Assembly (NCBI GenBank): GCA_029881995.1
Contig: JAOULO010000001.1
Coordinates: 1-64,000, forward strand
Source: Gammaproteobacteria bacterium
Lineage (GTDB): Bacteria > Pseudomonadota > Gammaproteobacteria > UBA6429 > Thiohalophilaceae
DNA length: 64,000 nt
Reading direction: 5' to 3'
Positions 1-64,000 of the stretch are shown piece by piece. Position numbers and translations under genes: made by a program. The notes under the pieces were generated by a model that saw only the letters and a list, made by a program, of their open reading frames with translations, was not told where the DNA came from and did not search any database. Numbering within the stretch: the first letter of the stretch is position 1; every line of letters starts with the position of its first letter.

Positions 1-766
1 GGCCGGTCATTTCCAGCGCCATGGGTTCAATTTCCTGTATCTTAAACTCGGTATTTATGCCGTGTTCAGCCCGATTGGCCAGGATATTTGCAATATGGAC
101 AATACAGATTTCTATGGTCAGCTCAGTAACAGCCTTTGGCCGGTGGTGATACATCACGGAATTACACAGGCTTTCTGGCATATTCCATTCCTTAAGCAGG
201 ACCCCTCCTACCTCGGCATGGTCAAAACCCAGTACCGCCTGTTCGATATCAAAATCAAATTTCTTTTTCTTCTCGACCCGCTTGATAACTTCACGAGATT
301 CATCAATCAGTTTGTTCGTAATAACCAGTTTGCCAATATCATGTAACAGACCGGCAACAAACAGGCGTTCGCTGTGCAGCACATTACACTTTTGGGCCAG
401 TAGCTGTGACACCACACCACAGTAAACACTGTGACGCCAGAAGTTAACCAGATTAAGCACATCATTAGGTAACTTGGAGAAAGACTCTACGGCGGAGGCG
501 GCCAGCACCAGACCTCGTAGTTCACGCAGGCCAATTACCGTCACGGCTCGGGACACCGTTTCGATACGGGCCTGAAAACCATAGAAGGCACTATTCACGA
601 TTTTAAGAAGTCTTGCAGTGAGACTGGTGTCCTGTGAAATCACTTTGCCGATCTCGGTGGCATTCACACCAGGATCATCCATCATTTCATTTACCCGGAT
701 ACAGACTTCGGGAAGGGAAACCAGTCGAACTACACCAGATACGAGTTCCTGCGGGGTCAAGGTCAA
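1..766 (-). CDS. HDOD-domain signalling protein, 3' end cut by window edge
   Basis: Reading the minus strand gives one continuous frame of about 255 residues that runs off the left edge. It shows an HDOD fold: an early helical region with 'SQDTSLTARLLKIVNSAFYG', then 'LLHDIGKLVI' near residue 145 and a 'YHHRP' segment near residue 200. HDOD proteins are non-catalytic relatives of HD phosphohydrolases and usually act in regulation of motility, c-di-GMP signalling or stress. I chose the TTG at 766 because an in-frame TAG lies five codons upstream and no ATG precedes the domain; a second TTG is at 760. No output domain is visible, but the C-terminus is missing. The gene lies downstream of two small exported proteins on the same strand, after a gap of about 105 bases. 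Family call is firm; the exact start is not. Confidence 0.85.
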   Translation of the reverse strand, partial: MTLTPQELVSGVVRLVSLPEVCIRVNEMMDDPGVNATEIGKVISQDTSLTARLLKIVNSAFYGFQARIETVSRAVTVIGLRELRGLVLAASAVESFSKLPNDVLNLVNFWRHSVYCGVVSQLLAQKCNVLHSERLFVAGLLHDIGKLVITNKLIDESREVIKRVEKKKKFDFDIEQAVLGFDHAEVGGVLLKEWNMPESLCNSVMYHHRPKAVTELTIEICIVHIANILANRAEHGINTEFKIQEIEPMALEMTG

Positions 767-871
767 TCTCCAGTCATACTATATAAATACTTCTTATATA
801 ACGACTGCAGCGGATGGGTCTTTAGGGTGGTTAATGTAGGGATTTATCCCAGTCGAGTTATCAGGTAAGCA

Positions 872-1396
872 TTAAAACCCTGATTCTTCGAGCCTTTGTA
901 GGGATTGTTGGGCAATAGCGGCAATATCTGGATCCGTGTCTTTTTGTAGTATTATTAATATTTCCTTATTTGAATTAAGGTTTTGAGCCACTTCAATACG
1001 AATTTGGGCCTGTGTATCTCTTGCCAGAATCTTTAAGGCCGAAACGGGCACATATTCAAACCGGGCCACAACACTTCGAACAGAAATGTCTTTATCTTTA
1101 GCCAGAACCAGAAACGTCCTTTCATGGGTACCCAGGTTGGTAGCAACACCGATGCGTACCTGAGGATGAGGATCTGAGGCCAGTTCGTGAAGTAACTCTC
1201 TTGGACTACGGCGGTTCCGGGCCAGCACCTGCCTGACCTCCCAGTGGGAGCTTTCTGATAATTTCCATAATCGCGAGGCTGAGGTACCAGGATGCCCTGC
1301 TTCTCGCATTTGCAGATCAAACTCAGAAGCAAACACTGTGCCTGTATGTAGCGCCAGAAAAAAAATTAAAAACTGTATTCTTATAGAACCAGACAT
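872..1396 (-). CDS. exported HEAT-like / leucine-rich-repeat-variant protein
   Basis: This 174-residue protein has an N-terminal signal peptide (about residues 1-23, cleavage after 'TVFA'). It is followed by four or five degenerate helical repeats of about 24 residues. The repeat signature is 'VRxxxARN...PxELLxxLAxDPxxxVRxxVAxNxxT', seen at about residues 53, 77, 101 and 125. This is the pattern of LRV/HEAT-like repeat proteins, which bind other proteins or act as scaffolds. The stop is two bases before the region of the DUF302 gene on the same strand, so the two are very likely co-transcribed. Function is unknown; only the repeat fold and export are supported. Confidence 0.75.
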   Translation of the reverse strand: MSGSIRIQFLIFFLALHTGTVFASEFDLQMREAGHPGTSASRLWKLSESSHWEVRQVLARNRRSPRELLHELASDPHPQVRIGVATNLGTHERTFLVLAKDKDISVRSVVARFEYVPVSALKILARDTQAQIRIEVAQNLNSNKEILIILQKDTDPDIAAIAQQSLQRLEESGF

Positions 1397-1398
1397 AA

Positions 1399-1872
1399 TT
1401 ACTGAGCGACTTCCTCAACAATGCTTTTCATCAAGTCTTCAACCTTTTGTAAGGATGTTCTGGAAGCCTTATCGCCAACCAATGTAGGTCGTCGGAAGGA
1501 AAGATAGGTTTTGTTTTTTTCACCAGGTAAACTGTATACCGCGATAATATAAGGACAGAACACAATATTATGGGGGTCGGCTTCCATGGTGGCCCGAGAA
1601 ACGGTGGCACTGCAAAACTCAAAGGCCTCAGCATGCTCGAATACCTTTTTCTTGGCACCAACATCCTTCCCGGTTCTGGCCAGCATGGCCCCGATATGGG
1701 AAATGTTGTTGATCTTAATTCCCCTACCCGTAATAGCTAGCTCAAGATCATCCCTGACAAACTCATAACTGTTATTAACCACATACATACGCATATAACT
1801 ATCTCGATCCGGGGCCGCCTGCAGAATCCCACTGCAGAGTAACAGGACTAGTACAATATATTTACGCATCAC
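1399..1872 (-). CDS. exported DUF302-family protein
   Basis: The 157-residue product has a signal peptide ending near residue 19 ('GILQA'). The body contains 'YEFVRDDLELAITGRGIKI' and 'HIGAMLARTGKDVG', which resemble the start of DUF302 domains. A later segment 'EFCSATVSRATMEADPHNIV' is also DUF302-like. DUF302 proteins are small, frequently exported and common in sulfur-oxidising and other proteobacteria; no reaction is established. A cysteine pair (about residues 91 and 108) sits in the conserved part. It lies immediately upstream of the HEAT-like gene with a two-base gap. The upstream region faces the response-regulator gene, so the promoter lies in the 172-base divergent gap. Confidence 0.7.
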   Translation of the reverse strand: MMRKYIVLVLLLCSGILQAAPDRDSYMRMYVVNNSYEFVRDDLELAITGRGIKINNISHIGAMLARTGKDVGAKKKVFEHAEAFEFCSATVSRATMEADPHNIVFCPYIIAVYSLPGEKNKTYLSFRRPTLVGDKASRTSLQKVEDLMKSIVEEVAQ

Positions 1873-2044
1873 GACCTCCGGTTTAACCAGTTTTATAAAT
1901 AAGCCTGTCCAAGCTACGATAATACATCGTCAAATGCAAGGTCATGATAAACCTTGTCGCTTGGCAATACATGATGTAAGCGCTATGCTTTTGCTAGATT
2001 GACAATAAAATAAATACCTGCTTCAGGGACATAACTTTAATAAC

Positions 2045-3148
2045 GTGCCAAAACAAACCATAAAACCTCGTATTCTGGTTGTCGACGACTCAAAAGTCAT
2101 GCGGCGTGCCATCAGTAAGATACTGAGTAAAGAATACGATGTGATAGAGGCAGAACATGGCGAAGACGCCTGGACCCTGTTATTGAACGACAATACCATC
2201 CAGGTGGTATTTACTGATCTGGGTATGCCCTACCTGGATGGCTATGGACTGCTGGAACGAATTCGCTCCTCAGATGAATCTCGCTTAAAAGAACTCCCGG
2301 TAATCATTATCACTGGACAGGAAGATGATGAAAAGGCCCAACAAGATGCACTCAATTCTGGTGCCACTGATTTTATCAGTAAGCCCTTCGAGTCGGTTCA
2401 GCTAAAGGCAAGAGCCAGTGCGCATGTCCGCTTTGAACAAACAGCCCGCAAACTGACTGAAACATCTGAAAAACTGGAATCGCAGGCTGCGATTGATGAA
2501 AGTACCGGCCTGGGAGGTAGACAATATTTCTGCAAAACAGCTGATGAAACTCTGGCTTATATTAAACGCAATGGTGGCCGGTTAATTCTGGTTCGTATGG
2601 ACATTGATAATTTTGATTTTATCTTTATAAAAAATGGCAAAACCATTGCCGATAAAATGATTTCCACTGTTGGTAAACGTCTATCCAAAATGGTACGTAA
2701 CGAAGACAAGCTGGCACGTGTCGGCCTGGCAAAGTTTGCATTATTGCTTCTGTCTAATAATCTTGATGACACAAAAAAACTGGCCGAACGAATTCGCAAA
2801 GACATTGCTTCACTCAGTTTCAAGTCTGGCAAAAAAAACCTCAAGATCACGGTCAGTATCAGTATTCTGGAACCACAGATCGATCAGGATTCTGATATTA
2901 AAACCCTGATGGCGCAGGCGGAATCCTACCTGGATGATCTTACCATCAAAGGCGGAAATGCGGTTGCCTGTAACTCAACCGTGGTGGATATCCTTGGGAT
3001 CAGCGGTATGCACTATGTCGATGTCACCACGGCTATTCGTCTGGTCAACGAGGGGCGTCATGAGTTGGTTCGTCCCCATATGGATAAGCTACTTAACGAA
3101 CTCCACCCCTTGCTTGAGTTCCTAACAAGTGAGAAAGAAAAAGACTAG
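2045..3148 (+). CDS. response regulator with degenerate GGDEF domain
   Basis: The 367-residue protein begins with a receiver domain (residues 8-125): acidic pocket D14-D15, phosphoacceptor D58 in 'FTDLGMP', T in 'IITGQ' and K in 'SKPF'. A GGDEF-like domain covers about residues 150-310 and keeps the upstream 'MDIDNF' strand. However, the signature loop reads 'VGLAKFALL' where GGDEF should be, so it should not make c-di-GMP. It may bind GTP or act as a protein-interaction module. The start is a GTG at 2045. The stop is five bases from the convergent sorbosone-dehydrogenase-like gene. The C-terminal 50 residues form a short helical tail. Confidence 0.85.
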   Translation: MPKQTIKPRILVVDDSKVMRRAISKILSKEYDVIEAEHGEDAWTLLLNDNTIQVVFTDLGMPYLDGYGLLERIRSSDESRLKELPVIIITGQEDDEKAQQDALNSGATDFISKPFESVQLKARASAHVRFEQTARKLTETSEKLESQAAIDESTGLGGRQYFCKTADETLAYIKRNGGRLILVRMDIDNFDFIFIKNGKTIADKMISTVGKRLSKMVRNEDKLARVGLAKFALLLLSNNLDDTKKLAERIRKDIASLSFKSGKKNLKITVSISILEPQIDQDSDIKTLMAQAESYLDDLTIKGGNAVACNSTVVDILGISGMHYVDVTTAIRLVNEGRHELVRPHMDKLLNELHPLLEFLTSEKEKD

Positions 3149-3153
3149 TCCCA

Positions 3154-4680
3154 TCACTGATCGATAACCTGTTTTTTTACCGGTGCAAATGGATCCACAG
3201 AATCTGACTTTTCCTGTTCTGCCCGCTTACGTATTTTTTCTATCAGTTCAGCCGGTGGCCCATTTTCTTTATATACCTGAGTTTCCACAGCACCTGATTC
3301 AGGCGGTTCAGAAATTTCATTCTCAATTGTCTCTACCTGCTGATTGTTTTTATCCTGTATAAGGCGTTCGTGTATACCTTTTGGAGGCTCAGGAGATTTA
3401 GACTGTTTGTTGACTGCTGTAACTGTCTTCTGTTTGGGGGGTTGTTGTTGTGACGGTGCTTGTATTTCCGGCTGTACGCGCTGCTGTATCTGAGGCTGTC
3501 TAATTGTTTGCTCTGTTTTGTGTTCTTGCATGGGTTTACTTTGAAAAGAGGTTTGTGTTGCTGGTATCACTACTGGAGATGCTAGCTTGTTCTCATCATA
3601 ATAAATTCTGTAGATTGCCCCAGCCTTATCATCAGAAATCAGTAAACTACCATCTGGCATTTGTTCAATATCAACGGGTCGTCCCCAGGCCTGCTGTCCC
3701 TGCAACCAACCTTGGGCAAAACTTTCATAGCTCACAGCCTTGTTACCTTTAAGACGTACCATACTGATTCGATAACCAGTTTTAGTACTTCTATTCCGTG
3801 AACCATGCTCAGCGATAAATACCTGCTTATGATACTCATTAGGAAACATCTTTCCGGTATAGAAGCGCATTCCTAAAGCAGCCACATAGGCTCCAAGTTT
3901 TTGTACCGGTGGTACATACTCACTACAACTGTGTCCAAGACCAAATTCTGGATCGATGACCTCACCACCATGACAATATGGAAAACCAAAATGCTGGCCT
4001 TCATCACTGGCCCGGTTCAATTCATCAGGTGGCAGGTCGTCCCCTAACATGTCCCTGCCATTGTCGGTAAACCAGAGGTCTTTAGTATCAGGATGCCAGT
4101 CAAAACCCACTGTATTACGAACCCCACTGGCATAATTCTCATGCTGTGTACCATCCAGATTGAGGCGAGTTATTACCGCATACCCATATTCAATACACAC
4201 ATTACAGGGTGCACCAATAGGAACATAGAGCTTATTGTCCGGGCCAATACGAATAAACTTCCAGCCATGATGGGTATCCGCTGGAAAATCAGTACTGATC
4301 ACAATTGGTGTCGGAGGACGATGCAGATGATATTCGATGTCATCGAATCGTAATATACGATTAATCTCTGCGACATAGAGTGCGCCATTATAAAAAGCCA
4401 CTCCATTTGGTGAATTCAGCCCGCTTGCAATGACGTAAACCTTGTCTGCCTGTCCGTCCTGATCTCGATCCAGCACTGCATAGACCTTTCCAGCATGACG
4501 ACTACCGACAAACAGAGTGCCAGACGGACTAATGCTCATGGAACGAGCATTAGGTACTTCACCCGAATAAAGTGAGATATGAAATCCAGCCGGTAAGCTG
4601 ATTTGATTTAAAGGGAGTTCACGCGCCCCAGCCGGTAAAATAACCAGAGCTAGTACAATACCTGTCAGCCATTTTTGCAT
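3154..4680 (-). CDS. exported sorbosone/glucose-dehydrogenase-like beta-propeller protein
   Basis: About 508 residues. A signal peptide (MQKWLTGIVLALVILPAGA) leads into a six-bladed propeller typical of PQQ-dependent soluble glucose/sorbosone dehydrogenases. Family landmarks are 'LYVAEINRILRFD', 'HHGWKF', 'GVRNTVGFDWHP', 'LWFTDNGRDMLGDD', 'FGFPYCHGG' and 'LISDDKAGAIYRI'. The likely reaction is oxidation of an aldose or similar substrate in the periplasm, but the substrate cannot be read from sequence. After about residue 375 comes a Pro/Gln/Lys/Glu-rich tail of 130 residues with low complexity, absent from classical family members. The start at 4680 is preferred over the longer 4725 because GGAG lies seven bases upstream and the signal peptide begins exactly there. 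Confidence 0.85.
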   Translation of the reverse strand: MQKWLTGIVLALVILPAGARELPLNQISLPAGFHISLYSGEVPNARSMSISPSGTLFVGSRHAGKVYAVLDRDQDGQADKVYVIASGLNSPNGVAFYNGALYVAEINRILRFDDIEYHLHRPPTPIVISTDFPADTHHGWKFIRIGPDNKLYVPIGAPCNVCIEYGYAVITRLNLDGTQHENYASGVRNTVGFDWHPDTKDLWFTDNGRDMLGDDLPPDELNRASDEGQHFGFPYCHGGEVIDPEFGLGHSCSEYVPPVQKLGAYVAALGMRFYTGKMFPNEYHKQVFIAEHGSRNRSTKTGYRISMVRLKGNKAVSYESFAQGWLQGQQAWGRPVDIEQMPDGSLLISDDKAGAIYRIYYDENKLASPVVIPATQTSFQSKPMQEHKTEQTIRQPQIQQRVQPEIQAPSQQQPPKQKTVTAVNKQSKSPEPPKGIHERLIQDKNNQQVETIENEISEPPESGAVETQVYKENGPPAELIEKIRKRAEQEKSDSVDPFAPVKKQVIDQ

Positions 4681-4769
4681 TGCCACACTCCAGCAGATCA
4701 CATCTGTAAAAAGGTTAGCCACCAACCTCCCAGAGGCAAGGTCAACTATACGGCAATATGGAAAATTTC

Positions 4770-5987
4770 TTACAACTTCTTAAAAATAAGTGTGGCGTTA
4801 GTACCACCAAAACCAAAGCTGTTGGACATGGCGCATTGTATATTGGCGTTATCGATGCGCTGACGAGCAATGGGATAGCCCTCTGCGCCGGGATCAAGGT
4901 CACCGATATTGGCAGATTCCGCTACAAAATCCGCTTCCATCATTAACAAGGAATAAATCGCCTCATTAACACCGGCCGCCCCCAGGGCATGCCCCGTTAA
5001 TGACTTGGTGGCATTTATCATAGGTATATTATCGCTAAACACTTCCTTGATCGCTTCCAGTTCACGGATGTCACCAACGGGAGTACTGGTACCATGGGTA
5101 TTAATGTAGTCCACCTGGCAGTCTATGGTCGACATGGCCTGTTGCATACAACGCACAGCTCCTTCGCCAGAAGGTGCCACCATATCGAAACCATCTGATG
5201 TGGCACCATAGCCCACCAGTTCGGCATAAATTTTTGCCCCACGGGCTTTGGCATGTTCCAGTTCTTCCAAAACCAGCACACCACCACCACCGGAAATAAC
5301 AAAACCATCACGATTGACGTCAAAGGCGCGTGAAGCCGTTTCAGGTGCATCATTATATTTGGATGACATGGCGCCCATGGCGTCAAATAAAACGGAAAGC
5401 GTCCAGTGAAGCTCTTCACCACCACCGGCAAAGACAATGTCCTGTTTCCCAAACTGGATCAGTTCAGCCCCATTACCAATACAATGCGCACTGGTCGAAC
5501 AGGCTGAGGTAATCGAATAGTTCACACCCTTGATCTTAAATGGTGTTGCAAGGCAGGCAGAATTGGTGCTGGACATACCACGAGTTACCATATATGGACC
5601 AATTCGTTTAACGCCCTTGGCACGCAGAATGTCTGCAGCATCAACAATGTTCTGAGTAGAGGGACCACCCGAACCGACAATCAGTCCGGTACGAGGATTG
5701 GAGATATCCTTGTCTTCCAGGCCAGAATCATCAATCGCCTGTTGCATGGCCAGATAGTTATACGCAGCACCATCACCCATAAAGCGCTTGAGTTTACGGT
5801 CGATCATCTCACTGAGATCGATCTTCAGGCTGCCATGGACTTGTGAGCGAAACCCACGCTCAGCATATTCTTCACTAAATTCAATTCCGGAACGTCCTTC
5901 CCGCAGGGATTCGGTGACCTCTTCCTTATTGTTACCAATACTGGAAACAATCCCGATACCCGTAACAACAACTCGACGCAATGTCAT
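4770..5987 (-). CDS. fabB: 3-oxoacyl-ACP synthase I (FabB)
   Basis: The 405-residue protein is a full-length condensing enzyme that elongates acyl-ACP with malonyl-ACP in the cytoplasm. The nucleophile cysteine is in '[11 protein letters not shown]' (about residue 163). The two catalytic histidines are in '[11 protein letters not shown]' and '[12 protein letters not shown]'. Length and the immediate upstream fabA (15-base gap) identify it as FabB rather than FabF. Together FabA and FabB make the unsaturated branch of fatty-acid synthesis. This pairing is a hallmark of Gammaproteobacteria and some Alphaproteobacteria. Confidence 0.95.
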
Positions 5988-6002
5988 TACTAAACGCTCC
6001 TC

Positions 6003-6542
6003 TTAGAAACCTTCTGTGGAAGTAAACAGTCCCACACGTAAATCACTCGCAGTATATATTTCGCGGCCATCGGCCAACATACGCGCATCACCGATACCCA
6101 TAAACAGCTTTCGCATAATGACCCGTTTAAGGTCAACCTGATAAGTAACCAGTTTGGTTTTGGGGGTCACCTGTCCGGTGAACTTTACCTCTCCAGCACC
6201 CAGGGCTCGACCGTGACCGGGGCCACCCATCCAGCCGAGATAAAAACCAATCAGTTGCCAAAGCGCATCCAGGCCCAGACAACCTGGCATGACGGGGTCA
6301 CCCTCAAAATGACATTCAAAAAACCACAGGTCAGGAGTAACATCCAGTTCAGCGATGACCTGACCCTTGCCGTATTTACCACCGTTTTCATTTATTTCAA
6401 CGATTCGGTTAAACATCAACATTGGCGGCAGGGGTAACTGGGCATTACCAGGACCGAATAGATTGCCTTTACCGCAATCAATTAATTCATCTCGTGTGTA
6501 ACTGGATTTTTTATCAAATGTCATTAGGTTTGCGCTGCTCAT
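6003..6542 (-). CDS. fabA: 3-hydroxydecanoyl-ACP dehydratase/isomerase (FabA)
   Basis: FabA dehydrates 3-hydroxydecanoyl-ACP and isomerises the trans-2 to the cis-3 double bond, starting unsaturated fatty acids. The hot-dog fold shows the active-site histidine in '[11 protein letters not shown]' and the aspartate in 'LGLDALWQ'. ATG 6542 opens the longest ATG-initiated frame (179 residues). The internal ATG at 6524 gives 173 residues and aligns better with the usual FabA N-terminus (about 172 residues), so 6524 is a serious alternative. Neither has a clear ribosome binding site. It is first in the fabA-fabB pair. Confidence 0.95.
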
Positions 6543-6545
6543 CAA

Positions 6546-6780
6546 GTGGCCATCAAATTGTGGATTAGAATGTAAAATAGTCGAAAATCAGGAATATGGA
6601 AGTCAACATCATCCGGAGTACTTTATCGGTCGTTGTAGAAAGCCTTTTATAGTCAATTAGTTATTATTTTCGCCTGTAAGGATGGGCTATTGTAACGCCC
6701 CTGTTTGATGAAAAAAAGCGCCAATCAGACCCAATTCCTCATATATCAAAGGTCAATTGGGTCTTTTCAGGTAAATAATA
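6546..6780 (-). promoter_or_regulatory. fabA upstream region
   Basis: This 235-base gap separates lpxA from fabA, both on the minus strand, so it must hold the fabA promoter. On the minus strand a TTGACT (about 100 bases before fabA) and several AT-rich hexamers could serve as promoter elements, but none is convincing alone. A hairpin at the lpxA side is listed separately. I cannot identify a FabR or FadR operator by eye. Confidence 0.4.
6727..6764 (-). terminator. hairpin after lpxA, possible terminator
   Basis: A perfect 10-bp inverted repeat (AGACCCAATT at 6727-6736, AATTGGGTCT at 6755-6764) surrounds an 18-base loop. It begins 17 bases after the lpxA stop. In the direction of lpxA transcription a run of seven T follows about eight bases beyond the stem. 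The large loop and the gap to the T run make this a weak intrinsic terminator at best. On the plus strand the stem is followed directly by TTTT. Confidence 0.4.
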
Positions 6781-7563
6781 CTAGTCACCCTGTTTATCCC
6801 GATGAAACCCTCTTTTCGACTCTACGATAAAATCGACCAGGGCTTGAGCATACTCATTATCTATTGTTCTTAACCGGCTCAATTTCTCTTCAAGAGGTTG
6901 ACTGGTCCGAAACAGTATCTGATAGGCCTGTTTTAAGGCCTTGATACTTGCCAGCTTGAATCCCGCCCGTTTCAAGCCCACCAGATTCAGTCCATGGACT
7001 GTAGCAGGAACTCCATCAGTGATCATAAAGGGCAGACAATCTTGAGTAATTTTGCTATTTCCTCCCAGCATGGCAAAACTGCCAATCTTGCCAAACTGGT
7101 GAACCATCACCCCGCCAGAGATAAAGGCGCGATCATCAATATATACGTGCCCACCAATACCTGAACTTGGCGCAATAATAATATTATTACCGAGCTGACA
7201 ATCATGGCCGATGTGGACAAGGGCCATCAGATAATTCTCATTACCCAGTCGAGTGGCACCCTGGTCTTTGGTTGCACGGTTGATGGTCACCCCTTCTCGC
7301 AGGGTATTACCGTTACCGAGCTCTACATAGGTTGGTTTTTCAGTAAATCCAAGATCCTGGGGCAGGCCGCCCAGCACCACATGCTCTGCCAGTGTATTGT
7401 CATTACCAAGACGGGTGAGATTTTTTATGACGCTGTGGGCCGCAATCGAATTATTGTTCCCCAGCTTTACGTCAGCTTCGATAACAACATAGGGCCCAAT
7501 GGTATTCCCTTTGCCAAGTTCTGCCTTATCCGAAACAATAGCGGTTGGATGGATGTCGTTCAT
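6781..7563 (-). CDS. lpxA: UDP-N-acetylglucosamine acyltransferase-type hexapeptide enzyme (LpxA-like)
   Basis: The 260-residue protein is a left-handed beta-helix acyltransferase. Hexapeptide repeats fill residues 1-190. The LpxA signatures are 'GGLPQDLGF', the catalytic-histidine loop 'ALVHIGHDCQLGNN' and 'MVHQFGKIGSFAMLGG'. A helical C-terminus (about 195-255) carries 'GLKRAGF'. The usual reaction transfers 3-hydroxyacyl from ACP to UDP-GlcNAc, the first step of lipid A synthesis. It stands alone here, without lpxD, fabZ or lpxB, and its sequence is visibly divergent from the enterobacterial enzyme. A second LpxA-like paralogue elsewhere in the genome is therefore possible. Confidence 0.85.
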   Translation of the reverse strand: MNDIHPTAIVSDKAELGKGNTIGPYVVIEADVKLGNNNSIAAHSVIKNLTRLGNDNTLAEHVVLGGLPQDLGFTEKPTYVELGNGNTLREGVTINRATKDQGATRLGNENYLMALVHIGHDCQLGNNIIIAPSSGIGGHVYIDDRAFISGGVMVHQFGKIGSFAMLGGNSKITQDCLPFMITDGVPATVHGLNLVGLKRAGFKLASIKALKQAYQILFRTSQPLEEKLSRLRTIDNEYAQALVDFIVESKRGFHRDKQGD

Positions 7564-7607
7564 TCGTGAATTATAAATTTATTATTATAGTTCGTCTTAT
7601 TTTACAG

Positions 7608-7952
7608 TTATTTCTGATAACGCATCCGGGTGCCGTGTACCAGTGAAAGACCAATTTCTTCTGCCGTTAAGGCTTCAGGAAAATAGGTGCCGGATATTCT
7701 GGCGCCATTGATGCTGGCCCCTTCCAGTTTTGCCTGCCGAAGATCAAGTCCGCGTAAATCTGTCTGATGAAAATAACAATCAGAAAAATCCAGGCCCTCT
7801 GCTTCAATTCCACGTAAGTCAACATTTCGAAAATCACAGGCGACCAGATTTGAGGTTTTACCGGCCGCAATTTGCTGGTTAAATTCTTCTATTTTACCTT
7901 CTCGAAGTAATAGGTAGAGTGGGTCATCTTTTATTTGGGGTTTGGTCGTCAT
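7608..7952 (-). CDS. small pentapeptide-repeat protein
   Basis: The 114-residue product has an N-terminal helical stretch (about 1-35). Tandem pentapeptides of the A(D/N)LXX type follow at about residues 37-90, with 'CDFRNVDLRG', 'LDFSDCYFHQTDLRGLDL' and 'AKLEGASINGARISG'. These form a right-handed quadrilateral beta-helix. No signal peptide or membrane segment is visible, so it is probably cytoplasmic. It lies between lpxA and the radical SAM gene on the same strand with gaps of 44 and 65 bases. Function cannot be assigned. Confidence 0.8.
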   Translation of the reverse strand: MTTKPQIKDDPLYLLLREGKIEEFNQQIAAGKTSNLVACDFRNVDLRGIEAEGLDFSDCYFHQTDLRGLDLRQAKLEGASINGARISGTYFPEALTAEEIGLSLVHGTRMRYQK

Positions 7953-8017
7953 TTATTCACCTCACTTCCAGGTTTAGAGAGTTCTTTGGCTTATTCTAGG
8001 CTTATTTAACTTTAAGG

Positions 8018-9097
8018 CTACAATTTTTCCTGATCCGTCTCATATTTTTTTAATAAAATGCCTTCATCGCCACAACAGGAAGCTGCACACTTTTTCACCT
8101 GGTGTATGGAATCTGCACCACCTTCAAGATAACTGGCGACCGAAAGATTGGAATCGGCACAATCGCACCCCTTATCGTCATATACATAGACATTCTGAAG
8201 CCCTACCTCTGCGGCCAGCTGTGCCGTCTCATTCAATAAGTTACTGGGGGTGGCGGGTAGGTGGGCCAGTTTAAAGGAAGGAAAGAACTTGGTGATATGC
8301 CAGGGGCTGTCTGCGCCCAGGTTCTGATGAATCCACTTTGCAATGTTTTTCAGCATTTTCATATCGTCATTTCGTCTGGGAATGATATTTGTCCGGGTTT
8401 CCACATGGATACCCAACTGCTGTGCCTTGGCAATTGAACCCAATACCTGTTCCACCTTGGCCAGTTTGCAGATATCTTTATAAAATGAATCCTCAAGACT
8501 TTTAATGTCAGAACATAATACATCGATATGTGGCGCCATCAATTCCAGGGCTTCGTCAGTAACAAAGCTATTGGAGACATAAACCGTGTACAGCCCCTGC
8601 GCATGGGCCAGTTTGGAAACATCAAGTATATATTCCAGCCATACCGCCGGCTCAGAATAGGTAAAGGCAATCCCGTCGACCTTGTGTTTAATGGCCGTCT
8701 TCACCAGCTCTTCTGCTGAAACATAGGCGGCCGTTGATTCTCCTTTTGCCAAGTCATCCAGGGCCGTGACACCCCAGGAGATTTCCAGGTTGTGGCATCC
8801 ACCACAACGAAAATTACAACCATAGCTGCCCACAGACATGACGGTGGTTCCTGGTCGATAGTGTTTAACCGGCTTGTCCTCAATGGGCCCGATATCAATA
8901 GCAGAGAGAATGCCATAGGATAAGTTGTACAAGGTGCCATGGCGATTCACATGGGCCTGACAGAAACCTCTTTGGCCATGCTTTAAGCGACATCGCCAGA
9001 GACACAGATTACAACGAGTGGTGCCATCATCCAGCTGTTCCTGTAAAACAGTCGGCTGGAGTTGATATTCGGCAGCGGCTTTTCGAGATAAACTCAT
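8018..9097 (-). CDS. AmmeMemoRadiSam-type radical SAM enzyme
   Basis: About 359 residues. The radical SAM cluster is C-x3-C-x2-C in 'YGCNFRCGGCHN' (near residue 94 from this start). An extra cysteine group precedes it, 'CNLCLWRC' plus 'GFC', as expected for the AmmeMemoRadiSam system enzyme related to pyruvate-formate-lyase activases. The C-terminal part contains 'VYDDKGCDC' and a Cys-Cys pair near the end. The family is normally encoded with Memo-like and AMMECR1-like proteins, which are not in this window. The start at 9097 is preferred over 9112 because GAAGG lies seven bases upstream. This gives an ATGA overlap with the ATP-grasp stop, so the two are translationally coupled. The chemistry is unknown. 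Confidence 0.8.
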   Translation of the reverse strand: MSLSRKAAAEYQLQPTVLQEQLDDGTTRCNLCLWRCRLKHGQRGFCQAHVNRHGTLYNLSYGILSAIDIGPIEDKPVKHYRPGTTVMSVGSYGCNFRCGGCHNLEISWGVTALDDLAKGESTAAYVSAEELVKTAIKHKVDGIAFTYSEPAVWLEYILDVSKLAHAQGLYTVYVSNSFVTDEALELMAPHIDVLCSDIKSLEDSFYKDICKLAKVEQVLGSIAKAQQLGIHVETRTNIIPRRNDDMKMLKNIAKWIHQNLGADSPWHITKFFPSFKLAHLPATPSNLLNETAQLAAEVGLQNVYVYDDKGCDCADSNLSVASYLEGGADSIHQVKKCAASCCGDEGILLKKYETDQEKL

Positions 9098-10386
9098 ATC
9101 TGTACCTTCCATAATGGTGCTGTGACAATCTTCAGACAGGCATGGGCCTTACGCAGGGCCTGCTCGACCTCTTCCACGTGTTCGCCACGGGCAAAAATAA
9201 ATCCCAGGTAACTCCCCCCCTCGGGCAGGGGTATCAGTTCATAACCTTCACGAATCTGGATATTGACCTCTTCGATGAGTGGTACCTGTTGGGCGGTCAA
9301 TAGTCCTTCTATCCTTTTCAAAATACCGGCTTCAGGAATGGGTATCATTAACACACCGGCCGCCTCATCCTGGCGTTCCAGGGCAAGACGTTCACCACGG
9401 GCATGTGCCAAGACCAGTTCTTCCAGGCTATAGCCGGTTCCAAATGTTAATAATCGACCGCACAAACCACCGATGGTACGAGCCGCCATCTCCAGCAAAA
9501 AGACCCCATTTTCGTTAATGCGGCATTCGGCATGGATGGGGCCTTCCACCAGTCCATAGGCCTGACAGGCTGTCTCTAATTGCTGGTAAATCTGTTGTTG
9601 TACGTCTTCAGAAAATCGTGATGGAGTCAGGTAATAGGTCTCTTCAAAATAAGGACCGTTCATGGGATCGGGTTTATCAAAAACGGTCAGGATTTCCAAA
9701 TTACCCTGATAGAGCATCCCCTCAACAGCCACTTCTTGCCCAGGAATAAATTCCTCCAGTAACAGGGTATGGCGCACATCATCAGGTAAAGCACCTTCGT
9801 TCTCGAGGATATTTTCCACCCTTGCCACGGCCTCCGCCAATTCACCGATCTCATCTACCCTGATCACGCCGCGACTGGCCGACAGGCCAACCGGTTTTAA
9901 CACGCAGGGGAACTGCAACCCTTCACACTGTGATGCCAGGGGCTCAAGAAGATTGAGTATCCTGAAACTGGGAATATTGACCTTGAACCTGGCCAGTTGC
10001 TGACGGGCATGGTCCTTGCGGTTTGCCAGCTGCACGGCTTTGACAGGGTTATGGGGCAGACCCAACTTTGCTGCCACCCTGGTGGCAATCTCGGTGGAAC
10101 TGTCATCAGTACCAATAATCCCTGTGAATGGGTGTTTCTCGGCCTCTTCAAGAATTCGCCTTACCGCCTCATCGATTTCCTGCAGATTGATCTGCAGACC
10201 CTGGGCATACTCACTCACGATGGAGTATTTCCCCTGGGAAGCAATCAGGACATCACATTGCTGCTGCCTGGCAGCCTGAATAAATGGGGATGTGCGATAA
10301 CTGCCATGAGGGGCAATAATGAGAACGCGAGGGGTTTGCGTGTTCGGCACCCGGGCAGGTTCCGAACACGCAGCAGAAGATTTCAT
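9094..10386 (-). CDS. ATP-grasp ligase-like protein
   Basis: A 430-residue protein with the three-part ATP-grasp layout. A Rossmann-like N-terminus (about 18-110, 'RVLIIAPHGSYRTSPFIQAA') is followed by the ATP-binding core, with 'FPCVLKPVGLSASRGVIRV' near residue 160 and 'LLLEEFIPGQEVAVEG' near 220. A metal-binding part has 'GPIHAECRINENGVFLLEMA' and 'RTIGGLCGR'. Such proteins join a carboxylate to an amine or other nucleophile through an acyl phosphate. The substrate is not readable. It sits between the A-type Fe-S carrier (18 bases upstream) and the radical SAM gene (4-base overlap), which suggests a shared modification pathway. Confidence 0.8.
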   Translation of the reverse strand: MKSSAACSEPARVPNTQTPRVLIIAPHGSYRTSPFIQAARQQQCDVLIASQGKYSIVSEYAQGLQINLQEIDEAVRRILEEAEKHPFTGIIGTDDSSTEIATRVAAKLGLPHNPVKAVQLANRKDHARQQLARFKVNIPSFRILNLLEPLASQCEGLQFPCVLKPVGLSASRGVIRVDEIGELAEAVARVENILENEGALPDDVRHTLLLEEFIPGQEVAVEGMLYQGNLEILTVFDKPDPMNGPYFEETYYLTPSRFSEDVQQQIYQQLETACQAYGLVEGPIHAECRINENGVFLLEMAARTIGGLCGRLLTFGTGYSLEELVLAHARGERLALERQDEAAGVLMIPIPEAGILKRIEGLLTAQQVPLIEEVNIQIREGYELIPLPEGGSYLGFIFARGEHVEEVEQALRKAHACLKIVTAPLWKVQI

Positions 10387-10404
10387 CAGGATAATTGAGT
10401 CGGC

Positions 10405-10782
10405 TTAGGCGCCACAGCCGCCACCACCACAACCCCCACAGGCGCCGGTTCCACCCACGGCCTGGAAGACATTATTGAAGACAAAGGAGGCATTCAGGCC
10501 ATTCTCAACAAAATCGATGTCACACCCCTTCAGGTAGCTCAGGGCAATGGCATCCACCATCAATTTGTAACCTTCACCTTCCAGCACCTTGTCGTAGGGA
10601 TGCGTGCCATCCGCATAGGTCATTCCATAGGTCATGCCACCACACCCACCGCCGGTCACAAAGACACGGATACCCTCAATACCGTCTTCGGCATTGTCCA
10701 TCAGGCCTTTCATCTGTTCTGCGGCGGAGGCGCTCATTTTGATTTCGTCATTGATTGCTGTGGAAAATACTGCCTGTGTCAT
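10405..10782 (-). CDS. A-type iron-sulfur carrier (ErpA/IscA/HesB family)
   Basis: A 125-residue A-type carrier that receives and hands on Fe-S clusters. The first ligand cysteine lies in 'TGGGCGGMTYGM'. The C-terminal ligands lie in 'GACGGCGGGGCGA', where three cysteines are spaced C-x2-C-x4-C instead of the usual C-x-C. ATG 10782 was chosen because AAGAGAG is placed correctly before it; the longer GTG at 10800 overlaps that ribosome binding site. First gene of a probable operon with the ATP-grasp and radical SAM genes, which fits a role in maturing the radical SAM clusters. Divergent from yggX, another iron-related gene. Confidence 0.85.
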   Translation of the reverse strand: MTQAVFSTAINDEIKMSASAAEQMKGLMDNAEDGIEGIRVFVTGGGCGGMTYGMTYADGTHPYDKVLEGEGYKLMVDAIALSYLKGCDIDFVENGLNASFVFNNVFQAVGGTGACGGCGGGGCGA

Positions 10783-10939
10783 GGTTAAATCTCTCTTCAC
10801 TGGTTATGCTTTACACCTGTCTGAAAAACCCCGATAATACCCGAGTTAATTAGTCGGATTATATCACATATCGTGGTCATATATAGACTGTATATCTGCA
10901 TATTAATCGATCATTTCAAGTTGTTGGAGTAATAATAGT
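10783..10939. promoter_or_regulatory. divergent promoter region, Fe-S carrier / yggX
   Basis: The 157-base gap separates two divergently read iron-related genes and must hold both promoters. It is AT-rich around 10850-10920. I see no clear Fur or IscR box by eye. Confidence 0.4.
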
Positions 10940-11224
10940 ATGTCACGCACGGTTTTCTGTCAGGTTTTGCAACGTGAAGCCCCCGGACTCGATACCCCGC
11001 CTTATCACGGTGATCTGGGTGAGCGTATTTTTGAAAATGTGTCAGCAGAAGGCTGGAAGCAATGGCTGGACCGCCTGACGATTATTATCAACGAGAATCG
11101 CCTGAATACCGCCGATCCCGGCAGTATGCAGGTTATTGAACAGCACATGGTCGGTTTCCTGTTCAAAGAAGGTGACCTCGGACAGATGCCAAGCGGCTTT
11201 GTCCCTCAGGGTGCCAAGAAATAA
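10940..11224 (+). CDS. yggX: Fe(II)-trafficking protein YggX
   Basis: A 94-residue cytoplasmic protein matching YggX from start to end: 'MSRTVFCQVLQREAPGLD' with the single conserved cysteine at position 7, 'PYPG'-like 'PYHGDLGERI', 'GWKQWL' and 'HMVGFLF'. YggX helps protect Fe-S clusters from oxidative damage and influences iron handling. A nudix gene follows after six bases, so the two are co-transcribed. Confidence 0.95.
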   Translation: MSRTVFCQVLQREAPGLDTPPYHGDLGERIFENVSAEGWKQWLDRLTIIINENRLNTADPGSMQVIEQHMVGFLFKEGDLGQMPSGFVPQGAKK

Positions 11225-11230
11225 TATCAG

Positions 11231-11785
11231 ATGAAATTCTGTAGTGAATGTGGCAAACCGGTGGTCTTTCGGATCCCGGAAGGCGATAACCTGCCCCGTT
11301 ACATTTGTGAACACTGCGAGACCATCCACTACCAGAACCCCAAGATCGTCACCGGTTGTATCCCAGTCTGGGAAGATAAAATTTTGCTCTGTAAAAGGGC
11401 CATTGAACCACGCTATGGACGCTGGACCCTCCCTGCCGGATTCATGGAAAACAAAGAAACCCTGGAACAGGCCGCCATGCGCGAGTGCTATGAAGAGGCC
11501 ATGGCTAATGTAGAACTTGAGGGACTGTACACCATGTTCAGCCTGCCCCATGTGAATCAGGTTTATGTGATGTATCGGGCCCGTTTACTGGATCTGGATT
11601 TTGGTCCCGGTAGTGAAAGTCTGGAAGTCGATCTGTTTCTAGAGCAGGACATCCCCTGGCAGGAACTGGCCTTTCGAACCATCACTCATACGCTCGAATT
11701 TTATTTCGAAGACAGAAAATCCAGTCACTTTAATCTGCATACTCGAGACCTGTATGCTGATGCCAAACCAGTAGGCACAAATTAA
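11231..11785 (+). CDS. Nudix hydrolase with N-terminal zinc ribbon
   Basis: The 184-residue protein opens with a four-cysteine zinc ribbon ('CSECG' at 4-8 and 'CEHCE' near 27). The Nudix domain follows at about 38-165. The Nudix box 'GFMENKETLEQAAMRECYEE' is present, but the glycine after the REXXEE motif is not conserved ('EEAMANV'). It resembles NADH-pyrophosphatase-like and ADP-ribose hydrolase-like Nudix proteins of proteobacteria that hydrolyse nucleoside diphosphate derivatives. The exact substrate is unknown. It lies six bases after yggX. Confidence 0.88.
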   Translation: MKFCSECGKPVVFRIPEGDNLPRYICEHCETIHYQNPKIVTGCIPVWEDKILLCKRAIEPRYGRWTLPAGFMENKETLEQAAMRECYEEAMANVELEGLYTMFSLPHVNQVYVMYRARLLDLDFGPGSESLEVDLFLEQDIPWQELAFRTITHTLEFYFEDRKSSHFNLHTRDLYADAKPVGTN

Positions 11786-11790
11786 CCATC

Positions 11791-11807
11791 AACTCTTGTT
11801 AAGAGTT
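11791..11807 (+). terminator. short hairpin after nudix gene
   Basis: A perfect 7-bp stem (AACTCTT / AAGAGTT) with a 3-base loop lies five bases after the nudix stop. No T run follows, so it is a weak terminator candidate. Confidence 0.3.
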
Positions 11808-11942
11808 ACCCATTATTAAATACTGATCACCATTGTACGATAAGTACACAATACATTTCACTTTGTAAGTCTGGTCCTACAGACAGTCTGAATAGCGATT
11901 GCTAGTATGCGAACAGGTATCTCCATAAAGGAATGTGTGTCG

Positions 11943-13400
11943 ATGAAAATGGAACGCCTGTCAATTTTATTTTTGATGTTTCATACTCTGGTTGGTTGTA
12001 CTACCAATAACAACAATCAAAACAGTACTCCGGAAACAAAACCCGTTGCTGATGTTATTCCCATTACCATGGCCAATTTGCGTGGCCACCAGGCCTTATA
12101 TAAAGAAGGCTGGTTTGTTATCACATCCAGTGAAGCCGCACTGGCCTATGCCAAAAAGAAATCAGTCATATCATCTCGACAAGCCCTGACCCTGGCTGCC
12201 AATGCTATCGCCAGTGATAGCCAGGAGTATGCAGCATCTCTGGGGAAAAACTGGGAAATATCTAAGCGTCTAGGTAAGCAAACCTTTAAGATGGGTACAC
12301 GCATTACACGTAAGATTTACACAGCCACAACCGGACTTGCTAAATCTCAGGTCGATTATGGAACAAAATCACTGCAGAAAGGCTGGTCACGTTTTGTCAA
12401 AGGAAATCTGCATATCGCCAACCGCACCCAATCAACACGTAACAGGCTGATGCAGCAACCGGGAAACTATTTTAAAAAACTTAATAGAGACTTTTCTAAT
12501 ATTTATCGAATCACAAAAAAAATACAGGGTGATTATTCACTGCATATTGGCAAAACATGGAATAACGCCTTTGGTAAGGCTGCTAAATCATTTGACCATG
12601 AATACCAACGCTCTGGTGAAGCATCCAATTCACTGACTGGTTTATGGCGTATCATCATGGGTTATACCAAGGGACTGTATCAGGGATTATTCCAACCCGC
12701 CGCAAAAACCACCAGTAATCTTGTTAAGGTTGGCTCAAGAGCGACGGCACAGGCCATCTTTCTTCCTGCAGCCACAGCTATCAGTGTTAGTGGACGCACG
12801 ATAGAAACCATTGGTACCACGGTATTTTATACCGGTAAACTGGGCGTTGAGATTCTTTCACCCACTGTTGAAGCAGGCTTGCTAAGTGGCATGGCTATGT
12901 TGTCTTTGGGCACCGCACCTCTGACCTATGTTACAGGTACCAGTATCGGTGCAATCAATCAGGTGGCCTTTACCACGGCAACACCTATTGTCACGGCTGG
13001 TAGTGGCGCGGTATTAACCGCAGCTTCAACCGGAAAGTATGTGGCCTTTGTTAGTTATGATGCAATACGTGGAACCAGCAAGGTTGTCATTAACCAGGCC
13101 AGTGCCGCCGTGGTACTGGGTTATAACGCACTTACTGCTTTACCTGCCCATGCCTTCATGGGCTTAGTCGATAGCGCGGTTTTTCTTGCTTACGATGGCC
13201 CCCGGTTGGTTGTCGCCTATGCCAAAGGTGAAGTTAAAGCTGCTGATGACAAAACTATACGTGTCGATAGCCTGCCCGTTGGCAGTGTCGTAGATCTCAA
13301 GGCGCTCGAGCAAGAAGGTGTGGAAGTAGAGGTCTTATCAGATGATCCTGATGTTATTAAAAAAATCATTAAGGAAATCCCCAATGATGTACGTGAATAG
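11943..13400 (+). CDS. large lipoprotein of unknown family, paralogue A
   Basis: About 485 residues. A lipoprotein signal peptide ends in 'LVGC' (cysteine at residue 19) and leads to an Asn-rich linker. The first half is helical and rich in Lys, Arg and Gln, with repeated 'GKxxxxxxKxGTRITRK'-like segments. From about residue 220 onward it turns into long Gly/Ala/Ser/Thr-rich hydrophobic stretches ('ATAQAIFLPAATAISVSG'). It then ends with 'AYDGPRLVVAYAKGE' and an acidic tail with 'LPVGSVVDLKALEQEG'. The same order occurs in the next gene. ATG 11943 is preferred over 11907 because AAAGGA lies ten bases upstream and the signal peptide starts there. I recognise no family. The hydrophobic segments suggest insertion in or contact with a membrane. 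Confidence 0.75.
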   Translation: MKMERLSILFLMFHTLVGCTTNNNNQNSTPETKPVADVIPITMANLRGHQALYKEGWFVITSSEAALAYAKKKSVISSRQALTLAANAIASDSQEYAASLGKNWEISKRLGKQTFKMGTRITRKIYTATTGLAKSQVDYGTKSLQKGWSRFVKGNLHIANRTQSTRNRLMQQPGNYFKKLNRDFSNIYRITKKIQGDYSLHIGKTWNNAFGKAAKSFDHEYQRSGEASNSLTGLWRIIMGYTKGLYQGLFQPAAKTTSNLVKVGSRATAQAIFLPAATAISVSGRTIETIGTTVFYTGKLGVEILSPTVEAGLLSGMAMLSLGTAPLTYVTGTSIGAINQVAFTTATPIVTAGSGAVLTAASTGKYVAFVSYDAIRGTSKVVINQASAAVVLGYNALTALPAHAFMGLVDSAVFLAYDGPRLVVAYAKGEVKAADDKTIRVDSLPVGSVVDLKALEQEGVEVEVLSDDPDVIKKIIKEIPNDVRE

Positions 13401-15276
13401 GTTTAATAAAACTTTTGGTACGATCAACATCGTTGTAATATTAGCTACGTTGATCTTTCTGCTTTCTGCGTGCAGCACAACGGCTTCCAAAGATGACCCA
13501 TTAAAAAACTCACGTAAACTTATCAAACAAGGTCATGCATCTTTATATAATAACGGTGCCTTCAAAGTACCGTTTACCAAAATCAAACTGATACCTGCTG
13601 GCCATTCTGCCACACAGCTTGCCCTTGATATGATGGGTCTACACGCCCGGCAATCACTCCTGAAATCGTTAAAGAACGCTGCTGACTCAATTTATATTAT
13701 TCCTGCAGGAAGTAAGCTAAGCCTGGACTATGCCAAACGCATTCAGCGTGGCGGCAGAAAGGCTGGTAAAGGTGTGACCGATACAACCCGTCCATTAGGA
13801 AAGCTGATCATTAAACGTTCGCTGACTAAAGGCAAAGACCTGAGCCTTAACTCATGGCGTTTTGGTAAGAAAACAGCAGCAGCCTTATATCAATATGGTG
13901 CAGATATCGCGTCGGGCTCAAAAAATATTGGTAATAGTCTTGCGAATCACATGACAGATACTGGTTCGGTGACTTTAAAAAAATCCTGGCATACTGCAAA
14001 GAAAATCTCCAACAAGACAAATACAAGCGTTACAAAAAACCTACGCTATGCGGGTAATACTTTTGTAAAAGGTTATGTGGCTTTACCCGATAAGCTATCA
14101 AAACGGACTAACAACATTATTGAAGCTGCTAAACCGGACAACTTCACCCGAGGTGTTGTTAAGGCCAATTACCATCGTAAAAAATTCAGCAACATCATGA
14201 CGAATCTGGTGGTCGATGGCACCAGTAAATATACCAGCGATGTGAAATCTGCTTTTGTGAAGGCTGGCGACTCATTCAAACACAGCATAGGTGTAACAGG
14301 TTTTGGGCTGGCTTTTTTAAAATCCACACGCTGGGTACTGCAGGGCGTTTTATGGGATGGACTGGTTAAACCAATCAGTAAAATTGGTGCTGGCTCCATT
14401 GGCTATCTTGCCGTCAACCTGGCCGCCTTTCCTGCCATGGTAGTGGTAAATGAAGGTATTGCCATAACCAACCTGGCAATAGAAGTAAGCTGGAATACTG
14501 CTGGCGCAACCTATGATTTGATAGCACCCAGTACCAAGGCTGCAGTAGCCTCCATCTATAGCCTGTTTCAATTCAGCGTCGGTCACACCCTTGCAGGTAG
14601 CAGCGGCCTGGGAATGGCTGCATTTGGTAGTGGCAGTATTATTACAGGACAAGTGGTAGGCAATACCATTAAAGGGGTCGGTTATATCGCAGGAAAAAGC
14701 GTGCAATATATCGGTGTCCCGATTACTGCCGCCGGGGTAACCCTTGGCTCAGGGACTGTGGGTGTAGTAGCCGGTGGCGCAGGTGTTGTTACGGGTTCTA
14801 CGGTTATGGTCGGTGGTGAAGTGGCCTCTCTCACTACCAATGCCTTTGGGAATATCCTGGCAGGCACCACCCTGGTAGCCGGAACTACGGCATCCGTTGC
14901 TGCTGGGGTTGCTGTTGGTGCCTATGAAGTCACCAAGGCCGTTGTTGTCCCGGTAAGTTATGAACTAGGTGGCGGTATTGTACTGGGTTATACCTCGGTC
15001 AGTCAGTTGGCAGCACATAGTGTACTTGCCGTGGCCGATGCCTCTTATCTCGTACTCTCGCTGGAAGGACCACGCTGGGTGATCTATGCCGTAAAAGGAG
15101 AATTAGGAAATGGTGATGACCTGCCGCCCGGTACCCTGCTTGATCTTGAGGCTATGCAAGACCAGGGTGAAACATTTTATAACTTGCCCGTATCAGATCA
15201 GGAAATGAATGCGGTAGTTGAAAATATCTACCAAGAGTTACCCGTAGAACCTGAACCTGCTAGTGATGAAGAATGA
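13384..15276 (+). CDS. large lipoprotein of unknown family, paralogue B
   Basis: About 630 residues. An N-terminal hydrophobic segment ends in the lipobox 'LLSAC' near residue 31. A Lys/Arg-rich helical region follows (about 50-290). A long Gly/Ala/Val/Thr-rich region (about 300-570) contains at least six hydrophobic stretches, such as 'GTVGVVAGGAGVVTGSTVMV'. The tail has 'SLEGPRWVIYAVKGE' and 'LPPGTLLDLEAMQDQG', equivalent to the tail of the preceding gene. AAGGAA seven bases before ATG 13384 supports this start and gives a 17-base overlap with the upstream gene. Clearly a duplication product; function unknown. Confidence 0.75.
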   Translation: MMYVNRFNKTFGTINIVVILATLIFLLSACSTTASKDDPLKNSRKLIKQGHASLYNNGAFKVPFTKIKLIPAGHSATQLALDMMGLHARQSLLKSLKNAADSIYIIPAGSKLSLDYAKRIQRGGRKAGKGVTDTTRPLGKLIIKRSLTKGKDLSLNSWRFGKKTAAALYQYGADIASGSKNIGNSLANHMTDTGSVTLKKSWHTAKKISNKTNTSVTKNLRYAGNTFVKGYVALPDKLSKRTNNIIEAAKPDNFTRGVVKANYHRKKFSNIMTNLVVDGTSKYTSDVKSAFVKAGDSFKHSIGVTGFGLAFLKSTRWVLQGVLWDGLVKPISKIGAGSIGYLAVNLAAFPAMVVVNEGIAITNLAIEVSWNTAGATYDLIAPSTKAAVASIYSLFQFSVGHTLAGSSGLGMAAFGSGSIITGQVVGNTIKGVGYIAGKSVQYIGVPITAAGVTLGSGTVGVVAGGAGVVTGSTVMVGGEVASLTTNAFGNILAGTTLVAGTTASVAAGVAVGAYEVTKAVVVPVSYELGGGIVLGYTSVSQLAAHSVLAVADASYLVLSLEGPRWVIYAVKGELGNGDDLPPGTLLDLEAMQDQGETFYNLPVSDQEMNAVVENIYQELPVEPEPASDEE

Positions 15277-15304
15277 TAAATAATCTATTAACACACTATC
15301 GAAA

Positions 15305-15733
15305 TCATTCGTTGAGTGCATCTTCCCAATCTGCATCTATCACCTGCCAACGACCCTCGATTTTTTTCCAACTGGATTGAATTTGATATAAGCGACCCCT
15401 GTCAGGCAGGTTTTTCTGGCTCCCTGTCACCAGTATGTGACAACTGACCTCGGCTTCCTCACCCTCAACACTTATCTCAGTATTACTGAGATAGACCCGT
15501 ACAGTGGGATTACCTCGGAAGTGATAATAGAAATATGCCTGAAGTTGCTGTTTACGCATATTACGATTGCCAAGAAAACTGGCATGAAAATGTACCATGA
15601 TGTCAGACAGCTGCTTGTCATCTGCTGCAGCCTGAATTGCCTCCATGGCAAGGATGATCTGTCGTTCATCTGAGTGAGGCTGGTTGCAGGCCGACAACCA
15701 GACCAAAACGATAAAGAAAGAAATTGACCTGAT
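15305..15733 (-). CDS. small lipoprotein, NTF2-like, probable ATC start
   Basis: The mature part is about 125 residues with an alpha/beta pattern like NTF2/SnoaL folds: a helix 'AMEAIQAAADDKQLSDIM', then strands 'VRVYLSNTEISVEG', 'AEVSCHILVTG' and 'WKKIEGRWQVIDADW'. The first ordinary start codon (TTG, 15706) would leave only six residues before the lipobox cysteine in 'LSAC'. A complete signal sequence needs the ATC at 15733, which follows GAGG at a spacing of nine bases. An in-frame TAG lies two codons upstream of that ATC. This makes a non-standard start likely, though a sequence error cannot be excluded. It lies 12 bases after the FAD oxidoreductase stop. Confidence 0.65.
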   Translation of the reverse strand: MRSISFFIVLVWLSACNQPHSDERQIILAMEAIQAAADDKQLSDIMVHFHASFLGNRNMRKQQLQAYFYYHFRGNPTVRVYLSNTEISVEGEEAEVSCHILVTGSQKNLPDRGRLYQIQSSWKKIEGRWQVIDADWEDALNE

Positions 15734-15744
15734 GCAGAACTACC

Positions 15745-16875
15745 TCACTCAAAGACCAGAGGGGCCTGCTGCTTGTGTAAAAACCAGCGATCCATCACCA
15801 CGTGTTGGGCAAACCAGCGCTGGCCTAACAGGTAATGGGCAAATAGTTCTTTTATAGACTGGGGAAGGCGTTCCATTAAATCCGGTGTTGGTTGGCGTTG
15901 ACCAAACCGTTCTGTCAATTGCCTGTAATATGGTTGCAGATTCTGTTGGCTGTATTGGCCTTTGATGTCTCGGATCACTTTAGCGGCCATCATGGCTGAT
16001 TCGACTGCAGGACGTATGCCTTCTCCACTCTGTGGATAGGCCAGGCCTGCGGCATCACCAATCAGCATCACACCATCCTGAATCAATTCGCGTATTGCAT
16101 GGGGATAAAGCAAATAGGCATGACCAGGAAACTTATCTGGCGTATCTGATGGAATCTTACGCTGTTTTTTCAACATCTGGCTAAATTCCGCAACATGCTC
16201 GGTCAGCTTGTTGGTGTCTTCACGTCCCAGCCCGATATTCAGATAGTTTCCTTTGCGAACCACCCAGCCATAGCCTTCCAGATCCTTACAGAAAAACAGT
16301 TCTGGTACTTCCTCGGAGACACTGCATTCAGCCATTTGTTCGGCTGTCATGGCATACTCAATTTCCTGTGCCACAACCGTACGTTCGGCGCTTCCAGGAC
16401 GGGCACCCATGGCGCGGGCTACTGGACAAAAATGCCCTCCCGCTCCCACAACCAGCTTGGCCTTGTAATTATCATTGACCAGCCAGCCATCAGGCTGCTT
16501 TTCCATTTTTGAAAATTTGGTATTCAGGATCAGCTCAGCACCACAGCGTTGTAACAGGTAGTTATCAAACTCTGAGCGGCGAATTCCGTAGCTCACAGGC
16601 TTATCCGACATCGGTGTATCCACTTCCTTGCCACCCATGTGACTGATACGAAAACCGTTTACAGACTGCAATGTGTTGTGTTGCTGGTAATCAGACAAAT
16701 CGATCTGCAGTTCCTGCATGACCTCCGGTGTTACCCATCCAGCACAGGTTTTGTCACGAGGAAAGCTGGCCTTATCGAGAATTGCTACCTTCAAACCACT
16801 ATCACGCAGATACCAGGCCAGAGTGGAACCGGCGGGACCACCACCAACAATCATCACATCATATTCAGTCATCAT
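15745..16875 (-). CDS. FAD-dependent oxidoreductase, geranylgeranyl-reductase family
   Basis: A 376-residue flavoprotein with an N-terminal dinucleotide-binding motif 'GGGPAGSTLA' (residues 11-20). 'GYGWVVRK' in mid-protein and the second FAD motif 'GVMLIGDAAGLAYPQSGEGI' near residue 285 are typical of the geranylgeranyl reductase / PHBH-like family. These enzymes reduce double bonds of isoprenoid or lipid chains, or hydroxylate. Its start codon shares one base with the stop of the cyclopropane-synthase-like gene (TAATG), so the two are translationally coupled and probably act on the same lipid. No signal peptide. Substrate is inferred only. Confidence 0.8.
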   Translation of the reverse strand: MMTEYDVMIVGGGPAGSTLAWYLRDSGLKVAILDKASFPRDKTCAGWVTPEVMQELQIDLSDYQQHNTLQSVNGFRISHMGGKEVDTPMSDKPVSYGIRRSEFDNYLLQRCGAELILNTKFSKMEKQPDGWLVNDNYKAKLVVGAGGHFCPVARAMGARPGSAERTVVAQEIEYAMTAEQMAECSVSEEVPELFFCKDLEGYGWVVRKGNYLNIGLGREDTNKLTEHVAEFSQMLKKQRKIPSDTPDKFPGHAYLLYPHAIRELIQDGVMLIGDAAGLAYPQSGEGIRPAVESAMMAAKVIRDIKGQYSQQNLQPYYRQLTERFGQRQPTPDLMERLPQSIKELFAHYLLGQRWFAQHVVMDRWFLHKQQAPLVFE

Positions 16876-18179
16876 TACCCCTGGGTGTAGAGGTGGGCGC
16901 GAGACCAGGGGAGATCATTACGCCTTGCCCTGGTAAACACGATCTGGAACAACTGCAATTCACTCATATTGAACGCCGCAATAGAACCCACCAGATATAA
17001 ACGCCACGCCCGAACAAAGGCCTCATCAAAATCTTCACGGATGGCATCAAGATTTTCCTCATAGCGTTGCCACCAGTGTTCCAGCGTTTTGGAATAATGC
17101 AGGCGCAGGTTTTCCACATCCTGAATAGCAAAATCAAATGGTTCAAAAATGTCCATCATCTCTTTAATTGAGGGAGGGTAGGCCCCAGGGAAAATTCTTT
17201 TCTCAATCCAGGCATTCATCGGCATACTAAAGTTTCGACCAATGGAGTGGACAAGGCCTCTACCATCGGGTTTCAAGCAACGGTCAACGACCTTGCCAAG
17301 ATCTTTGTAGCGATTATTTCCTACATGCTCAAGCATGCCGACAGAAACAAACACATCAAACTCACCTTTTATATTGCGGTAGTCGTCTTCAATATATTCA
17401 ACCTTATCGGCCAGCCCTTCCTGTAAGGCTTTTGATCGTGCGAATACAATCTGTTCATGGGATATGTTATAGGCCTTGACGTTAACCCCATAGTGTTTTG
17501 CCATAAAGCGTGCCAGGCCACCCCAGCCGCACCCCGCTTCAACCACGGTATCACCGGGCTTAAGCTGCAGCTTCCGACAGACATGATGTAATTTGGCTAT
17601 CTGAGCATCTTCAATGCTCATATCCGGATCAGGGAAATAAGCACAGGTGTACTGAATCGCCTCCTTATCCAGCCAGAGTTCATAAAACTTGTTACCAATG
17701 TCATAGTGGTGGTGAATATTATTTTTCGAACCACTTAGTGAATTGACTCGTGGCCGATTCATCCAGGCCTTGACTATTTTATTAAACAGATTATTGGGAA
17801 GGTTGCGGCCCATAAAATCATAGGCAATTTCAAGAAACTGCAGAAGATCACCTTCCACTTCAAGTCGCCCTGTACTGTAAAGATCACCGAAATGAAGTTC
17901 CGGATCCATCAACAGCCAGTACAATGCCCCTCGGTCCTTAAATTTTAAATGCCCGACAGGTAATAGCTCTGTCTGATGCATATACTCAACACCATCCCAC
18001 AGGGATGCAACAAAAGGGGGATGCCCAATCAGTGCTGACATTTTGCGAAGTAACCAGCGATCAAACGCCGTCACGCGCTGAGGTTTTGTTGGTGCCTTGG
18101 CGATAACACCAAGTTTATTTTTATCGGATAGGCTTACTTGCTGGGTTGTTTCAGTCTGTTGTTGATTTTGTTGCGGCAT
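16875..18179 (-). CDS. cfa: cyclopropane-fatty-acyl-phospholipid synthase-like methyltransferase
   Basis: A 434-residue SAM-dependent lipid methyltransferase. The N-terminal lipid-binding region (about 45-150) is followed by the family's signature 'HHYDIGNKFYELWLD', then 'YTCAYF' and the SAM motif 'VEAGCGWGGLARFMA' near residue 212. 'VGMLEHVG' is the conserved catalytic loop region. Classical Cfa adds a methylene bridge to unsaturated acyl chains of phospholipids. Coupling to an FAD oxidoreductase raises the alternative that the product is a methyl-branched or otherwise reduced chain. A Gln-rich extension of about 30 residues precedes the domain. Confidence 0.85.
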   Translation of the reverse strand: MPQQNQQQTETTQQVSLSDKNKLGVIAKAPTKPQRVTAFDRWLLRKMSALIGHPPFVASLWDGVEYMHQTELLPVGHLKFKDRGALYWLLMDPELHFGDLYSTGRLEVEGDLLQFLEIAYDFMGRNLPNNLFNKIVKAWMNRPRVNSLSGSKNNIHHHYDIGNKFYELWLDKEAIQYTCAYFPDPDMSIEDAQIAKLHHVCRKLQLKPGDTVVEAGCGWGGLARFMAKHYGVNVKAYNISHEQIVFARSKALQEGLADKVEYIEDDYRNIKGEFDVFVSVGMLEHVGNNRYKDLGKVVDRCLKPDGRGLVHSIGRNFSMPMNAWIEKRIFPGAYPPSIKEMMDIFEPFDFAIQDVENLRLHYSKTLEHWWQRYEENLDAIREDFDEAFVRAWRLYLVGSIAAFNMSELQLFQIVFTRARRNDLPWSRAHLYTQG

Positions 18180-18346
18180 GATTACCCTCGATCAATCCAA
18201 TTTAATTTTAGACAAAAGGTATGGGACAATCCTACTGGAAAATAATGTGACCACAAGGCCTTAATTGTGATTTTCCTGCCCCTGACTTAGACCTAATTAT
18301 AGTGCAATAATCAGAATGTCATCTTTTTACAGGATTTTTTTATAAA

Positions 18347-19534
18347 TCAGTACCATAGTGAAATATATAACTGCATCACATTTGCGGTAAATTCATATAA
18401 AGGCTCATTACCAACAAGGGTATCGTCATTTAAAGAGACTCGGGCATCTCGGAAGTCTTCATATTCAAATTTAATGTAATCATAGGCTATATTGGCGCTG
18501 GCCTTATCGAATATCCACCAGCCATTTTTGGCAAATTCGTAACTGATGGATGCCCCCAAGGTTGTGCTGTTGAAGGTACTAAGTTCCTTATCCCTGGCTC
18601 TAAAATCCAACACCTGGGTACTTTGCTCCGCATGTAAATCACTGTAAAAATCAGCGTGAGTTTGTGAATACAGGCGATAGCGTAATTCCAGTATCAGATA
18701 CTCACCGAAGGGGTGGGTATAGCCGACTTCCGAGTCATTGGCTTCGATTCCCCAGTCATCGGCAAAGACTCTCTGCTTATAATGAATAGCGGCTCGATAA
18801 GGCAGAAAATAATTCATCTTGATAGAAGCGGCTCGACTGGTTCTTGTGGCGGGATAAACTTCAGTTCTATATTGATCACCACTGCCCGAGACAAAACGAT
18901 ATTGTCGGTAAGGGTTGTTAAGGTAACCCTCATCCGTAATGGTTTCAAAATTGGCGGACAATACAAAATTTTTACTCAGAATCTGGGATAGACCTATACT
19001 ATAACTTTGTCGAATAGCCTCTTCATGAAAACCAGATTCACGTGTTCGAACACCACCGACATACTGTGTCCTAAAAATATCATCCTTTCCTTTAGCATAC
19101 CCCATAGTGATAGTAGTCAAGTCACCAAACATATCGGTGCTAATACCAAAATTATATGAACTTGCCTCATAATCATTCTCATCACTGTTTGTCATACCAA
19201 GACTCATGATGGTCTTACCATGTAATATGTCCATACCTACAGACTGTTCGACACGCTCCTCACTGTAACGACTGGCACCAAGAACCTGTACATCAATCGA
19301 AGCACTGCTGATGTTGTCGACATAATGATTGGCATAAACCGAAAAGGTCTTATCATCGCCTTTTCGAACAAGGATAGAAGGTCCAGTAATATCTATTCCG
19401 CCACCCTGATAAGAATGAGATAAAATATCGGCCCTATCCTCAGGCAATACCGCAGCACTGACGGAAAAACTCATCAGTAACAACCAAATATAAAAGCAAC
19501 AAGTTGTAAACCTAGTTACAGCCACAGCCACCAC
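18347..19534 (-). CDS. DUF3570 outer-membrane beta-barrel-like protein
   Basis: About 395 residues with a signal peptide ending 'SFSVSA'. The remainder alternates short polar/aromatic strands ('ASIKMNYFLPYRAAIHYKQR', 'YLILELRYRLYS', 'LGASISYEF') and ends 'MQLYISLWY', as expected of an outer-membrane barrel. The opening 'DRADILSHSYQGGGIDITGP' and 'VLVRKG'-type segment mark DUF3570. The open frame continues to 19582, but GTG 19534 has GAAGG eight bases upstream and gives a normal signal peptide. It overlaps the end of the DUF4266 gene by 23 bases, indicating translational coupling. DUF3570 is commonly encoded beside DUF4266, TlpA-type thioredoxins and ApbE; all four occur in this window. Confidence 0.82.
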   Translation of the reverse strand: MVAVAVTRFTTCCFYIWLLLMSFSVSAAVLPEDRADILSHSYQGGGIDITGPSILVRKGDDKTFSVYANHYVDNISSASIDVQVLGASRYSEERVEQSVGMDILHGKTIMSLGMTNSDENDYEASSYNFGISTDMFGDLTTITMGYAKGKDDIFRTQYVGGVRTRESGFHEEAIRQSYSIGLSQILSKNFVLSANFETITDEGYLNNPYRQYRFVSGSGDQYRTEVYPATRTSRAASIKMNYFLPYRAAIHYKQRVFADDWGIEANDSEVGYTHPFGEYLILELRYRLYSQTHADFYSDLHAEQSTQVLDFRARDKELSTFNSTTLGASISYEFAKNGWWIFDKASANIAYDYIKFEYEDFRDARVSLNDDTLVGNEPLYEFTANVMQLYISLWY

Positions 19535-19727
19535 CCTGACTACCTTCACCACCACGAGCCCCTTCACGGGCTTCATAAACATGTTTACGATAGGAGGATG
19601 ATATAGGGTCGCGAGAAAAACTCATAATGGGATCAGCCAGATTAGCCCTTTCGTAAGGCTGTACCCACGGCTCAACCGCACACGCAGAAAGCAAAACCAA
19701 AAGCTGAACCATCAATATCTTTTTCAT
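19512..19727 (-). CDS. DUF4266 mini-lipoprotein with Gly/Cys tail
   Basis: A 71-residue lipoprotein. The lipobox 'LLSAC' places the acylated cysteine at residue 16. A short conserved body 'EPWVQPYERANLADPIM' and 'YRKHVYEAREGARGG' is followed by a terminal 'GGGCGCN'. That ending and body identify DUF4266. Two cysteines in a glycine-rich end suggest metal, haem or thiol chemistry, and the neighbouring TlpA thioredoxin (two bases upstream) would be a natural partner. No function is established. The gene overlaps DUF3570 by 23 bases. Confidence 0.85.
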   Translation of the reverse strand: MKKILMVQLLVLLSACAVEPWVQPYERANLADPIMSFSRDPISSSYRKHVYEAREGARGGEGSQGGGCGCN

Positions 19728-19729
19728 AC

Positions 19730-20242
19730 TTATTCTCGAATCAGCGCCCGAACCTGTTTCTGGTAATCTTTTTCATAACCGGGCTTGTAGCCTTTATGTA
19801 AATAACGAAGACGACCATCCCGATCAATAATCACGGTAGTAGGCATGGCTGCGACCTTATACAACTTGCTGACCTTATTCTTGTTGTCATACAGGATTGG
19901 AAAACTCACTTTAATACTTTTAAGCAGTGTTGCAGCCTTGCTGGAGTCTTCTTCAACATTGACCCCCAGCAATGTAAACCCTAGAGGCTTATACTTTTTA
20001 TACAGGTCTTCAAGTAAAGGCATTTCCTGACGACAGGGGGCACACCATGATGCCCAGAAATTGATCATGACGACCTGGCCACGAAATTCACTGAGTTTCA
20101 GATTCTTGCCACTCATACTTTTTAAAGTGAAGTCGGGAGCTTTACCACTAAGCTGAGCAGCCTGCAGACTGCTTATGTGACTGCTCGATACAATAATGGC
20201 TAAACATAACCCAATAAAACTTTTCACATTAGTCGTTCTCAT
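19730..20242 (-). CDS. TlpA-family thiol:disulfide oxidoreductase
   Basis: A 170-residue exported thioredoxin-fold protein. The signal peptide ends near residue 29. 'APDFTLKSMSGKNLKLSEFRG' spans the family start, the redox motif is 'WCAPC' (cysteines 67 and 70), and the cis-proline loop is 'AAMPTTVIID'. It probably reduces disulfides of an exported partner, such as the cysteines of the adjacent DUF4266 lipoprotein or apocytochrome CxxCH sites in the haem proteins of the same cluster. It lies between the barrel gene (11 bases) and DUF4266 (2 bases) and is co-transcribed with them. Confidence 0.9.
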   Translation of the reverse strand: MRTTNVKSFIGLCLAIIVSSSHISSLQAAQLSGKAPDFTLKSMSGKNLKLSEFRGQVVMINFWASWCAPCRQEMPLLEDLYKKYKPLGFTLLGVNVEEDSSKAATLLKSIKVSFPILYDNKNKVSKLYKVAAMPTTVIIDRDGRLRYLHKGYKPGYEKDYQKQVRALIRE

Positions 20243-20253
20243 GCTGCTTTCTC

Positions 20254-20913
20254 CTAGAAAAATATCGCCATCCCAATAGTAAATTCAAGATTATTAACTT
20301 TTCTCTCCCGAGCAAAGTAATCGTGCTGGAAGGTATGATTACGCATATCAATATGAACGGATAACCAGTCTGCACCGATAAAGCGATAGCCCACCCCGTA
20401 TACAAAAGTTGAGTGCTCATCACCACCGAATTCAGTAATTCCGGATCCTACTGTCAAATAGAGATCGGTATTAAAAGCCATATCGTTCCCCCAGAAGACT
20501 TCTCCTGGTAACAGGTTATAACCCAGCATAATATTGTAATAGGTTAAATCACGATCACTTTGGGTAAAAATATCACTACCACTGTACTCTTCCTGACTTG
20601 ACTTGCTGGTTGTTGTCTTACCCATAGTGGACATCAGAAAGACATCTTCTGTCAGATGAAAGGCCAGTAAAATTCCCTGTACACTATTGGCACCAAAATC
20701 TTCTACGCTCATGGTGCCGGTATAATAGCCAATCTCAAATGTTTCACTGTCAATTCCTGCTATTCTGACATCTTTACGTTGAACTTCTGGCTTGAAAACC
20801 TGTTCTTCAGCCTTCATAGGTTCAACTGCACAGGTTTGTGTTATAAACACCATGCAGATAGCCAGGGTTACAATGAACTGACCTAGAAAAAACTGCCGAC
20901 GCCCACAGTCCAT
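20254..20913 (-). CDS. outer-membrane beta-barrel protein (myxobacterial-type OMP domain)
   Basis: A 219-residue protein with an N-terminal hydrophobic export segment (about 10-30) and a barrel ending 'LEFTIGMAIFF', with the C-terminal aromatic residue typical of BAM substrates. Strands such as 'YYNIMLGYNLLPGEVF', 'TDLYLTVGSGITEFGG' and 'FVYGVGYRFIGADWLSVHID' match the small barrel domain seen in Myxococcus-type outer-membrane proteins, including Glt/Nfs barrels. The frame overlaps the end of the upstream SH3-barrel gene by 31 bases. It may form an outer-membrane complex with that protein. Start not certain, because no good ribosome binding site precedes 20913. Confidence 0.75.
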   Translation of the reverse strand: MDCGRRQFFLGQFIVTLAICMVFITQTCAVEPMKAEEQVFKPEVQRKDVRIAGIDSETFEIGYYTGTMSVEDFGANSVQGILLAFHLTEDVFLMSTMGKTTTSKSSQEEYSGSDIFTQSDRDLTYYNIMLGYNLLPGEVFWGNDMAFNTDLYLTVGSGITEFGGDEHSTFVYGVGYRFIGADWLSVHIDMRNHTFQHDYFARERKVNNLEFTIGMAIFF

Positions 20914-21620
20914 ATCGATATTTCCTCATTATCATTACTACTGGAAAAAATAACATAATCTTTATATTCAGCACGCATAAAAAAACTTCGTGACAAATAA
21001 ATGCGCACTCCTACACCAACATGTGAAGTATTATCTTCCTGATCTTTCTGCCTGACCAGCGATGAACGGGTTCTAGTCTTAATGGTACCGGTTCCCAGGC
21101 TGAAAAACGGTGATACACGCCACTCGGGAAAAGGCTGAGCAAGTAATTTGATATCAATAAGTGTACTTACCGACAGGCTACCTATCATTTGGGATAGTGA
21201 AAATTCGGTAGAGATAACAGGATTCAGTGCATAGGCACCATAAACATTAAATACATCGGCCCCCTCTGCGCTTCCCCACTGGGTGCCAACCTCCCAGTTA
21301 CGCTTAAAAAAATCATCCTGAGTATAGCCAGGCAGTACAAACTTCTCCCCATCGGGCGTCACCGTTTTAATTAATTCCCGCCGGTGTACCCAACCTTCCT
21401 GTCCTTTATCTGTTTTAACCTTAAACCAGCTTGTCTGTTGTTTTAAGACACTTATCCAGTTACCCCGGGGTAGATCGTGAAAGATTGGGTAGCCTTTTCC
21501 AGGGCCAGTGTGGATACTTATGAAAGGTTCAATCACCTTAACTTTCTGAACTGGTTCACTCCCAGTGGCTGGCTGAATCCAGCAAAATACAAAAGTTAAT
21601 AATAATATTCTGAATCTCAT
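20883..21620 (-). CDS. exported bacterial SH3 domain plus outer-membrane barrel
   Basis: About 245 residues. The signal peptide is followed by an SH3b-like domain (about 27-90) with 'ISIHTGPGKGYPIFHDLPRG' and 'WFKVKTDKGQEGWVHRREL'. A barrel domain (about 110-245) ends 'ISIWTVGVGSFF'. SH3b domains often bind peptidoglycan or peptides, so this protein could link the cell wall to the outer membrane. ATG 21620 has AGGTG eight bases upstream and is preferred over GTG 21641. It overlaps the next barrel gene by 31 bases. Confidence 0.78.
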   Translation of the reverse strand: MRFRILLLTFVFCWIQPATGSEPVQKVKVIEPFISIHTGPGKGYPIFHDLPRGNWISVLKQQTSWFKVKTDKGQEGWVHRRELIKTVTPDGEKFVLPGYTQDDFFKRNWEVGTQWGSAEGADVFNVYGAYALNPVISTEFSLSQMIGSLSVSTLIDIKLLAQPFPEWRVSPFFSLGTGTIKTRTRSSLVRQKDQEDNTSHVGVGVRIYLSRSFFMRAEYKDYVIFSSSNDNEEISIWTVGVGSFF

Positions 21621-21734
21621 GACTAAGACACCTGAACACACGTCATGAGTATACAGGTTTTAACTTCTCTTGTTGTTATCTATTGCGCAGATAATCAATG
21701 TGCATATGAATCTAAAACTGGATAGCTCAAGTCA

Positions 21735-24656
21735 TTAATTTTCTGGCACCATGAAGGGGTTGTTGTAATATTGACCACCCGCATCCAGCCACTCTGAAAT
21801 TAATTTAAGCTCGGCAGGAGACAGTGCTCCTGTGTGATTAAATTTATTGTTTGGATCGACAGGTTCACCCATATCGAGTACTACAGTACTGTCCTGCTCC
21901 ATGGCATTAAAGAACCTGGTACTACTAATTGCACCGTTGGTTGATAACACGGCCTGAGGGCCCGGATCGACAGACGTAAGGATATCAATTAGCACAGGAT
22001 CAAAAATTTCCATTTCATTCTCATCCAGGATGGGATTACCTTCTTCATCTTCCCTACGCACTAATATTTCTGCCTGTACATTCTCAAGTGTCGTCCCATC
22101 AAATGACTTCTGTTGAACATCCTGGACAAACAACTCCTGATAGGACTTGAGACGATTCTGATTATCCCTAGGGTCGATCTGCAGACTTTCAGCGCTATCA
22201 TCAAGGTTAATCTGAGTACCGGTAGTTATCCCATTGACGTTGTCAGGAACAGTCGGAATTGCAGAAATCAGTGGATTGTCAGTGTATGGTTCAGGTGGAG
22301 CAACATTACCATCCTTATCCCAGGGAGCATGACAACCGTTGTTGGTGCAAGTGGCGGCAACATCATCAACGTTCTTTCGCCCGGTTTTACGCCACAGAGG
22401 GGCAATATGATCAATATAATTGATAGTTACCCGGCAATTCGATGACCAGGCAACATCGCAACCTGCAGCATAGGGTTTTAGATCACCAACGGTATAAATA
22501 TCACTATACAGATATTCAAAAGACGGTTCCTTGCTAAATACAGAGATAGTATCAAGACTGTCGATATTTTTAGTCCAGATATCCTGATAGGTCAGGTTCA
22601 GTGAAGGATTGACTCCAGGACATTTTTTACCATCACAATGTCGTATTCTTGTCTCTGCCATGGTTTCACCAACGTTGGCAATCATATCCGTTTCCATGCA
22701 TTCGTAGTTACGCTCTATCGTGGCTCCTGAGTTAATGCTGGCTACGGCTTTTTTATTTCCATGGGTAACAGTTGAATTACGTAGGTGACAACCATTGCAC
22801 TCCAGGGTTTCGCCAGACTGTACCTGTAGCCAGGTAACATGGCGTGGTGTTGTGCCATCCTGAGCACTTGCTATATTGATTCGCCTGCCCTTGCTATCCA
22901 GAATTTGAAAACTAAATGGAGTATCTGCGGGTACTGTTACCTTAACTGAACCATCAGGTTCAATCGGGGCATACCCCAGAATATCGACAAAACTGTGAAC
23001 ATTTTCATTGCTGACACCCCGGGCGATATTACGTCGGCCATTGCTCATCACCTGAGTACTTGGATTGGTTAAAGGTTTTATAATACGAAGGAAACGGGCC
23101 CTGCTACTCCCAATAACACCATAGTCAGCCATTTCCTGTGGAGATACAGGTGGTCGTTCATCCAGTGAGATATCAGCCATGTCAGTCACCGGAATATCTG
23201 AACAGGATACTGATGGTTTTCGGATCATGGCACCCAGTGCATTGAATGTCCCATCAAAATCATAAACACTTCGAATATGTAACACACCAGTCTTTCCATC
23301 GCCTTCCACCGCTTCCAGTACTGGTGGGTATGGCCTGTTCTGCGCAGCAACAACATCGGTAATCATTATGTCTTCGGTAGGATTAATAATTGGTAGCTTG
23401 GTATTGTCTCCATGATTAAGGACAAACAAGCCATAAAACGGTGGCGCTGCTTCCAGACCTTCAATTGAACCAAGCTGTGTACATGAGACATATTTCCCAT
23501 CCACTTCTACACGACACTGAGTCCAACTAACCAGACTACGGTTAGAACCATCAGTGAGTGGATATACCGAATGGTATCGACCACCCGCTGAAGGACCGAC
23601 GATGGTACTAACACTTCCCCCTGTTAAGGATTCCTGCCCATTGCCAGACAGACCTTGATTGTCTTTATTAGGTCTTCCGTAATCGACAAAATAGTTGGTA
23701 TCAATTAGCACCATGTCACCACCACCAAACGTGCCTTCGAAAGGACGGGCAATGGTAAGCAACCTGCCATCGTGATATTCCCGTGGTTGCATAAACTGGA
23801 TATCTAAAAGGTTAGTCCCAGTTTCATGGCTGTTAGATCCATACATTAACTGCAAATCAGTACCATCTGGATTGATGGAATAGAGATTGATTTCATTATT
23901 TCCGAGCCGGTTCCTGTCCCAACGGCTAAAGACAATCTTACCATCACTTCGAACGATGGGATCCATATCCCGCTTAGGGCTAAAGGTCAGTTGCTGAATA
24001 TCTGTTCCATCCGCCTCCATAACATGCAACATCAGGGCTGGAATGTCTTCCCTATCCACTTCGGTCGTGAATCCCGTTTTGCCTTCATCGGTGAGTACTT
24101 CTTTGGAACGTTGTTGTCGGGTAGAGGTAAATACAATGCGACCATCAGGTAAATAGTAGGGTGCGACATCATCACCCTTTTCTGAAAACTCATCCAGCTC
24201 AATGACTCGCCGAAGATTGCCAGTAGGAATATGGTATTCCCAGATATTCCAGGTGGGCTGATCTTCAGGGTCAGCATCTTCAATCTCAGGCTTACGCATG
24301 GCAAAAATCAATTTGGTGCCATCGTATGAGGCTTCTACATCCTTAACATCCCCCATGCTATTTACACTGGTCTCCCCATTGCCCAGATCACGGGTGATGG
24401 AGTGGGTCACATTGACTTCACCGGCCTGAGAAGAGGCATAAGCTCGAACAAACAAATCTGCCCCAGGATTAAAAGCAATATTATCCCTGGCATCGGGATA
24501 AGTAGGATTTTGTTCCTCATCGACAGGAATCGGGCGTTTAACATAGGCAATAGGAAAAGGCTCAACCAGTGGATCCTGGCCTTTACTGCCTCCCCCACAG
24601 GCGGATAACAGTATCAGCGCAACCATAACGACCAGTCGTTTGTGTATTACTTCCAT
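21735..24656 (-). CDS. HzsA-like lipoprotein with PD40 propeller and c-type haem motifs
   Basis: A 973-residue lipoprotein (lipobox 'LLSAC', then Gly-rich linker). Residues about 100-480 contain TolB/PD40-like propeller repeats ('YYLPDGRIVFTSTRQQR', 'IVRSDGKIVFSRWDRNR'). The C-terminal half resembles the middle domain of hydrazine-synthase alpha subunit-like proteins. It holds a haem-c motif 'CNGCH' near residue 619 and a looser C-x4-C-H ('CTNNGCH') near 770. 'SGAT' near residue 642 resembles the acceptor of FMN attachment by ApbE, but the preceding aspartate is missing. It is divergent from the plus-strand haem protein genes and likely works with them at the cell surface. HzsA-like proteins are widespread and need not make hydrazine. 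Confidence 0.78.
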   Translation of the reverse strand: MEVIHKRLVVMVALILLSACGGGSKGQDPLVEPFPIAYVKRPIPVDEEQNPTYPDARDNIAFNPGADLFVRAYASSQAGEVNVTHSITRDLGNGETSVNSMGDVKDVEASYDGTKLIFAMRKPEIEDADPEDQPTWNIWEYHIPTGNLRRVIELDEFSEKGDDVAPYYLPDGRIVFTSTRQQRSKEVLTDEGKTGFTTEVDREDIPALMLHVMEADGTDIQQLTFSPKRDMDPIVRSDGKIVFSRWDRNRLGNNEINLYSINPDGTDLQLMYGSNSHETGTNLLDIQFMQPREYHDGRLLTIARPFEGTFGGGDMVLIDTNYFVDYGRPNKDNQGLSGNGQESLTGGSVSTIVGPSAGGRYHSVYPLTDGSNRSLVSWTQCRVEVDGKYVSCTQLGSIEGLEAAPPFYGLFVLNHGDNTKLPIINPTEDIMITDVVAAQNRPYPPVLEAVEGDGKTGVLHIRSVYDFDGTFNALGAMIRKPSVSCSDIPVTDMADISLDERPPVSPQEMADYGVIGSSRARFLRIIKPLTNPSTQVMSNGRRNIARGVSNENVHSFVDILGYAPIEPDGSVKVTVPADTPFSFQILDSKGRRINIASAQDGTTPRHVTWLQVQSGETLECNGCHLRNSTVTHGNKKAVASINSGATIERNYECMETDMIANVGETMAETRIRHCDGKKCPGVNPSLNLTYQDIWTKNIDSLDTISVFSKEPSFEYLYSDIYTVGDLKPYAAGCDVAWSSNCRVTINYIDHIAPLWRKTGRKNVDDVAATCTNNGCHAPWDKDGNVAPPEPYTDNPLISAIPTVPDNVNGITTGTQINLDDSAESLQIDPRDNQNRLKSYQELFVQDVQQKSFDGTTLENVQAEILVRREDEEGNPILDENEMEIFDPVLIDILTSVDPGPQAVLSTNGAISSTRFFNAMEQDSTVVLDMGEPVDPNNKFNHTGALSPAELKLISEWLDAGGQYYNNPFMVPEN

Positions 24657-25049
24657 TCGATTTCCCTACTTATACCTTACATTTAACATGGCTTTATTTT
24701 ATTAAATCTTATTTTACCAGACCATTGGCCCTAGTTTTCGAAACCGTATTCACCCGATCCAAATATCATCCGTGCTTAATATCTATAACAGTTGAAATTG
24801 ATTATGGCTTCGCCACTGTACCTGATCTGTGATGGCCATCACGGGTACAAAACCACTTATCCGTAGAATATGGCCAACAGTCGGAAAAGTCTCTAACTTT
24901 AAAAGAAGCGGTAATAATTATTCGAATGCAGGTGACAAAATCGATAGAATTAACCGACAAACAGCATTTTAAGAATCAGACAGTATTTAAGATTACACAT
25001 CTTCAGAACTGTCTTTACCGAAATATAAATACAACGAGGGATCGAATAG
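24657..25049. promoter_or_regulatory. 393-base divergent control region of the redox cluster
   Basis: The gap lies between the HzsA-like gene (minus) and the DUF1585-like gene (plus). It is AT-rich on both sides and contains the large palindrome listed separately at 24817-24849. GAGGG nine bases before 25050 is the ribosome binding site of the plus-strand gene. No small gene is visible. Confidence 0.55.
24817..24849. promoter_or_regulatory. CRP-like palindromic operator
   Basis: The centre GTGATGGCCATCAC (24829-24842) is a perfect 14-base palindrome. The frame TGTGA-N6-TCACg (24828-24843) fits the CRP consensus TGTGA-N6-TCACA except for the last base. Outer arms TGTACC (24817-24822) and GGTACA (24844-24849) are also inverted copies. 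It sits 172 bases before the minus-strand gene and about 200 before the plus-strand gene. Confidence 0.55.
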
Positions 25050-26375
25050 ATGCATAACATGGCCAACCTCACCCCAACAGGCCCAGCAGCAAAATCCAGG
25101 CGGATCACTCCCAATAAGCTTTTAAGCTATGGCCTTGTCTGTATTATGATCCTGATGGCTCAGTCACCTGCCTTTGCTGGAAAGCGTGAACAGGCCAAAC
25201 GCATTCATGATCTGCTGGTTGGTGCAGCACCATCTAACACTTTGCTCGATTCCATGGCCACTGCAGTTGGTGATGCTGCCGATCCTCCCATAGCCAATTT
25301 AATTAATGCTGCAAATCTCGCATTAGCAGATGCTGAATCAAAAAAAGTTTTTGCCAATGTCACCCTGAAAAACTTTGCCAGCCCATGGACCAATGAGGCA
25401 CAAAGTGTATTTGAACCGTTAAATGATTACTCGGCAACCGTTGCCGGGATGATTATCAATGACGATGATTTCAGAGAAGTCCTGTTTGGTAACTATATTT
25501 ACACAGGTGGCAACAGTGCTGGTACTCCATACTCGCCAAACAATAATGCCCACTATATTGCTCTAGAAAATCAGAATATCGATCTTTCAACATCACTGGA
25601 AAAAACAACCCAAACGATTGCAGCTCCAGCAGGAATTATGACCACCCGTGCTGCAGCCCGTGCTTACTTTATAGATGGTACAAATAGAGCCATGTTACGG
25701 TTTACTTTCCTAAATCACCTTTGTTATGACATGGAACAATTAAAAGACAATACCCGGCCAATGGATCGAATTCGTCAGGACGTATCACGCAGTCCTGGCG
25801 GTGATAGCCGATTGTTTATGAACAACTGTGGTGCCTGTCATGCTGGGATGGATCCACTGGCACAGGCCTATGCCCGTTATCAATGGGAATATACTGATCA
25901 GGAAGATAATGGTGTACTTGCCTATACCGCAGATAGTATCCAACCCAAATATCACATTAATAGCAATAACTTCAAAGGTGGCTATGTAACAGAGGATGAC
26001 AACTGGACCAATTACTGGCGTAGAGGATCAAATGTCTGGCTGGGCTGGGGGCAGAACACGCCTCATCATGCCGACTATGCCCTTATCGCGTTAGACACAA
26101 CAAATGATAGTCCAGAAGTGAACGTCAGCCATGGCACTGGAGCTAAATCTCTGGGTGTTGAACTGGCTCACAGCGATGCATTTGCCCGTTGTCAGGTGAA
26201 GAAAGTTTTTAAAACAGTATGTATGCGCAACCCACAGAATAATACTCAAAGTGGTGAAGACGACACTAATGCCTTTAATAACATGGTAGCTAATTTTAAA
26301 GGTGCATATGGATACCGTCTGAAAAATGTATTTGTCGAGGCAGCTGCCTACTGCAGTGGTCCTAGTACACTCTAA
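25050..26375 (+). CDS. exported haem-c protein, DUF1585/DUF1588-like
   Basis: A 441-residue protein with a signal peptide ending 'QSPAFA' near residue 43. A single haem-c motif 'CGACH' lies near residue 259, within 'SPGGDSRLFMNNCGACHAGM'. The region before it, 'TTRAAARAYFIDGTNRAMLR' then 'LCYDMEQLKD', is like the DUF1592/1588/1585 group of planctomycete-type cytochrome-associated proteins. It heads a plus-strand operon with a LamG/haem lipoprotein, a Tat protein and ApbE. GAGGG at nine bases supports the start. Role: likely an exported electron-transfer or substrate-processing subunit, inferred. Confidence 0.72.
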   Translation: MHNMANLTPTGPAAKSRRITPNKLLSYGLVCIMILMAQSPAFAGKREQAKRIHDLLVGAAPSNTLLDSMATAVGDAADPPIANLINAANLALADAESKKVFANVTLKNFASPWTNEAQSVFEPLNDYSATVAGMIINDDDFREVLFGNYIYTGGNSAGTPYSPNNNAHYIALENQNIDLSTSLEKTTQTIAAPAGIMTTRAAARAYFIDGTNRAMLRFTFLNHLCYDMEQLKDNTRPMDRIRQDVSRSPGGDSRLFMNNCGACHAGMDPLAQAYARYQWEYTDQEDNGVLAYTADSIQPKYHINSNNFKGGYVTEDDNWTNYWRRGSNVWLGWGQNTPHHADYALIALDTTNDSPEVNVSHGTGAKSLGVELAHSDAFARCQVKKVFKTVCMRNPQNNTQSGEDDTNAFNNMVANFKGAYGYRLKNVFVEAAAYCSGPSTL

Positions 26376-26421
26376 CCACAAAAATGATTATTGAACCTGT
26401 ACCAGAACATGGGACAACACA

Positions 26422-29202
26422 ATGAATAAAATCAAGGATAACGTACAACCTGACGGTTCAAACTACCTGAGTTTTCTCTCGCTAAAAAATCTCTTTTTCT
26501 GTATCAGTCTGGTGCTATTTATCTCAGCCTGTGGTGGTGGTGAAGACAGTCAGCGTGATCCTGGAGGAAATAAACAGGAGCTTGGAGATAGTACAGCTAC
26601 AGCGAAGGACAATGATGTTTTTCAATTTCAAACCCATGTGTGGAAGCCTCTGCGTGACTCCGATAAAGAATGTGGACGTTGCCATAGATCACAGGCTCAA
26701 ACTAAAGGTAAAACATTTTTCCTGGATGATGATATTAATCGTGCATACGATCAGTTTATCGAAAACGGCTTGATGGAAAAATCCAAAGATCCGGAAACAA
26801 ATATTGAAACGGTTAAATCGAGTTCAAAGTTAATTGTTCGCGTTGGCCCTTCATTAAAACACTGGTGCTGGAGTACACATGTTGATTGTCAGGAAGAAAT
26901 GACCACCATGCTTAATAGAATGATCAATGGTTATACAAGAGGTGTTGAAAGTAGAGAAACCGTACTAACACCTATTAAACCTGAAAATCAAAAAGCACTT
27001 GGTGACAGTCTACTTTTCCCTAAGGAATTACCAAGTTCTCCAAGCGGCATTTATGACGGCGTCCACAACTTGCTAACTCAATATTGTTCGAACTGTCATC
27101 GACAAGATGGACCACAACAACAACAACTACCCTATTTTGCAACTGCCAACAAACAGGATTCCTATAATGCTGCCAAGGTCAAAATAGATCTGAACAACCC
27201 TGAAAATTCCGAACTGGTTCAACGACTGAAACTGGAACACAACTGCTGGGATGTCTGTGATGATGATGCAGAGGAAATGCGACTTGCCATAATTAAGCTG
27301 GCAGCAGACATTAAAAGTCTGGGCATCAAACTGGATGATGAAAATATTATCATCAGCAAGGCCCTGGTTTTACTGGAAGACGGTGTACAGGACACTGGTG
27401 GAAACAGGTATGAAGCCAATCAGATAGCCCTGTATGAATTCCAGAATGGTTCCGGTAGCACAGCCTTTGATTCCAGCGGTATCCAGCCATCGCTTAATTT
27501 GACACTTTTTGGCAACGAAGGAATCGACTATCGCTGGCTTAGTAATTGGGGCATTGAAATCCTGACACCCCTGGGTCGGGCACAGGGCAGCACCTCAGAT
27601 AGCAAGAAACTACATAACCGCATTAAACTATCTGGCCAGTACTCCATTGAAGCATGGGTCATTCCAGGAAACGTAACACAGATGGATTCCAATATTGTTT
27701 CCTACTCTTTTGGTGAAGAGAAGAAAAACTTTACTCTTGGCCAAAACATGTATAACTACGAGTCCTATCACCGAAGCAGCACAACAGGCGCAGGTGATGA
27801 TGCACTGTCTACTCCAAATGGTGATGAAGTACTACAGGCGAGCCTTCAACATGTTGTCGTGACTTATGATTCCTTTAGTGGACGAAAGATATATGTTAAT
27901 GGTGAGCTAATCAATGTCAGTGAACCTGATGACCAGGGTGGAAACCTGCTGAACTGGGACTCATCATTTGCCCTGGTGTTGGGAAATGATACTGATACAG
28001 ATCGGCCATGGTTGGGTATTTTACGCATGGTTGCTATTCACGATGCTGCCTTGAGTCAGGAACAGGTCAAATTTAATTTTGATGCGGAAGTTGGTCAGAA
28101 ATACCTGATGCCATTTGCGGTCAGTCACATTGATGGTATGCCAGACGAAAGTTATATCGTGTTTGAAGTCAGTCAGTATGACGAATTCAGTTACCTGTTC
28201 AGGGCTCCCCGTTACATAAATCTCGGTGGTGTTGCTCCAGCAAACTTTGGAACTGTACCTCTAAAAGGTATGCGAATTGGTATGAATGGTGATGAGGTTG
28301 CCGTTGGACAGGCATATTCCAATGTCGACATTGGTAACCTGGCAACCAGTTACGTCGAAGGTGAAGGTAAATCACTTTCTAATATCGATACCATCGTGGA
28401 ACTTCAAAATGGCTCAGATATTGATGAGTTTTTCCTGACTTTCGAAAAACTCGGTGGAGATGAACGTAATCAGGATGTGGCAGCCTATGATGAAAAAGAT
28501 GCAAACCCAACCGATATTCCCGCCTTGCGAACAGTAAATAACGACACTATGACACCACGAATTGGTGTCCGTACCTTTGATGAAATCAACGCCACCATGG
28601 CGAAAATGCTGAAAATCAATGACTGGGCAGGAATTCTTGACATCAATAATAGCAACCCCGAACTGAACGAAGGGAAGTTAGGCACCTTTGTTCAGTATCG
28701 CCAGCAATTCCCTGCCGGAGAGAGTATTGAAGGCTTTGCCACATCACACCAGATGGCGATCTCGCAGCTTGCCATTACTTACTGCAAAGTTCGGATAGAT
28801 CGTGATATCAATAAGACACATGACATCTTCTTCACGGGTTTTGATTTTGGCCAGAATCCTTCTGTTGCCTTTGCCAATGAAGCTGCTGTTGATACATTTA
28901 TTGCCCCTCTATTAACTGAGGTAGTAAATGTTTCAGAAACTGCTATTGAGCTGACTACGCAACCTGAAGTTTCATTCATTCGTAATGAGATGTACAAACT
29001 AATACTTCATGGGGATACCTTTACTAATCCCGATGACTATCCGACCCCTGATAGTTTGGGTCATACCGAGAATATTAATATAGAGAGAGTTGCATTGATC
29101 TCAGCAGCCTGCGATGGCACATGTACCTCAGCTCGTACAAGATTAATTGCTATATCAGCATGCTCGGCTGTGCTGGGCAGCGCCATCATGTTGATTCAAT
29201 AG
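26422..29202 (+). CDS. lipoprotein with two CxxCH motifs and a LamG domain
   Basis: A 926-residue protein. The lipobox is 'FISAC', followed by a Gly-rich linker (about residue 37). Haem-c motifs are 'CGRCH' near residue 84 and 'CSNCH' near 221. A concanavalin-like LamG domain (about 355-555) includes 'YSIEAWVIPG', 'HVVVTYDSFSGRKIYVNGEL' and 'LVLGNDTDTDRPWLGILRMV'. A further C-terminal domain of about 350 residues is unassigned. The whole protein resembles planctomycete-style surface haem proteins that combine haem and sugar/protein-binding modules. It is flanked by genes 46 bases upstream and 31 bases downstream, all plus strand. Confidence 0.75.
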   Translation: MNKIKDNVQPDGSNYLSFLSLKNLFFCISLVLFISACGGGEDSQRDPGGNKQELGDSTATAKDNDVFQFQTHVWKPLRDSDKECGRCHRSQAQTKGKTFFLDDDINRAYDQFIENGLMEKSKDPETNIETVKSSSKLIVRVGPSLKHWCWSTHVDCQEEMTTMLNRMINGYTRGVESRETVLTPIKPENQKALGDSLLFPKELPSSPSGIYDGVHNLLTQYCSNCHRQDGPQQQQLPYFATANKQDSYNAAKVKIDLNNPENSELVQRLKLEHNCWDVCDDDAEEMRLAIIKLAADIKSLGIKLDDENIIISKALVLLEDGVQDTGGNRYEANQIALYEFQNGSGSTAFDSSGIQPSLNLTLFGNEGIDYRWLSNWGIEILTPLGRAQGSTSDSKKLHNRIKLSGQYSIEAWVIPGNVTQMDSNIVSYSFGEEKKNFTLGQNMYNYESYHRSSTTGAGDDALSTPNGDEVLQASLQHVVVTYDSFSGRKIYVNGELINVSEPDDQGGNLLNWDSSFALVLGNDTDTDRPWLGILRMVAIHDAALSQEQVKFNFDAEVGQKYLMPFAVSHIDGMPDESYIVFEVSQYDEFSYLFRAPRYINLGGVAPANFGTVPLKGMRIGMNGDEVAVGQAYSNVDIGNLATSYVEGEGKSLSNIDTIVELQNGSDIDEFFLTFEKLGGDERNQDVAAYDEKDANPTDIPALRTVNNDTMTPRIGVRTFDEINATMAKMLKINDWAGILDINNSNPELNEGKLGTFVQYRQQFPAGESIEGFATSHQMAISQLAITYCKVRIDRDINKTHDIFFTGFDFGQNPSVAFANEAAVDTFIAPLLTEVVNVSETAIELTTQPEVSFIRNEMYKLILHGDTFTNPDDYPTPDSLGHTENINIERVALISAACDGTCTSARTRLIAISACSAVLGSAIMLIQ

Positions 29203-29233
29203 ATAACGGATAAAAGTACCTGAGGACAAGAGA

Positions 29234-30853
29234 ATGGGTAAAAAACGCAAGTCACTACACCCTAATGAGCCATTAAGACACAACGATCATCCAAGGCCTG
29301 TCAGCCGACGAGATTTTCTTCGCCAGGGATTTATTACCGGCAGCGGCGTTGTTATGGGTGGCGGTATTTTCAGCCTGTTTTCTAATCCCCATGAAGCCTA
29401 TGCTGCGGTTTCTAATATATCTGGTGATATTCATAAGATGGCTGATATTGCGGGCTGCCCCGTTGGTGGGGGAGCGGGTACCAAACTACCCTTTATCTGT
29501 TTTGATCTTGCCGGTGGTGCAAGCCTGGCCGGGGCCAATGTCCTAGCTGGTGGTCCTGGTGGGCAAAAAGACTTTATCAGCACCGCAGGTTATAGCAAGT
29601 TCGGAATTCCTGATACGATGTTACCCACTGCAGCTGACGAAAATATCAATAGTGAACTCGGTCTCCTGTTTCACGAGCAAAGTACCATGAAAAACGGGAT
29701 CGTTGAAAAGGCCGGCTCAGCCCTGAACAGGATCAATGGCGTGTTAATTCCTGCCCGCTCAGACAACGATACAGGTAATAACCCACATAACCCCATGTTT
29801 GCCATTGCCAGGGCTTTTTTAAATGATGATCAAAGTGGCAAAGTCCTTTCACTTGTTGGTTCACGCAATAGTGACTCAGGGGGTAATTCTACTTTTCCTC
29901 CCAGTTTTATGAACCCAGAACTCATACCTACCAAGATCGATCGACCCTCCGATATCACTGGCATGCTGGACACCGGTAGCCTCACCGGCATTCTTGACAA
30001 GGATGATCTCAAAGTTGTCATGGAATCCGTTGCACGCCTGAGTCATCAGAAACTCAGCAAAGTTAGTACTGGCACAATTGTTAGCCGTGATGAACTCATC
30101 GAGAACCTGGTGAAATGCGGATATTTAAGTGCCGCTGATATTGCCGATCGCTTTGCCGATGTCAAAGTGAATCCTGCTGAAGATGAGGCCATCGTCGGTG
30201 ACACCGGTATCTTTAGCCAGGGAGAGTGGGATGGCCCTGATAGAAATGAATTCCGTAAGACTGCCTCAGTCATGAAAATGGTACTAGATGGCTATGCAGG
30301 TGCCGGTACGATTACTATGGGTGGCTATGATTACCACACAGGTGAACGAGTCACAGGTGATGATCGTGACGAACGAGCCGGTCGTTGTATCGGAGCCTGT
30401 CTGAACTACGCAGCCCGACGAGGTGTACCATTAATGATCTATGTCTGCAGTGATGGATCTGTTTCCAGTAATGGCCGTCCCGACCCCAATGCAGACGGTA
30501 AAGGTGAATGGACCACTGATAACTCTTCAACAGCAGCTTCATTTATCCTGTTATTTGATCCCCTGGCTGGTGGCCGGCCACAGATACTAACGAATACCGT
30601 ACCAAATCCAAGCCTAGGCCAGATTGGCTGGTTCTCTCGGGATGCTTCGGTGGTACGTAACTCCAGCCCGGCAGCTGATAATGTCCTGTCCCTAGTCAAT
30701 ACAGTTTTACTGAACTACATGTCCGCTAGTGGAATGATTTCTTCTTCTAATACATCAGCATTTACTCAAATCTTTACTGATCTGAGCATTTCACATGGCT
30801 TGGGAAATAACTTCGATCGCCTGATGGCATTCGGGCCTGTTAACTCACCTTAA
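29234..30853 (+). CDS. Tat-exported DUF1501-like protein
   Basis: A 539-residue protein with a twin-arginine signal: 'SRRDFLRQG' at about residues 24-32, then a hydrophobic segment and cleavage near 'EAYA'. The body contains 'FICFDLAGGASLAGANVLAG', 'NPHNPMFAIA' and 'MGGYDYHTGERVTGDDRDE'. It resembles DUF1501-type proteins, relatives of the alkaline phosphatase/sulfatase fold often paired with DUF1585/1592 proteins. Tat export implies folding, perhaps with a cofactor, in the cytoplasm. GAGG upstream of ATG 29234 supports the start. Function unknown; distant family match only. Confidence 0.65.
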   Translation: MGKKRKSLHPNEPLRHNDHPRPVSRRDFLRQGFITGSGVVMGGGIFSLFSNPHEAYAAVSNISGDIHKMADIAGCPVGGGAGTKLPFICFDLAGGASLAGANVLAGGPGGQKDFISTAGYSKFGIPDTMLPTAADENINSELGLLFHEQSTMKNGIVEKAGSALNRINGVLIPARSDNDTGNNPHNPMFAIARAFLNDDQSGKVLSLVGSRNSDSGGNSTFPPSFMNPELIPTKIDRPSDITGMLDTGSLTGILDKDDLKVVMESVARLSHQKLSKVSTGTIVSRDELIENLVKCGYLSAADIADRFADVKVNPAEDEAIVGDTGIFSQGEWDGPDRNEFRKTASVMKMVLDGYAGAGTITMGGYDYHTGERVTGDDRDERAGRCIGACLNYAARRGVPLMIYVCSDGSVSSNGRPDPNADGKGEWTTDNSSTAASFILLFDPLAGGRPQILTNTVPNPSLGQIGWFSRDASVVRNSSPAADNVLSLVNTVLLNYMSASGMISSSNTSAFTQIFTDLSISHGLGNNFDRLMAFGPVNSP

Positions 30854-30871
30854 CCATTTGCTCTACCTTGC

Positions 30872-30898
30872 CTGGGCTGGTTATTTAAATCAGCCCAG
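30872..30898 (+). terminator. hairpin between Tat protein and ApbE genes
   Basis: An 8-bp GC-rich stem (CTGGGCTG / CAGCCCAG) with an 11-base loop lies 18 bases after the stop at 30853. There is no T run after the stem, so it may attenuate transcription or protect the upstream mRNA rather than terminate fully. Confidence 0.4.
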
Positions 30899-30962
30899 TT
30901 CAGCATTATGTATTATTTGTGCTACCTTCTGATTGTTGGTCATAACATCAGGTAAATACCCT

Positions 30963-31973
30963 TTGTATCACTCATTCACTCCACTCCTTTCACTGTCCAT
31001 AATATTCAGTATATTACCCGGTCTTGCATCAGCCACCTGGTATAAGGAAGAACTGGCCATTATGGGAACGTCCGTCAGTGTTGAACTCTGGCATGACAAA
31101 CGCCTCCAGGCTGAAAAATGTATTTCTCTGGTAATGAATAATATGCGACGTATTGATCAGACCATGAGCCCCTATAAGCCTGATAGTGAACTAAGTCGAC
31201 TAAATAAAAAGGCAGTGAGTAAACCATTTAAAGCCAGTAAAGAACTTTTCCAACTCATTAGCCAGGCCAATAAAATATCGGACATGACCAGGGGAAAATT
31301 TGATATCACGTATGCCAGCACAGGCTATTTATACGATTATCGAAATGCTGTACGACCCGATAGTAAAAAAATAGATGTCCTGCTTCCTGCGATTAATTAC
31401 AGGCACATCAAGCTCACTCCTCGGAAAAGACTCGTAAAGTTTAATCATCCCAATGTAAAAATTGACCTTGGTGGTATTGCTAAGGGCCATGCCGTCGACC
31501 AGGCCATCATGATCCTCAAGCGGTGTGGGATTTCCCAGGCCCTAGTCAGTGCCGGAGGAGACAGCCGCATTGTTGGAGATAAACAGGGTTTACCCTGGAT
31601 GACCGGGATTCGCCATCCTCGAGATAAAAATGGTTTTGCCGTAGTGCTGCCACTGACCGATACCGCCATCTCCACATCAGGCGACTATGAACGGTTTTTT
31701 ATCGAAAATGGCAAACGCTACCATCATATTCTCAATCCCAGCTCAGGCCAGCCAGCGGATAAATCACAAAGTGTTACCATTTTGGGAAAAGATGCGACCA
31801 CCACTGATGCCCTGTCCACGGCGGTGTTTGTCATGGGGTCTGAGACAGGCCTAGCTTTTATTGAATCCCTGCCCGGGATTGAAGCCATCATCATCGATAG
31901 CAAAGGCAAAATTCATTACACAAGTGGCCTTTTAAAACCTAAGGATAATAACAATACATCCAAACCTGATTGA
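30963..31973 (+). CDS. apbE: FAD:protein FMN transferase (ApbE)
   Basis: About 336 residues. ApbE uses FAD to attach FMN covalently to Ser/Thr of exported proteins in the periplasm. Family landmarks are 'MGTSVSVELW', 'IDQTMSPYKPDSELSRLN', 'KIDLGGIAKGHAVDQ', 'ISTSGDYERFF', 'HHILNPSSGQPAD' and 'TTDALSTAVFVMG' (metal/FAD site). A signal peptide precedes the domain. No ATG opens the frame. TTG 30963 has AGG ten bases upstream and yields a clean signal peptide; TTG 30933 just after an in-frame TGA is the longest alternative. It lies after the redox-protein genes and probably flavinylates one of them or a DUF4266/DUF3570 partner. Confidence 0.9.
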   Translation: MYHSFTPLLSLSIIFSILPGLASATWYKEELAIMGTSVSVELWHDKRLQAEKCISLVMNNMRRIDQTMSPYKPDSELSRLNKKAVSKPFKASKELFQLISQANKISDMTRGKFDITYASTGYLYDYRNAVRPDSKKIDVLLPAINYRHIKLTPRKRLVKFNHPNVKIDLGGIAKGHAVDQAIMILKRCGISQALVSAGGDSRIVGDKQGLPWMTGIRHPRDKNGFAVVLPLTDTAISTSGDYERFFIENGKRYHHILNPSSGQPADKSQSVTILGKDATTTDALSTAVFVMGSETGLAFIESLPGIEAIIIDSKGKIHYTSGLLKPKDNNNTSKPD

Positions 31974-32244
31974 AATGGTTGAAATGTGACCAACCACACG
32001 GCATAGACTCCGCCAAGCCCCTACATTTAGCTATATAAATGGCCAATACAATCGCTAGTTTGATTGAATAAGTCTAATCCTTATTTGATTAGTGGTTATC
32101 CGCTCGGCCCACAAGCCGGATTTCACAATCATTTGACGACTCTCAATTAACTCCCTCTTTTGTAGTAAGTTTTTGGCCTGATCGCTGTCGTTGATGGTGG
32201 ATAACCATTAAAATAAGGTAGTTTTGAAGGAGCAGGATCTCGAC

Positions 32245-32790
32245 ATGAATTACAAAACCATTTTCATCTCATTTTTACTGGCGTTTGCACTAGTAGCATT
32301 AGGTCTGGCAGGTCAGGTAAGAGCGGAACAACAAAACAATAAGCTTTCGGCCCTGGGCAATAAGGTAGAAGAATTAAAAAAAGAGATTCTCGAATTGAAT
32401 CGAGACCTGTTTATCCTGGAAGAAGAGTTACTGTTTCCTGCAAATACTCAATTTACTGTTTTCCTATCTATGGATAAGGGCCAATTGTTTACCCTCGACT
32501 CGGTTCAAATCAGACTCAATGATAAAATTGTTGCCAATCACCTTTATACCGAACAGGAACTCAAGGCCCTGCTTCGAGGTGGTGTTCAGCGTGTTTATAT
32601 GGGGAACTTACCCAGTGGCCGTCATGAGCTGATAGCCTATTTCAATGGTGTTGGTCCTAAAGGACGTGATTTTAAACGTGGAACCACTATTGCTCTGGAA
32701 AAGTCGAGTTCACCCAAGTTTGTTGAATTAAAAATTACTGACGATACCAGCAAACAACAACCCAAGTTTAATGTGAAGGTCTGGGAGTAA
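32245..32790 (+). CDS. exported coiled-coil protein heading the TPR/Tol-like operon
   Basis: About 181 residues with a signal peptide (to 'QVRA', about residue 27), a coiled coil of about 35 residues ('NKVEELKKEILELNRDLFIL'), and a compact beta-rich domain ('FTLDSVQIRLNDKIVANHLY', 'RVYMGNLPSGRHELIAYFNG'). I do not know the family by name. It heads a collinear operon of TPR, TolQ/TolR-like and AgmX genes and is therefore probably a periplasmic part of that machine. ATG 32245 with CAGGA seven bases upstream is preferred over TTG 32224. Confidence 0.7.
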   Translation: MNYKTIFISFLLAFALVALGLAGQVRAEQQNNKLSALGNKVEELKKEILELNRDLFILEEELLFPANTQFTVFLSMDKGQLFTLDSVQIRLNDKIVANHLYTEQELKALLRGGVQRVYMGNLPSGRHELIAYFNGVGPKGRDFKRGTTIALEKSSSPKFVELKITDDTSKQQPKFNVKVWE

Positions 32791-32801
32791 TTTCATTAAC
32801 A

Positions 32802-34670
32802 ATGAAAACCAATAGCAAACAAGGACGTCTTAGCCTGTTTGTCCTGTTTCTATCAGGCTATTTTTCTATCACCTCTTTGAGTTTAGCTCAGGACGAAGAG
32901 CGACTGGAAATTCGTAACTTGCACTTTGGCGAGACCCTGTACCACTTTTATCAAAAGCAATATTTCACAGCAATTTCAGATCTTCTTGTTGCCCAGAAGA
33001 AACACCCTATCCAGACTCAGGGTGAGAACCCAAATTTATTGCTTGGTGGCCTATATCTCTCTTACAACATGACTCAACGGGCTGGAAATATTTTTACCAG
33101 TCTGACTCAAAAAGATATATCAAAAAGACTCCAGAGCAGTGCATGGTATTACCTGGCTCGAATCGCTTATCAAAATAGCGAACTGGAAAAGGCCAATCTA
33201 GCCGTTAACAAGATTGGGGTTCACCTGCCGTTTCGTTATAACGATGAGCTGCAACACTTACAGGGCAATATCTTACTCAAACAGAAAAACTATAAAGATG
33301 CCATCAAGATTCTCAGTCAATATTCTGATTCAACAGACTGGTCTCACTATACAAAATTCAATCTTGCCATCGCCCTGATCATGGCCGATGAAAATGAAAA
33401 AGGCACTGAATTACTTGAAGAAGTCGCCGAACTGGATGCCCAAGATATAGAACAAATCGCACTACGGGACAAAGCAAATCTGGCACTGGGTTATGCGGCT
33501 TTAAAAGCTAAAGATAACGAAACTGCAGCAGACTATTTCAGACAAATCCGTTTATCCGGTTCCCAGTCCAACAAAGCACTATTAGGCATCGGCTGGGCTT
33601 TTCACAAAGAAGGCAAGCTCAAACGTTCACTGGTACCCTGGGTTGAGTTAAAAAATCGCTCTTCGAAAGACCCTGCTGTTCAGGAAGCTCTGTTAACCAT
33701 TCCCCATGCCCTTGAAGGGCTAAATGCCAAGGAACAGGCCCTGGCATATTATAATGATGCAATAAACTCCTATAACAAAGAACTAGCAACACTAAAATCT
33801 GTCATCAATTCCGTCAAACAAGGTGAATTCATCAAATCATTACGGGTTCTGCATTTACATCAGCAAAAAGAGAATCACCTCCATTTCACAACACTACCTG
33901 ACTCAACCGCAACTCCTTATCTGCAGAGTTTAATCGCAGGCCAGGAGTTTCAATCCATATTGAAGAATTATCGTGATTTGTTGTATATGAAAAATATTCT
34001 TACTCATTGGAATAACCAGATACCTTCTTATAGGTTGATGTTGAATGAGAGAGAAAAAGCTTACGATTCTCGTATTCCTAAAATTAGTGCATTCATGAAA
34101 AATACCCAACAGACTAAGTTGTTAAACCGATACAGAAAGCTAAAAAGCCGCTTAGAAGCAATAGAAAAAAATCATGTTGTATTTGCCCTGGCCAGTGAAC
34201 AGGAAATGAACCTGCTTAATAAACTTTCAAAAATTAAAAAATTGTTGGATAAAGTCCCTCCTGGTCAGCTTGAGGAACAACATGATCAATATCGCTTGTT
34301 TAAAGGTATTTTGTACTGGCAAGTTGCTACTGACTATACCCCACGTTACTGGCAGGTAAAAAAACGCCTTCTTGAAATAGAAAAGGCCTTTAGTAAGCTT
34401 GAAAAGAAAAAAACCTCATCACTTACTACTCTGGTAAAAACTCCTGAATATTTCAAAGACTTTGCCAATAACATTAATAACAAACAAAGAAAAATAAAAA
34501 ACCTGAATCAACAAATATCAAATGTCATAAAATACCAGGAAAGTCTGATCAACCGAATTGCCATTGATGAATTAACAAAGCAGAAGCATCTCATCGAAAA
34601 TTACCATATTCGGGCCAGCTATTCTCTGACTCGTCTTTATGACAGCCTGGCTGTGGTCGAGAAAAAGTAA
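32802..34670 (+). CDS. exported TPR-repeat protein
   Basis: A 622-residue protein with a signal peptide ending near 'SLSLA'. Tandem TPR-like helical pairs cover about residues 40-320 ('SAWYYLARIAYQNSELEKAN', 'ANLALGYAALKAKDNETAAD', 'ALLGIGWAFHKEGKLKRSLV'). A Lys/Glu-rich coiled-coil region follows (about 400-610). The stop is directly followed by the ATG of the next gene. In Myxococcus-type Glt/Nfs systems, exported TPR proteins link inner-membrane motor and outer-membrane parts. This is the role I infer here. Confidence 0.75.
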   Translation: MKTNSKQGRLSLFVLFLSGYFSITSLSLAQDEERLEIRNLHFGETLYHFYQKQYFTAISDLLVAQKKHPIQTQGENPNLLLGGLYLSYNMTQRAGNIFTSLTQKDISKRLQSSAWYYLARIAYQNSELEKANLAVNKIGVHLPFRYNDELQHLQGNILLKQKNYKDAIKILSQYSDSTDWSHYTKFNLAIALIMADENEKGTELLEEVAELDAQDIEQIALRDKANLALGYAALKAKDNETAADYFRQIRLSGSQSNKALLGIGWAFHKEGKLKRSLVPWVELKNRSSKDPAVQEALLTIPHALEGLNAKEQALAYYNDAINSYNKELATLKSVINSVKQGEFIKSLRVLHLHQQKENHLHFTTLPDSTATPYLQSLIAGQEFQSILKNYRDLLYMKNILTHWNNQIPSYRLMLNEREKAYDSRIPKISAFMKNTQQTKLLNRYRKLKSRLEAIEKNHVVFALASEQEMNLLNKLSKIKKLLDKVPPGQLEEQHDQYRLFKGILYWQVATDYTPRYWQVKKRLLEIEKAFSKLEKKKTSSLTTLVKTPEYFKDFANNINNKQRKIKNLNQQISNVIKYQESLINRIAIDELTKQKHLIENYHIRASYSLTRLYDSLAVVEKK

Positions 34671-37493
34671 ATGGCCTGGCAGAAGCTGAATTTAATTGGT
34701 ATTGCTGTCCTCCTCTCAGCCTGTGAGGCTGAGCAACCACCACAGTTAATTGAAGCACTTGATGATAGGGAATATAGAATCGAAAAAAGAAAATCTCCTG
34801 ACATTACACGCGAGCAGGTTGTTAACAAATACCGTGAATTTATTGATTACGCCAGTGGCGAACCCATGTATGGTAATGCTATCCGTAGATTGGCAGATAT
34901 AGAGCTGGAGAGTGCAGAAACAGAAAATCTCACAGCAAACAATGATAAACAACTCGAAACTACCCGCCGCAAAATGGAAGCGGCAATCAGGATGTATGAA
35001 ACCTATCTAGATACTTACCCTCACCGGGAGAATGTTGACCTCATTCTATACCAGCTTGCCAAGGCATATGACCTGACAGGGGATTATCTCGGTACTCTCA
35101 ATACACTGACACGATTAGTCGATAACTACCCGGATAGCCGTCACTATATTGAATCTCAGTTTAGGCGCGGAGAAATGTTATTCTCACTCGGCCGTTATAA
35201 GACCTCTGAACAGGCTTATGAAAAGATCGTCAAACAAACAGAAAGTTCAATTTTTCGTGAAAAGGCCATGTTTAAATATGGCTGGGCCATGTTTAAACAA
35301 AGCAAGTTTACTCCAGCTCTGCATGCTTTCTTTGATATTATTGACAAAAAACACCAGGCAGGACTGATACAGGAAGCAAAACTCTCTCCTGAACTACCGC
35401 GTACAGAACAGGAGTTACTGGATGACCTCTTTCGCGTTGTCAGTCTTTCATTTACATACCAGAATGGTGCTAGCGGAATAAAACGTTACTTTACAGCATT
35501 TGGCTCAAGAAGTTATGAACCACTGGTATACTCACGACTGGCAACCACTTATCTAACAAAAGATAGATATACCGATGCTGCTGACACCTATCTGACTTTT
35601 GGCAATCACTACCCCAACAGTCTGCTTGCTCCCGACATGCACCAGGAAGCTATTAATATTTATAAAAACGGAAAATTTCCAAGCTTACAACTTGCGGCCA
35701 AAGCCAGTTTTATAAAACGTTACAATGTGAATGGAAAATACTGGGATGCACATGATATTTCTGTACGGCAAAAGCTAAGCCCACTACTCCAGACTCATAT
35801 TCGTGAGCTTGCCAATCACCATCATTCATTGGCAAGAAAAAGCAAAGGGAAAAATTCAAAATCAAAAAACTATACAAAAGCTGTCGCCTGGTACCGAACC
35901 TATATAAAGTCGTTTCCAGACGACACATCTACACCTGCGATACATTTTTTACTTGCTGAAGCATATGATGACTCAGGAAACTATGACCGTTCGATTATTG
36001 AATTTGAAAAAGTCGCTTATTCATATCCACTTCATAAGAAAAATGCTGAGGCTGGCTATGCTGCGTTAGTGGCTTATTCGAAACTAATTAAACAGAATGA
36101 AAAACGTAAACTTCACCAGCCTGAACTGATATCAAAAAATATTGAAAGTGCTCTGAAATTCAGCAGTAATTTTCCAGAACACAAACAAAAACCAACGGTT
36201 CTCACTCATACCTCAGAACAGCTTTTCAAGGCAAAAGACTACCCACGAGCCGTTGAAGCCGCACAAATAGTGATTGACTCACCACGTAGTACTAAACGCC
36301 AGTCTCTTACCGCCTATACCGTCATCGCCCATTCACAGTTTGCCTTACAGGACTATGCCGTCGCCGAACTTGCCTATCAGGAGGCGCTAAGCAGGCTTTC
36401 TAAAAAAAGCACCAGTTACAAAGAACTACAGAATAAACTGGCTGCGTCTATATATAAACAGGGTGAAAAAAGTAAACAGGAGGGTAAGTTGGCTCTTGCT
36501 GCAGAGCATTTCATGAGGCTTGGCGTACTTGTCCCCACTTCAAAATTTCGTGCTACAGCTGAATATGATGCTGCAGCAATTTACATTCAACAACAAAACT
36601 GGAAACAGGCAGAGAAAATATTAATTGGTTTTCGGAAAAAATATCCTCGAAATAAAAAATATCGCCTTGGGATAACTGAAAAACTGGCCACGGTCTATTC
36701 CAAGACAGGCAAGCCACTTAAAGCCGCCAGAGAGATGGAAGAACTTGCCAGCCTGTCAGGTAAATCTTCGGCTTACAAACAGGATATGCTTTGGCAAGCC
36801 GCCACCCTTTATCAAGATGGAAAGAAGAACAAGGATGCAACTCGCCTTTATAGAAAATTTGTAAAATCATATCCTGGACAATATCCTGAGTCTATTGAAG
36901 CCCGTTATCAGATAGCGATGCATCATAAGGACTTGAAGCAACCCCGAAAACAGGTCTACTGGTTGAAAGAAACTGTCAAAGCCGAGAGACGTGCTGGTAA
37001 GAAAAGTAATGAACGAACTAAGTTTCTGGCTGCCCAGTCAAGTCTGACTCTGGCTTATCCTTTAATGACAAATTATCGTAAAACAGCTCTGGTCATCCCC
37101 TTGAAAAAAAGTTTGAAACGAAAAAAATCACTTATGGAAAAAACCATCAAGGCATACCAGCATGCAATGAATTATCGAGTGGCTGATATCACAACATCCG
37201 CCACCTACCATATAGCTGAAATTTATCATGACTTTTCTCGTTCACTCCTTAAATCTCAACGCCCCAAAGGATTATCAAATGAGGAACTGGAACAATACGA
37301 CATCCTGCTCGAGGAACAGGCCTTCCCATTTGAGGAAAAAGCAATCAAGATTCACAGCTCGAATATAAAACATACGAAAGATGGAATTTACGATAAGTGG
37401 ATAAAGCGCAGTCTAAAACAATTAAGTCAATTACAACCTATACGTTATGCCAAGTTTGAAAAAGGTGCAAATTATGCTGAAGACCTTCATTAA
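34671..37493 (+). CDS. large TPR-repeat lipoprotein
   Basis: A 940-residue lipoprotein; the lipobox 'LLSAC' places the acylated cysteine near residue 18. Many TPR/Sel1-like units follow over almost the whole length. Examples are 'QFRRGEMLFSLGRYKTSEQA' near 165, 'FLLAEAYDDSGNYDRSIIEF' near 425 and 'AEYDAAAIYIQQQNWKQAEK' near 640. The protein would form a long superhelix under the outer membrane. The adjoining ATG follows the upstream TAA without a gap, and the next gene overlaps its end by 20 bases, so all three TPR genes are coupled. It resembles the large TPR subunits of Glt/Nfs-type systems. Confidence 0.78.
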   Translation: MAWQKLNLIGIAVLLSACEAEQPPQLIEALDDREYRIEKRKSPDITREQVVNKYREFIDYASGEPMYGNAIRRLADIELESAETENLTANNDKQLETTRRKMEAAIRMYETYLDTYPHRENVDLILYQLAKAYDLTGDYLGTLNTLTRLVDNYPDSRHYIESQFRRGEMLFSLGRYKTSEQAYEKIVKQTESSIFREKAMFKYGWAMFKQSKFTPALHAFFDIIDKKHQAGLIQEAKLSPELPRTEQELLDDLFRVVSLSFTYQNGASGIKRYFTAFGSRSYEPLVYSRLATTYLTKDRYTDAADTYLTFGNHYPNSLLAPDMHQEAINIYKNGKFPSLQLAAKASFIKRYNVNGKYWDAHDISVRQKLSPLLQTHIRELANHHHSLARKSKGKNSKSKNYTKAVAWYRTYIKSFPDDTSTPAIHFLLAEAYDDSGNYDRSIIEFEKVAYSYPLHKKNAEAGYAALVAYSKLIKQNEKRKLHQPELISKNIESALKFSSNFPEHKQKPTVLTHTSEQLFKAKDYPRAVEAAQIVIDSPRSTKRQSLTAYTVIAHSQFALQDYAVAELAYQEALSRLSKKSTSYKELQNKLAASIYKQGEKSKQEGKLALAAEHFMRLGVLVPTSKFRATAEYDAAAIYIQQQNWKQAEKILIGFRKKYPRNKKYRLGITEKLATVYSKTGKPLKAAREMEELASLSGKSSAYKQDMLWQAATLYQDGKKNKDATRLYRKFVKSYPGQYPESIEARYQIAMHHKDLKQPRKQVYWLKETVKAERRAGKKSNERTKFLAAQSSLTLAYPLMTNYRKTALVIPLKKSLKRKKSLMEKTIKAYQHAMNYRVADITTSATYHIAEIYHDFSRSLLKSQRPKGLSNEELEQYDILLEEQAFPFEEKAIKIHSSNIKHTKDGIYDKWIKRSLKQLSQLQPIRYAKFEKGANYAEDLH

Positions 37494-38079
37494 ACTCCAG
37501 ATTACACTCTACATTCTTGGCATAAGCCTGCTTTCTGGTTGTGTTTCATTAGATAGTGCTACTCAACCCGAGGTAGCTGAGCATATTAAACTTGCTTACC
37601 AAACAGCACTTATTTCTATGAAAAAAGGAAAATACAAACTCGCGATTAAACAGTTTAATAAAATCATTAAACAACAACCTGGACTGGCAGGACCACATAC
37701 CAATCTCGGCATCATTTACCTAAAGAAAAAATCTCTGGATAAGGCTAGACAGTCCTTAGAAAAAGCCATTGAACTCAACAAGCAAAGTACTATTGCCTAT
37801 AACCATCTCGGTATCGTATATCGTAACATGGGACGTTTTGATGATGCTGAGCAAGCATATTTAAAAGCCATTGAGATCAATACCAGTTATGATTATGCTC
37901 ATCTCAATTTGGGTATACTTTATGACCTCTACAAATCTGATGGCAACAAAGCCATTAACCATTACCAACAGTATTTAAAATTAAGCAACAAACCCGATAA
38001 AATGGTTGAAAAGTGGATTGTCGATATCCAGAGGCAGAATAAAACTGCTGCAAGTAACGCAAAGGAGACACCAGGATGA
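37474..38079 (+). CDS. small TPR lipoprotein
   Basis: About 201 residues. The lipobox is 'LLSGC' (cysteine near residue 23), then three to four canonical TPRs: 'AYQTALISMKKGKYKLAIKQ', 'THLGIIYLKKKSLDKA'-type, 'AYNHLGIVYRNMGRFDDAEQ' and 'AHLNLGILYDLYKSDGNKA'. PilF-like arrangement, but the operon points to the Tol-like machine. ATG 37474 (rather than 37447) starts the signal peptide. Its end overlaps the next gene by four bases. Confidence 0.8.
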   Translation: MLKTFIKLQITLYILGISLLSGCVSLDSATQPEVAEHIKLAYQTALISMKKGKYKLAIKQFNKIIKQQPGLAGPHTNLGIIYLKKKSLDKARQSLEKAIELNKQSTIAYNHLGIVYRNMGRFDDAEQAYLKAIEINTSYDYAHLNLGILYDLYKSDGNKAINHYQQYLKLSNKPDKMVEKWIVDIQRQNKTAASNAKETPG

Positions 38080-38348
38080 GAAATAAACTATTCCTAAGTA
38101 TCCTGTTTATACTGGTCTCTCCGCTAGCCCATGCAGAGCGAATTATTATGCAGGGGACTGCCGTAATTGGAAATCAGGAATTACCAAAAGTCCTTTATAT
38201 TGTGCCATGGCAGAAATCTGAATTACCGGATCTCAGTGACCCTCCACTTGAGAGCTTGATTGATGAAGCCTTAGCCCCCATTGATCGTAATGTTTTTAGA
38301 AGGCAAGTAGAATACTATCGGGTGCTGAGTGGATCTGAAAACCAATAG
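38076..38348 (+). CDS. small exported protein of the TPR/Tol-like operon
   Basis: A 90-residue protein with a signal peptide ending 'LAHA' near residue 20, leaving a mature part of about 70 residues with 'KVLYIVPWQKSELPDL'. No family recognised. The start ATG overlaps the upstream stop (ATGA), which ties it to the TPR genes. A 163-base gap separates it from the TolQ-like gene. Confidence 0.65.
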   Translation: MRNKLFLSILFILVSPLAHAERIIMQGTAVIGNQELPKVLYIVPWQKSELPDLSDPPLESLIDEALAPIDRNVFRRQVEYYRVLSGSENQ

Positions 38349-38511
38349 AATGAGAACCAGTAAACGTTATTACGCCACATGGCACACTAAATTAATGCTA
38401 CAAATTAATGGGTCTGGCAACAAACTTATGGAGTCTGGTATTCTAAATTACTTTAGTTACAGATTATTCCAAGGCTTAGATATTTAATAAATTCCACGTC
38501 AGGAGCGAGGT

Positions 38512-39150
38512 ATGTTTACAAGCATTGTAAAATTTTTTCAGGATGGTGGTCCATTCATGTACCCCATCATGGTTGTTCTGGCAATTGGCCTTGCCATTGC
38601 TATAGAACGTTATATGTACCTGTCGATGGCTAAACGCCAGAACCGGAAATTTATGAAACAACTCTTACCACTCTTACAGCGTGGTGATTATCAACAGGCT
38701 TATGGAATTACCGGCAAATCAAACCAGGCCATATGCCGTATGTTATCGCAGGGTCTTTCTCGTTATCAGTCAGCCACTGACAGGGATGATATCGAAGCGG
38801 CTATGGAAGAAAGTATGATGGAGGCTATTCCACGTTTGGAAAAACGCACCCATTACCTGGCAACCTTTGCCAATATCGCAACACTACTCGGTCTGCTGGG
38901 AACCATTATTGGTTTAATCAAGGCATTTACCGCTGTTGCCCAGGTTGACCCTGCAATGAAGGCCGAGATTCTATCTACCAGTATCTCTGTCGCCATGAAT
39001 ACAACCGCTTTTGGACTTATGGTTGCCATCCCTCTATTGTTATTCTTTGCTGTACTGCAAACCAAAACAACGGAAATTATCGATAGTCTGGAGATGGCCG
39101 TCGTGAAATTTGTCAATCTGATGATGCAGCGTAAATCGCCAGGTAACTAA
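38512..39150 (+). CDS. TolQ/ExbB/AglR-family proton-channel motor protein
   Basis: A 212-residue inner-membrane protein with three membrane segments: about 17-37 ('YPIMVVLAIGLAIAIERYMY'), about 118-140 in 'ATLLGLLGTIIGLIKAF', and about 160-185 in 'AFGLMVAIPLLLFFAVL'. The order 'LGLLGTVxGMIxAF' and 'SISVAMNTTAFGLMVAIP' is diagnostic for the MotA/TolQ/ExbB family. With two ExbD-type genes immediately downstream it forms a motor like AglRQS. GAGCGAGG before ATG 38512 supports the start. Confidence 0.9.
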   Translation: MFTSIVKFFQDGGPFMYPIMVVLAIGLAIAIERYMYLSMAKRQNRKFMKQLLPLLQRGDYQQAYGITGKSNQAICRMLSQGLSRYQSATDRDDIEAAMEESMMEAIPRLEKRTHYLATFANIATLLGLLGTIIGLIKAFTAVAQVDPAMKAEILSTSISVAMNTTAFGLMVAIPLLLFFAVLQTKTTEIIDSLEMAVVKFVNLMMQRKSPGN

Positions 39151-39155
39151 TCATC

Positions 39156-39644
39156 ATGCGACGTCGGCGTATCCGTAGACCGGAAAAATCAACAGAACTG
39201 AGTATTACGGCCTTCATGAATTTGATGGTCATACTCGTTCCATTTCTGTTGATGACAGCTGTTTTCAGCCACATGACGATACTTGATCTCAATTTACCCA
39301 ACCCAGATGAAGCAGGTTCAAACAGTAAAAAAGCTGCTTTCGATCTGAAAATAATAGTTAGAAAATCTTCTCTAACTGTAATGGATGGAAGAGCTGTTAT
39401 AAAGACTATCCCTCTACATAAGGGACAGCACAATTTCAAAATACTTTCCAAAGTCCTGATGCAGGTGAAAACGAAATATCAGAACAAACAAGCCATAACA
39501 ATTTTGTCTGAGCCTCGAATCCCATACGAAATTCTTGTTGGAACCATGGATGCAGCTCGTTCTTTCTTCACATTCCAGGAAGGAAGTATCATTGAAGCAG
39601 AGTTATTTCCAGAAATATCTATCGGTGATGCACCGAGAAAATAG
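39156..39644 (+). CDS. ExbD/TolR-type protein lacking the channel aspartate
   Basis: A 162-residue protein with a basic N-terminus, one membrane segment (about 20-40) and a periplasmic domain. In ExbD/TolR the membrane helix starts with a conserved proton-carrying Asp ('T-P-F-I-D'). Here the matching segment reads 'SITAFMNLMVILVPFLLM', with Asn22 in that place. The partner gene downstream keeps its Asp. This subunit may therefore be structural rather than proton-conducting. Gap of five bases after the TolQ-like gene. Confidence 0.82.
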   Translation: MRRRRIRRPEKSTELSITAFMNLMVILVPFLLMTAVFSHMTILDLNLPNPDEAGSNSKKAAFDLKIIVRKSSLTVMDGRAVIKTIPLHKGQHNFKILSKVLMQVKTKYQNKQAITILSEPRIPYEILVGTMDAARSFFTFQEGSIIEAELFPEISIGDAPRK

Positions 39645-39653
39645 AGTCAAAAT

Positions 39654-40160
39654 ATGAAAGAAACCAGACGCACAATCAGAATGGAGCGACACCATAAACG
39701 TCGGAGTGACAGATCAGCTTCACTAAATATGGTTTCCCTGATGGATATCTTTACCATACTGGTCTTCTTTTTACTTGTCAGTGCTGCTGACTCTGAGGTT
39801 CTACCCAGCCCAAAAGCGATCAAATTACCAGAATCAACAACTGATAAAAGACCAAAAGAAAATATCATTATTATGGTCAACAATAGTGACCTTTTACTAC
39901 AGGGTAAATTTATTGCAGATACCCGCCAGGTTATGAAAAACCAAAAACCTGTCATAGCAGATCTAATACAGCAATTAATAATACTCGATGAGGAATCTCG
40001 CAAAATAAAAGGTGAAAAACCTGCCTCAAAGCGTGGTGTCACCATTATGGGTGATAAACAATTGCATTATCAGCTCCTGAAAAAGATCATGCTAAGTTGT
40101 GCGACAGCAAAATATTCCAATATTTCTCTTGCCGTGATGCAAAAGACACCGGAGCAATAG
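39654..40160 (+). CDS. ExbD/TolR-type motor protein with intact aspartate
   Basis: A 168-residue protein with a cytoplasmic basic segment, one membrane helix 'VSLMDIFTILVFFLLV' and a periplasmic part. Asp31 stands at the position of the proton-binding Asp of ExbD/TolR. It is the second ExbD in the operon, matching the TolQ-TolR-TolR composition known for AglRQS of Myxococcus. Gap of nine bases to the previous gene and six to the next. Confidence 0.85.
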   Translation: MKETRRTIRMERHHKRRSDRSASLNMVSLMDIFTILVFFLLVSAADSEVLPSPKAIKLPESTTDKRPKENIIIMVNNSDLLLQGKFIADTRQVMKNQKPVIADLIQQLIILDEESRKIKGEKPASKRGVTIMGDKQLHYQLLKKIMLSCATAKYSNISLAVMQKTPEQ

Positions 40161-40166
40161 TTAACT

Positions 40167-41057
40167 ATGGCTACGATGAACATGTACTGGAATGATCCCA
40201 TACTACCCTGGTCTGAGACAGAGAACGACCAGCGTTATAAAAAGATACTGCGTTTCACACTGATCTTCTTTGTAGTGGCCAGTTTGATAATTCCATTTTT
40301 GCCTGTCCCAGAAACTGAAAAGAAAAAACTTGAACAGGTATCACCTCGTCTTGCCAAACTCATCATAGAAAAGAAAAAGCAGAAGCCCCCAGCACCCAAG
40401 GTCAAACCACGCATTGTTAAGAAGAAAGTAACCCCAAAAGCATCTAAAAAAACCAAAATTGCCAGAAAAAAAGCTCAACAGAGTGGCTTGATGGCGATGA
40501 GAAAAGAACTTGCTGCTCTACAAGATGCATTTGATATGTCAGCCCTGAACGATTCGACGCCACTCTCTAAGGCTGATACGAGTAGGACGACAACCAGTAA
40601 ACGTTCATCTGCAGAAAAATCCGCCAAAAAAGGTAGCGGCGGTATTAACACAAGCTCACTCTCAACGAAAACAGGCGGCACAGGTTTATCTGGACGTTCC
40701 AGGACTGCCGTCACCAGCGATATTGGTAGCGGTGGAGGTAGTGGAAAATTCAGGGAAGCCAGTAAAAAAGTCCGAACAGAAGAAGAAATTGCTCTGGTTT
40801 TTGAAAAAAATAAGGGTGCAATATTCAGCCTTTATAATCGTGCACTAAGAAAAGACCCCACCCTGCAGGGAAAAGTTGTGCTTGAGTTAACTATTAATGC
40901 CAGCGGAAAGGTAACAAAGTGTAAAATTATCTCAAGTGAACTTAATAACAAATCATTAGAAAGAAAACTTATCGCCCGTGTAAAATTATTCCGCTTCTCG
41001 GCTAAACAGGTGAAATCCACGACGGTAACTTATCCCATCGATTTTTTACCTTCTTAA
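40167..41057 (+). CDS. AgmX/PglI (GltG/GltJ-like) TonB-type protein
   Basis: A 296-residue protein with one membrane helix (about 30-48, 'FTLIFFVVASLIIPFLPV'), a long Lys/Pro-rich then Ser/Gly-rich periplasmic stalk, and a C-terminal domain (about 205-296). The C-terminal domain starts 'EEEIALVFEKNKGAIFSLYN' and has 'LQGKVVLELTINASGKVTKC', diagnostic of the AgmX/PglI C-terminal (TonB-like) domain. Such proteins carry force from a TolQR motor across the periplasm in Glt-type gliding or Nfs spore-coat systems. It ends the motor operon; a CRP-like site follows 35 bases later. Confidence 0.88.
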   Translation: MATMNMYWNDPILPWSETENDQRYKKILRFTLIFFVVASLIIPFLPVPETEKKKLEQVSPRLAKLIIEKKKQKPPAPKVKPRIVKKKVTPKASKKTKIARKKAQQSGLMAMRKELAALQDAFDMSALNDSTPLSKADTSRTTTSKRSSAEKSAKKGSGGINTSSLSTKTGGTGLSGRSRTAVTSDIGSGGGSGKFREASKKVRTEEEIALVFEKNKGAIFSLYNRALRKDPTLQGKVVLELTINASGKVTKCKIISSELNNKSLERKLIARVKLFRFSAKQVKSTTVTYPIDFLPS

Positions 41058-41092
41058 TGGTTAATTTTTGACCATCAAGTGAATTCTTCATT

Positions 41093-41108
41093 TGTGAGAC
41101 TAATCACA
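41093..41108. promoter_or_regulatory. perfect CRP-type site upstream of cyclic-nucleotide protein gene
   Basis: TGTGA-GACTAA-TCACA matches the CRP/Vfr consensus exactly. TATAAA at 41136-41141 could be the -10 element. With a start point near 41148 the site would be centred near -47, close to class II geometry. The downstream gene starts at 41229. Confidence 0.65.
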
Positions 41109-41228
41109 CCAATATTGTAGTGCCTGAGCTATCTTTATAAATGGATAGGTAGCTTGATTTAATCGCTTGCCTTGAGGCAAGTCTAACATCGGTTTTCTTA
41201 ATCGTTATCCTGATAAACACCAATAATA

Positions 41229-43967
41229 ATGGCGGCACTTAACAAGGCAATTGATAAACAATCGCTAAAGGGTTTTAGCCCTTTGGGAAAACTCACCCCT
41301 GATAAAATTGATGAGATAATCACTAAGTCAAGGGTTGAGAATGTTCCTGCTGGCCGAGTCATATGTCGTCAAGGCGATGCGAATAATCAGAAAATTTATC
41401 TCCTCTCAGGGCAAGTAGAGTTAAGCACCCCAGGGAAAAGTCGTAAAAAAACTATAAAAAGTAAGTCCGTTGAGGCCAAGTTTCCTCTTGCGGATGATTT
41501 TCCAAGAAAATCCACCGCCAGGGCAAAAATCGCTTCCAGCCTGTTATATATAGATGCCAGCCTCCTGGAAATTCTTCTAGATGATAACCCCTCCGGGGAA
41601 TATGAAGTCACTGAAATAAGCGTAAATGATCACAGTACCGACTGGATGATGCGTTTTCTTCAATCTAGAACTTTTCTGAGACTACCCACTGAAAATATCC
41701 AGAAAGTCCTGATGTCTATGGAAGAAATCCATAGCTTCAAAGGTGACCGGATTGTTACCCAGGGTGATGACGGTGACTATTACTACATTATCAAAAAAGG
41801 CCAATGTACGGTTTCTCGAAAACCCGCTGAAAAAGTCGACGAGGTACGTCTTGCTACATTATCTCAAGGTGATGGCTTTGGTGAAGAGTCACTCATAACC
41901 CATGGGAAACGTAATGCGACAGTAACCATGCTCGAAAACGGTACCTTGATGAGGTTAAAGAAGGATGACTTTTTAACGCTTCTCGTTAAACCCTTAATCA
42001 GAAATGTCCATATAAATAGTTTAAAGAGTTCATTATATAAGGACTCTATCATTATTGATGTTCGTAGCAATGATGATTTTAAGCTGAACCACCTCAATGA
42101 TTCGAGACATATACCACTGTCCATGATGCGGCTTCGCATTCCTACACTTGATCACTCACGGCAATATCTAATTTATTCTAATAATAAGGATGATGCCAGC
42201 GCTGCAGCCTTTTTGCTGGCCCAACATGGTATTAATTCTAGTGTTATTTTGGGTAATCTGGAACAGGCTACTACGGTACTTCAAGCTGAACTACCTGATA
42301 CCACAAAGACTAAATCTGAACCAGCCACGGTTATTCCGATTTCAACTGGACAGCCCACAGTGCCAAATGTTGCTGAGCCAGTTAAACTAGAAAAGCTTAC
42401 AGTCGAACTGGAAGCAAAAACAATAACTGAAGAATCATCAAAAATTACTCCCGCTCCAAAAGAATCAACTGATAATACAGCCATTTCACAACAATCTATT
42501 TCATCTGAAGACCAGAATAAACAAAATGAGGAAATAGAAAAACTCAGAAAAGAAGCAGAATACCAGGTTCAAAAAATGCTTTCTGAAGCTGAGTCTATCA
42601 AGGAATCTGCCATTAAAGAGGCAACACTGTTGAAGCAAAAACTTCAACACGAAGAATCTAGCAAACTTCGAAGTGAATTAGAGCATACTCGCCGGAAGGC
42701 TGAGGATGCAATCAGCAGAAGTGAACGCCTAGCCAAAGAAATCAGGCAACAGGCTGAAAAGGATAGTAGCGAAATTCGGCAACAGGCTCTACATGATGCT
42801 GAAAAGTTACGCTTTGAAATTGAGCAGCTTCGCCAAAAAGAAATTCAAATGAAGTCTCAGCTGGATTCAGAGATCTTTCGATTAAAACAAGTAGCAGCAG
42901 AAGAGGCACGACAGCTTGCACTACAGGAGGCTAACAAAGCCCGACTGGCTGCAGAAGAAGCCGCGATTCTTGCCAAGCAAACAGCGCTTTTGGAAGCAGA
43001 GGAAACTAGGGAGAAAGCCAAACAGGAGGCTGAGCTAGCCAGATCAGAAGCTCTGCGTGAAGCCGAAAAAACTTTAAAATCTGCAGAACAAGCAGCCATT
43101 AAAGCGCAAGAAAAGGCTGATCAGCTCACAGACGAGGCCAAAGCTATTGAACGTGAAGCTGAACAAGCACGGATTAAAGCTGCAAAAGAAGCTCATGATA
43201 TAAGACAGGCTGCATTAAATGAAGCTGAGGCAATTAAACAGGCAGCCCTTCTTGAAGGTCAACGCTTAAAACAACAACATTCCAAAAAAGATGTATCCAT
43301 TATCAAACACGATAATATTTTCGACCTTGACGAAGATATCAGCCCAGTCTCTGAACCCATTATGCCATTTGCAGATGAAGATTCAATGGCCATGGAAATG
43401 GCAAATGAGATTCGAGAAAAACTGCTTGAGGCTGAACAACAACGGATTGAAAATGAAAACAAAGCTAGGTCGGAGTCTCAACAACAGGATGTGAAAGTCA
43501 GGAAATTAACAGGCAAAACGATCCTTGAAACAGCAACAGAAATGTTTGTCTTTAAAGAGCCAAAGACACCTCAGACATATGTAAGAACATTCAATGATCA
43601 CATCAATACTGGCACTTTTGAACTAGAGCCAGTAGAAGAAAAAAAGACCGTAGAACAACTCACAAATAAGCCTGCTGTCAAACCTAAAAGCATCAAGTCA
43701 TCTCTATCAAATACCCTTCATGTACCCAACTTTTCAGTTGATAATCCTCCTGAAAAACCAAGTTATAAAAGAAGTCTGTTAACAGTTTCAATCAGCATAT
43801 TTCTCGTTATAACTCTCAGTCTGGTGGCCTACACAACAAAAATACAGATCAATTTCACTGAAGTTGATGCCCTGGTTAATCAGGAAACTATAGAATCTAA
43901 AGAAGAAACAGTAAAACAGAATGCTAGAAAAGAGTTTCGAAATAAACTATCAATAATAAAGCCTTAG
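41229..43967 (+). CDS. membrane-anchored protein with two cNMP-binding domains, rhodanese-like domain and coiled coil
   Basis: A 912-residue protein. CNB domain 1 (about 15-120) has a degraded phosphate-binding cassette. CNB domain 2 (about 135-245) keeps it: 'GFGEESLITHGKRNATVTM', with Glu and Arg in place. A rhodanese-like domain (about 270-350, 'IIIDVRSNDDFKLNHLNDSR') has Ser where the catalytic Cys would be ('YLIYSNNKDD'). A coiled coil rich in Ala, Glu, Lys and Gln spans about 430-700. One membrane helix is near 849-871 and a short end faces the periplasm. It probably senses cAMP or c-di-GMP in the cytoplasm and acts on the neighbouring motor. No canonical ribosome binding site; start assigned at the first ATG. 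Confidence 0.82.
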   Translation: MAALNKAIDKQSLKGFSPLGKLTPDKIDEIITKSRVENVPAGRVICRQGDANNQKIYLLSGQVELSTPGKSRKKTIKSKSVEAKFPLADDFPRKSTARAKIASSLLYIDASLLEILLDDNPSGEYEVTEISVNDHSTDWMMRFLQSRTFLRLPTENIQKVLMSMEEIHSFKGDRIVTQGDDGDYYYIIKKGQCTVSRKPAEKVDEVRLATLSQGDGFGEESLITHGKRNATVTMLENGTLMRLKKDDFLTLLVKPLIRNVHINSLKSSLYKDSIIIDVRSNDDFKLNHLNDSRHIPLSMMRLRIPTLDHSRQYLIYSNNKDDASAAAFLLAQHGINSSVILGNLEQATTVLQAELPDTTKTKSEPATVIPISTGQPTVPNVAEPVKLEKLTVELEAKTITEESSKITPAPKESTDNTAISQQSISSEDQNKQNEEIEKLRKEAEYQVQKMLSEAESIKESAIKEATLLKQKLQHEESSKLRSELEHTRRKAEDAISRSERLAKEIRQQAEKDSSEIRQQALHDAEKLRFEIEQLRQKEIQMKSQLDSEIFRLKQVAAEEARQLALQEANKARLAAEEAAILAKQTALLEAEETREKAKQEAELARSEALREAEKTLKSAEQAAIKAQEKADQLTDEAKAIEREAEQARIKAAKEAHDIRQAALNEAEAIKQAALLEGQRLKQQHSKKDVSIIKHDNIFDLDEDISPVSEPIMPFADEDSMAMEMANEIREKLLEAEQQRIENENKARSESQQQDVKVRKLTGKTILETATEMFVFKEPKTPQTYVRTFNDHINTGTFELEPVEEKKTVEQLTNKPAVKPKSIKSSLSNTLHVPNFSVDNPPEKPSYKRSLLTVSISIFLVITLSLVAYTTKIQINFTEVDALVNQETIESKEETVKQNARKEFRNKLSIIKP

Positions 43968-44404
43968 CGAAAAGGCACTATACCTTTTCCAGCCAGACTT
44001 CCTTTTTTTATATATTTAAACATAACAGCTTTGATGGGAACTTTATTCTCATCTGAAATCAACACCATCCACTCACCTGTTAATGTCTTTTCAAGAATTT
44101 TTGAAGAAATCAACCGCTCAGTTTTTTCATTTATATCAAAACTTTTCTGATATAATTTTTTACCTCTATGCTCCCATGTATGGTATACCTTTTTTCCCTG
44201 CATATTTTTTATTTCTGAATAGAAATATACTTTTTTAATATTATTTTCCAAAATTAGCACTTCATTGATCGGTCTATTTTTTTTGATATCTGTCGTGAAA
44301 ACAGCTTTTATCACCTGGCTATTAAAACTATCAGCATTCGCAGCAGGCATGACTATACTAATAGTTAGAATAAAGACTGGCAGTCTGGAGATTATTTTAA
44401 GCAT
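43964..44404 (-). CDS. exported DUF2914 protein
   Basis: A 146-residue protein with a signal peptide ending 'PAANA' near residue 24. 'IKAVFTTDIKKNRPINEV', 'VYFYSEIKNMQGKKVYHTWE' and 'WMVLISDENKVPIKAVMF' are the DUF2914 landmarks. The family has no proven role. Its end overlaps the convergent coiled-coil gene by four bases. Confidence 0.82.
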   Translation of the reverse strand: MLKIISRLPVFILTISIVMPAANADSFNSQVIKAVFTTDIKKNRPINEVLILENNIKKVYFYSEIKNMQGKKVYHTWEHRGKKLYQKSFDINEKTERLISSKILEKTLTGEWMVLISDENKVPIKAVMFKYIKKGSLAGKGIVPFR

Positions 44405-44499
44405 ATAAACGAATAAATTATAATTAAGCTAGTTATTATATCGATATTTTTCTATTTGGTCAGCTATATATTTAAAGAAGTAAAAATAATACAGAAACA

Positions 44500-45102
44500 C
44501 TAACTATAATTACTCACAGAATTCATACCTCCATATCCTCTATCTTCTTCTGTACCTTCTTTTAAGGTTTGTTGTAATTTATCCCAGGCTATGAGTAATT
44601 CTTCTTTTATTTCGCCTTCACGAAAAACACTAATATTTTGTTTAATTTCCTTTAGAGTCAGAACAATCTTTGGTTTGCCTTTTGGAAAAAAACTATCACG
44701 GTCGAATACAACATAGCCTTTGACAGGAATACCCGGTATTAACGATTTTATGGTCACCACATCCACTTCTAATTGCCGTAGTGGATTATCAAAACTGTAG
44801 CTACGGCGATCGAGCACTTGTGTCCAATGGCTGATATTTTCAGATGCAAAAATCAGCCCTTTATAGGGCTTCTGACTGATAATCAAAACTCCACGAGGTG
44901 TCAAAATCAACCAATCGATGAAAGATGATCCCTCCACTGCATCTGGAATCATTACATTTCGCATATAATGAGTACTTATTCTTTTAACGATTTTTGGAAA
45001 ATCCCGATAAGATTTCCCAGATTGGCTATTGCGCCAGATTAAAAACAGGATAATGGCAATTAAACCGGCAATTCCACTCCCAATAATTTCAATATCTGAC
45101 AT
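44500..45102 (-). CDS. membrane-anchored NERD-domain protein
   Basis: A 200-residue protein with one N-terminal membrane segment (about 5-23) and a cytoplasmic nuclease-related (NERD) domain. 'VEGSSFIDWLILTPRGVLII' contains the central strands, and the 'IDWLILTPRGVLIIS...KPYKG' order corresponds to the 'D...Q...K'-type active site region. No zinc-finger or other partner is attached. NERD proteins are thought to act on DNA or RNA, but no activity is shown for this one. Confidence 0.75.
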   Translation of the reverse strand: MSDIEIIGSGIAGLIAIILFLIWRNSQSGKSYRDFPKIVKRISTHYMRNVMIPDAVEGSSFIDWLILTPRGVLIISQKPYKGLIFASENISHWTQVLDRRSYSFDNPLRQLEVDVVTIKSLIPGIPVKGYVVFDRDSFFPKGKPKIVLTLKEIKQNISVFREGEIKEELLIAWDKLQQTLKEGTEEDRGYGGMNSVSNYS

Positions 45103-45357
45103 AATCGACTAATCCCCTTATTTTTACAATGCTTTATTTGAACTGGTTCACTGAAATATATAGCAAATATCTATTAGAATTTATGTTTAATAAATATGAT
45201 TTACTAAAAATCGTGATGAAATACTAATAATAATATCGGACAAATCACTAATGATTTGATTATAAAAACAGATAATATTTATACTGCCTATTAAACTTGT
45301 AATTATAGGTCATCCAATTTCCTGGCTACTCACTAACTGGTATTAAGAAGACATAAT
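45103..45357. promoter_or_regulatory. AT-rich divergent gap
   Basis: The 255-base gap between the NERD gene (minus) and the 132-residue protein (plus) is very AT-rich. A 7-bp palindrome CAAATCA-N4-TGATTTG lies at 45241-45258. It probably holds both promoters; no small RNA or gene can be supported. Confidence 0.35.
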
Positions 45358-45756
45358 ATGAGCTCTGAGCAAATTACCCGGTTGCATAATGCAGAACAGA
45401 TAGTACAGGATTATGGCAGATTGCTTGGCACCATTACTCTTGGGGCCTATGCCCACCCTGGTTCATTATTACCACACACAAAAGATCAGATTAAGGATTC
45501 CATTCAGTTATTGCTGCGGGAAATTGGCCATGAAAATACCGATATCAAAAATAGTCTGGTCGAGGCCTATGTCTTACTGGCCAAATTTATTTCTGAGGAA
45601 GATGCTGCCCTGCTGGAAAAAGGGCGCGAAGCCCTATCTCGGGGAGAAGCTGACTGCAGTTTCATTGAAGAGGCAGGTAATGCAACTAAGATTATTAATA
45701 ATATTAAATTGGAAATGGAAAACCTGACAGAGGATTTAAAGATCTTTCTTAACTGA
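45358..45756 (+). CDS. helical protein of unknown family
   Basis: A 132-residue cytoplasmic protein, mostly alpha-helical by composition, with one cysteine and no signal or membrane segment. No family recognised. Its last eight bases overlap the end of the convergent FHA-cyclase gene. AAGAAGA before the ATG supports the start. Confidence 0.6.
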   Translation: MSSEQITRLHNAEQIVQDYGRLLGTITLGAYAHPGSLLPHTKDQIKDSIQLLLREIGHENTDIKNSLVEAYVLLAKFISEEDAALLEKGREALSRGEADCSFIEEAGNATKIINNIKLEMENLTEDLKIFLN

Positions 45757-46681
45757 TTTTTTTCAGCATTTTTTTCGCTTCAGGAAATGTTAAGGCCAGG
45801 ATACTGACTGGATCCTTCTTACCCTTCACCTTGATATGCTGTTGTTTACCCTTCCATAGCTTTTCAGGCAAAAATTTAAATGAAAACTCGCTCAAAACAA
45901 TATCTTTATTTAAAGCCTTGCTAGCACTTTCCATTCTAAAAGCGATATTTACTGCATCCCCCAGAGCAGTATTGTCTTGGCCTAAGCCCCCCATTGAGGC
46001 CGTACCTGTATTGACACCAACGCCTATTTTTAACTGACTTGGTAAATGAGATTTGTATTCCTTATTCAGATTCTCCGTCACCTTGTTGATATCGCATGCA
46101 GCCGCTATTGCCTCAGCTATCGTCTTAAGCTGGTCATCCTCAGACTCCCAACGAGCAAATACACAATCACCAATAAACTTGTCAACCAAACCACCATTTG
46201 CGATCACAATATTATTAACCTCATGAAACCATGAGTTCATAATCTTGGTTAAGGTATTAATGGGTACCTGTTCCGACATTGAGGTAAAACCTCGTATATC
46301 AGCAACCATAATAGTAATCTGTTTAATAACCGGGGCATCATGCACGATGGTTTCGAGCATAGAGACACTGTCAATCAGGTCAACATCCTTGCTGAGTTCT
46401 TCAAATAGAATGTCAGTGGAGCCAATGGTGAGAATGTCACTATTCTTAAGTAACTTGGGAGCAACAATCCGTTGTTTATTGACAAAACTTCCATTCGAAC
46501 TGCCACTGTCAATCAGATAAAAATCACCTTCGCCAAGACAGCGAATCATGGCATGGTTTCTGGATACCGTAAGTTCGGGAATCACAATATCGCTATGCTT
46601 GTCTCGACCAATGGTCAAAACTGCTTTGCAATTTAACTTATGTGTTTTTCCACTTATTTTGTATGAAACGGTTGCAGCCAT
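45749..46681 (-). CDS. FHA domain fused to class III adenylate/guanylate cyclase
   Basis: A 310-residue protein. The FHA domain (about 15-90) has the phosphothreonine-binding landmarks 'GRDKHSDIVI', 'SRNHAMI' and 'GSSNGSFVN'. The cyclase domain (about 118-290) has 'IMVADIRGFTSMSEQ' and 'DKFIGDCVFARW' (two metal-binding Asp). The dimer segment 'IGVGVNTGTASMGGLGQ' and 'TALGDAVNIAFRMESASKA' complete it. It should make cAMP (or cGMP) when FHA binding to a phosphorylated partner permits. Candidate source of the signal for the CNB protein 2 kb away. Confidence 0.9.
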   Translation of the reverse strand: MAATVSYKISGKTHKLNCKAVLTIGRDKHSDIVIPELTVSRNHAMIRCLGEGDFYLIDSGSSNGSFVNKQRIVAPKLLKNSDILTIGSTDILFEELSKDVDLIDSVSMLETIVHDAPVIKQITIMVADIRGFTSMSEQVPINTLTKIMNSWFHEVNNIVIANGGLVDKFIGDCVFARWESEDDQLKTIAEAIAAACDINKVTENLNKEYKSHLPSQLKIGVGVNTGTASMGGLGQDNTALGDAVNIAFRMESASKALNKDIVLSEFSFKFLPEKLWKGKQQHIKVKGKKDPVSILALTFPEAKKMLKKIS

Positions 46682-46781
46682 ACTTCACCTTACAGCAGCA
46701 TATTAAAGCTGCAGAAAAAATTCATAACAAAGATCGACGTATGTTATGCCCCAATCTGAATTTATTTAAATTCTATTATTG

Positions 46782-47456
46782 TTATTTTGCCAGATGATAA
46801 CGCTTTTGCTCAGAAACCGGCCGGTGTAAATCTACCTCATTTGCCGCCCGCATACCCGACAATATATCCTCATAGTCTGGATTTTCCATTCCCTTGGGTT
46901 TTGTATTAAGATCCGCAGCCTCCCCGTAATTCTGCTTCACATATTCATCAACTGCCTGCATGGCCTCCGGTGTACTGGAAAACTCTGCAACCAATTGGGC
47001 AATTCGAAATAACCATGCCTGGGCAAACACATCACCACGGCGTGTTTTTTCCTTCTTGGTCTCTACCTCCAGTTCCCACACAAAATCCTTTCTTGCTCTT
47101 CTTAAACGGCGATGTAACACCTCAAATGTATAGCTGCAGACCTGCGGATAATGACCAACACCAATAAAACGAAAATGTCGATTAGCACCTTCCTTGCGTG
47201 TTAAGAAAGGCCGGCAGCCAAATGCCTGTCCCACAATATTAGCCAGGGCCAGTACCCAGAAGGGAGGTTTGTAATCGATGCCACTATCCACCGTAGCCTC
47301 CGTGACACCACTCGTTAAGACCTGGCTTTCGGAGATTCCGTATTTTTTCATCATGCTGCGGGCCTGGCGTATGGCCATTGCCGCTTCATTGGGATTGCAG
47401 GACTCGGAGAGTCTCATGCACTTGCAGATTTTATCTATTATTTTATCTCTATCCAT
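46782..47456 (-). CDS. DUF2786-domain protein
   Basis: A 224-residue protein with an N-terminal DUF2786 domain (about 1-45, 'IIDKICKCMRLSESCNPNEA' then 'ARSMMKKYGIS') and a basic middle with 'RFIGVGHYPQVCSYTFEVLH'. Such proteins occur in phages and chromosomes; no reaction is known. No other phage gene lies nearby. The gene faces nadA divergently. Confidence 0.75.
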   Translation of the reverse strand: MDRDKIIDKICKCMRLSESCNPNEAAMAIRQARSMMKKYGISESQVLTSGVTEATVDSGIDYKPPFWVLALANIVGQAFGCRPFLTRKEGANRHFRFIGVGHYPQVCSYTFEVLHRRLRRARKDFVWELEVETKKEKTRRGDVFAQAWLFRIAQLVAEFSSTPEAMQAVDEYVKQNYGEAADLNTKPKGMENPDYEDILSGMRAANEVDLHRPVSEQKRYHLAK

Positions 47457-47678
47457 ATCCTGTCCTGATGGTTTGAGAGTTATTTTATGTCCTGCAAAAT
47501 TCTGCTTATTATAGCAGTTTCAGGTAATAAATCATGAAAAATCATAACCTTGGCATCGATTTTAGGATTGAATTCATTAAAATCTGCCCCAATATTTAAA
47601 CTCAGACGTTCTAATTCACAACAGGATTGGGTATCCTGCAAACAAATATTACTTAACAGTGCTATATCAGAATTAAAC

Positions 47679-48734
47679 ATGACTGCTGTAATTGAAATCC
47701 CCTCCATTGACCATGCTGCCATTCGTCTTCAGGCAGAAAAAGTTGTGCCGCCAGCTCCTATATCGGCCGATGAGCGGGAAACCTTGCTCAGCAGGATTAA
47801 ACAATTGCTAAAAGCACAGGATGCCGTACTGGTCGCCCATTACTACACTGATTCCGATCTACAGATCCTGGCAGAAGAAACCGGCGGTTTTGTCTCCGAC
47901 TCCCTGGATATGGCCCGCTTTGGCCACGAACACCCGGCAAAAACCCTGATTGTGGCCGGAGTTCGGTTCATGGGTGAAACTGCCAAGATCCTTAATCCAG
48001 AAAAGCGGGTACTCATGCCCACACTGGAAGCCGAATGCTCCCTGGATCTCAGCTGCCCGGCCGATGAGTTCACCCGCTTCTGTGACGAACACCCCGACCA
48101 CACCGTAGTGGTCTACGCCAATACCAGTGCCGAGGTGAAGGCTCGCGCCGACTGGGTGGTCACTTCCAGTATCGCCAGCAAAGTCATCAAACACCTCGCA
48201 GAAAAAGGGGAACAAATCATCTGGGGCCCGGATCGCTATCTGGGCAGCTATGTGGAACATCTGGCCGGAGCTGACATGCTCATCTGGCCGGGCTCCTGTA
48301 TTGTCCATGAACAATTCAAGGCCAAAGAACTGGAAGTCATGCGAAGTCTCCACCCCGATGCCATGGTGCTAGTCCACCCGGAATCCCCGGCAGAAATCAT
48401 CGCCCAGGCCGATGCCGTGGGCTCCACCACCCAGCTAATCAATGCCGTGAAAAACAGTGATGCCGAGAAATTCATTGTCGCCACCGACAATGGCATTTTC
48501 TACAAAATGCAGCAGGCCGCACCTCATAAAACCCTCATGGAAGCCCCCAATGCCGGAATCGGTGCCACCTGTCAGAGCTGCGCCCATTGTCCCTGGATGG
48601 CCATGAACAGCCTGCAGAACCTGGCCTCGACCCTGGAGTCTGGCACCAATGAAATTCACATTAATCCCAATATTCGCGAAAAGGCACTCATCCCAGTCCA
48701 GCGGATGCTCGACTTTGCCGCAGGCCTTAACTAA
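47679..48734 (+). CDS. nadA: quinolinate synthase
   Basis: A 351-residue [4Fe-4S] enzyme that condenses iminoaspartate with dihydroxyacetone phosphate to quinolinate in NAD synthesis. Family segments are '[20 protein letters not shown]', '[17 protein letters not shown]', '[13 protein letters not shown]', '[11 protein letters not shown]' and '[18 protein letters not shown]'. The last three supply the cluster cysteines. The open frame continues up to 47550, but ATG 47679 gives the usual length and N-terminus ('[14 protein letters not shown]'). No nadB is in the window. Confidence 0.95.
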
Positions 48735-48847
48735 CCTCTGAACACAGCTACCGTTTTTTGGTAGAGCCTACAAAACACCCCCAAAAAGTAAAGTTTTCTG
48801 CTTATTGGCAGATAACGATGAGAATAAAATATTAGAGGTAAACCCTT

Positions 48848-50086
48848 ATTATCCCTGTCCCGGCCAATTTTCAGCGTAATATTCTGGTTCTTCTGTTGCC
48901 CGGGCTGCTTCTGTTGCTGCTCTACTGGGCCGCACCTCAGCGTAGTGTAATTCCACGGGTTTTTATCACGACCCATGAATACCTGCCCTACCTGATTATT
49001 GTTCCTTCTCTTATTCTCTGTTTCGCCTTTCGCCTGACCCGGGAATTTAATCAACTGCTCTTACTGTTGGTCAGCTATTGGGCCTTATATTATTTTGTCT
49101 GGCATAACCCCTATAAAGTCCATATCAATCGAACTTTCCTGATCTATGCCATCAGCATTTTGTTACCCTTAAACATCATTGCCCAAAACAGTCTCAAGGA
49201 GCGCGGCATAATCAGTCGCCATGGACTGATACGTATGGCTGCCATCCTGGTACAAATCCTGTTCATCAGCTTACTTCTCTGGCTGGGTAGCAAAACCATG
49301 CACCGCCCGTTTAATGTTATCTTATTTGATTCACTCAAGCTTAAAGGCCTGTTAATTCCTCAACTTTCCCTGCTGGGGTTTATCGCTGCGGCTCTTGTTA
49401 TCGGTGTTAAATCGATCCTGAACACGTCCACACTTAACCTCAACCAGATCATCCTGTTACTAGCCTGCCTGCTTAGTATGCAGTTTGCCCGTAATGATCT
49501 ATATGGCAGCCTATTTATTTCGCTTGCAGCCAGCAGCATACTCATCGCCATTCTACTCAACTCCTATAGCCTGGCCTATCTGGATGAACTCACCGGCCTA
49601 CCATCACGTCGAGCTTTAAAACAGGAACTCTCATCCCTGGGGAAAAAATACAGTGTGGCTATGCTGGACATTGATCACTTCAAAAAATTAAATGACACCT
49701 ATGGTCATGATGTGGGAGATCAGATACTCAAGATGGTCGCTACACGTATTCGTCGCGTTCCGGGAGCAAGTAAGACTTTCCGTTATGGCGGTGAAGAGTT
49801 TACCGTTGTGTTTCCCAATAAAACTCTCAATGAAGCCCATGCCAATGCCAAAGAGATCTGCAAAGCGATTGCCAAATCTCCCTTTGTATTGCGCAACAAA
49901 CGTCGTCCTAAAAAGAAACCTCCCTTTCTTACCAAAAGTCGGGCATCCAAAAAAATTGATGTTACCATCAGTATTGGTGTAGCCCAGAAAACGGGCCGAC
50001 ATAAAACGGCACAGGATGCGATCAAATCAGCAGACAATGCCTTGTATCGAGCAAAAGAAAAAGGAAGGAATCGAGCCTGTACCTAA
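48848..50086 (+). CDS. membrane diguanylate cyclase, probable ATT start
   Basis: About 412 residues. Six or so N-terminal membrane segments (about 12-235) are followed by an active GGDEF domain (about 245-410): 'DELTGLPSRRALKQEL', 'LDIDHFKKLNDTYGHDVGD', the GGEEF motif in 'FRYGGEEFTVVFP', and 'ISIGVA'. There is no RxxD inhibitory site before GGEEF. It should make c-di-GMP. The only ordinary start, TTG 48896, lies inside the first membrane segment and lacks a ribosome binding site. AGAGG nine bases before ATT 48848 suggests an ATT start, with an in-frame TAA just upstream. A miscalled base could also explain this. Confidence 0.78.
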   Translation: MIPVPANFQRNILVLLLPGLLLLLLYWAAPQRSVIPRVFITTHEYLPYLIIVPSLILCFAFRLTREFNQLLLLLVSYWALYYFVWHNPYKVHINRTFLIYAISILLPLNIIAQNSLKERGIISRHGLIRMAAILVQILFISLLLWLGSKTMHRPFNVILFDSLKLKGLLIPQLSLLGFIAAALVIGVKSILNTSTLNLNQIILLLACLLSMQFARNDLYGSLFISLAASSILIAILLNSYSLAYLDELTGLPSRRALKQELSSLGKKYSVAMLDIDHFKKLNDTYGHDVGDQILKMVATRIRRVPGASKTFRYGGEEFTVVFPNKTLNEAHANAKEICKAIAKSPFVLRNKRRPKKKPPFLTKSRASKKIDVTISIGVAQKTGRHKTAQDAIKSADNALYRAKEKGRNRACT

Positions 50087-50118
50087 AATACAGTCTGCCC
50101 CTGACGATTTATAAATTA

Positions 50119-51462
50119 TCAAAAAAGATGAGCCGCTATTCCAAAACGATAACTCGTTTCTGGTTCAAGATAGACATTACCCGCAACCCAACCATGACTC
50201 TTGGTCTCTACTTCAAAATAGCTTTCCATCTGGCGAGTCCAGGGGATATGTAATTTAATACCAGCGAGTCCTCCCTGTTCTGACTCTGATGTGGTGAATA
50301 ACTGATCTTTGGGTTGTTGCCAGATGGCGGCTCGTACAGTTACCGGAAGTCTCGCACCAAAGAAATTTACCGGTAGCCGGTACAATGCCAGTTCCAGCCC
50401 TGGGAAATGATGGTCCTTATTAAAATAATTGCGCCATATCAGCATGATGTTGGTGGTGTCCTGCTTTAAAAACAGATTGGCCTCGATGCTATAACCAAAT
50501 GAAGTTAAATGGTGCCGCAAACTGGCATTCCATTGCATGGGTTTGTCATTGAAGGGATTAGTTCCAAGAAATGACCTTTGGTTCAACAGAAAGGGATTCA
50601 CCAGATTCAGGAACGAGAGTCTGGCATTAGTTTCAAGATAATCCTGTTCTTCTGTTGTTAAATCTGCATATTTAATATAACGTCGAATACCGACTCCAGA
50701 GGGATGAACACCTCGTGCCGCATAAGGTTCATCGGGTCTAAATAAATCATACACCCAGGCATTACAGTCAAGGCCGGTGAAGTCCCGCTCCGAGATATCC
50801 TGCCCTTCTTCTTCCATTAGTTCATCGGTAATACGATTTGACTCATTGGATGCACAGGTATGTAAATATCCAATGTTGTTGAGATAGTTTAGCCAGATCA
50901 GCACCTGATCAAACGTCTGTGTTTTATTAAAGAACTGGTCCTTTTCAAGGCTAAAATTGAGTTCATTTTGTGCCTCAAGGCCTGCCGCATGCATGCGAAC
51001 CATATCCGCAGGGTGATCAGCCTTTAAACGCACCAGGTCCTCATCCCTTACATCCTTAACAGAAATCGTATCGGCAAAAAGAGGCAGATCATACACTTCA
51101 TTATAACTATCAACATTACGGTGGCTCATCACCGCACGATGCCACTCCTCATGCAGCCAGGCATCACCAAAAGGTAGCCATGTAGTAATAACATCAAAGG
51201 CGACAATAGAGAGCATTCGTCCTGTAGGATCATCGGCATACCATTCGTCGAACTTGTAATGGCCGTATTGATAAAAATTCTTGGTGATATTTAGCGACTG
51301 TTGCATGCTGGGGGCGGTATATCCATCTATTCCATTAAATGGATAGTCGGCTAACGGTAATTCTAGAATCAGGGAAGGTTGTTGAACAGACTGTTCTTCC
51401 GCCAGAACATAGTTGGATATCAGGTTACACAGTATAACTAGTGTAAAGAATGAAGAACGCAT
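50119..51462 (-). CDS. exported outer-membrane protein with HEEWH motif
   Basis: A 447-residue protein with a signal peptide ending 'YVLA' (residue 21). The N-terminal part contains 'AWLHEEWHRAVM' with H104-E105-x-x-H108, the zinc-binding pattern of HExxH metalloproteases. The C-terminal half (about 300-447) alternates like barrel strands and ends 'RFGIAAHLF', an outer-membrane type end. I do not recognise the family. It may be a barrel with a protease-like insertion, or the motif may be coincidental. Confidence 0.7.
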   Translation of the reverse strand: MRSSFFTLVILCNLISNYVLAEEQSVQQPSLILELPLADYPFNGIDGYTAPSMQQSLNITKNFYQYGHYKFDEWYADDPTGRMLSIVAFDVITTWLPFGDAWLHEEWHRAVMSHRNVDSYNEVYDLPLFADTISVKDVRDEDLVRLKADHPADMVRMHAAGLEAQNELNFSLEKDQFFNKTQTFDQVLIWLNYLNNIGYLHTCASNESNRITDELMEEEGQDISERDFTGLDCNAWVYDLFRPDEPYAARGVHPSGVGIRRYIKYADLTTEEQDYLETNARLSFLNLVNPFLLNQRSFLGTNPFNDKPMQWNASLRHHLTSFGYSIEANLFLKQDTTNIMLIWRNYFNKDHHFPGLELALYRLPVNFFGARLPVTVRAAIWQQPKDQLFTTSESEQGGLAGIKLHIPWTRQMESYFEVETKSHGWVAGNVYLEPETSYRFGIAAHLF

Positions 51463-51580
51463 AGATTAAAATATTTAATATAATATATGTTGAGTTTGCT
51501 TTATGTATCAAATTAAAAACAGGCTAACATAATCCCGCCTTGTAATCAGTCATTCCTGGAACTTTAAGTAAACAGTCAAG

Positions 51581-51982
51581 TTAAGGGGCATCGCTTTGTG
51601 ACGTAACATTCTTAAGCGATTTAATATATTTTATATGACCTATTTTTAAAACCTTACCAACAACGCCAAATATAAATGGAAAAACACATAAGGCTAATGT
51701 CGTTATAAGTCCTAACAAGGCCCATGCGCTTGATTCAGAGGAACCGAATATATAAGGGTATACATTCGAACTAATATAAATACCTAATACAAACATTAAT
51801 ACATATTTTAGTCCATATTTATAACCGAGATATATTGCAATAATAGATAGCACTGACTGACCGAGATAAAAACCCGATTCACTATCAAATGGTTCGAATT
51901 TATTGGACAAAATCGGGACAACAGCCCAACTAAGCGCCCCAAATATAATTCCCACAAACAGTGCTAAATAGATTCTATTCAT
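51581..51982 (-). CDS. small polytopic membrane protein
   Basis: A 133-residue protein with four predicted membrane helices: about 5-24, 40-58, 62-80 and 88-115. No motif or family is recognised. It lies between pepN and the HEEWH protein on the same strand, with gaps of 57 and 118 bases. Low GC content relative to its neighbours. Confidence 0.6.
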   Translation of the reverse strand: MNRIYLALFVGIIFGALSWAVVPILSNKFEPFDSESGFYLGQSVLSIIAIYLGYKYGLKYVLMFVLGIYISSNVYPYIFGSSESSAWALLGLITTLALCVFPFIFGVVGKVLKIGHIKYIKSLKNVTSQSDAP

Positions 51983-52039
51983 AAAATGTTGTGACTTAGT
52001 TTAGTAAACCCGAAATCGTATCTATTTATTATTCAATCG

Positions 52040-54709
52040 TTATTCAGCCTGTCCCAGCATCTTCCCTACTACCTCATACACATCTTTTGACAGCTCTCCG
52101 TGAGCATGAATTTTCTGAAGTTCTGTTTGCATGAGCTTTTTGCGTGTATTGTCAAAGCGTTTCCACCTGGCAAAGGACTGTACCAGTCTGGCAGCGATTT
52201 GTGGATTGAGCTTATCGAGTTTTAAGACATGCTCAGCGAGGAATTGATAGCCTTCACCGCTACTGTCATGAAAACGGGTGTTGCCCATGCAGAAGCGACC
52301 AATGAGAGAACGTACTTTGTTGGGGTTGGTGAGGCTAAAGGCAGGATGATCCAGTAATGACTTCACATGACCCAAAGTCTTGTCCAGTCTGGAACCGGCC
52401 TGCAGGGCGAGCCATTTTTCTACTACCTGTGGATCGTGTTGCCACTTCACATAAAACTGTTGCAGTGCAGTATCCCGTTCGGCGCCCGCATGATTGACCA
52501 GTGAACCCAGTGCTGCCATGACATCGGTCATGTTTTCTTCAGCAGCGAATTGTTTGACACAGAGATCCACATACTCGGCCTTTTCCAGTTCCATTAAATA
52601 GGATAGGCAACAATTCTTGAGGGAACGTTGTGCCATGTCCTGCGCATTAAAGGTATATGCCTTGCTGACATGATTGGCCTGGTAGGTTTGTAAGAACTCA
52701 CTTTCCAGCTCCTTTGCCAGGGTCTGTCTGACAAACAGCCGTACAGCATCAATGGCATCGACATCAATCACCTCATACTGTTCCATCAGGTAATTGACAC
52801 TGGGCAGACCCATGGCCTGTGCCTTGAGGGATTTATCCAGTGATTCATTTAATAGCGTCTTCCTGAAAGCATCGATAAACATCTGTGGTACGGCCAGTGT
52901 CTTACCAGCCTGATGGTCAGTAATCAATGTCTGCATGATGTTCATGGACAGTTTCTGGCCTGCCTCCCAGCGATTGAATTCGTTACTATCATGGGCAAAC
53001 AGAAAGGCCAGTTCTTCATTCGAAGTCTCTTTGCGAATAATGACCGGTGATGAAAAGTCTCTCAACAAAGAGGCGACGGGTTTTGTGGGAATATTTTCAA
53101 ACACAAAGGTCTCTTCCGCATGTTTTATGTGCAATACCTTTGTGGTTTCACTAGCACTTGCTTCACCACTGAGTTGCAGTGGTAGCTCATTGCCCTGCGC
53201 ATCCAGCAGGCCCATGGAGAGGGGAATGTGGAAGGGCTGTTTGGTTTCCTGTTCCGGTGTTGGCTTGCAGCTTTGTTTTACGGTTAAGTGATATTGCTGC
53301 TTGTCCGCATCATAGGTCTCACTGATATGCAGTTCCGGTGTGCCGGCCTGCTTATACCAGTTTTTAAACTGGGTGAGTTCAATACCGTTGGCATCTTCCA
53401 TGGCCTTGACAAAGTCATCGGTGGTAACGGCCTGGCCATCATGGCGGTCAAAATAAAGATCTGTTCCCTTTCTAAACCCATCCCAACCTAACAGGTTTCT
53501 GATCATACGCACCACTTCAGCACCCTTGTTATAAACGGTGACGGTGTAGAAGTTACTGATCTCGATAAAGTGATCAGGCCTTACCGGATGGGCCATAGGT
53601 CCCGCATCTTGTGGAAACTGGTGATTACGCAGGATATCGACATCATCGATACGTTGTACCGCACGGGAATGGAGATCAGAGGAAAACTCCTGGTCACGAA
53701 ATACGGTAAAGCCTTCTTTCAAACTCAACTGGAACCAGTCACGACAGGTAACCCGGTTACCCGACCAGTTATGAAAATACTCATGACCGATGATACTCTC
53801 GATATTGTAGTAATCATGATCGGTCGCCGTCTCAGGCGAAGCAAGCACACAGGAGGCATTAAAGACATTCAGCCCCTTGTTTTCCATGGCGCCCATATTG
53901 AAGTCATTTACTGCGACGATCATAAAGATATCGAGATCGTATTCACGGCCATAAGTCTGTTCATCCCACTGCATGGAACGTTTGAGACTCTCCATGGCGT
54001 GGTCACACTTGTGTTCGTTTTCTGGCTCCACAAAAACCCGCAGGGTCACTTCACGACCATTCATGGTGGTGAAGCTACCTTCTTTATATATAAGCTGACC
54101 ACCGACCACGGCGAACAGGTAACTGGGCTTCAGGTGCGGGTCATGCCATTTGGCAAAGTGCTGGCCGTTATCCAGCTCTCCCTGCTCAACGAGGTTACCG
54201 TTGGACAGGAGTACGGGATACTTTTCCTTGTCAGCTTTTAAGGTAACAGTGAAGACGGACATGACATCGGGACGATCGGGGTAATAAGTGATACGACGAA
54301 AACCTTCTGCCTCACACTGAGTACAGAGCATCTTGCCAGAATGGTACAGACCTTCCAGCGCAGTATTCTTGGCAGGGTGGATTCGAGTAGTGAGCGTTAA
54401 CTCGAATTTATCCGGTACATTGGCAATGCTAAGGGTCTCATTGCTGATGACATAGGCAGACTCGGCCAGGGACTCACCATCGATGGCAATGCTCACCAGT
54501 TCCAACTCCTGTCCATCCAGCACAAGCGGTGCGCTGTTATCACCATGCTCAGCATTTCGTTCAAGCTGGAGTATTGAATGCACCAGAGTATTGTCATCAT
54601 CCAGTTCAAATACCAGATCGACACTGTTTACCTTGAAGGCCGGGGGACGGTAGTCTTTTAAATAGATGGCACTTGGAGTCGTTGATGTGTCCGGATTGAT
54701 GTCCGCCAT
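52040..54709 (-). CDS. pepN: aminopeptidase N
   Basis: An 889-residue M1 zinc aminopeptidase that removes N-terminal residues from peptides in the cytoplasm. The exopeptidase motif 'GAMENKGLNVFN' and the zinc motif 'HEYFHNWSGNRV' followed by 'LKEGFTVFRDQEFSSD' (HExxH-x18-E) are intact. The catalytic tyrosine region 'TVYNKGAEVVRMI' follows. Full length for the family. GAGGAAAA before ATG 54709 is a good ribosome binding site. dinB lies 17 bases upstream on the same strand. Confidence 0.96.
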   Translation of the reverse strand: MADINPDTSTTPSAIYLKDYRPPAFKVNSVDLVFELDDDNTLVHSILQLERNAEHGDNSAPLVLDGQELELVSIAIDGESLAESAYVISNETLSIANVPDKFELTLTTRIHPAKNTALEGLYHSGKMLCTQCEAEGFRRITYYPDRPDVMSVFTVTLKADKEKYPVLLSNGNLVEQGELDNGQHFAKWHDPHLKPSYLFAVVGGQLIYKEGSFTTMNGREVTLRVFVEPENEHKCDHAMESLKRSMQWDEQTYGREYDLDIFMIVAVNDFNMGAMENKGLNVFNASCVLASPETATDHDYYNIESIIGHEYFHNWSGNRVTCRDWFQLSLKEGFTVFRDQEFSSDLHSRAVQRIDDVDILRNHQFPQDAGPMAHPVRPDHFIEISNFYTVTVYNKGAEVVRMIRNLLGWDGFRKGTDLYFDRHDGQAVTTDDFVKAMEDANGIELTQFKNWYKQAGTPELHISETYDADKQQYHLTVKQSCKPTPEQETKQPFHIPLSMGLLDAQGNELPLQLSGEASASETTKVLHIKHAEETFVFENIPTKPVASLLRDFSSPVIIRKETSNEELAFLFAHDSNEFNRWEAGQKLSMNIMQTLITDHQAGKTLAVPQMFIDAFRKTLLNESLDKSLKAQAMGLPSVNYLMEQYEVIDVDAIDAVRLFVRQTLAKELESEFLQTYQANHVSKAYTFNAQDMAQRSLKNCCLSYLMELEKAEYVDLCVKQFAAEENMTDVMAALGSLVNHAGAERDTALQQFYVKWQHDPQVVEKWLALQAGSRLDKTLGHVKSLLDHPAFSLTNPNKVRSLIGRFCMGNTRFHDSSGEGYQFLAEHVLKLDKLNPQIAARLVQSFARWKRFDNTRKKLMQTELQKIHAHGELSKDVYEVVGKMLGQAE

Positions 54710-54726
54710 GATTTTCCTCTTGTCGT

Positions 54727-55890
54727 CTAGTTGCTTCGCTTTGTACTCGACGCCCTGTGCAGGGCCTTTTTGCCAAAACGATTATTAATGCTGTCAGCCA
54801 GCTCATCCAGCTGTTCCTGCCTGGGATCTATGGTAGCAAACAGGTCGGTCTGTTCTTCAACAATATCCTCTTCACCCACCAGATTACTTACCCCCATGCC
54901 AATTAACCTTACCGATTGCACAAGGTTACACTGTTCAAACAAACGATTGGCCGTCTGCCATAGGACCTCGGTGGTCTGAGTGGGCTTTTCAAGGGTAAAG
55001 GATCGTGAAAGTGTTTTGAAATCGGCAAAACGGAGTTTGAAATTCACGGTTCGCCCACGCAGCCCGGCGTGACGCAGACGACCCGCCACCTGTTCGGTCA
55101 GCTCCATCAACACTGAATGCAGAGCATTAGTGTCATGAATGTCATGGGCAAAGGTGGTTTCATTGGAAATTGACTTGGCCTGCCGCTCGGTCACCACGCT
55201 TCTATCATCAATGCCCTGAGCCAACCGCCAGAGATGGGTACCGTGTTTGCCAAAGTGATCCACCATCACCGCTTCGGGTAACTGGCGCACCTGTTTGATG
55301 GTCTGTACCCCAAGGCGTTCAAACACCTGGTGGGTAGCCTTGCCCACCCCCCACAGGCGACTCACCGGCAGAGGGTCAAGAAAGACCTGGCTCTCATCGG
55401 CCGCTACCACTTTGAAGCCATCTGGCTTGTCGATGTCCGAAGCAATCTTGGCGATAAACTTGCTGGCCGCTATCCCGACCGAGGCGACCAGACCCAGCTC
55501 AGTCTGGATTTCCTGTTTTATGCGCTGACCTATCTGCTCCGGTGAGCCATACAAACGGCGACTGCCGGCCACATCAAGAAAGGCCTCATCCAGGGAAAGT
55601 GGCTCGATCTCGGGAGTATAGCGGGAAAATATTTCATGTATCTGATGCGAGACCTCTACATAACGGCTCATACGGGGTGAAATGCACACCGCCTGGGGGC
55701 AAATTCTCACGGCCCGGGACATGGGCATGGCACTGTGGACACCAAATTGACGAGCAATGTAATTGGCCGCCGACACCACGCCACGGCCTCGTGGGGAACC
55801 GCCCACAATCACGGGCCTGCCTTTCAGCTCTGGCTGGTCTTTTTCCTCCACCGAGGCATAAAAGGCATCCATGTCGATGTGAATTATCAC
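54727..55890 (-). CDS. dinB: DNA polymerase IV
   Basis: A 387-residue Y-family polymerase used for translesion synthesis. The palm motifs 'IHIDMDAFYASVE' and 'LSLDEAFLDVAGS' supply the catalytic acids. The helix-hairpin-helix segment 'VSRLWGVGKATHQVFERLG' and the little-finger domain (about 230-340) follow. The start is a GTG. A C-terminal tail (about 340-387) has 'EEDIVEEQTDLFA', probably a beta-clamp-binding motif ('TDLF'). It ends 17 bases before pepN. Confidence 0.94.
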   Translation of the reverse strand: MIIHIDMDAFYASVEEKDQPELKGRPVIVGGSPRGRGVVSAANYIARQFGVHSAMPMSRAVRICPQAVCISPRMSRYVEVSHQIHEIFSRYTPEIEPLSLDEAFLDVAGSRRLYGSPEQIGQRIKQEIQTELGLVASVGIAASKFIAKIASDIDKPDGFKVVAADESQVFLDPLPVSRLWGVGKATHQVFERLGVQTIKQVRQLPEAVMVDHFGKHGTHLWRLAQGIDDRSVVTERQAKSISNETTFAHDIHDTNALHSVLMELTEQVAGRLRHAGLRGRTVNFKLRFADFKTLSRSFTLEKPTQTTEVLWQTANRLFEQCNLVQSVRLIGMGVSNLVGEEDIVEEQTDLFATIDPRQEQLDELADSINNRFGKKALHRASSTKRSN

Positions 55891-56009
55891 TTACAAAATA
55901 CCTGTGTAATAAAGTTCTCAGAGCCACTTAATCAATGACTTAGTCAGATTCAATAAATATTTACCAGGATTGTTTCAGGATTACTTAATCCCGGTCAATT
56001 CCTGTCGAT

Positions 56010-56663
56010 ATGAAGATCAGTGTATCTGACATTAATGGTAGGATTATGCACATTCCCAAACCCAAAGCGGGATTTCTAGATAAAGACAGGGCCGAGCAGG
56101 CACTGGAGGACCTCATTAAGCAACCTGGTCCTAAGGAACTACGCCCCTGCCCAAACTGTGCCCTGCCCTGCGATCCCCAGTTCCCGGCTAACTGTACTGT
56201 TAGTTGTGATGTTAATTGTTTGAATGCCCCCCAGGCCCTTTCCAGTGAACCGGGTGCCCACCCCATCGAAAAGAACGTGGTGAAAATCGTCTTTGAGCTT
56301 TCCACACTGCGCCTCATGCAACCCTGCTGGTCCTGTGAAGGTCATTTGAATGGTCAGGGTGAATTATGGAAACTGCCTCAGATTAGCTTTTATTCCGCTT
56401 CGGAGCTCTATCCCAAGCTGCTTGCCGGTTATTTGAATAGACTAAAAAACGAGGGCAAGCTGCATTACCCATGGCAGGTCAATATGGTGGATTATGGCCA
56501 GACCTGGGGCCCGACCTATCAACTCGAACCTTCCCTGAATCAGATAGATGGGGATGTGAATCTGGTCTTGTTACAGAATGATCTAGAAACCATTTCGAGG
56601 GATCTGGCCAACCAGCTCAAACAGGAAGCCAGAGTCATGCTGGTTAATGTCAAACAGGCTTAA
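56010..56663 (+). CDS. cysteine-rich protein of unknown family
   Basis: A 217-residue cytoplasmic protein. A run of cysteines spans about residues 49-70: 'CPNCALPC', then 'C', 'C' and 'C' within 'ANCTVSCDVNC'. A second pair is 'QPCWSCEGH' near 110, giving eight cysteines, as in zinc or Fe-S proteins. The C-terminus is helical ('LNQIDGDVNLVLLQNDLETI'). No family recognised. The start is the first ATG in frame; there is no strong ribosome binding site. Confidence 0.65.
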   Translation: MKISVSDINGRIMHIPKPKAGFLDKDRAEQALEDLIKQPGPKELRPCPNCALPCDPQFPANCTVSCDVNCLNAPQALSSEPGAHPIEKNVVKIVFELSTLRLMQPCWSCEGHLNGQGELWKLPQISFYSASELYPKLLAGYLNRLKNEGKLHYPWQVNMVDYGQTWGPTYQLEPSLNQIDGDVNLVLLQNDLETISRDLANQLKQEARVMLVNVKQA

Positions 56664-56720
56664 GCAACTTCCTAATCAAGCTAGAAACTAAAGTAGTCAA
56701 TAAAGGACTTCAGCGGCCTG

Positions 56721-57365
56721 CTAATTCCAGGTGCTGTAAAAGCCATGAAACCGCATGACTTTTGTCACATATTTCTGCGTTTCAGGATAAGGGGGAATCC
56801 CTGCATACTTCTTCACCGCCTTCTCGCCAGCGTTATAGGCCGCGATCGCATGCTTCATATTATTTCGGTATTTACCCAGCAGATAACGTAGATGGCGCAC
56901 ACCGGCTTCAATGTTCTGTTTAGGATTATACAAGTCATTGATCCCGTACAAAGCCGCTGTCTGGGGCATCAATTGCATCAGACCCGAGGCCCCCTTGTGG
57001 GAAGTGGCTTCAGGATTGAAATGGGACTCGGCATGAATCACGGCTTTCACCAGTGCTACATCCACCCCATAACGGTGGGAGGTCTTACGAATCAGGGGTT
57101 CGTAGGTATCAATCTTTGGAGGCAGACGGTGATTATATTTATTGGCAGCCTGACGCCCCATGCCATTGAGCTGTTTACTGGAACGAACCAGTTTGTAGCG
57201 TTTGTCATGAGAGGGGCGATCGGTAATCATCCGACTGCCGTCAGGCAACTGGTATAGAAAATAGCCGCTTCTGGCCTGACTCATTCCTGGTAACAACACA
57301 CCAATAAGGCCCACTGCGATGAGCATCCCCCGGATGTGTTGTGCCGAAAACTTGTTATTGTCCAT
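56721..57365 (-). CDS. exported lytic transglycosylase (SLT domain)
   Basis: A 214-residue protein with a signal/membrane segment (about 12-30), a DUF4124-like stretch ('YFLYQLPDGSRMITDRPSHD') and an SLT domain (about 92-205). The catalytic Glu is in 'AVIHAESHFNPEATS', followed by 'GASGLMQLMPQTA' and 'HAIAAYNAGEKAVKKY'. It cleaves peptidoglycan glycan strands in the periplasm. GGAAGGAAA before ATG 57365 is a good ribosome binding site. Confidence 0.92.
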   Translation of the reverse strand: MDNNKFSAQHIRGMLIAVGLIGVLLPGMSQARSGYFLYQLPDGSRMITDRPSHDKRYKLVRSSKQLNGMGRQAANKYNHRLPPKIDTYEPLIRKTSHRYGVDVALVKAVIHAESHFNPEATSHKGASGLMQLMPQTAALYGINDLYNPKQNIEAGVRHLRYLLGKYRNNMKHAIAAYNAGEKAVKKYAGIPPYPETQKYVTKVMRFHGFYSTWN

Positions 57366-57457
57366 GATGTTTCCTTCTTCCCGATATCCCCGGTTTTTAT
57401 ACCCATACCAGTTTCGGGCTATTTAGCACAATTTTTATGTGTGCTTATTTTCGCTGT

Positions 57458-58117
57458 TTAGTTCCTTGACCGCAAGAGGTAAACATGTTCTTCGAGCAAA
57501 TTTAATCCCCTCTCTTTAAACCGAGGGTTTTGCTCAAGAATGTCCAGATCCTGACACTTTTCGGTCAACCAGTTACCTGATAGCAAGTTCTGTACCTCAT
57601 CAGGCGAAACGGCAAAAGGAGGGCCTGACATCTGTGACTGTTCATAAAATAGTGTAAGCAATAATCCTTTCATCGGCCCAGAAACCAGGGAGTTAAGCTG
57701 CCTGGCATAGTCAGGCCGCATTTTCTCAGGCATAGCGATCAGTGCTGCCCGGTCATAAATGGCATCAATCACCCCAATATCTTCCGGGGTCAAAGCAAAA
57801 AAGTCGCCACAGATGAGGCTAATACGACCACAGCGCCAAAGCTCATAGCTTTCCGTCACTATTTTGTCAGCCTTCAGTCCCTGCTCTTCGAAAAAGGCCG
57901 CGACTGCAAGAGGGCTTAGTTCTACTCCCACCACCTCATGGCCCTGTTCTGCCAGCCAGACGAGATCCAGTGTCTTGCCACACAGGGGCACTAGTACCCG
58001 ACTACCCTGCTCCAGGCCCAGACCAGGCCAGAACGCCTTTAACATCGGATTCACTTCATCAAGATGAAAACCAATGAGATCATTCTCCCACCGGTCATGC
58101 CAGAAATCAGGCTCCAC
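57458..58117 (-). CDS. tpm: thiopurine S-methyltransferase family protein
   Basis: A 219-residue SAM methyltransferase of the bacterial TPMT family. It opens 'EPDFWHDRWE', then 'VNPMLKAFWPGL', the SAM motif 'VLVPLCGKTLDLVWLAEQGH' and 'VGVELSPLAVAAFF'. Bacterial members methylate thiols, selenite or tellurite species. GTG 58117 is chosen over 58126: GAGG lies eight bases upstream and the N-terminus then matches the family ('MEPDFW'). Divergent from the MBL-fold gene. Confidence 0.9.
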   Translation of the reverse strand: MEPDFWHDRWENDLIGFHLDEVNPMLKAFWPGLGLEQGSRVLVPLCGKTLDLVWLAEQGHEVVGVELSPLAVAAFFEEQGLKADKIVTESYELWRCGRISLICGDFFALTPEDIGVIDAIYDRAALIAMPEKMRPDYARQLNSLVSGPMKGLLLTLFYEQSQMSGPPFAVSPDEVQNLLSGNWLTEKCQDLDILEQNPRFKERGLNLLEEHVYLLRSRN

Positions 58118-58213
58118 AATCAACACCTCACAGAAAAATACAGGGCGCGCATTGTAGCAGGCCCCCGGCTTCGCGTTACAATTGAATCATGGCCTTATAT
58201 TAAAGGAACACTC

Positions 58214-58921
58214 ATGAGCAAAACCAACTCCGACCAGCCCAGCTATGAAATTCATACCCTTGAACTGGGCCCCATGGACAACTTTATTCACCTCATCAGT
58301 GACAAGGCCACCGGCCGTGCCGCCTTTGTCGACCCCGCCTGGGAAGTGGAGGAGATGTACAAACTGGTCGAACAGAAAGGACTGACCATCACCGACATCA
58401 TCCTCACCCATTGCCACAACGACCACTCCAACCGAGTCGAAGCTGTTCAGAAAAAGACAAACGCACAAATCCACCTCTCCCAGGCAGAATATGAATTCTG
58501 GAAAAAAGACTACCCAAACCCCAACCTGCTGCACGAAGGTGACATCATTAAACTCGGCAACACCGACATCGAAGTCCTGTTCACCCCCGGTCACACCGCC
58601 GGTTCAATCTGTTTTAAAATGGGCAATGATCTGATCGTCGGTGACACCCTGTTTGTCTATGGCTGTGGCCACTGCAAACTCCCCGGTGCCGATCCTGAAG
58701 TCCTGTTTGAAAGCCTGCAACGTCTTAAAACCCTGCCCGATGACATCGTCATTCACTCAGGCCACAACTACGGCATCACAGAAACCTCCACCATGAAGGA
58801 ACAACGCGAAGGAAATCCTTTCCTGCATTTTGAAAATAAGAAAAAGTTTGTTGAATATCGGGAAGTGATTCATGATCAGATCAGGACTTATCCGATGGAG
58901 GCGATACCGAGGGATTCATAA
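58214..58921 (+). CDS. MBL-fold hydrolase, glyoxalase II-like
   Basis: About 235 residues. The metallo-beta-lactamase metal motif is 'LTHCHNDHS' (H66, H68, D70, H71), followed by 'TPGHTAGSICF', 'IVGDTLF' and 'HSGHNYG'. It fits a hydroxyacylglutathione-hydrolase-like or related thioester hydrolase; the substrate is not certain. ATG 58214 with AAAGGA six bases upstream is preferred over the longer 58064. A GC-rich repeat follows the stop. Confidence 0.9.
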   Translation: MSKTNSDQPSYEIHTLELGPMDNFIHLISDKATGRAAFVDPAWEVEEMYKLVEQKGLTITDIILTHCHNDHSNRVEAVQKKTNAQIHLSQAEYEFWKKDYPNPNLLHEGDIIKLGNTDIEVLFTPGHTAGSICFKMGNDLIVGDTLFVYGCGHCKLPGADPEVLFESLQRLKTLPDDIVIHSGHNYGITETSTMKEQREGNPFLHFENKKKFVEYREVIHDQIRTYPMEAIPRDS

Positions 58922-58928
58922 TTAAGTT

Positions 58929-58963
58929 CCCTCTACCTTTGGGAGAGGGTTAGGGTGAGGGAT
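58929..58963 (+). repeat. REP-like palindrome downstream of the MBL gene
   Basis: CCCTCT (58929-58934) pairs with AGAGGG (58944-58949) and is followed by a GGGTGAGGG run. This CCCTC-n-GAGGGTTAGGGTGAGGG pattern is a common intergenic repeat of proteobacteria. It sits eight bases after a stop codon and may also act as a transcription end. Confidence 0.6.
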
Positions 58964-59001
58964 TAATATTGAATCGACTATCGTCGATGGCTGGATCTTA
59001 A

Positions 59002-59235
59002 GTCCGTTCTCGGACGGACGGCCGAGTTACTTTCTCTTACTTGTCTAAGAGAAAGTAACCAAAGAGAAGGACACCCCTAAGATGGCGCAAACATGTGTTC
59101 GGATTTTGGTTTTTTGTTGAGCATTGGCAGAAGGGGCATCCCAGCCCCTCTGCCAACGCGGCCGCATCCTTGCGGCCCCTATTTGTATAATAAAAAACCA
59201 AAACCCAAACACGCGCCATCAAAGGGGATTGATCC
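59002..59235. repeat. structured repeat element with strong hairpin
   Basis: A perfect 13-bp stem, GTTACTTTCTCTT (59026-59038) with AAGAGAAAGTAAC (59047-59059), has an 8-base loop. Further short hairpins follow: AGGGGC/GCCCCT near 59133-59150 and GGCCGCA/TGCGGCC near 59160. The text 'GAAAGTAACCAAAGAGAAGG' is, from memory, part of a widely dispersed non-coding repeat in Gammaproteobacteria. Its boundaries here are approximate. It has no clear transposase. Confidence 0.55.
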
Positions 59236-59254
59236 ACTAGATAGGCAGGAGTAG

Positions 59255-59351
59255 GCTTAACGAATCTATTATTATACTTCCATTATTGGAAATAAATTTC
59301 CATATTTGGATATTTCCAATAATGGAAGTTCTGTCTAATACACTGTTAGCA
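59255..59351. other. possible attC or att site at left end of the array
   Basis: GCTTAAC at 59255-59261 and GTTAGC at 59345-59350 could be the outer boxes. Between them lies a perfect 19-bp inverted repeat (59276-59294 with 59311-59329, arms CTTCCATTATTGGAAAT-like) enclosing 16 bases. The long stem is like that of attC sites. However, the outer boxes are not fully complementary and the loop is AT-rich, so it may instead be an unrelated operator or remnant. Confidence 0.4.
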
Positions 59352-59368
59352 ATGCAAAGGAATTAATT

Positions 59369-59884
59369 ATGGGAGTTACGATACATTTTGAGGGGCAATT
59401 GCAGGACGAAGAAAACTATAAAAAACTCATAGAAAATGTTCATGAGTTCGCAGCTGAATATGGTTTAGAAACAACTGACATAGATGAAGAAAACAAGACT
59501 CTTTCGAGAGTTAAAGATGAAAAAGACTGGGACTACACAGGCCCAGTAAAGGGTATAAGGGTAAAAATCCACGATAACTGCGACCCTTTAATATTTGAAT
59601 TCGATGAAAACTTATATATGCAGGAATATATAAAGACACAATTTGTTGGCCCTGAGGCACATATCATAATTTGTGAATATCTAGCGTCGGTTATGCCATT
59701 TTTCAAAGAATTCAATATATTCGATGAAGGTGAATATTTTGAAACTAAAGACAAAAACAAACTAGAGCATCATATTGACACAGTAGACAGTTTAATTGAG
59801 GAGAAACTAAATGAAAATCCCAATTTGTCGGGTCCAGTTAGAAGCCCTGAAGGAAGAATACTAGACCTTGTGTCAAATGAATAA
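59369..59884 (+). CDS. cassette 1 protein, unknown function
   Basis: A 171-residue acidic cytoplasmic protein starting 'MGVTIHFEGQLQDEENYKKL', with 'DEKDWDYTGPVKGIRVKIHD' and 'CDPLIFEFDENLYMQE'. I recall this as a protein type frequent in integron cassettes and mobile regions, without known activity. AAAGGAA before the ATG is a good ribosome binding site. Its stop lies three bases before attC 1. Confidence 0.7.
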   Translation: MGVTIHFEGQLQDEENYKKLIENVHEFAAEYGLETTDIDEENKTLSRVKDEKDWDYTGPVKGIRVKIHDNCDPLIFEFDENLYMQEYIKTQFVGPEAHIIICEYLASVMPFFKEFNIFDEGEYFETKDKNKLEHHIDTVDSLIEEKLNENPNLSGPVRSPEGRILDLVSNE

Positions 59885-59886
59885 AA

Positions 59887-59969
59887 TTGCTAACCAGCCA
59901 CTTCAGCGGAAATTCACCTGCTCCGCCTAGCGGCTACGCAGGTGATTTCCGCTGAGTGAAACGTTAGGT
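59887..59969 (+). other. attC site 1
   Basis: Boxes TTGCTAAC and GTTAGGT enclose a long imperfect palindrome. The arm CACT-t-CAGCGGAAAT-t-CACCTGC pairs with GCAGGTGATTTCCGCTGAGTG, leaving two unpaired T as extrahelical bases. That is the strand-recognition feature of attC. Confidence 0.9.
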
Positions 59970-59985
59970 TTAAAGGAAAATGTAA

Positions 59986-60486
59986 ATGGAAAAATATCAG
60001 GCGTTTTGGCGAAGGTTTATTGCTTTGATTATTGATGGTTTAATATTTAAACCATTTGAGTGGTTAAATAACGGAATAATGGCTATTTCCCCGTCTGATT
60101 TAATATTTTTTTTATGGCTAGTAATATGGTCATCTGCCGGTCTTATTTACACAATAGGTATGCATGGTGCTTATGGTCAGACATTAGGAAAAATGATTAC
60201 GGGTGTAAAAGTGCTTGATATAAGTGAAGACAAATTAAGTTATAGACAAGCAGCTCTTAGAGATATAGTTCCATTACTTGGCTGGCCAGTCAGTATATAT
60301 GCTTCATTTCAAGCATCATTTGGTGGAATGGGATTTGTAAACGCATTCTCTACGCCAGCCATGCTAATTTATTTCTCAATTCTCTTTGGTTGGATAATCC
60401 TAGAGATGGTAACAATGCTTTTTAATAAAAAAAGAAGAGCTATACATGATTTTATTGCAGGTTCAGTTGTTGTCAAAACAACCTAA
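59986..60486 (+). CDS. cassette 2: RDD-family membrane protein
   Basis: A 166-residue protein with four hydrophobic segments (about 10-25, 40-62, 85-110 and 125-148). RDD signatures are 'YQAFWRRFIALIIDGLIF' (Arg and Asp pair), 'GQTLGKMITGVKVLDI' and 'KRRAIHDFIAGSVVV'. RDD proteins are small inner-membrane proteins; some act as cation/proton antiporters. AAAGGAAAA before ATG 59986 is the ribosome binding site. The stop codon is inside attC 2. Confidence 0.88.
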   Translation: MEKYQAFWRRFIALIIDGLIFKPFEWLNNGIMAISPSDLIFFLWLVIWSSAGLIYTIGMHGAYGQTLGKMITGVKVLDISEDKLSYRQAALRDIVPLLGWPVSIYASFQASFGGMGFVNAFSTPAMLIYFSILFGWIILEMVTMLFNKKRRAIHDFIAGSVVVKTT

Positions 60487-60569
60487 CCATCAAATCAACC
60501 TGAGCGCCATGAGCTACGGCCTAAACAACAGGCCTCCGCCAACGGCGCCAGGTTATTAAATCGTTATGT
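60480..60569 (+). other. attC site 2
   Basis: Boxes AACCTAAC and GTTATGT. The arms AACCTG-a-GCGCC and GGCGCCAGGTT pair, leaving one extrahelical A, with a variable loop between them. The stop of the RDD gene (60484-60486) lies in the left box. Confidence 0.88.
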
Positions 60570-60576
60570 GTGAATA

Positions 60577-60957
60577 ATGAAAATCACTAATACACTCATT
60601 TTAATGTTAATTGTTGCAAGTTCATCACTTGTGGCAAGTGAAGAGATGAATTATCTGGGGGTAATGTCACATGACTGTTCAAGTTTCAGTCAAAAAGACA
60701 GTAACAACCAAGTTCCAAACAATTTTAAATTAACCCCTGTTGAAGCATCAAAAACGGTAAAAGAAAACTCAAGTTATGGTTGCTTCATTAAAATGGGCTT
60801 TGGTGTTTACACGGATGGAAAATATTACTATTTTGCTAACAATAACTTGCTGTTTGGTAAATCCAAATCAAAAGAAGCAATTGAAAAATATTCTTTTGTT
60901 GTTAATCCAAACACAGGCAAATTAATTTCAAAACCATATTATGAGAAAAACACATAA
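60577..60957 (+). CDS. cassette 3: small exported protein
   Basis: A 126-residue protein with a signal peptide ending near 'SLVAS' (residue 21). The mature part is rich in Lys, Asn, Tyr and Ser and holds two cysteines ('SHDCSSFSQ' and 'YGCFIKMGF'), which may form a disulfide. No family recognised. The ATG lies eight bases after the attC core with no clear ribosome binding site. Its stop lies in attC 3. Confidence 0.65.
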   Translation: MKITNTLILMLIVASSSLVASEEMNYLGVMSHDCSSFSQKDSNNQVPNNFKLTPVEASKTVKENSSYGCFIKMGFGVYTDGKYYYFANNNLLFGKSKSKEAIEKYSFVVNPNTGKLISKPYYEKNT

Positions 60958-61011
60958 CAACGCAATCAAAAGCGACGCCATAAAGCGGCGCGCTTTATTA
61001 CAACGTTATGT
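60951..61011 (+). other. attC site 3
   Basis: Boxes CACATAAC and GTTATGT. The arms AAAGCG-a-CGCC and GGCGCGCTTT pair with one extrahelical A. At 61 bases it is the shortest of the four complete sites. Confidence 0.88.
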
Positions 61012-61022
61012 GTAAAAAGGGA

Positions 61023-61496
61023 ATGAAGAAACTAATAATCATATTTTTCTTGTTTTCACCATTCGCATTTTCTGCTGAGAAATGCAATCTTCTATACAGT
61101 GATAATACAATTGAACTATGTGCACAAATTAATTCTGAGTATAAAATATACAATAAAACCGTATTTTCTATTTTTGGAAACTTAAAAGGAAAAACCGAAA
61201 AATACTTAATTTCGGATGAAATTGACTTAGAGGCAGTAAAAAAGACTAAATCATTAAATAATGGTCTCTACTATTACAAAGCTTTTATTGGTGGTAATAG
61301 TGTAAATGCTGAAAACAGGCATGTTTTAATTGTTGCAGGTCAAGGCAAAATATACAGTGCGGGCGAATTTTCGGAAGTTGATAAAAAATCAAAATTTTTT
61401 ACTTTCGTTCTTTCAACTATGGGGAAAGCCCATTCAATGGATGAATATGAAAAGAAAGAACTTATTTTAAAGAACAATAAATTGGTGTTGAAATGA
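61023..61496 (+). CDS. cassette 4: small exported protein
   Basis: About 157 residues with a signal peptide ending 'FAFSA' (about residue 18). It has two cysteines early in the mature part ('KCNLLY', 'ELCAQI') and a Lys-rich tail. No family recognised. ATG 61023 gives a clean signal peptide. The alternative ATG 61008 lies within the attC core GTTATG and adds five residues. AAGGGA is very close to 61023. Confidence 0.65.
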   Translation: MKKLIIIFFLFSPFAFSAEKCNLLYSDNTIELCAQINSEYKIYNKTVFSIFGNLKGKTEKYLISDEIDLEAVKKTKSLNNGLYYYKAFIGGNSVNAENRHVLIVAGQGKIYSAGEFSEVDKKSKFFTFVLSTMGKAHSMDEYEKKELILKNNKLVLK

Positions 61497-61499
61497 AAA

Positions 61500-61564
61500 C
61501 ACATAACAACACGCTCAAAAATGGGACCGCCAAACTGCGGCGGCCCTTTAGCTAATCGTTAGGC
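61500..61564 (+). other. attC site 4
   Basis: Boxes CACATAAC and GTTAGGC. The arms GGG-a-CCGCC and GGCGGCCC pair with one extrahelical A. Confidence 0.88.
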
Positions 61565-61586
61565 GCTAAAAGGATTCTAGATATCA

Positions 61587-62984
61587 ATGATTGATACAGT
61601 AAAAATATCTAAAAACGAGAAGAGCAAACTTCTTAGCACGGAAGAAGGCCACTTTTCTGACCATAAAGCCATTGAGGTGGCTCCTGGTAAGTTAACAAAA
61701 GCCATATCAGCATTTGCTAACGCAGAGGGTGGAGAGCTATTTATAGGTATCGATGACAATCCTAGAGTATGGAGAGGGTTTGAGAATGTAGAAGCAGCGA
61801 ATGCGCATCTACAGGTGTTTGATGGCCTCTTTCCTTTAGGTGGTGACTTCCAATACGAATTCCTAAAGAATGAAAATTCACAAGGCCTTGTACTTAAAAT
61901 TCAAATTACAAAAACTCGCGACCTGAAAGTAGCAAGTGATGGGAAGGTATATATCCGAAGAGGGGCACAAAGCCTTCCAGTCACGAATGAAGATAGGTTG
62001 CAATCATTGCGTCGTGACAAAGGCTTGGTTTCATTTGAATCTGAGCTAGTTAATTGTCCAAATGATGTAGTAACAAATTCAATTCATATAATAGAGTTCC
62101 TTTTAGAGGTCGTTCCAACAGGTGAACCGGAAATCTGGCTAAAAAAGCAAATGCTTATTATGGAGGGTAAGCCTACTGTTACTGCAGTCTTACTTTTCGC
62201 GGAAGAACCACAGGCAGCATTACCAAAACGAAGCGGAATAAAAATATACAGATACAAAACCTCGGATGAGGAAGGAACACGGGATACATTAGATTTTGAT
62301 CCTATGTCTATAGAAGGGAATGTTTATAACCAAATTAAAGCAGCAGTTACTGAAACAACTAGGATAATAGAATCTGTTCGCCTTAGAACTAGTAAAGGCA
62401 TGGTTCCTGTAAACTACCCAATTGAAGCAATACATGAGATCATAACAAATGCTGCAATACATAGAGACTATGCAGTTACAGATGATATACATATTCGTAT
62501 ATTTGATAATCGCGTTGAAGTATTAAGTCCCGGGACTCTACCCGGCCACATTACAGCAGAAAATATTCTCACTGAGCGCTTCGCAAGAAACCCTAGCTTA
62601 GTAAGACTCATAAATAAATTTCCGGACCCCCCCAATAAAGATGTCGGAGAGGGGTTGAATACAGCATTTGAATCAATGAGGCAGTTAAAACTAAAACCTC
62701 CAGTAATTGAACAAGAAGGAGGTTATGTGAAAGTAGTTTTGAAACATGAAGCTCTAGCAACGCCTGAGGAGGCTATCTTAGAGTACTTAACTGAAAATAA
62801 TGAAATTGCTAACAGACATGCAAGAGAAATATGCTTTATAGACTCTGAAAATAAGATGAAAAGAATTTTGCAGGTTATGGTGCAAAATGGGCTTTTAGAG
62901 CCAGTACCAGGAAGAACAAGATATACGGCGGCGTATCAACTTACAGATAAAGGGCGAGAGGCGGCTTCCGGTAAACGTGCCTAA
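61587..62984 (+). CDS. cassette 5: AlbA_2 (Schlafen-type) plus GHKL ATPase-like protein
   Basis: A 465-residue protein. The AlbA_2 domain (about 12-125) has 'AISAFANAEGGELFIGIDDN' and 'GKVYIRRGAQSLPV'. An HATPase_c_4-type domain (about 255-395) follows, with 'YPIEAIHEIITNAAIHRDYA', 'FDNRVEVLSPGTLPGHI' and 'DVGEGLNTAFESM'. A C-terminal winged-helix segment (about 400-460, 'VQNGLLEPVPGRTRYTAAYQ') may bind DNA. Proteins of this type are annotated as putative transcription regulators or ATP-binding proteins and recur in defence islands. It is the largest cassette. Its stop lies in the left box of a truncated attC. Confidence 0.88.
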   Translation: MIDTVKISKNEKSKLLSTEEGHFSDHKAIEVAPGKLTKAISAFANAEGGELFIGIDDNPRVWRGFENVEAANAHLQVFDGLFPLGGDFQYEFLKNENSQGLVLKIQITKTRDLKVASDGKVYIRRGAQSLPVTNEDRLQSLRRDKGLVSFESELVNCPNDVVTNSIHIIEFLLEVVPTGEPEIWLKKQMLIMEGKPTVTAVLLFAEEPQAALPKRSGIKIYRYKTSDEEGTRDTLDFDPMSIEGNVYNQIKAAVTETTRIIESVRLRTSKGMVPVNYPIEAIHEIITNAAIHRDYAVTDDIHIRIFDNRVEVLSPGTLPGHITAENILTERFARNPSLVRLINKFPDPPNKDVGEGLNTAFESMRQLKLKPPVIEQEGGYVKVVLKHEALATPEEAILEYLTENNEIANRHAREICFIDSENKMKRILQVMVQNGLLEPVPGRTRYTAAYQLTDKGREAASGKRA

Positions 62985-62985
62985 C
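62979..62985 (+). other. left box of a decayed attC site
   Basis: GCCTAAC, complementary to the start of cassette 5 (GTTAGGC), holds the stop codon. No second arm or GTT box is found in the next 200 bases. The array therefore appears to end here by loss of the site. Confidence 0.65.
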
Positions 62986-63185
62986 AAGCGACTGTGATCC
63001 CCCGTCAAGCCATTAAACCAATTTTTCATTCCAGTTTGTACCGTCTCTTAACATCGAAATAAAACAGGATCAGAGAATAATTGTTTCTAATATTAGAGAG
63101 AAATGTGCTATGACTCCATTTATTTAATAGTCGAATAACTGTAACATTTTATTGTTACGGAAATTTGATAAAACAGTTAACCAAA

Positions 63186-64000
63186 ATGCTTTGCTCAATA
63201 AACAACCACATATGCAGATTTTTTACATCAGCTGGCATATTTCTGATTTTAATAAGTCTCTCATTTAACATTTACGCCGATAACACTGAACGCTCATTTT
63301 ATAAACAACAAACGCTGGCACAGGCTTCAGCAACTCCTGCCAGTAGTTCATCGAACAATAATAATGTACAAAAGGATGGGTCTAAAACTCCAAAACCAAA
63401 AGAAGTTAGCCCCGGCGCCAGAGCTAAAAGAGTTATCGGAATATCACTTGGGGCACTACTGGGTGCAGCAGCAGGTGTTGTTGTTCTAAATGCAGTAATT
63501 GACTGTGAAGGTATGGAGTGTTTGTTACCATTAACTGCGGGAATAATTGGTGGTGGCGCGCTGGGTGGTTCGATGGGTTCAAAATTTGCCCAATCTGAAA
63601 CTGATCTTGGCCTCGGTGTCTATGTTGGTATGCTGAGACAAAACCTAAGCGTGCGCAATGATGATGACTCATTAGGAGTTAGTGGAAATTCTGGTGTGTT
63701 AATCGGTGTAACCTACGACTGGTGTTACACAAACGCCCAGTGTATCGGGCCTTTTTTTGAGTACAACTCGTTTTCACTTAGTGAGGATTTCTATGTAACA
63801 TCAAATGAATTAGGCTTACGTTATAAAATTGCAATCAATTTAGAACACATAACACTTCACCCAGGCTTTGGCATTTCCAGAGGACGTGGAAATATATCAG
63901 AGCAAGGTATTGTTGAACATGGAAACTCTAGAGCTGACTTCACATCCTATAGGATATTTTCAGGCACATGGGTTAAAGATATCTATGGCGAAGTAGGCTT
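63186..64000 (+). CDS. exported outer-membrane protein with glycine-zipper segment, 3' end cut
   Basis: A frame of at least 271 codons runs off the right edge. A signal peptide (about 1-37, ending 'NIYA') is followed by a polar linker rich in Ser, Asn and Lys. A glycine-rich hydrophobic pair follows (about 85-105 'GISLGALLGAAAGVVVLNA' and 118-135 'AGIIGGGALGGSMGSKFA'). Barrel-like strands come next ('LGVYVGMLRQNLSV', 'GVLIGVTYDWCY', 'HPGFGISRGRG'). The 200 bases before it hold no gene. Probably an outer-membrane porin-like or surface protein; no family recognised. Confidence 0.7.
   Translation, partial: MLCSINNHICRFFTSAGIFLILISLSFNIYADNTERSFYKQQTLAQASATPASSSSNNNNVQKDGSKTPKPKEVSPGARAKRVIGISLGALLGAAAGVVVLNAVIDCEGMECLLPLTAGIIGGGALGGSMGSKFAQSETDLGLGVYVGMLRQNLSVRNDDDSLGVSGNSGVLIGVTYDWCYTNAQCIGPFFEYNSFSLSEDFYVTSNELGLRYKIAINLEHITLHPGFGISRGRGNISEQGIVEHGNSRADFTSYRIFSGTWVKDIYGEVG

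Follow-up and report, generated by a model that had tools for sequence, protein, structure and literature searches.

A small lipoprotein gene and its neighbours

The window (the whole stretch of 64,000 nucleotides of gammaproteobacterial DNA that was analysed) carries a very small gene (19512..19727, -) whose product, a precursor of 71 amino acids and a mature protein of 56, belongs to the DUF4266 family (PF14086, E 1.5e-24; 87.1 bits against a curated cut-off of 27, with profile positions 1-50 of 50 aligned). In the profile search the family spans residues 22-71 of the ORF, which is nearly the whole mature protein. A signal peptide, a lipobox read from the sequence (LSAC, with Ala at +2; 19680..19691, -) and a C-terminal CXC make the product a small secreted protein with a CXC end, and the tiny lipoprotein proposed in the initial annotation is thus real. 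It is predicted to be an outer-membrane lipoprotein, as the +2 residue fits outer-membrane sorting; Asp at this position was absent from every DUF4266 homologue scored.

The C-terminus reads GSQGGGCGCN before the stop, and the codons of the GGGCGCN tail lie at 19515..19535 (-). Invariance of this tail among homologues, which the initial annotation had set as a check, was found in two sets of loci. In the class sample of 274 gammaproteobacterial genomes, where 83 DUF4266 genes were read in their neighbourhoods, CGC was kept in 83/83 homologues and always one residue ahead of the stop, with Asn as the last residue in 76 of the 83 and a nearly constant mature length. The second set, from named genomes, comprised 80 further loci (the best 80 of 510 DUF3570-B matches), and in the 78 that had upstream DNA from which the tail could be read, CGC was again invariant (78/78), the ends being GGGCGCN in 77 and GGGCGCS in one. 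No conserved His or additional Cys was found near the tail in the alignment of the 83 homologues. AlphaFold modelled DUF4266 alone, with low confidence, as two weak helices and a disordered tail.

DUF4266 was detected in 66/274 and DUF3570 in 71/274 of the genomes of the class sample, adjoining each other, and two types were distinguished. Type A DUF4266 reads VKPWERG...HIYFSKEASSGG...GGGGCGCN and is accompanied by TlpA, by a DUF3570 fitting the Pfam model over its full length and usually by an adjacent ApbE. Type B, to which the window belongs, reads PWVKPYERANLADPIMSF...AREGARG...GGGCGCN. The possibility that the tail is kept merely through its codon overlap with the start of DUF3570 was rejected, as type A, with another DUF3570 subfamily, has the same tail. 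The initial annotation took conservation with "so little body" to suggest that the tail is the working part of the protein, which is too strong, since body residues are also invariant within type B (P5, W6, P9, Y10, E11, R12, D17, I19, M20, H34, R39, E40, A42, R43 and G44 in an alignment of 31 homologues, mature numbering).

The order of the type-B operon is very constant and runs from a haem/propeller lipoprotein through an SH3-barrel protein, a small barrel and TlpA to DUF4266 and DUF3570. In the window these are a propeller/haem lipoprotein with a middle domain like that of the hydrazine synthase alpha subunit (21735..24656, -; PF18582, E 2e-13), of which the homologues usually have two CXXCH motifs; an SH3 domain with an outer-membrane barrel (20883..21641, -; PF08239, PF13505); a small outer-membrane barrel of the OMP_myx_plus kind (20254..20913, -; TIGR04565, E 5.5e-38); and a TlpA-like periplasmic thioredoxin with WCAPC (19730..20242, -; PF00578, E 8.1e-32), whose gene ends 2 bases upstream of DUF4266. 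DUF3570 follows directly after DUF4266. Divergent from the operon are an exported one-haem protein (25050..26375, +; no Pfam match) with one CXXCH in 72/72 homologues, a LamG-domain lipoprotein with CXXCH motifs (26422..29202, +; PF13385, E 4.9e-20) with two of them in 34/36 homologues, and an exported protein with a twin-arginine signal recognised by eye (29234..30853, +; conserved in the cluster, no Pfam match), with ApbE lying beyond in the window. The haem genes of the type-B operon are absent beside type A. TlpA was found beside DUF4266 in 34/36 type-B loci of the class sample and in 78/80 of the named set (best 80 of 510), and it carries WCXXC in type B; the coupling to TlpA and DUF3570 suggested in the initial annotation therefore recurs in homologous loci. 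A few loci (genomes G131, G167 and G334) have the tail and no TlpA, and TlpA seems therefore to be replaceable. The best 80 of the 510 DUF3570-B matches come from records of Gammaproteobacteria (among them Thiodiazotropha, Steroidobacter and Alcanivorax), except for a few from MAGs that carry a Rhodospirillales or Rhodospirillaceae label.

Some further observations were made around these genes. No DUF4266 was found on plasmids by tblastn. At one locus (L130, G213:C54:56365-57138) a DUF4266 match lacking the tail half lies beside a DUF3570 that is interrupted by a stop, and the pair is apparently in decay. Elsewhere in the window an IscA/HesB-like protein, recognised by eye (10405-10800, -), has a C-terminal CGGCGGGGCGA run that superficially resembles the DUF4266 tail. 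Downstream of DUF3570 lie genes resembling cyclopropane-fatty-acid synthase and FAD oxidoreductase (by eye; 15745-18179, -), and a few type-B loci (L131, L174 and L183) have homologues of one or both in the vicinity of DUF3570.

The DUF3570 barrel, its candidate flavin sites and ApbE

The open frame of the type-B DUF3570 lies at 18347..19582 (-; PF12094, E 1.2e-37), with the predicted mature barrel at 18350-19450. Here, and likewise at several other type-B loci, this frame continues without a stop through the DUF4266 tail, which is read in another frame, and the true start codon is therefore uncertain; the overlap suggests overlapping or coupled starts. AlphaFold modelled DUF3570 as a 16-strand barrel (pLDDT 89.6, pTM 0.85), and in structure comparison the model resembled the barrels of BamA, PelB, CymA, OmpG and FadL, a likeness that we take no further than "outer-membrane barrel". 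Cysteine is absent from 75/79 mature type-B barrels. A disulfide between the tail and the barrel was thus rejected for most members, and this leaves TlpA as the thiol partner within the module.

Two [S/T]GA[S/T] sites of a DUF3570 have been shown to receive FMN from ApbE (PMC8238504), and the general ApbE motif is D-x-x-[S/T]-G-A-[S/T], in which a change of Gly to Ala retains about half of the flavinylation (PMC12052999). Type-B DUF3570 proteins have tandem sites of the forms DxxSSAS and DxxTxAS. The candidate sites in the window are DNISSAS with S51 of the mature protein as acceptor (19298..19318, -; D, A and S unchanged throughout the alignment of DUF3570-B) and DVQVLGAS with S60 as acceptor (19271..19294, -; D and S invariant). 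Among 17 diverse DUF3570-B proteins the first site kept its Asp, Ala and acceptor Ser, and the second its Asp and acceptor Ser, without exception; a larger set included a few Thr acceptors. As the window's DUF3570 has SSAS and LGAS instead of two strict [S/T]GA[S/T] sites, keeping the acceptor Ser, the Ala and the upstream Asp, it is filed as a variant. Most type-B sites have Ser where the ApbE motif has glycine. Judged by their sequence, the tandem sites fit a flavinylation site with a relaxed glycine and may be flavinylated. Variants of site 1 were also seen in type A when the sequences were inspected where the strict pattern had missed several (for example DGLTGSS and ESMTGAS; L059, L091 and L112 were left out of this inspection). 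In the model the loop that follows strand 3, which has low confidence, holds both acceptor serines. Outer-membrane barrels usually have both termini in the periplasm and their long loops outside, and by this rule the flavin loop would be on the outward side.

The ApbE flavin transferase of the window (30933..31973, +; PF02424, E 9.6e-82) lies 11 kb from DUF4266 on the opposite strand, inside the conserved cluster. ApbE was found within 15 kb in about 17/37 type-B loci of the class sample, where 1-2% would be expected if a 3 Mb genome carried one or two copies. The ApbEs of type-A and type-B clusters split at 98/98 support in a maximum-likelihood tree, with the window's ApbE in the B group, that is, in the clade of ApbEs beside type-B DUF3570; the distant ApbE pointed out in the initial annotation is therefore part of the same system. 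In a larger but quick tree, which has weak inner support and was used for placement only, ApbEs 10-12 kb and 24-30 kb off, and several on other contigs, joined the B group, and a third, generic ApbE group was distinct. Seven genomes (G179, G204, G077, G128, G206, G064 and G197) have intact type-B pairs and no B-group ApbE, which is a real argument against strict dependence.

Natural variants and the Agl/Glt-like genes

Three genomes have DUF3570-B and no separate DUF4266 (G017, G056 and G193). G017 has lost the CGC and carries the DUF4266 body as a fusion in front of the barrel; against the type-B profile the fused body gave E 4e-7, a match that stood far clear of those of 667 background ORFs and of 200 shuffles, while a Pfam search assigned no family to this N-terminus. 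G017 retains TlpA (WCGPC) despite the loss of the tail, and in G056 and G193 neither DUF4266 nor TlpA was found in the operon. The fusion argues for a physical association of DUF4266 and DUF3570. The first flavin site was intact in 0/3 of these genomes without CGC versus 114/114 loci with CGC, the acceptor being changed to Pro in G056 and G193 and the surrounding residues being replaced in G017. Since the three genomes represent two lineages, a Fisher p of 3.8e-6 overstates the significance. G056 and G193 still have the second site. Neither G017 nor G056 yielded a B-group ApbE, and in G193 one of two ApbEs was scored for clade placement.

Beyond ApbE the window has a run of genes (32224..41057, +) with NCBIfam likeness to the Agl/Glt core: a small protein, TPR proteins, a TolQ-like protein (E 2e-21), two TolR-like proteins (E 4.8e-4 and 8.3e-6) and a GltG-like protein (E 3e-15, below the equivalog cut-off) with an AgmX/PglI C-terminal domain (E 3.5e-21). 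TolQ-like, two TolR-like and GltG-like genes thus stand in one run, as in an Agl/Glt core; the GltE match is below its curated cut-off, and GltC and GltD are candidates by position and TPR only. Homologues of these genes follow DUF3570 in 47/116 (the small protein at 32224), 45/116 (TPR) and 26/116 (TolQ-like) type-B loci, in counts that include many stretches of incomplete length, and near type A only two stray single matches were seen. The large TPR protein was found in 35/36 type-B genomes and in G017, G056, G193 and G186, compared to about 16/234 of the remaining genomes. As it co-occurs also in the genomes with losses, the type-B barrel seems to be part of an Agl/Glt-like machine, to which the thiol-flavin unit seems to be a losable addition.

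A possible thiol arm, its alternatives and the known systems

We consider there to be an even chance that DUF4266 is a flexible thiol arm between TlpA and FMN bound to the barrel, in type B within a larger envelope assembly. The short body would dock on the DUF3570 barrel, and the disordered, glycine-rich tail would carry a redox-active CGC alternating between dithiol and disulfide. The CGC could exchange with the CXXC of periplasmic TlpA, itself possibly reducible by DsbD, and could exchange electrons with FMN fixed covalently by ApbE on the DUF3570 loop; the type-B unit would probably supply or sense electrons for a larger envelope assembly with haem lipoproteins and an Agl/Glt-like core. 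Conservation, co-occurrence, the fusion, the loss of the flavin site along with the tail, a barrel modelled with confidence and the lack of cysteine in most barrels were found here and support this arm; the outer-membrane location, the type-B flavinylation, the docking, the thiol chemistry, the electron direction, the final acceptor and the role in an assembly are inferred. Free FMN has a potential near -0.21 V. The CGC disulfide has one of about -167 mV, and CGC peptides are redox dithiols that mimic protein disulfide isomerase (PMC4316792). From these two potentials the electron direction cannot be told. Against the arm, the flavin loop is predicted to face outward, where an inner-leaflet lipoprotein would not obviously reach it; the glycine is relaxed, some genomes lack an ApbE of the type-B clade, TlpA is replaceable and G017 has TlpA without the tail. 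Against the weight of the joint loss, it rests on two lineages.

Among the roles that the initial annotation offered for the tail, that of a thiol is the best. Nothing found favours a metal or haem ligand, and we regard it as unlikely that the CGC binds Cu, Fe or Zn or coordinates haem, with DUF4266 as a metallochaperone or metal site for the barrel or for the haem proteins next to it. In favour of such a role, metal binding is possible for glycine tails rich in cysteine, and the type-B operon encodes proteins with haem motifs. The VIT1 iron transporter occurs in some DUF3570 clusters (PMC8238504). Against it, type A has the same tail without the type-B haem genes, the neighbours that stay constant are a thioredoxin and a barrel with flavinylation, the tail disappears along with the flavin site, and the tail has no conserved His or extra Cys nearby. 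The absence of haem genes from type A, which keeps the tail, also weighs against the idea of an arm like a thiol-disulfide isomerase, which would mature an exported disulfide or haem protein with the flavin barrel as a separate partner. TlpA/ResA-type proteins serve cytochrome c maturation, and haem-protein genes are present in the type-B operon. The likeness of CGC peptides to protein disulfide isomerase (PMC4316792) fits this idea too; however, DUF3570 and the two small barrels mostly offer no cysteine and the joint loss is left unexplained, and we find it improbable. The near-invariant last Asn and the fixed distance from CGC to the stop would suit a covalent-modification site or a C-terminal recognition signal for an enzyme not yet recognised. 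The initial annotation had offered a site of modification, with apbE mutants as a check, and ApbE as the modifier was rejected: ApbE needs the Ser/Thr motif D-x-x-[S/T]-G-A-[S/T], which the tail does not have and of which DUF3570 carries a variant form. Pfam and NCBIfam recognised no other modifying enzyme among the genes of the window's cluster, and we regard a modified or recognised tail as very unlikely.

If the thiol arm is correct, a trio of families without assigned function becomes a testable chain of TlpA, CGC arm and barrel flavin, for which natural loss and fusion variants could serve as controls, and electrons would take an unusual route, through a thiol coupled to a covalent flavin at the outer membrane. 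The chain is tied to the gammaproteobacterial Agl/Glt core, which was described in 2011 without a known function (PMC3169522). A bolder and doubtful extension is that type-B DUF4266 and DUF3570 form an outer-membrane electron gate without a multihaem cytochrome, in which electrons would pass from TlpA to CGC in the barrel, to tandem FMNs on the outward loop and to surface haem lipoproteins, serving the Agl/Glt-like complex. If this were true, the gammaproteobacterial Agl/Glt core would be a redox-linked envelope machine.

Compared to known systems, MtrCAB conduits likewise tie an outer-membrane barrel to redox proteins, and MtrB (6r2q_B) was at Foldseek rank 4, although the fold likeness to DUF3570 is that of barrels generally. 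In contrast to these conduits, no multihaem plug was recognised, the haem proteins of the cluster carry few CXXCH motifs, and the cofactors proposed here are FMN held covalently and a lipoprotein with a dithiol. LptD/LptE is a barrel with a lipoprotein partner, and DUF4266 is similarly a small lipoprotein apparently paired with one barrel; in our case, however, docking on or plugging of DUF3570 by DUF4266 is presumed. The Agl/Glt core complex is conserved in Gammaproteobacteria, its function being described as unknown (Luciano et al. 2011, PLoS Genet, PMC3169522). The run in the window is alike in its TolQ-, two TolR- and GltG-like genes, has a TPR gene as a candidate GltE, and differs in being linked to the thiol-flavin unit; the available text of that paper holds no mention of thioredoxin, DUF4266 or DUF3570.

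The closest known relatives are the clusters of DUF4266, DUF3570, a thioredoxin-like protein and ApbE described as "DsbD systems" by Meheust et al. 2021, eLife (PMC8238504), the only place in the literature collection searched where DUF4266 or DUF3570 is named. The function is thus less undescribed than the initial annotation proposed, as the association, the conserved CXC of DUF4266 that may redox-cycle and the flavinylation of DUF3570 were published there. The window shares the four families, the small secreted CXC protein, ApbE with a DUF3570 substrate and the thioredoxin-like partner, with DUF3570, the thioredoxin-like gene and DUF4266 adjacent and ApbE in the conserved cluster. DsbD is typical of DUF3570 clusters and absent from 316 published ones (PMC8238504); in the cluster of the window none was found, and DsbD_TM matches occur on other contigs of the genome. 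The window differs in its divergent DUF3570, in DxxSSAS/DxxTxAS replacing the two [S/T]GA[S/T] sites, in an ApbE 11 kb off on the other strand and in the attached haem operon and Agl/Glt core. The two types, the fusion, the joint loss, the cysteine-free barrel and the type-B context are additions to the published module, and the window holds a known module in a distinct variant and a new setting, with its own DUF3570 subfamily, ApbE clade, haem operon and Agl/Glt-like genes.

Follow-up and report, generated by a model that had tools for sequence, protein, structure and literature searches.

A gammaproteobacterial gene block in which an HzsA-like haem protein cluster and a flavinylation cluster adjoin a Glt/Agl-like machine

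The Glt/Agl core complex comprises gltC, gltD, gltE and gltG together with aglR, aglQ and aglS, and in Gammaproteobacteria its function is unknown (Luciano et al. 2011, PMC3169522). Outside the Deltaproteobacteria the core complex includes one additional gene (PMC3169522). Both Agl-Glt and Agl-Nfs handle extracellular polysaccharides (PMC3858216). A second described system is the flavinylation cluster made up of DUF3570, DUF4266, a thioredoxin-like protein and ApbE, in which the DUF3570 family has been shown elsewhere to be a substrate of ApbE flavinylation, and some DUF3570 clusters also carry a VIT1 iron transporter (PMC8238504). A third is hydrazine synthase, in which Tyr591 is a ligand of haem alpha-I (PMC12607021). 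This tyrosine has also been lost in Planctomycetota and Desulfobacterota homologues of the alpha subunit that keep their beta-gamma partner (Hagglund et al., PMC12758564).

The locus described here lies in a window of 64,000 nucleotides from a gammaproteobacterial assembly (GCA_029881995.1, contig JAOULO010000001.1). The genes between 18347 and 41057 very probably belong together. That they form one conserved gammaproteobacterial system, with an exported four-gene group as its redox end, is the best explanation as a whole, although it is favoured about as strongly as it is doubted. Such a system is most likely a redox-equipped, proton-driven cell-surface machine. Judged from gene content and order, it appears to join the Glt/Agl core complex to the flavinylation cluster (DUF3570/DUF4266/ApbE). 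The gene block is widespread in gammaproteobacteria yet unstudied. Its parts are known already; their combination did not turn up in the literature searched, where no link of Glt genes to flavin or to haem was found.

The four-gene group consists of an HzsA-like gene on the minus strand (21735–24656), divergent from genes for a DUF1585-like protein (25050–26375), a LamG lipoprotein (26422–29202) and a Tat-exported protein (29234–30853) on the plus strand. The two arms are separated by an intergenic control region of 393 bp (24657–25049), in which a consensus scan found no sigma-70-like promoter or terminator. This arrangement is as the original prediction described it. The predicted export of all four products also holds, with lipoboxes in the HzsA-like (LSAC) and LamG (ISAC) proteins, a twin-arginine motif in the Tat protein (SRRDFL, both arginines invariant) and, by eye, a Sec-type N-terminus in the DUF1585-like protein. 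At least four c-type haem motifs had been expected, and four CXXCH and one CX4CH motif bring the total to five; however, these are confined to three of the four proteins, as a motif scan of the Tat protein found none. Shuffling the four proteins gives 0.0085 CXXCH motifs in total by chance, compared to four observed. The sites are C620NGCH624 and C770TNNGCH776 (the CX4CH site) in the HzsA-like protein, C260GACH264 in the DUF1585-like protein, and C84GRCH88 and C222SNCH226 in the LamG protein. Conservation in homologues, on which the prediction had been made to depend, is complete, as the sites are kept in 60/60 HzsA, 69/69 DUF1585-like and 72/72 LamG relatives. As the genome encodes CcmF, attachment of c-type haem is possible.

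Planctomycete-type DUF1585/DUF1588 cytochrome proteins are paired with Tat-exported DUF1501/DUF1552 proteins. The plus-strand trio is similar in placing an exported monohaem protein beside a Tat-exported protein of predicted alkaline phosphatase (AlkP)-type fold. It differs in the Tat protein, which matches no Pfam family, in a DUF1585 match found only among relatives, and in an added LamG dihaem lipoprotein. The DUF1585-like protein of the window alone has no Pfam match; among 46 members of its family, DUF1585 is matched in 40 and DUF1588 in 28 (E ≤ 1, best 1.5e-6). A PDB fold search with its model returned nothing credible, and PSCyt2 (DUF1549) is absent from its own genome. The LamG lipoprotein (PF13385, 4.9e-20) carries an N-terminal haem domain (CxxCH ... 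HNCW ... C) that matches no credible Pfam family and is duplicated, as seen in the consensus of relatives. With the match of the HzsA-like protein described below, these family and profile matches uphold the three labels first given to the proteins. The Tat protein is predicted from its AlphaFold model (pLDDT 78.7, pTM 0.82) to have an alkaline-phosphatase-superfamily fold of sulfatase/iPGM/AlkP type. All 50 rows listed by VIA-align belong to this superfamily, with Z up to 11.9 over 251 residues at an rmsd of 4.6, while the match by Foldseek alone is weak, with an E of only 4e-3. Its conserved residues are D91, H147, H185, D366, H368 and D407, and the protein may be catalytically dead. Together with the LamG protein, this fold suggests a carbohydrate or a sulfated or phosphorylated ligand.

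The HzsA-like dihaem lipoprotein is genuinely, if distantly, related to the alpha subunit of hydrazine synthase. It matches PF18582 at 51.1 bits (cutoff 26.6), and a profile of 30 relatives matches hydrazine synthase alpha (5c2v_A) at 1.5e-14. The match is collinear, running from the beta-propeller through the HZS-alpha middle domain, which holds a CxxCH, to the C-terminal cytochrome c, as in hydrazine synthase alpha and its non-anammox homologues (PMC12758564). The second haem site reads CXXCH in 56 of the 60 relatives, with C770, C775 and H776 present in all 60. H941, present in 59/60, aligns to chain residue 745 of 5c2v, which is His772 given a 27-residue offset and is the distal ligand of haem alpha-II. 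The bis-His haem alpha-II with its distal His772 thus has an equivalent here. This homology and the matching haem site would also fit a nitrogen-cycle enzyme, either hydrazine synthase itself or a close functional analogue with an HzsA-like subunit, but that reading is scarcely credible. None of the 60 relatives has a tyrosine within 12 residues after the first CxxCH, leaving no equivalent of Tyr591, the proximal ligand of haem alpha-I. The protein also reaches only 39.1 bits on the hydrazine synthase equivalog NF052339 (NCBIfam), far below its cutoff of 800, and no cytochrome-peroxidase-type or YVTN-type gene that could encode a beta or gamma subunit occurs among the locus proteins. Furthermore, some of the hosts, such as Marinobacter and Alteromonas, are marine heterotrophs that have been grown in culture. 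With no tyrosine at the catalytic-haem site, no beta/gamma partners at the locus and a score short of the equivalog cutoff, identity with hydrazine synthase is rejected. The protein differs from hydrazine synthase alpha and its described homologues (PMC12758564) in lacking the Tyr591 equivalent and a beta/gamma partner, and additionally in being gammaproteobacterial and joined to Tol/Glt genes.

In order of transcription, the HzsA-like gene is followed on the minus strand by genes for an SH3 domain and outer-membrane beta-barrel protein (20883–21641; PF08239, PF13505), an outer-membrane beta-barrel of the OMP_myx_plus family (20254–20913; TIGR04565, 130.5 bits, cutoff 60), a TlpA/ResA-like periplasmic thiol-disulfide protein (19730–20242; PF00578, 8e-32), a 71-residue DUF4266 lipoprotein with a C-terminal CGCN, or CXC, motif (19512–19727; PF14086, 1.5e-24, 87.1 bits, cutoff 27) and a DUF3570 protein that is a probable outer-membrane barrel (18347–19582; PF12094, 1.4e-37, 129.9 bits, cutoff 25). 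C67 and C70 of the TlpA protein are invariant (56/56). On the plus strand, the gene after that of the Tat protein encodes ApbE, the FAD:protein FMN transferase (30933–31973; PF02424, 9.6e-82). All four components of the DUF3570 flavinylation cluster (PMC8238504) are therefore present at the locus, adjacent or near to one another. The locus differs from that cluster in having no DsbD in the block, a thioredoxin of TlpA/AhpC-TSA type instead of PF13899, and a connection to HzsA and a Tol-type machine. It also lacks the strict flavinylation motif [S/T]GA[S/T], expected twice in DUF3570, the protein of the window having SSAS and LGAS in its place, while some relatives have SGAS; this counts against the best explanation. 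The original prediction had grouped the four exported proteins with TlpA and ApbE as a surface redox module. This grouping is supported but incomplete, as a larger conserved system with flavin and Glt/Agl-like parts extends beyond the module, which forms one of its ends. The DUF4266 gene, the DUF3570 gene and the connection with the Tol/TPR genes further downstream had all been overlooked.

Downstream of apbE, the plus strand carries eight genes whose content agrees with that of the Glt/Agl core complex, additional gene included. The first encodes g188, a 188-residue envelope protein (32224–32790) that matches no family above cutoff but has a conserved alignment of relatives. It marks the gammaproteobacterial Glt-like core and may be the additional gene to which Luciano et al. 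(2011) refer. Three TPR proteins follow: one of 622 residues (32802–34670; PF13432 and synteny), a lipoprotein of 940 residues (34671–37493; TPR models and a lipobox) and a lipoprotein of 210 residues (37447–38079; TPR models, under the GltE and PilW cutoffs). The match among these to the GltE equivalog reaches only 49.6 of 225 bits. The motor genes are a TolQ/ExbB/MotA-type proton channel subunit that is AglR-like (38512–39150; PF01618, 106.3 bits) and two AglQ/S-like TolR/ExbD subunits (39156–39644, PF02472, 41.4 bits; 39654–40160, PF02472, 61.8 bits), giving the one TolQ-type and two TolR-type genes of a Glt/Agl motor. The last gene encodes a TonB-like transducer with an AgmX/PglI (GltG-type) C-terminal domain (40167–41057; NF033768, 75.1 bits, cutoff 40), which scores 55.8 of 650 bits on the GltG equivalog NF033760. 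As in the described core (PMC3169522), the TolQ, two TolR, TonB-like and three TPR genes and the one extra gene lie in a single region; this likeness is one of gene content and does not imply gliding. Unlike that core, the machine here is tied to haem and flavin proteins, which are absent from the main text of that paper.

Gene order supports the association. Related loci were collected and the best 80 of 289 were kept; the 52 of these that span 17 kb or more were used. The DUF1585-like, LamG and Tat genes occur in all 52, HzsA in 47, the DUF3570-DUF4266-TlpA-OMP-SH3 set in 45 and an ApbE match in 35. The exact order of the window from DUF3570 to AgmX is found in 13/52 loci, the rest being rearranged or ended by the flank limit. 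The usual order of the HzsA operon is HzsA, SH3/OMP, OMP, TlpA, DUF4266, DUF3570, g188, three TPR, TolQ, TolR, TolR and the TonB-like AgmX. A Marinobacter locus (L123) has all of these in one run on one strand, and a Ferrimonas locus (L125) matches it except that one of the TPR proteins falls under the search threshold. Five further loci (L116–L118, L121, L122) hold the part from HzsA to g188/TPR. In one of these (L121), HzsA stands with flavin and Tol genes and the trio is absent, and genome G146 likewise has HzsA in such company without the trio. In five Rheinheimera/Arsukibacterium loci the trio lies beside a copy of the Glt core with no HzsA; HzsA is elsewhere in those genomes, and in the two such loci read (L116, L117) it heads an operon of flavin and g188/TPR genes.

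Phyletic profiles from a sample of 140 gammaproteobacterial genomes point in the same direction. The trio occurs in 21 genomes, with HzsA in 19 of these. The marker g188 is present in 20/21 genomes with the trio compared to 12/119 others (Fisher p = 5e-15), and DUF4266 in 20/21 compared to 13/119 (Fisher p = 1.3e-14); both p-values are overstated because the genomes are related to one another, while the gene-order evidence is independent. Observations running against a single system come from genome G078, where the trio is far from the rest of the system, and from genome G069, which has the trio and a shortened HzsA without g188 and DUF4266. The 12 trio-less genomes with the Glt marker indicate that the machine can function where the trio is missing. 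This last group and the unlinked trio of G078 would be expected if the Glt-like machine had nothing to do with the redox genes and the two were neighbours through chance or co-transfer. That is very unlikely given that the linkage survives several different gene orders, that the profiles are near-identical and that HzsA, where it is away from the trio, is still beside flavin and Glt genes.

It had also been proposed that the four-gene group is more planctomycete than gammaproteobacterial in character, and that phylogeny might reveal a transfer. If a surface gene group had recently been acquired from planctomycetes or myxococci by horizontal transfer, this would be in keeping with Planctomycetota being the best-known source of HZS-alpha, DUF1585/1588 and exported AlkP-like proteins (PMC12758564 and established knowledge). 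Yet such an import is most improbable, as the nearest relatives, among the best 80 of 289 loci, come from Gammaproteobacteria according to their record titles, apart from a 'Halobacteria' MAG that is mislabelled and a few records with vague titles. Trees of all four proteins, built without planctomycete homologues, recover named genera as monophyletic wherever these were sampled, and the four distance matrices mirror one another (r = 0.77–0.89). The GC content of the block is 0.447 compared to 0.448 outside it. In a sample of 299 genomes from the phylum, seven carry the DUF1585-like family, all in the window's own class. The sequences thus give no sign of recent import, and import from planctomycetes is unsupported by neighbours, trees, GC or the phylum-level search. 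In searches of plasmids, the HzsA-like protein matched nothing but SUMF1-fused HzsA-like proteins of Bacteroidota and a single entry from Salinibacter; the DUF1585-like protein had no match.

How the parts might act together can be proposed from their families and conserved residues. The TolQR motor would, via AgmX and the TPR lipoproteins, drive or position the outer-membrane barrels. The TlpA/DUF4266 thiols, a covalent flavin on DUF3570 and the five c-type haems probably make up a redox relay located at the outer membrane and the cell surface. The LamG and AlkP-fold proteins would bind and act on a surface substrate. This may be a surface polymer, either a polysaccharide or its anchor, oxidised or cross-linked while the machine handles it. 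Redox chemistry on a surface polymer is the leading reading of the substrate because of the polysaccharides handled by Agl-Glt and Agl-Nfs and the ligands suggested by the LamG and AlkP-fold proteins, but by this analogy it can be held only tentatively. The sequences themselves show that the genes are inherited together, that haem and thiol residues are conserved, that export signals are present and that the Tol-type motor set is complete. No inner-membrane electron donor, whether a quinol dehydrogenase or DsbD, is encoded in the block, which counts against the best explanation.

The main rival is an outer-membrane electron conduit, in which flavins and haems would pass respiratory or reductive electrons to metals or another acceptor outside the cell, with the Tol-like machine only assembling or positioning it. 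Five invariant haem sites, the DUF3570/DUF4266/ApbE set, three probable barrels, two lipoproteins and the VIT1 transporter of some DUF3570 clusters (PMC8238504) all accord with a conduit. It is nonetheless unlikely, as the haems are few and spread over large binding-type proteins, the block has neither a multihaem cytochrome chain nor a CymA-like donor, and a wire needs neither a LamG nor an AlkP-fold protein.

The block offers a concrete lead on the role, in non-gliding bacteria, of the Glt-like machine, a relative of the apparatus with which some bacteria glide. As a Glt core and a flavin cluster share one operon with an HzsA-like gene at its head and the trio as its companion, the questions raised by both become testable together, and Marinobacter, Microbulbifer and Ferrimonas are culturable hosts for doing so. 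A bolder and decidedly unlikely extension is that the TolQR-type Glt/Agl proton motor mechanically drives or gates the surface redox chemistry, coupling the proton motive force and outer-membrane movement to a haem-flavin oxidoreductase within a single trans-envelope machine. If true, the ancestral role of the Glt core in Gammaproteobacteria would be motor-coupled redox chemistry at the surface, not gliding.

The N-terminal part of the LamG dihaem lipoprotein (26422-27350, + strand) carries a haem domain that is present twice, with an invariant HNCW-type motif (HxCW). Comparison of the duplicated domain with Pfam gave no credible family, and it is a candidate new cytochrome domain.

A variant locus, L120 (G069:C1:1988000-2007900), was found in a complete gammaproteobacterial genome. 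This genome retains the DUF1585-like, LamG, and Tat-exported trio with a shortened HzsA (630 aa frame), and lacks both the envelope protein g188 and the DUF4266 lipoprotein. The arrangement is possibly a remnant or minimal form of the system. The gammaproteobacterial cluster is also present on L041, a contig labelled as a Halobacteria archaeon MAG, which is probably mis-binned. Proteins encoded on the Bacteroidota plasmids NZ_AP025309.1 and OY725999.1 resemble the propeller and middle domain of HzsA and, where annotated, are assigned to the SUMF1/EgtB/PvdO family.

The window also encodes a protein (3154-4725, - strand), yet outside the cluster, with a weak match (59.8 of 122 bits) to TIGR02604, the PVC-type haem-binding CxxCH protein N-terminal domain. 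Two large overlapping ORFs of 497 and 644 aa (11907-15276, + strand) have no match in Pfam or NCBIfam.

The product of the gene immediately following the TonB-like AgmX gene (41229-43967, + strand) is 912 aa long and combines two cNMP-binding domains with a rhodanese domain. Approximately 2 kb further lies a gene encoding an FHA and adenylate/guanylate cyclase protein (45749-46681, - strand). These two proteins possibly work as a pair that controls the system through cyclic nucleotides.
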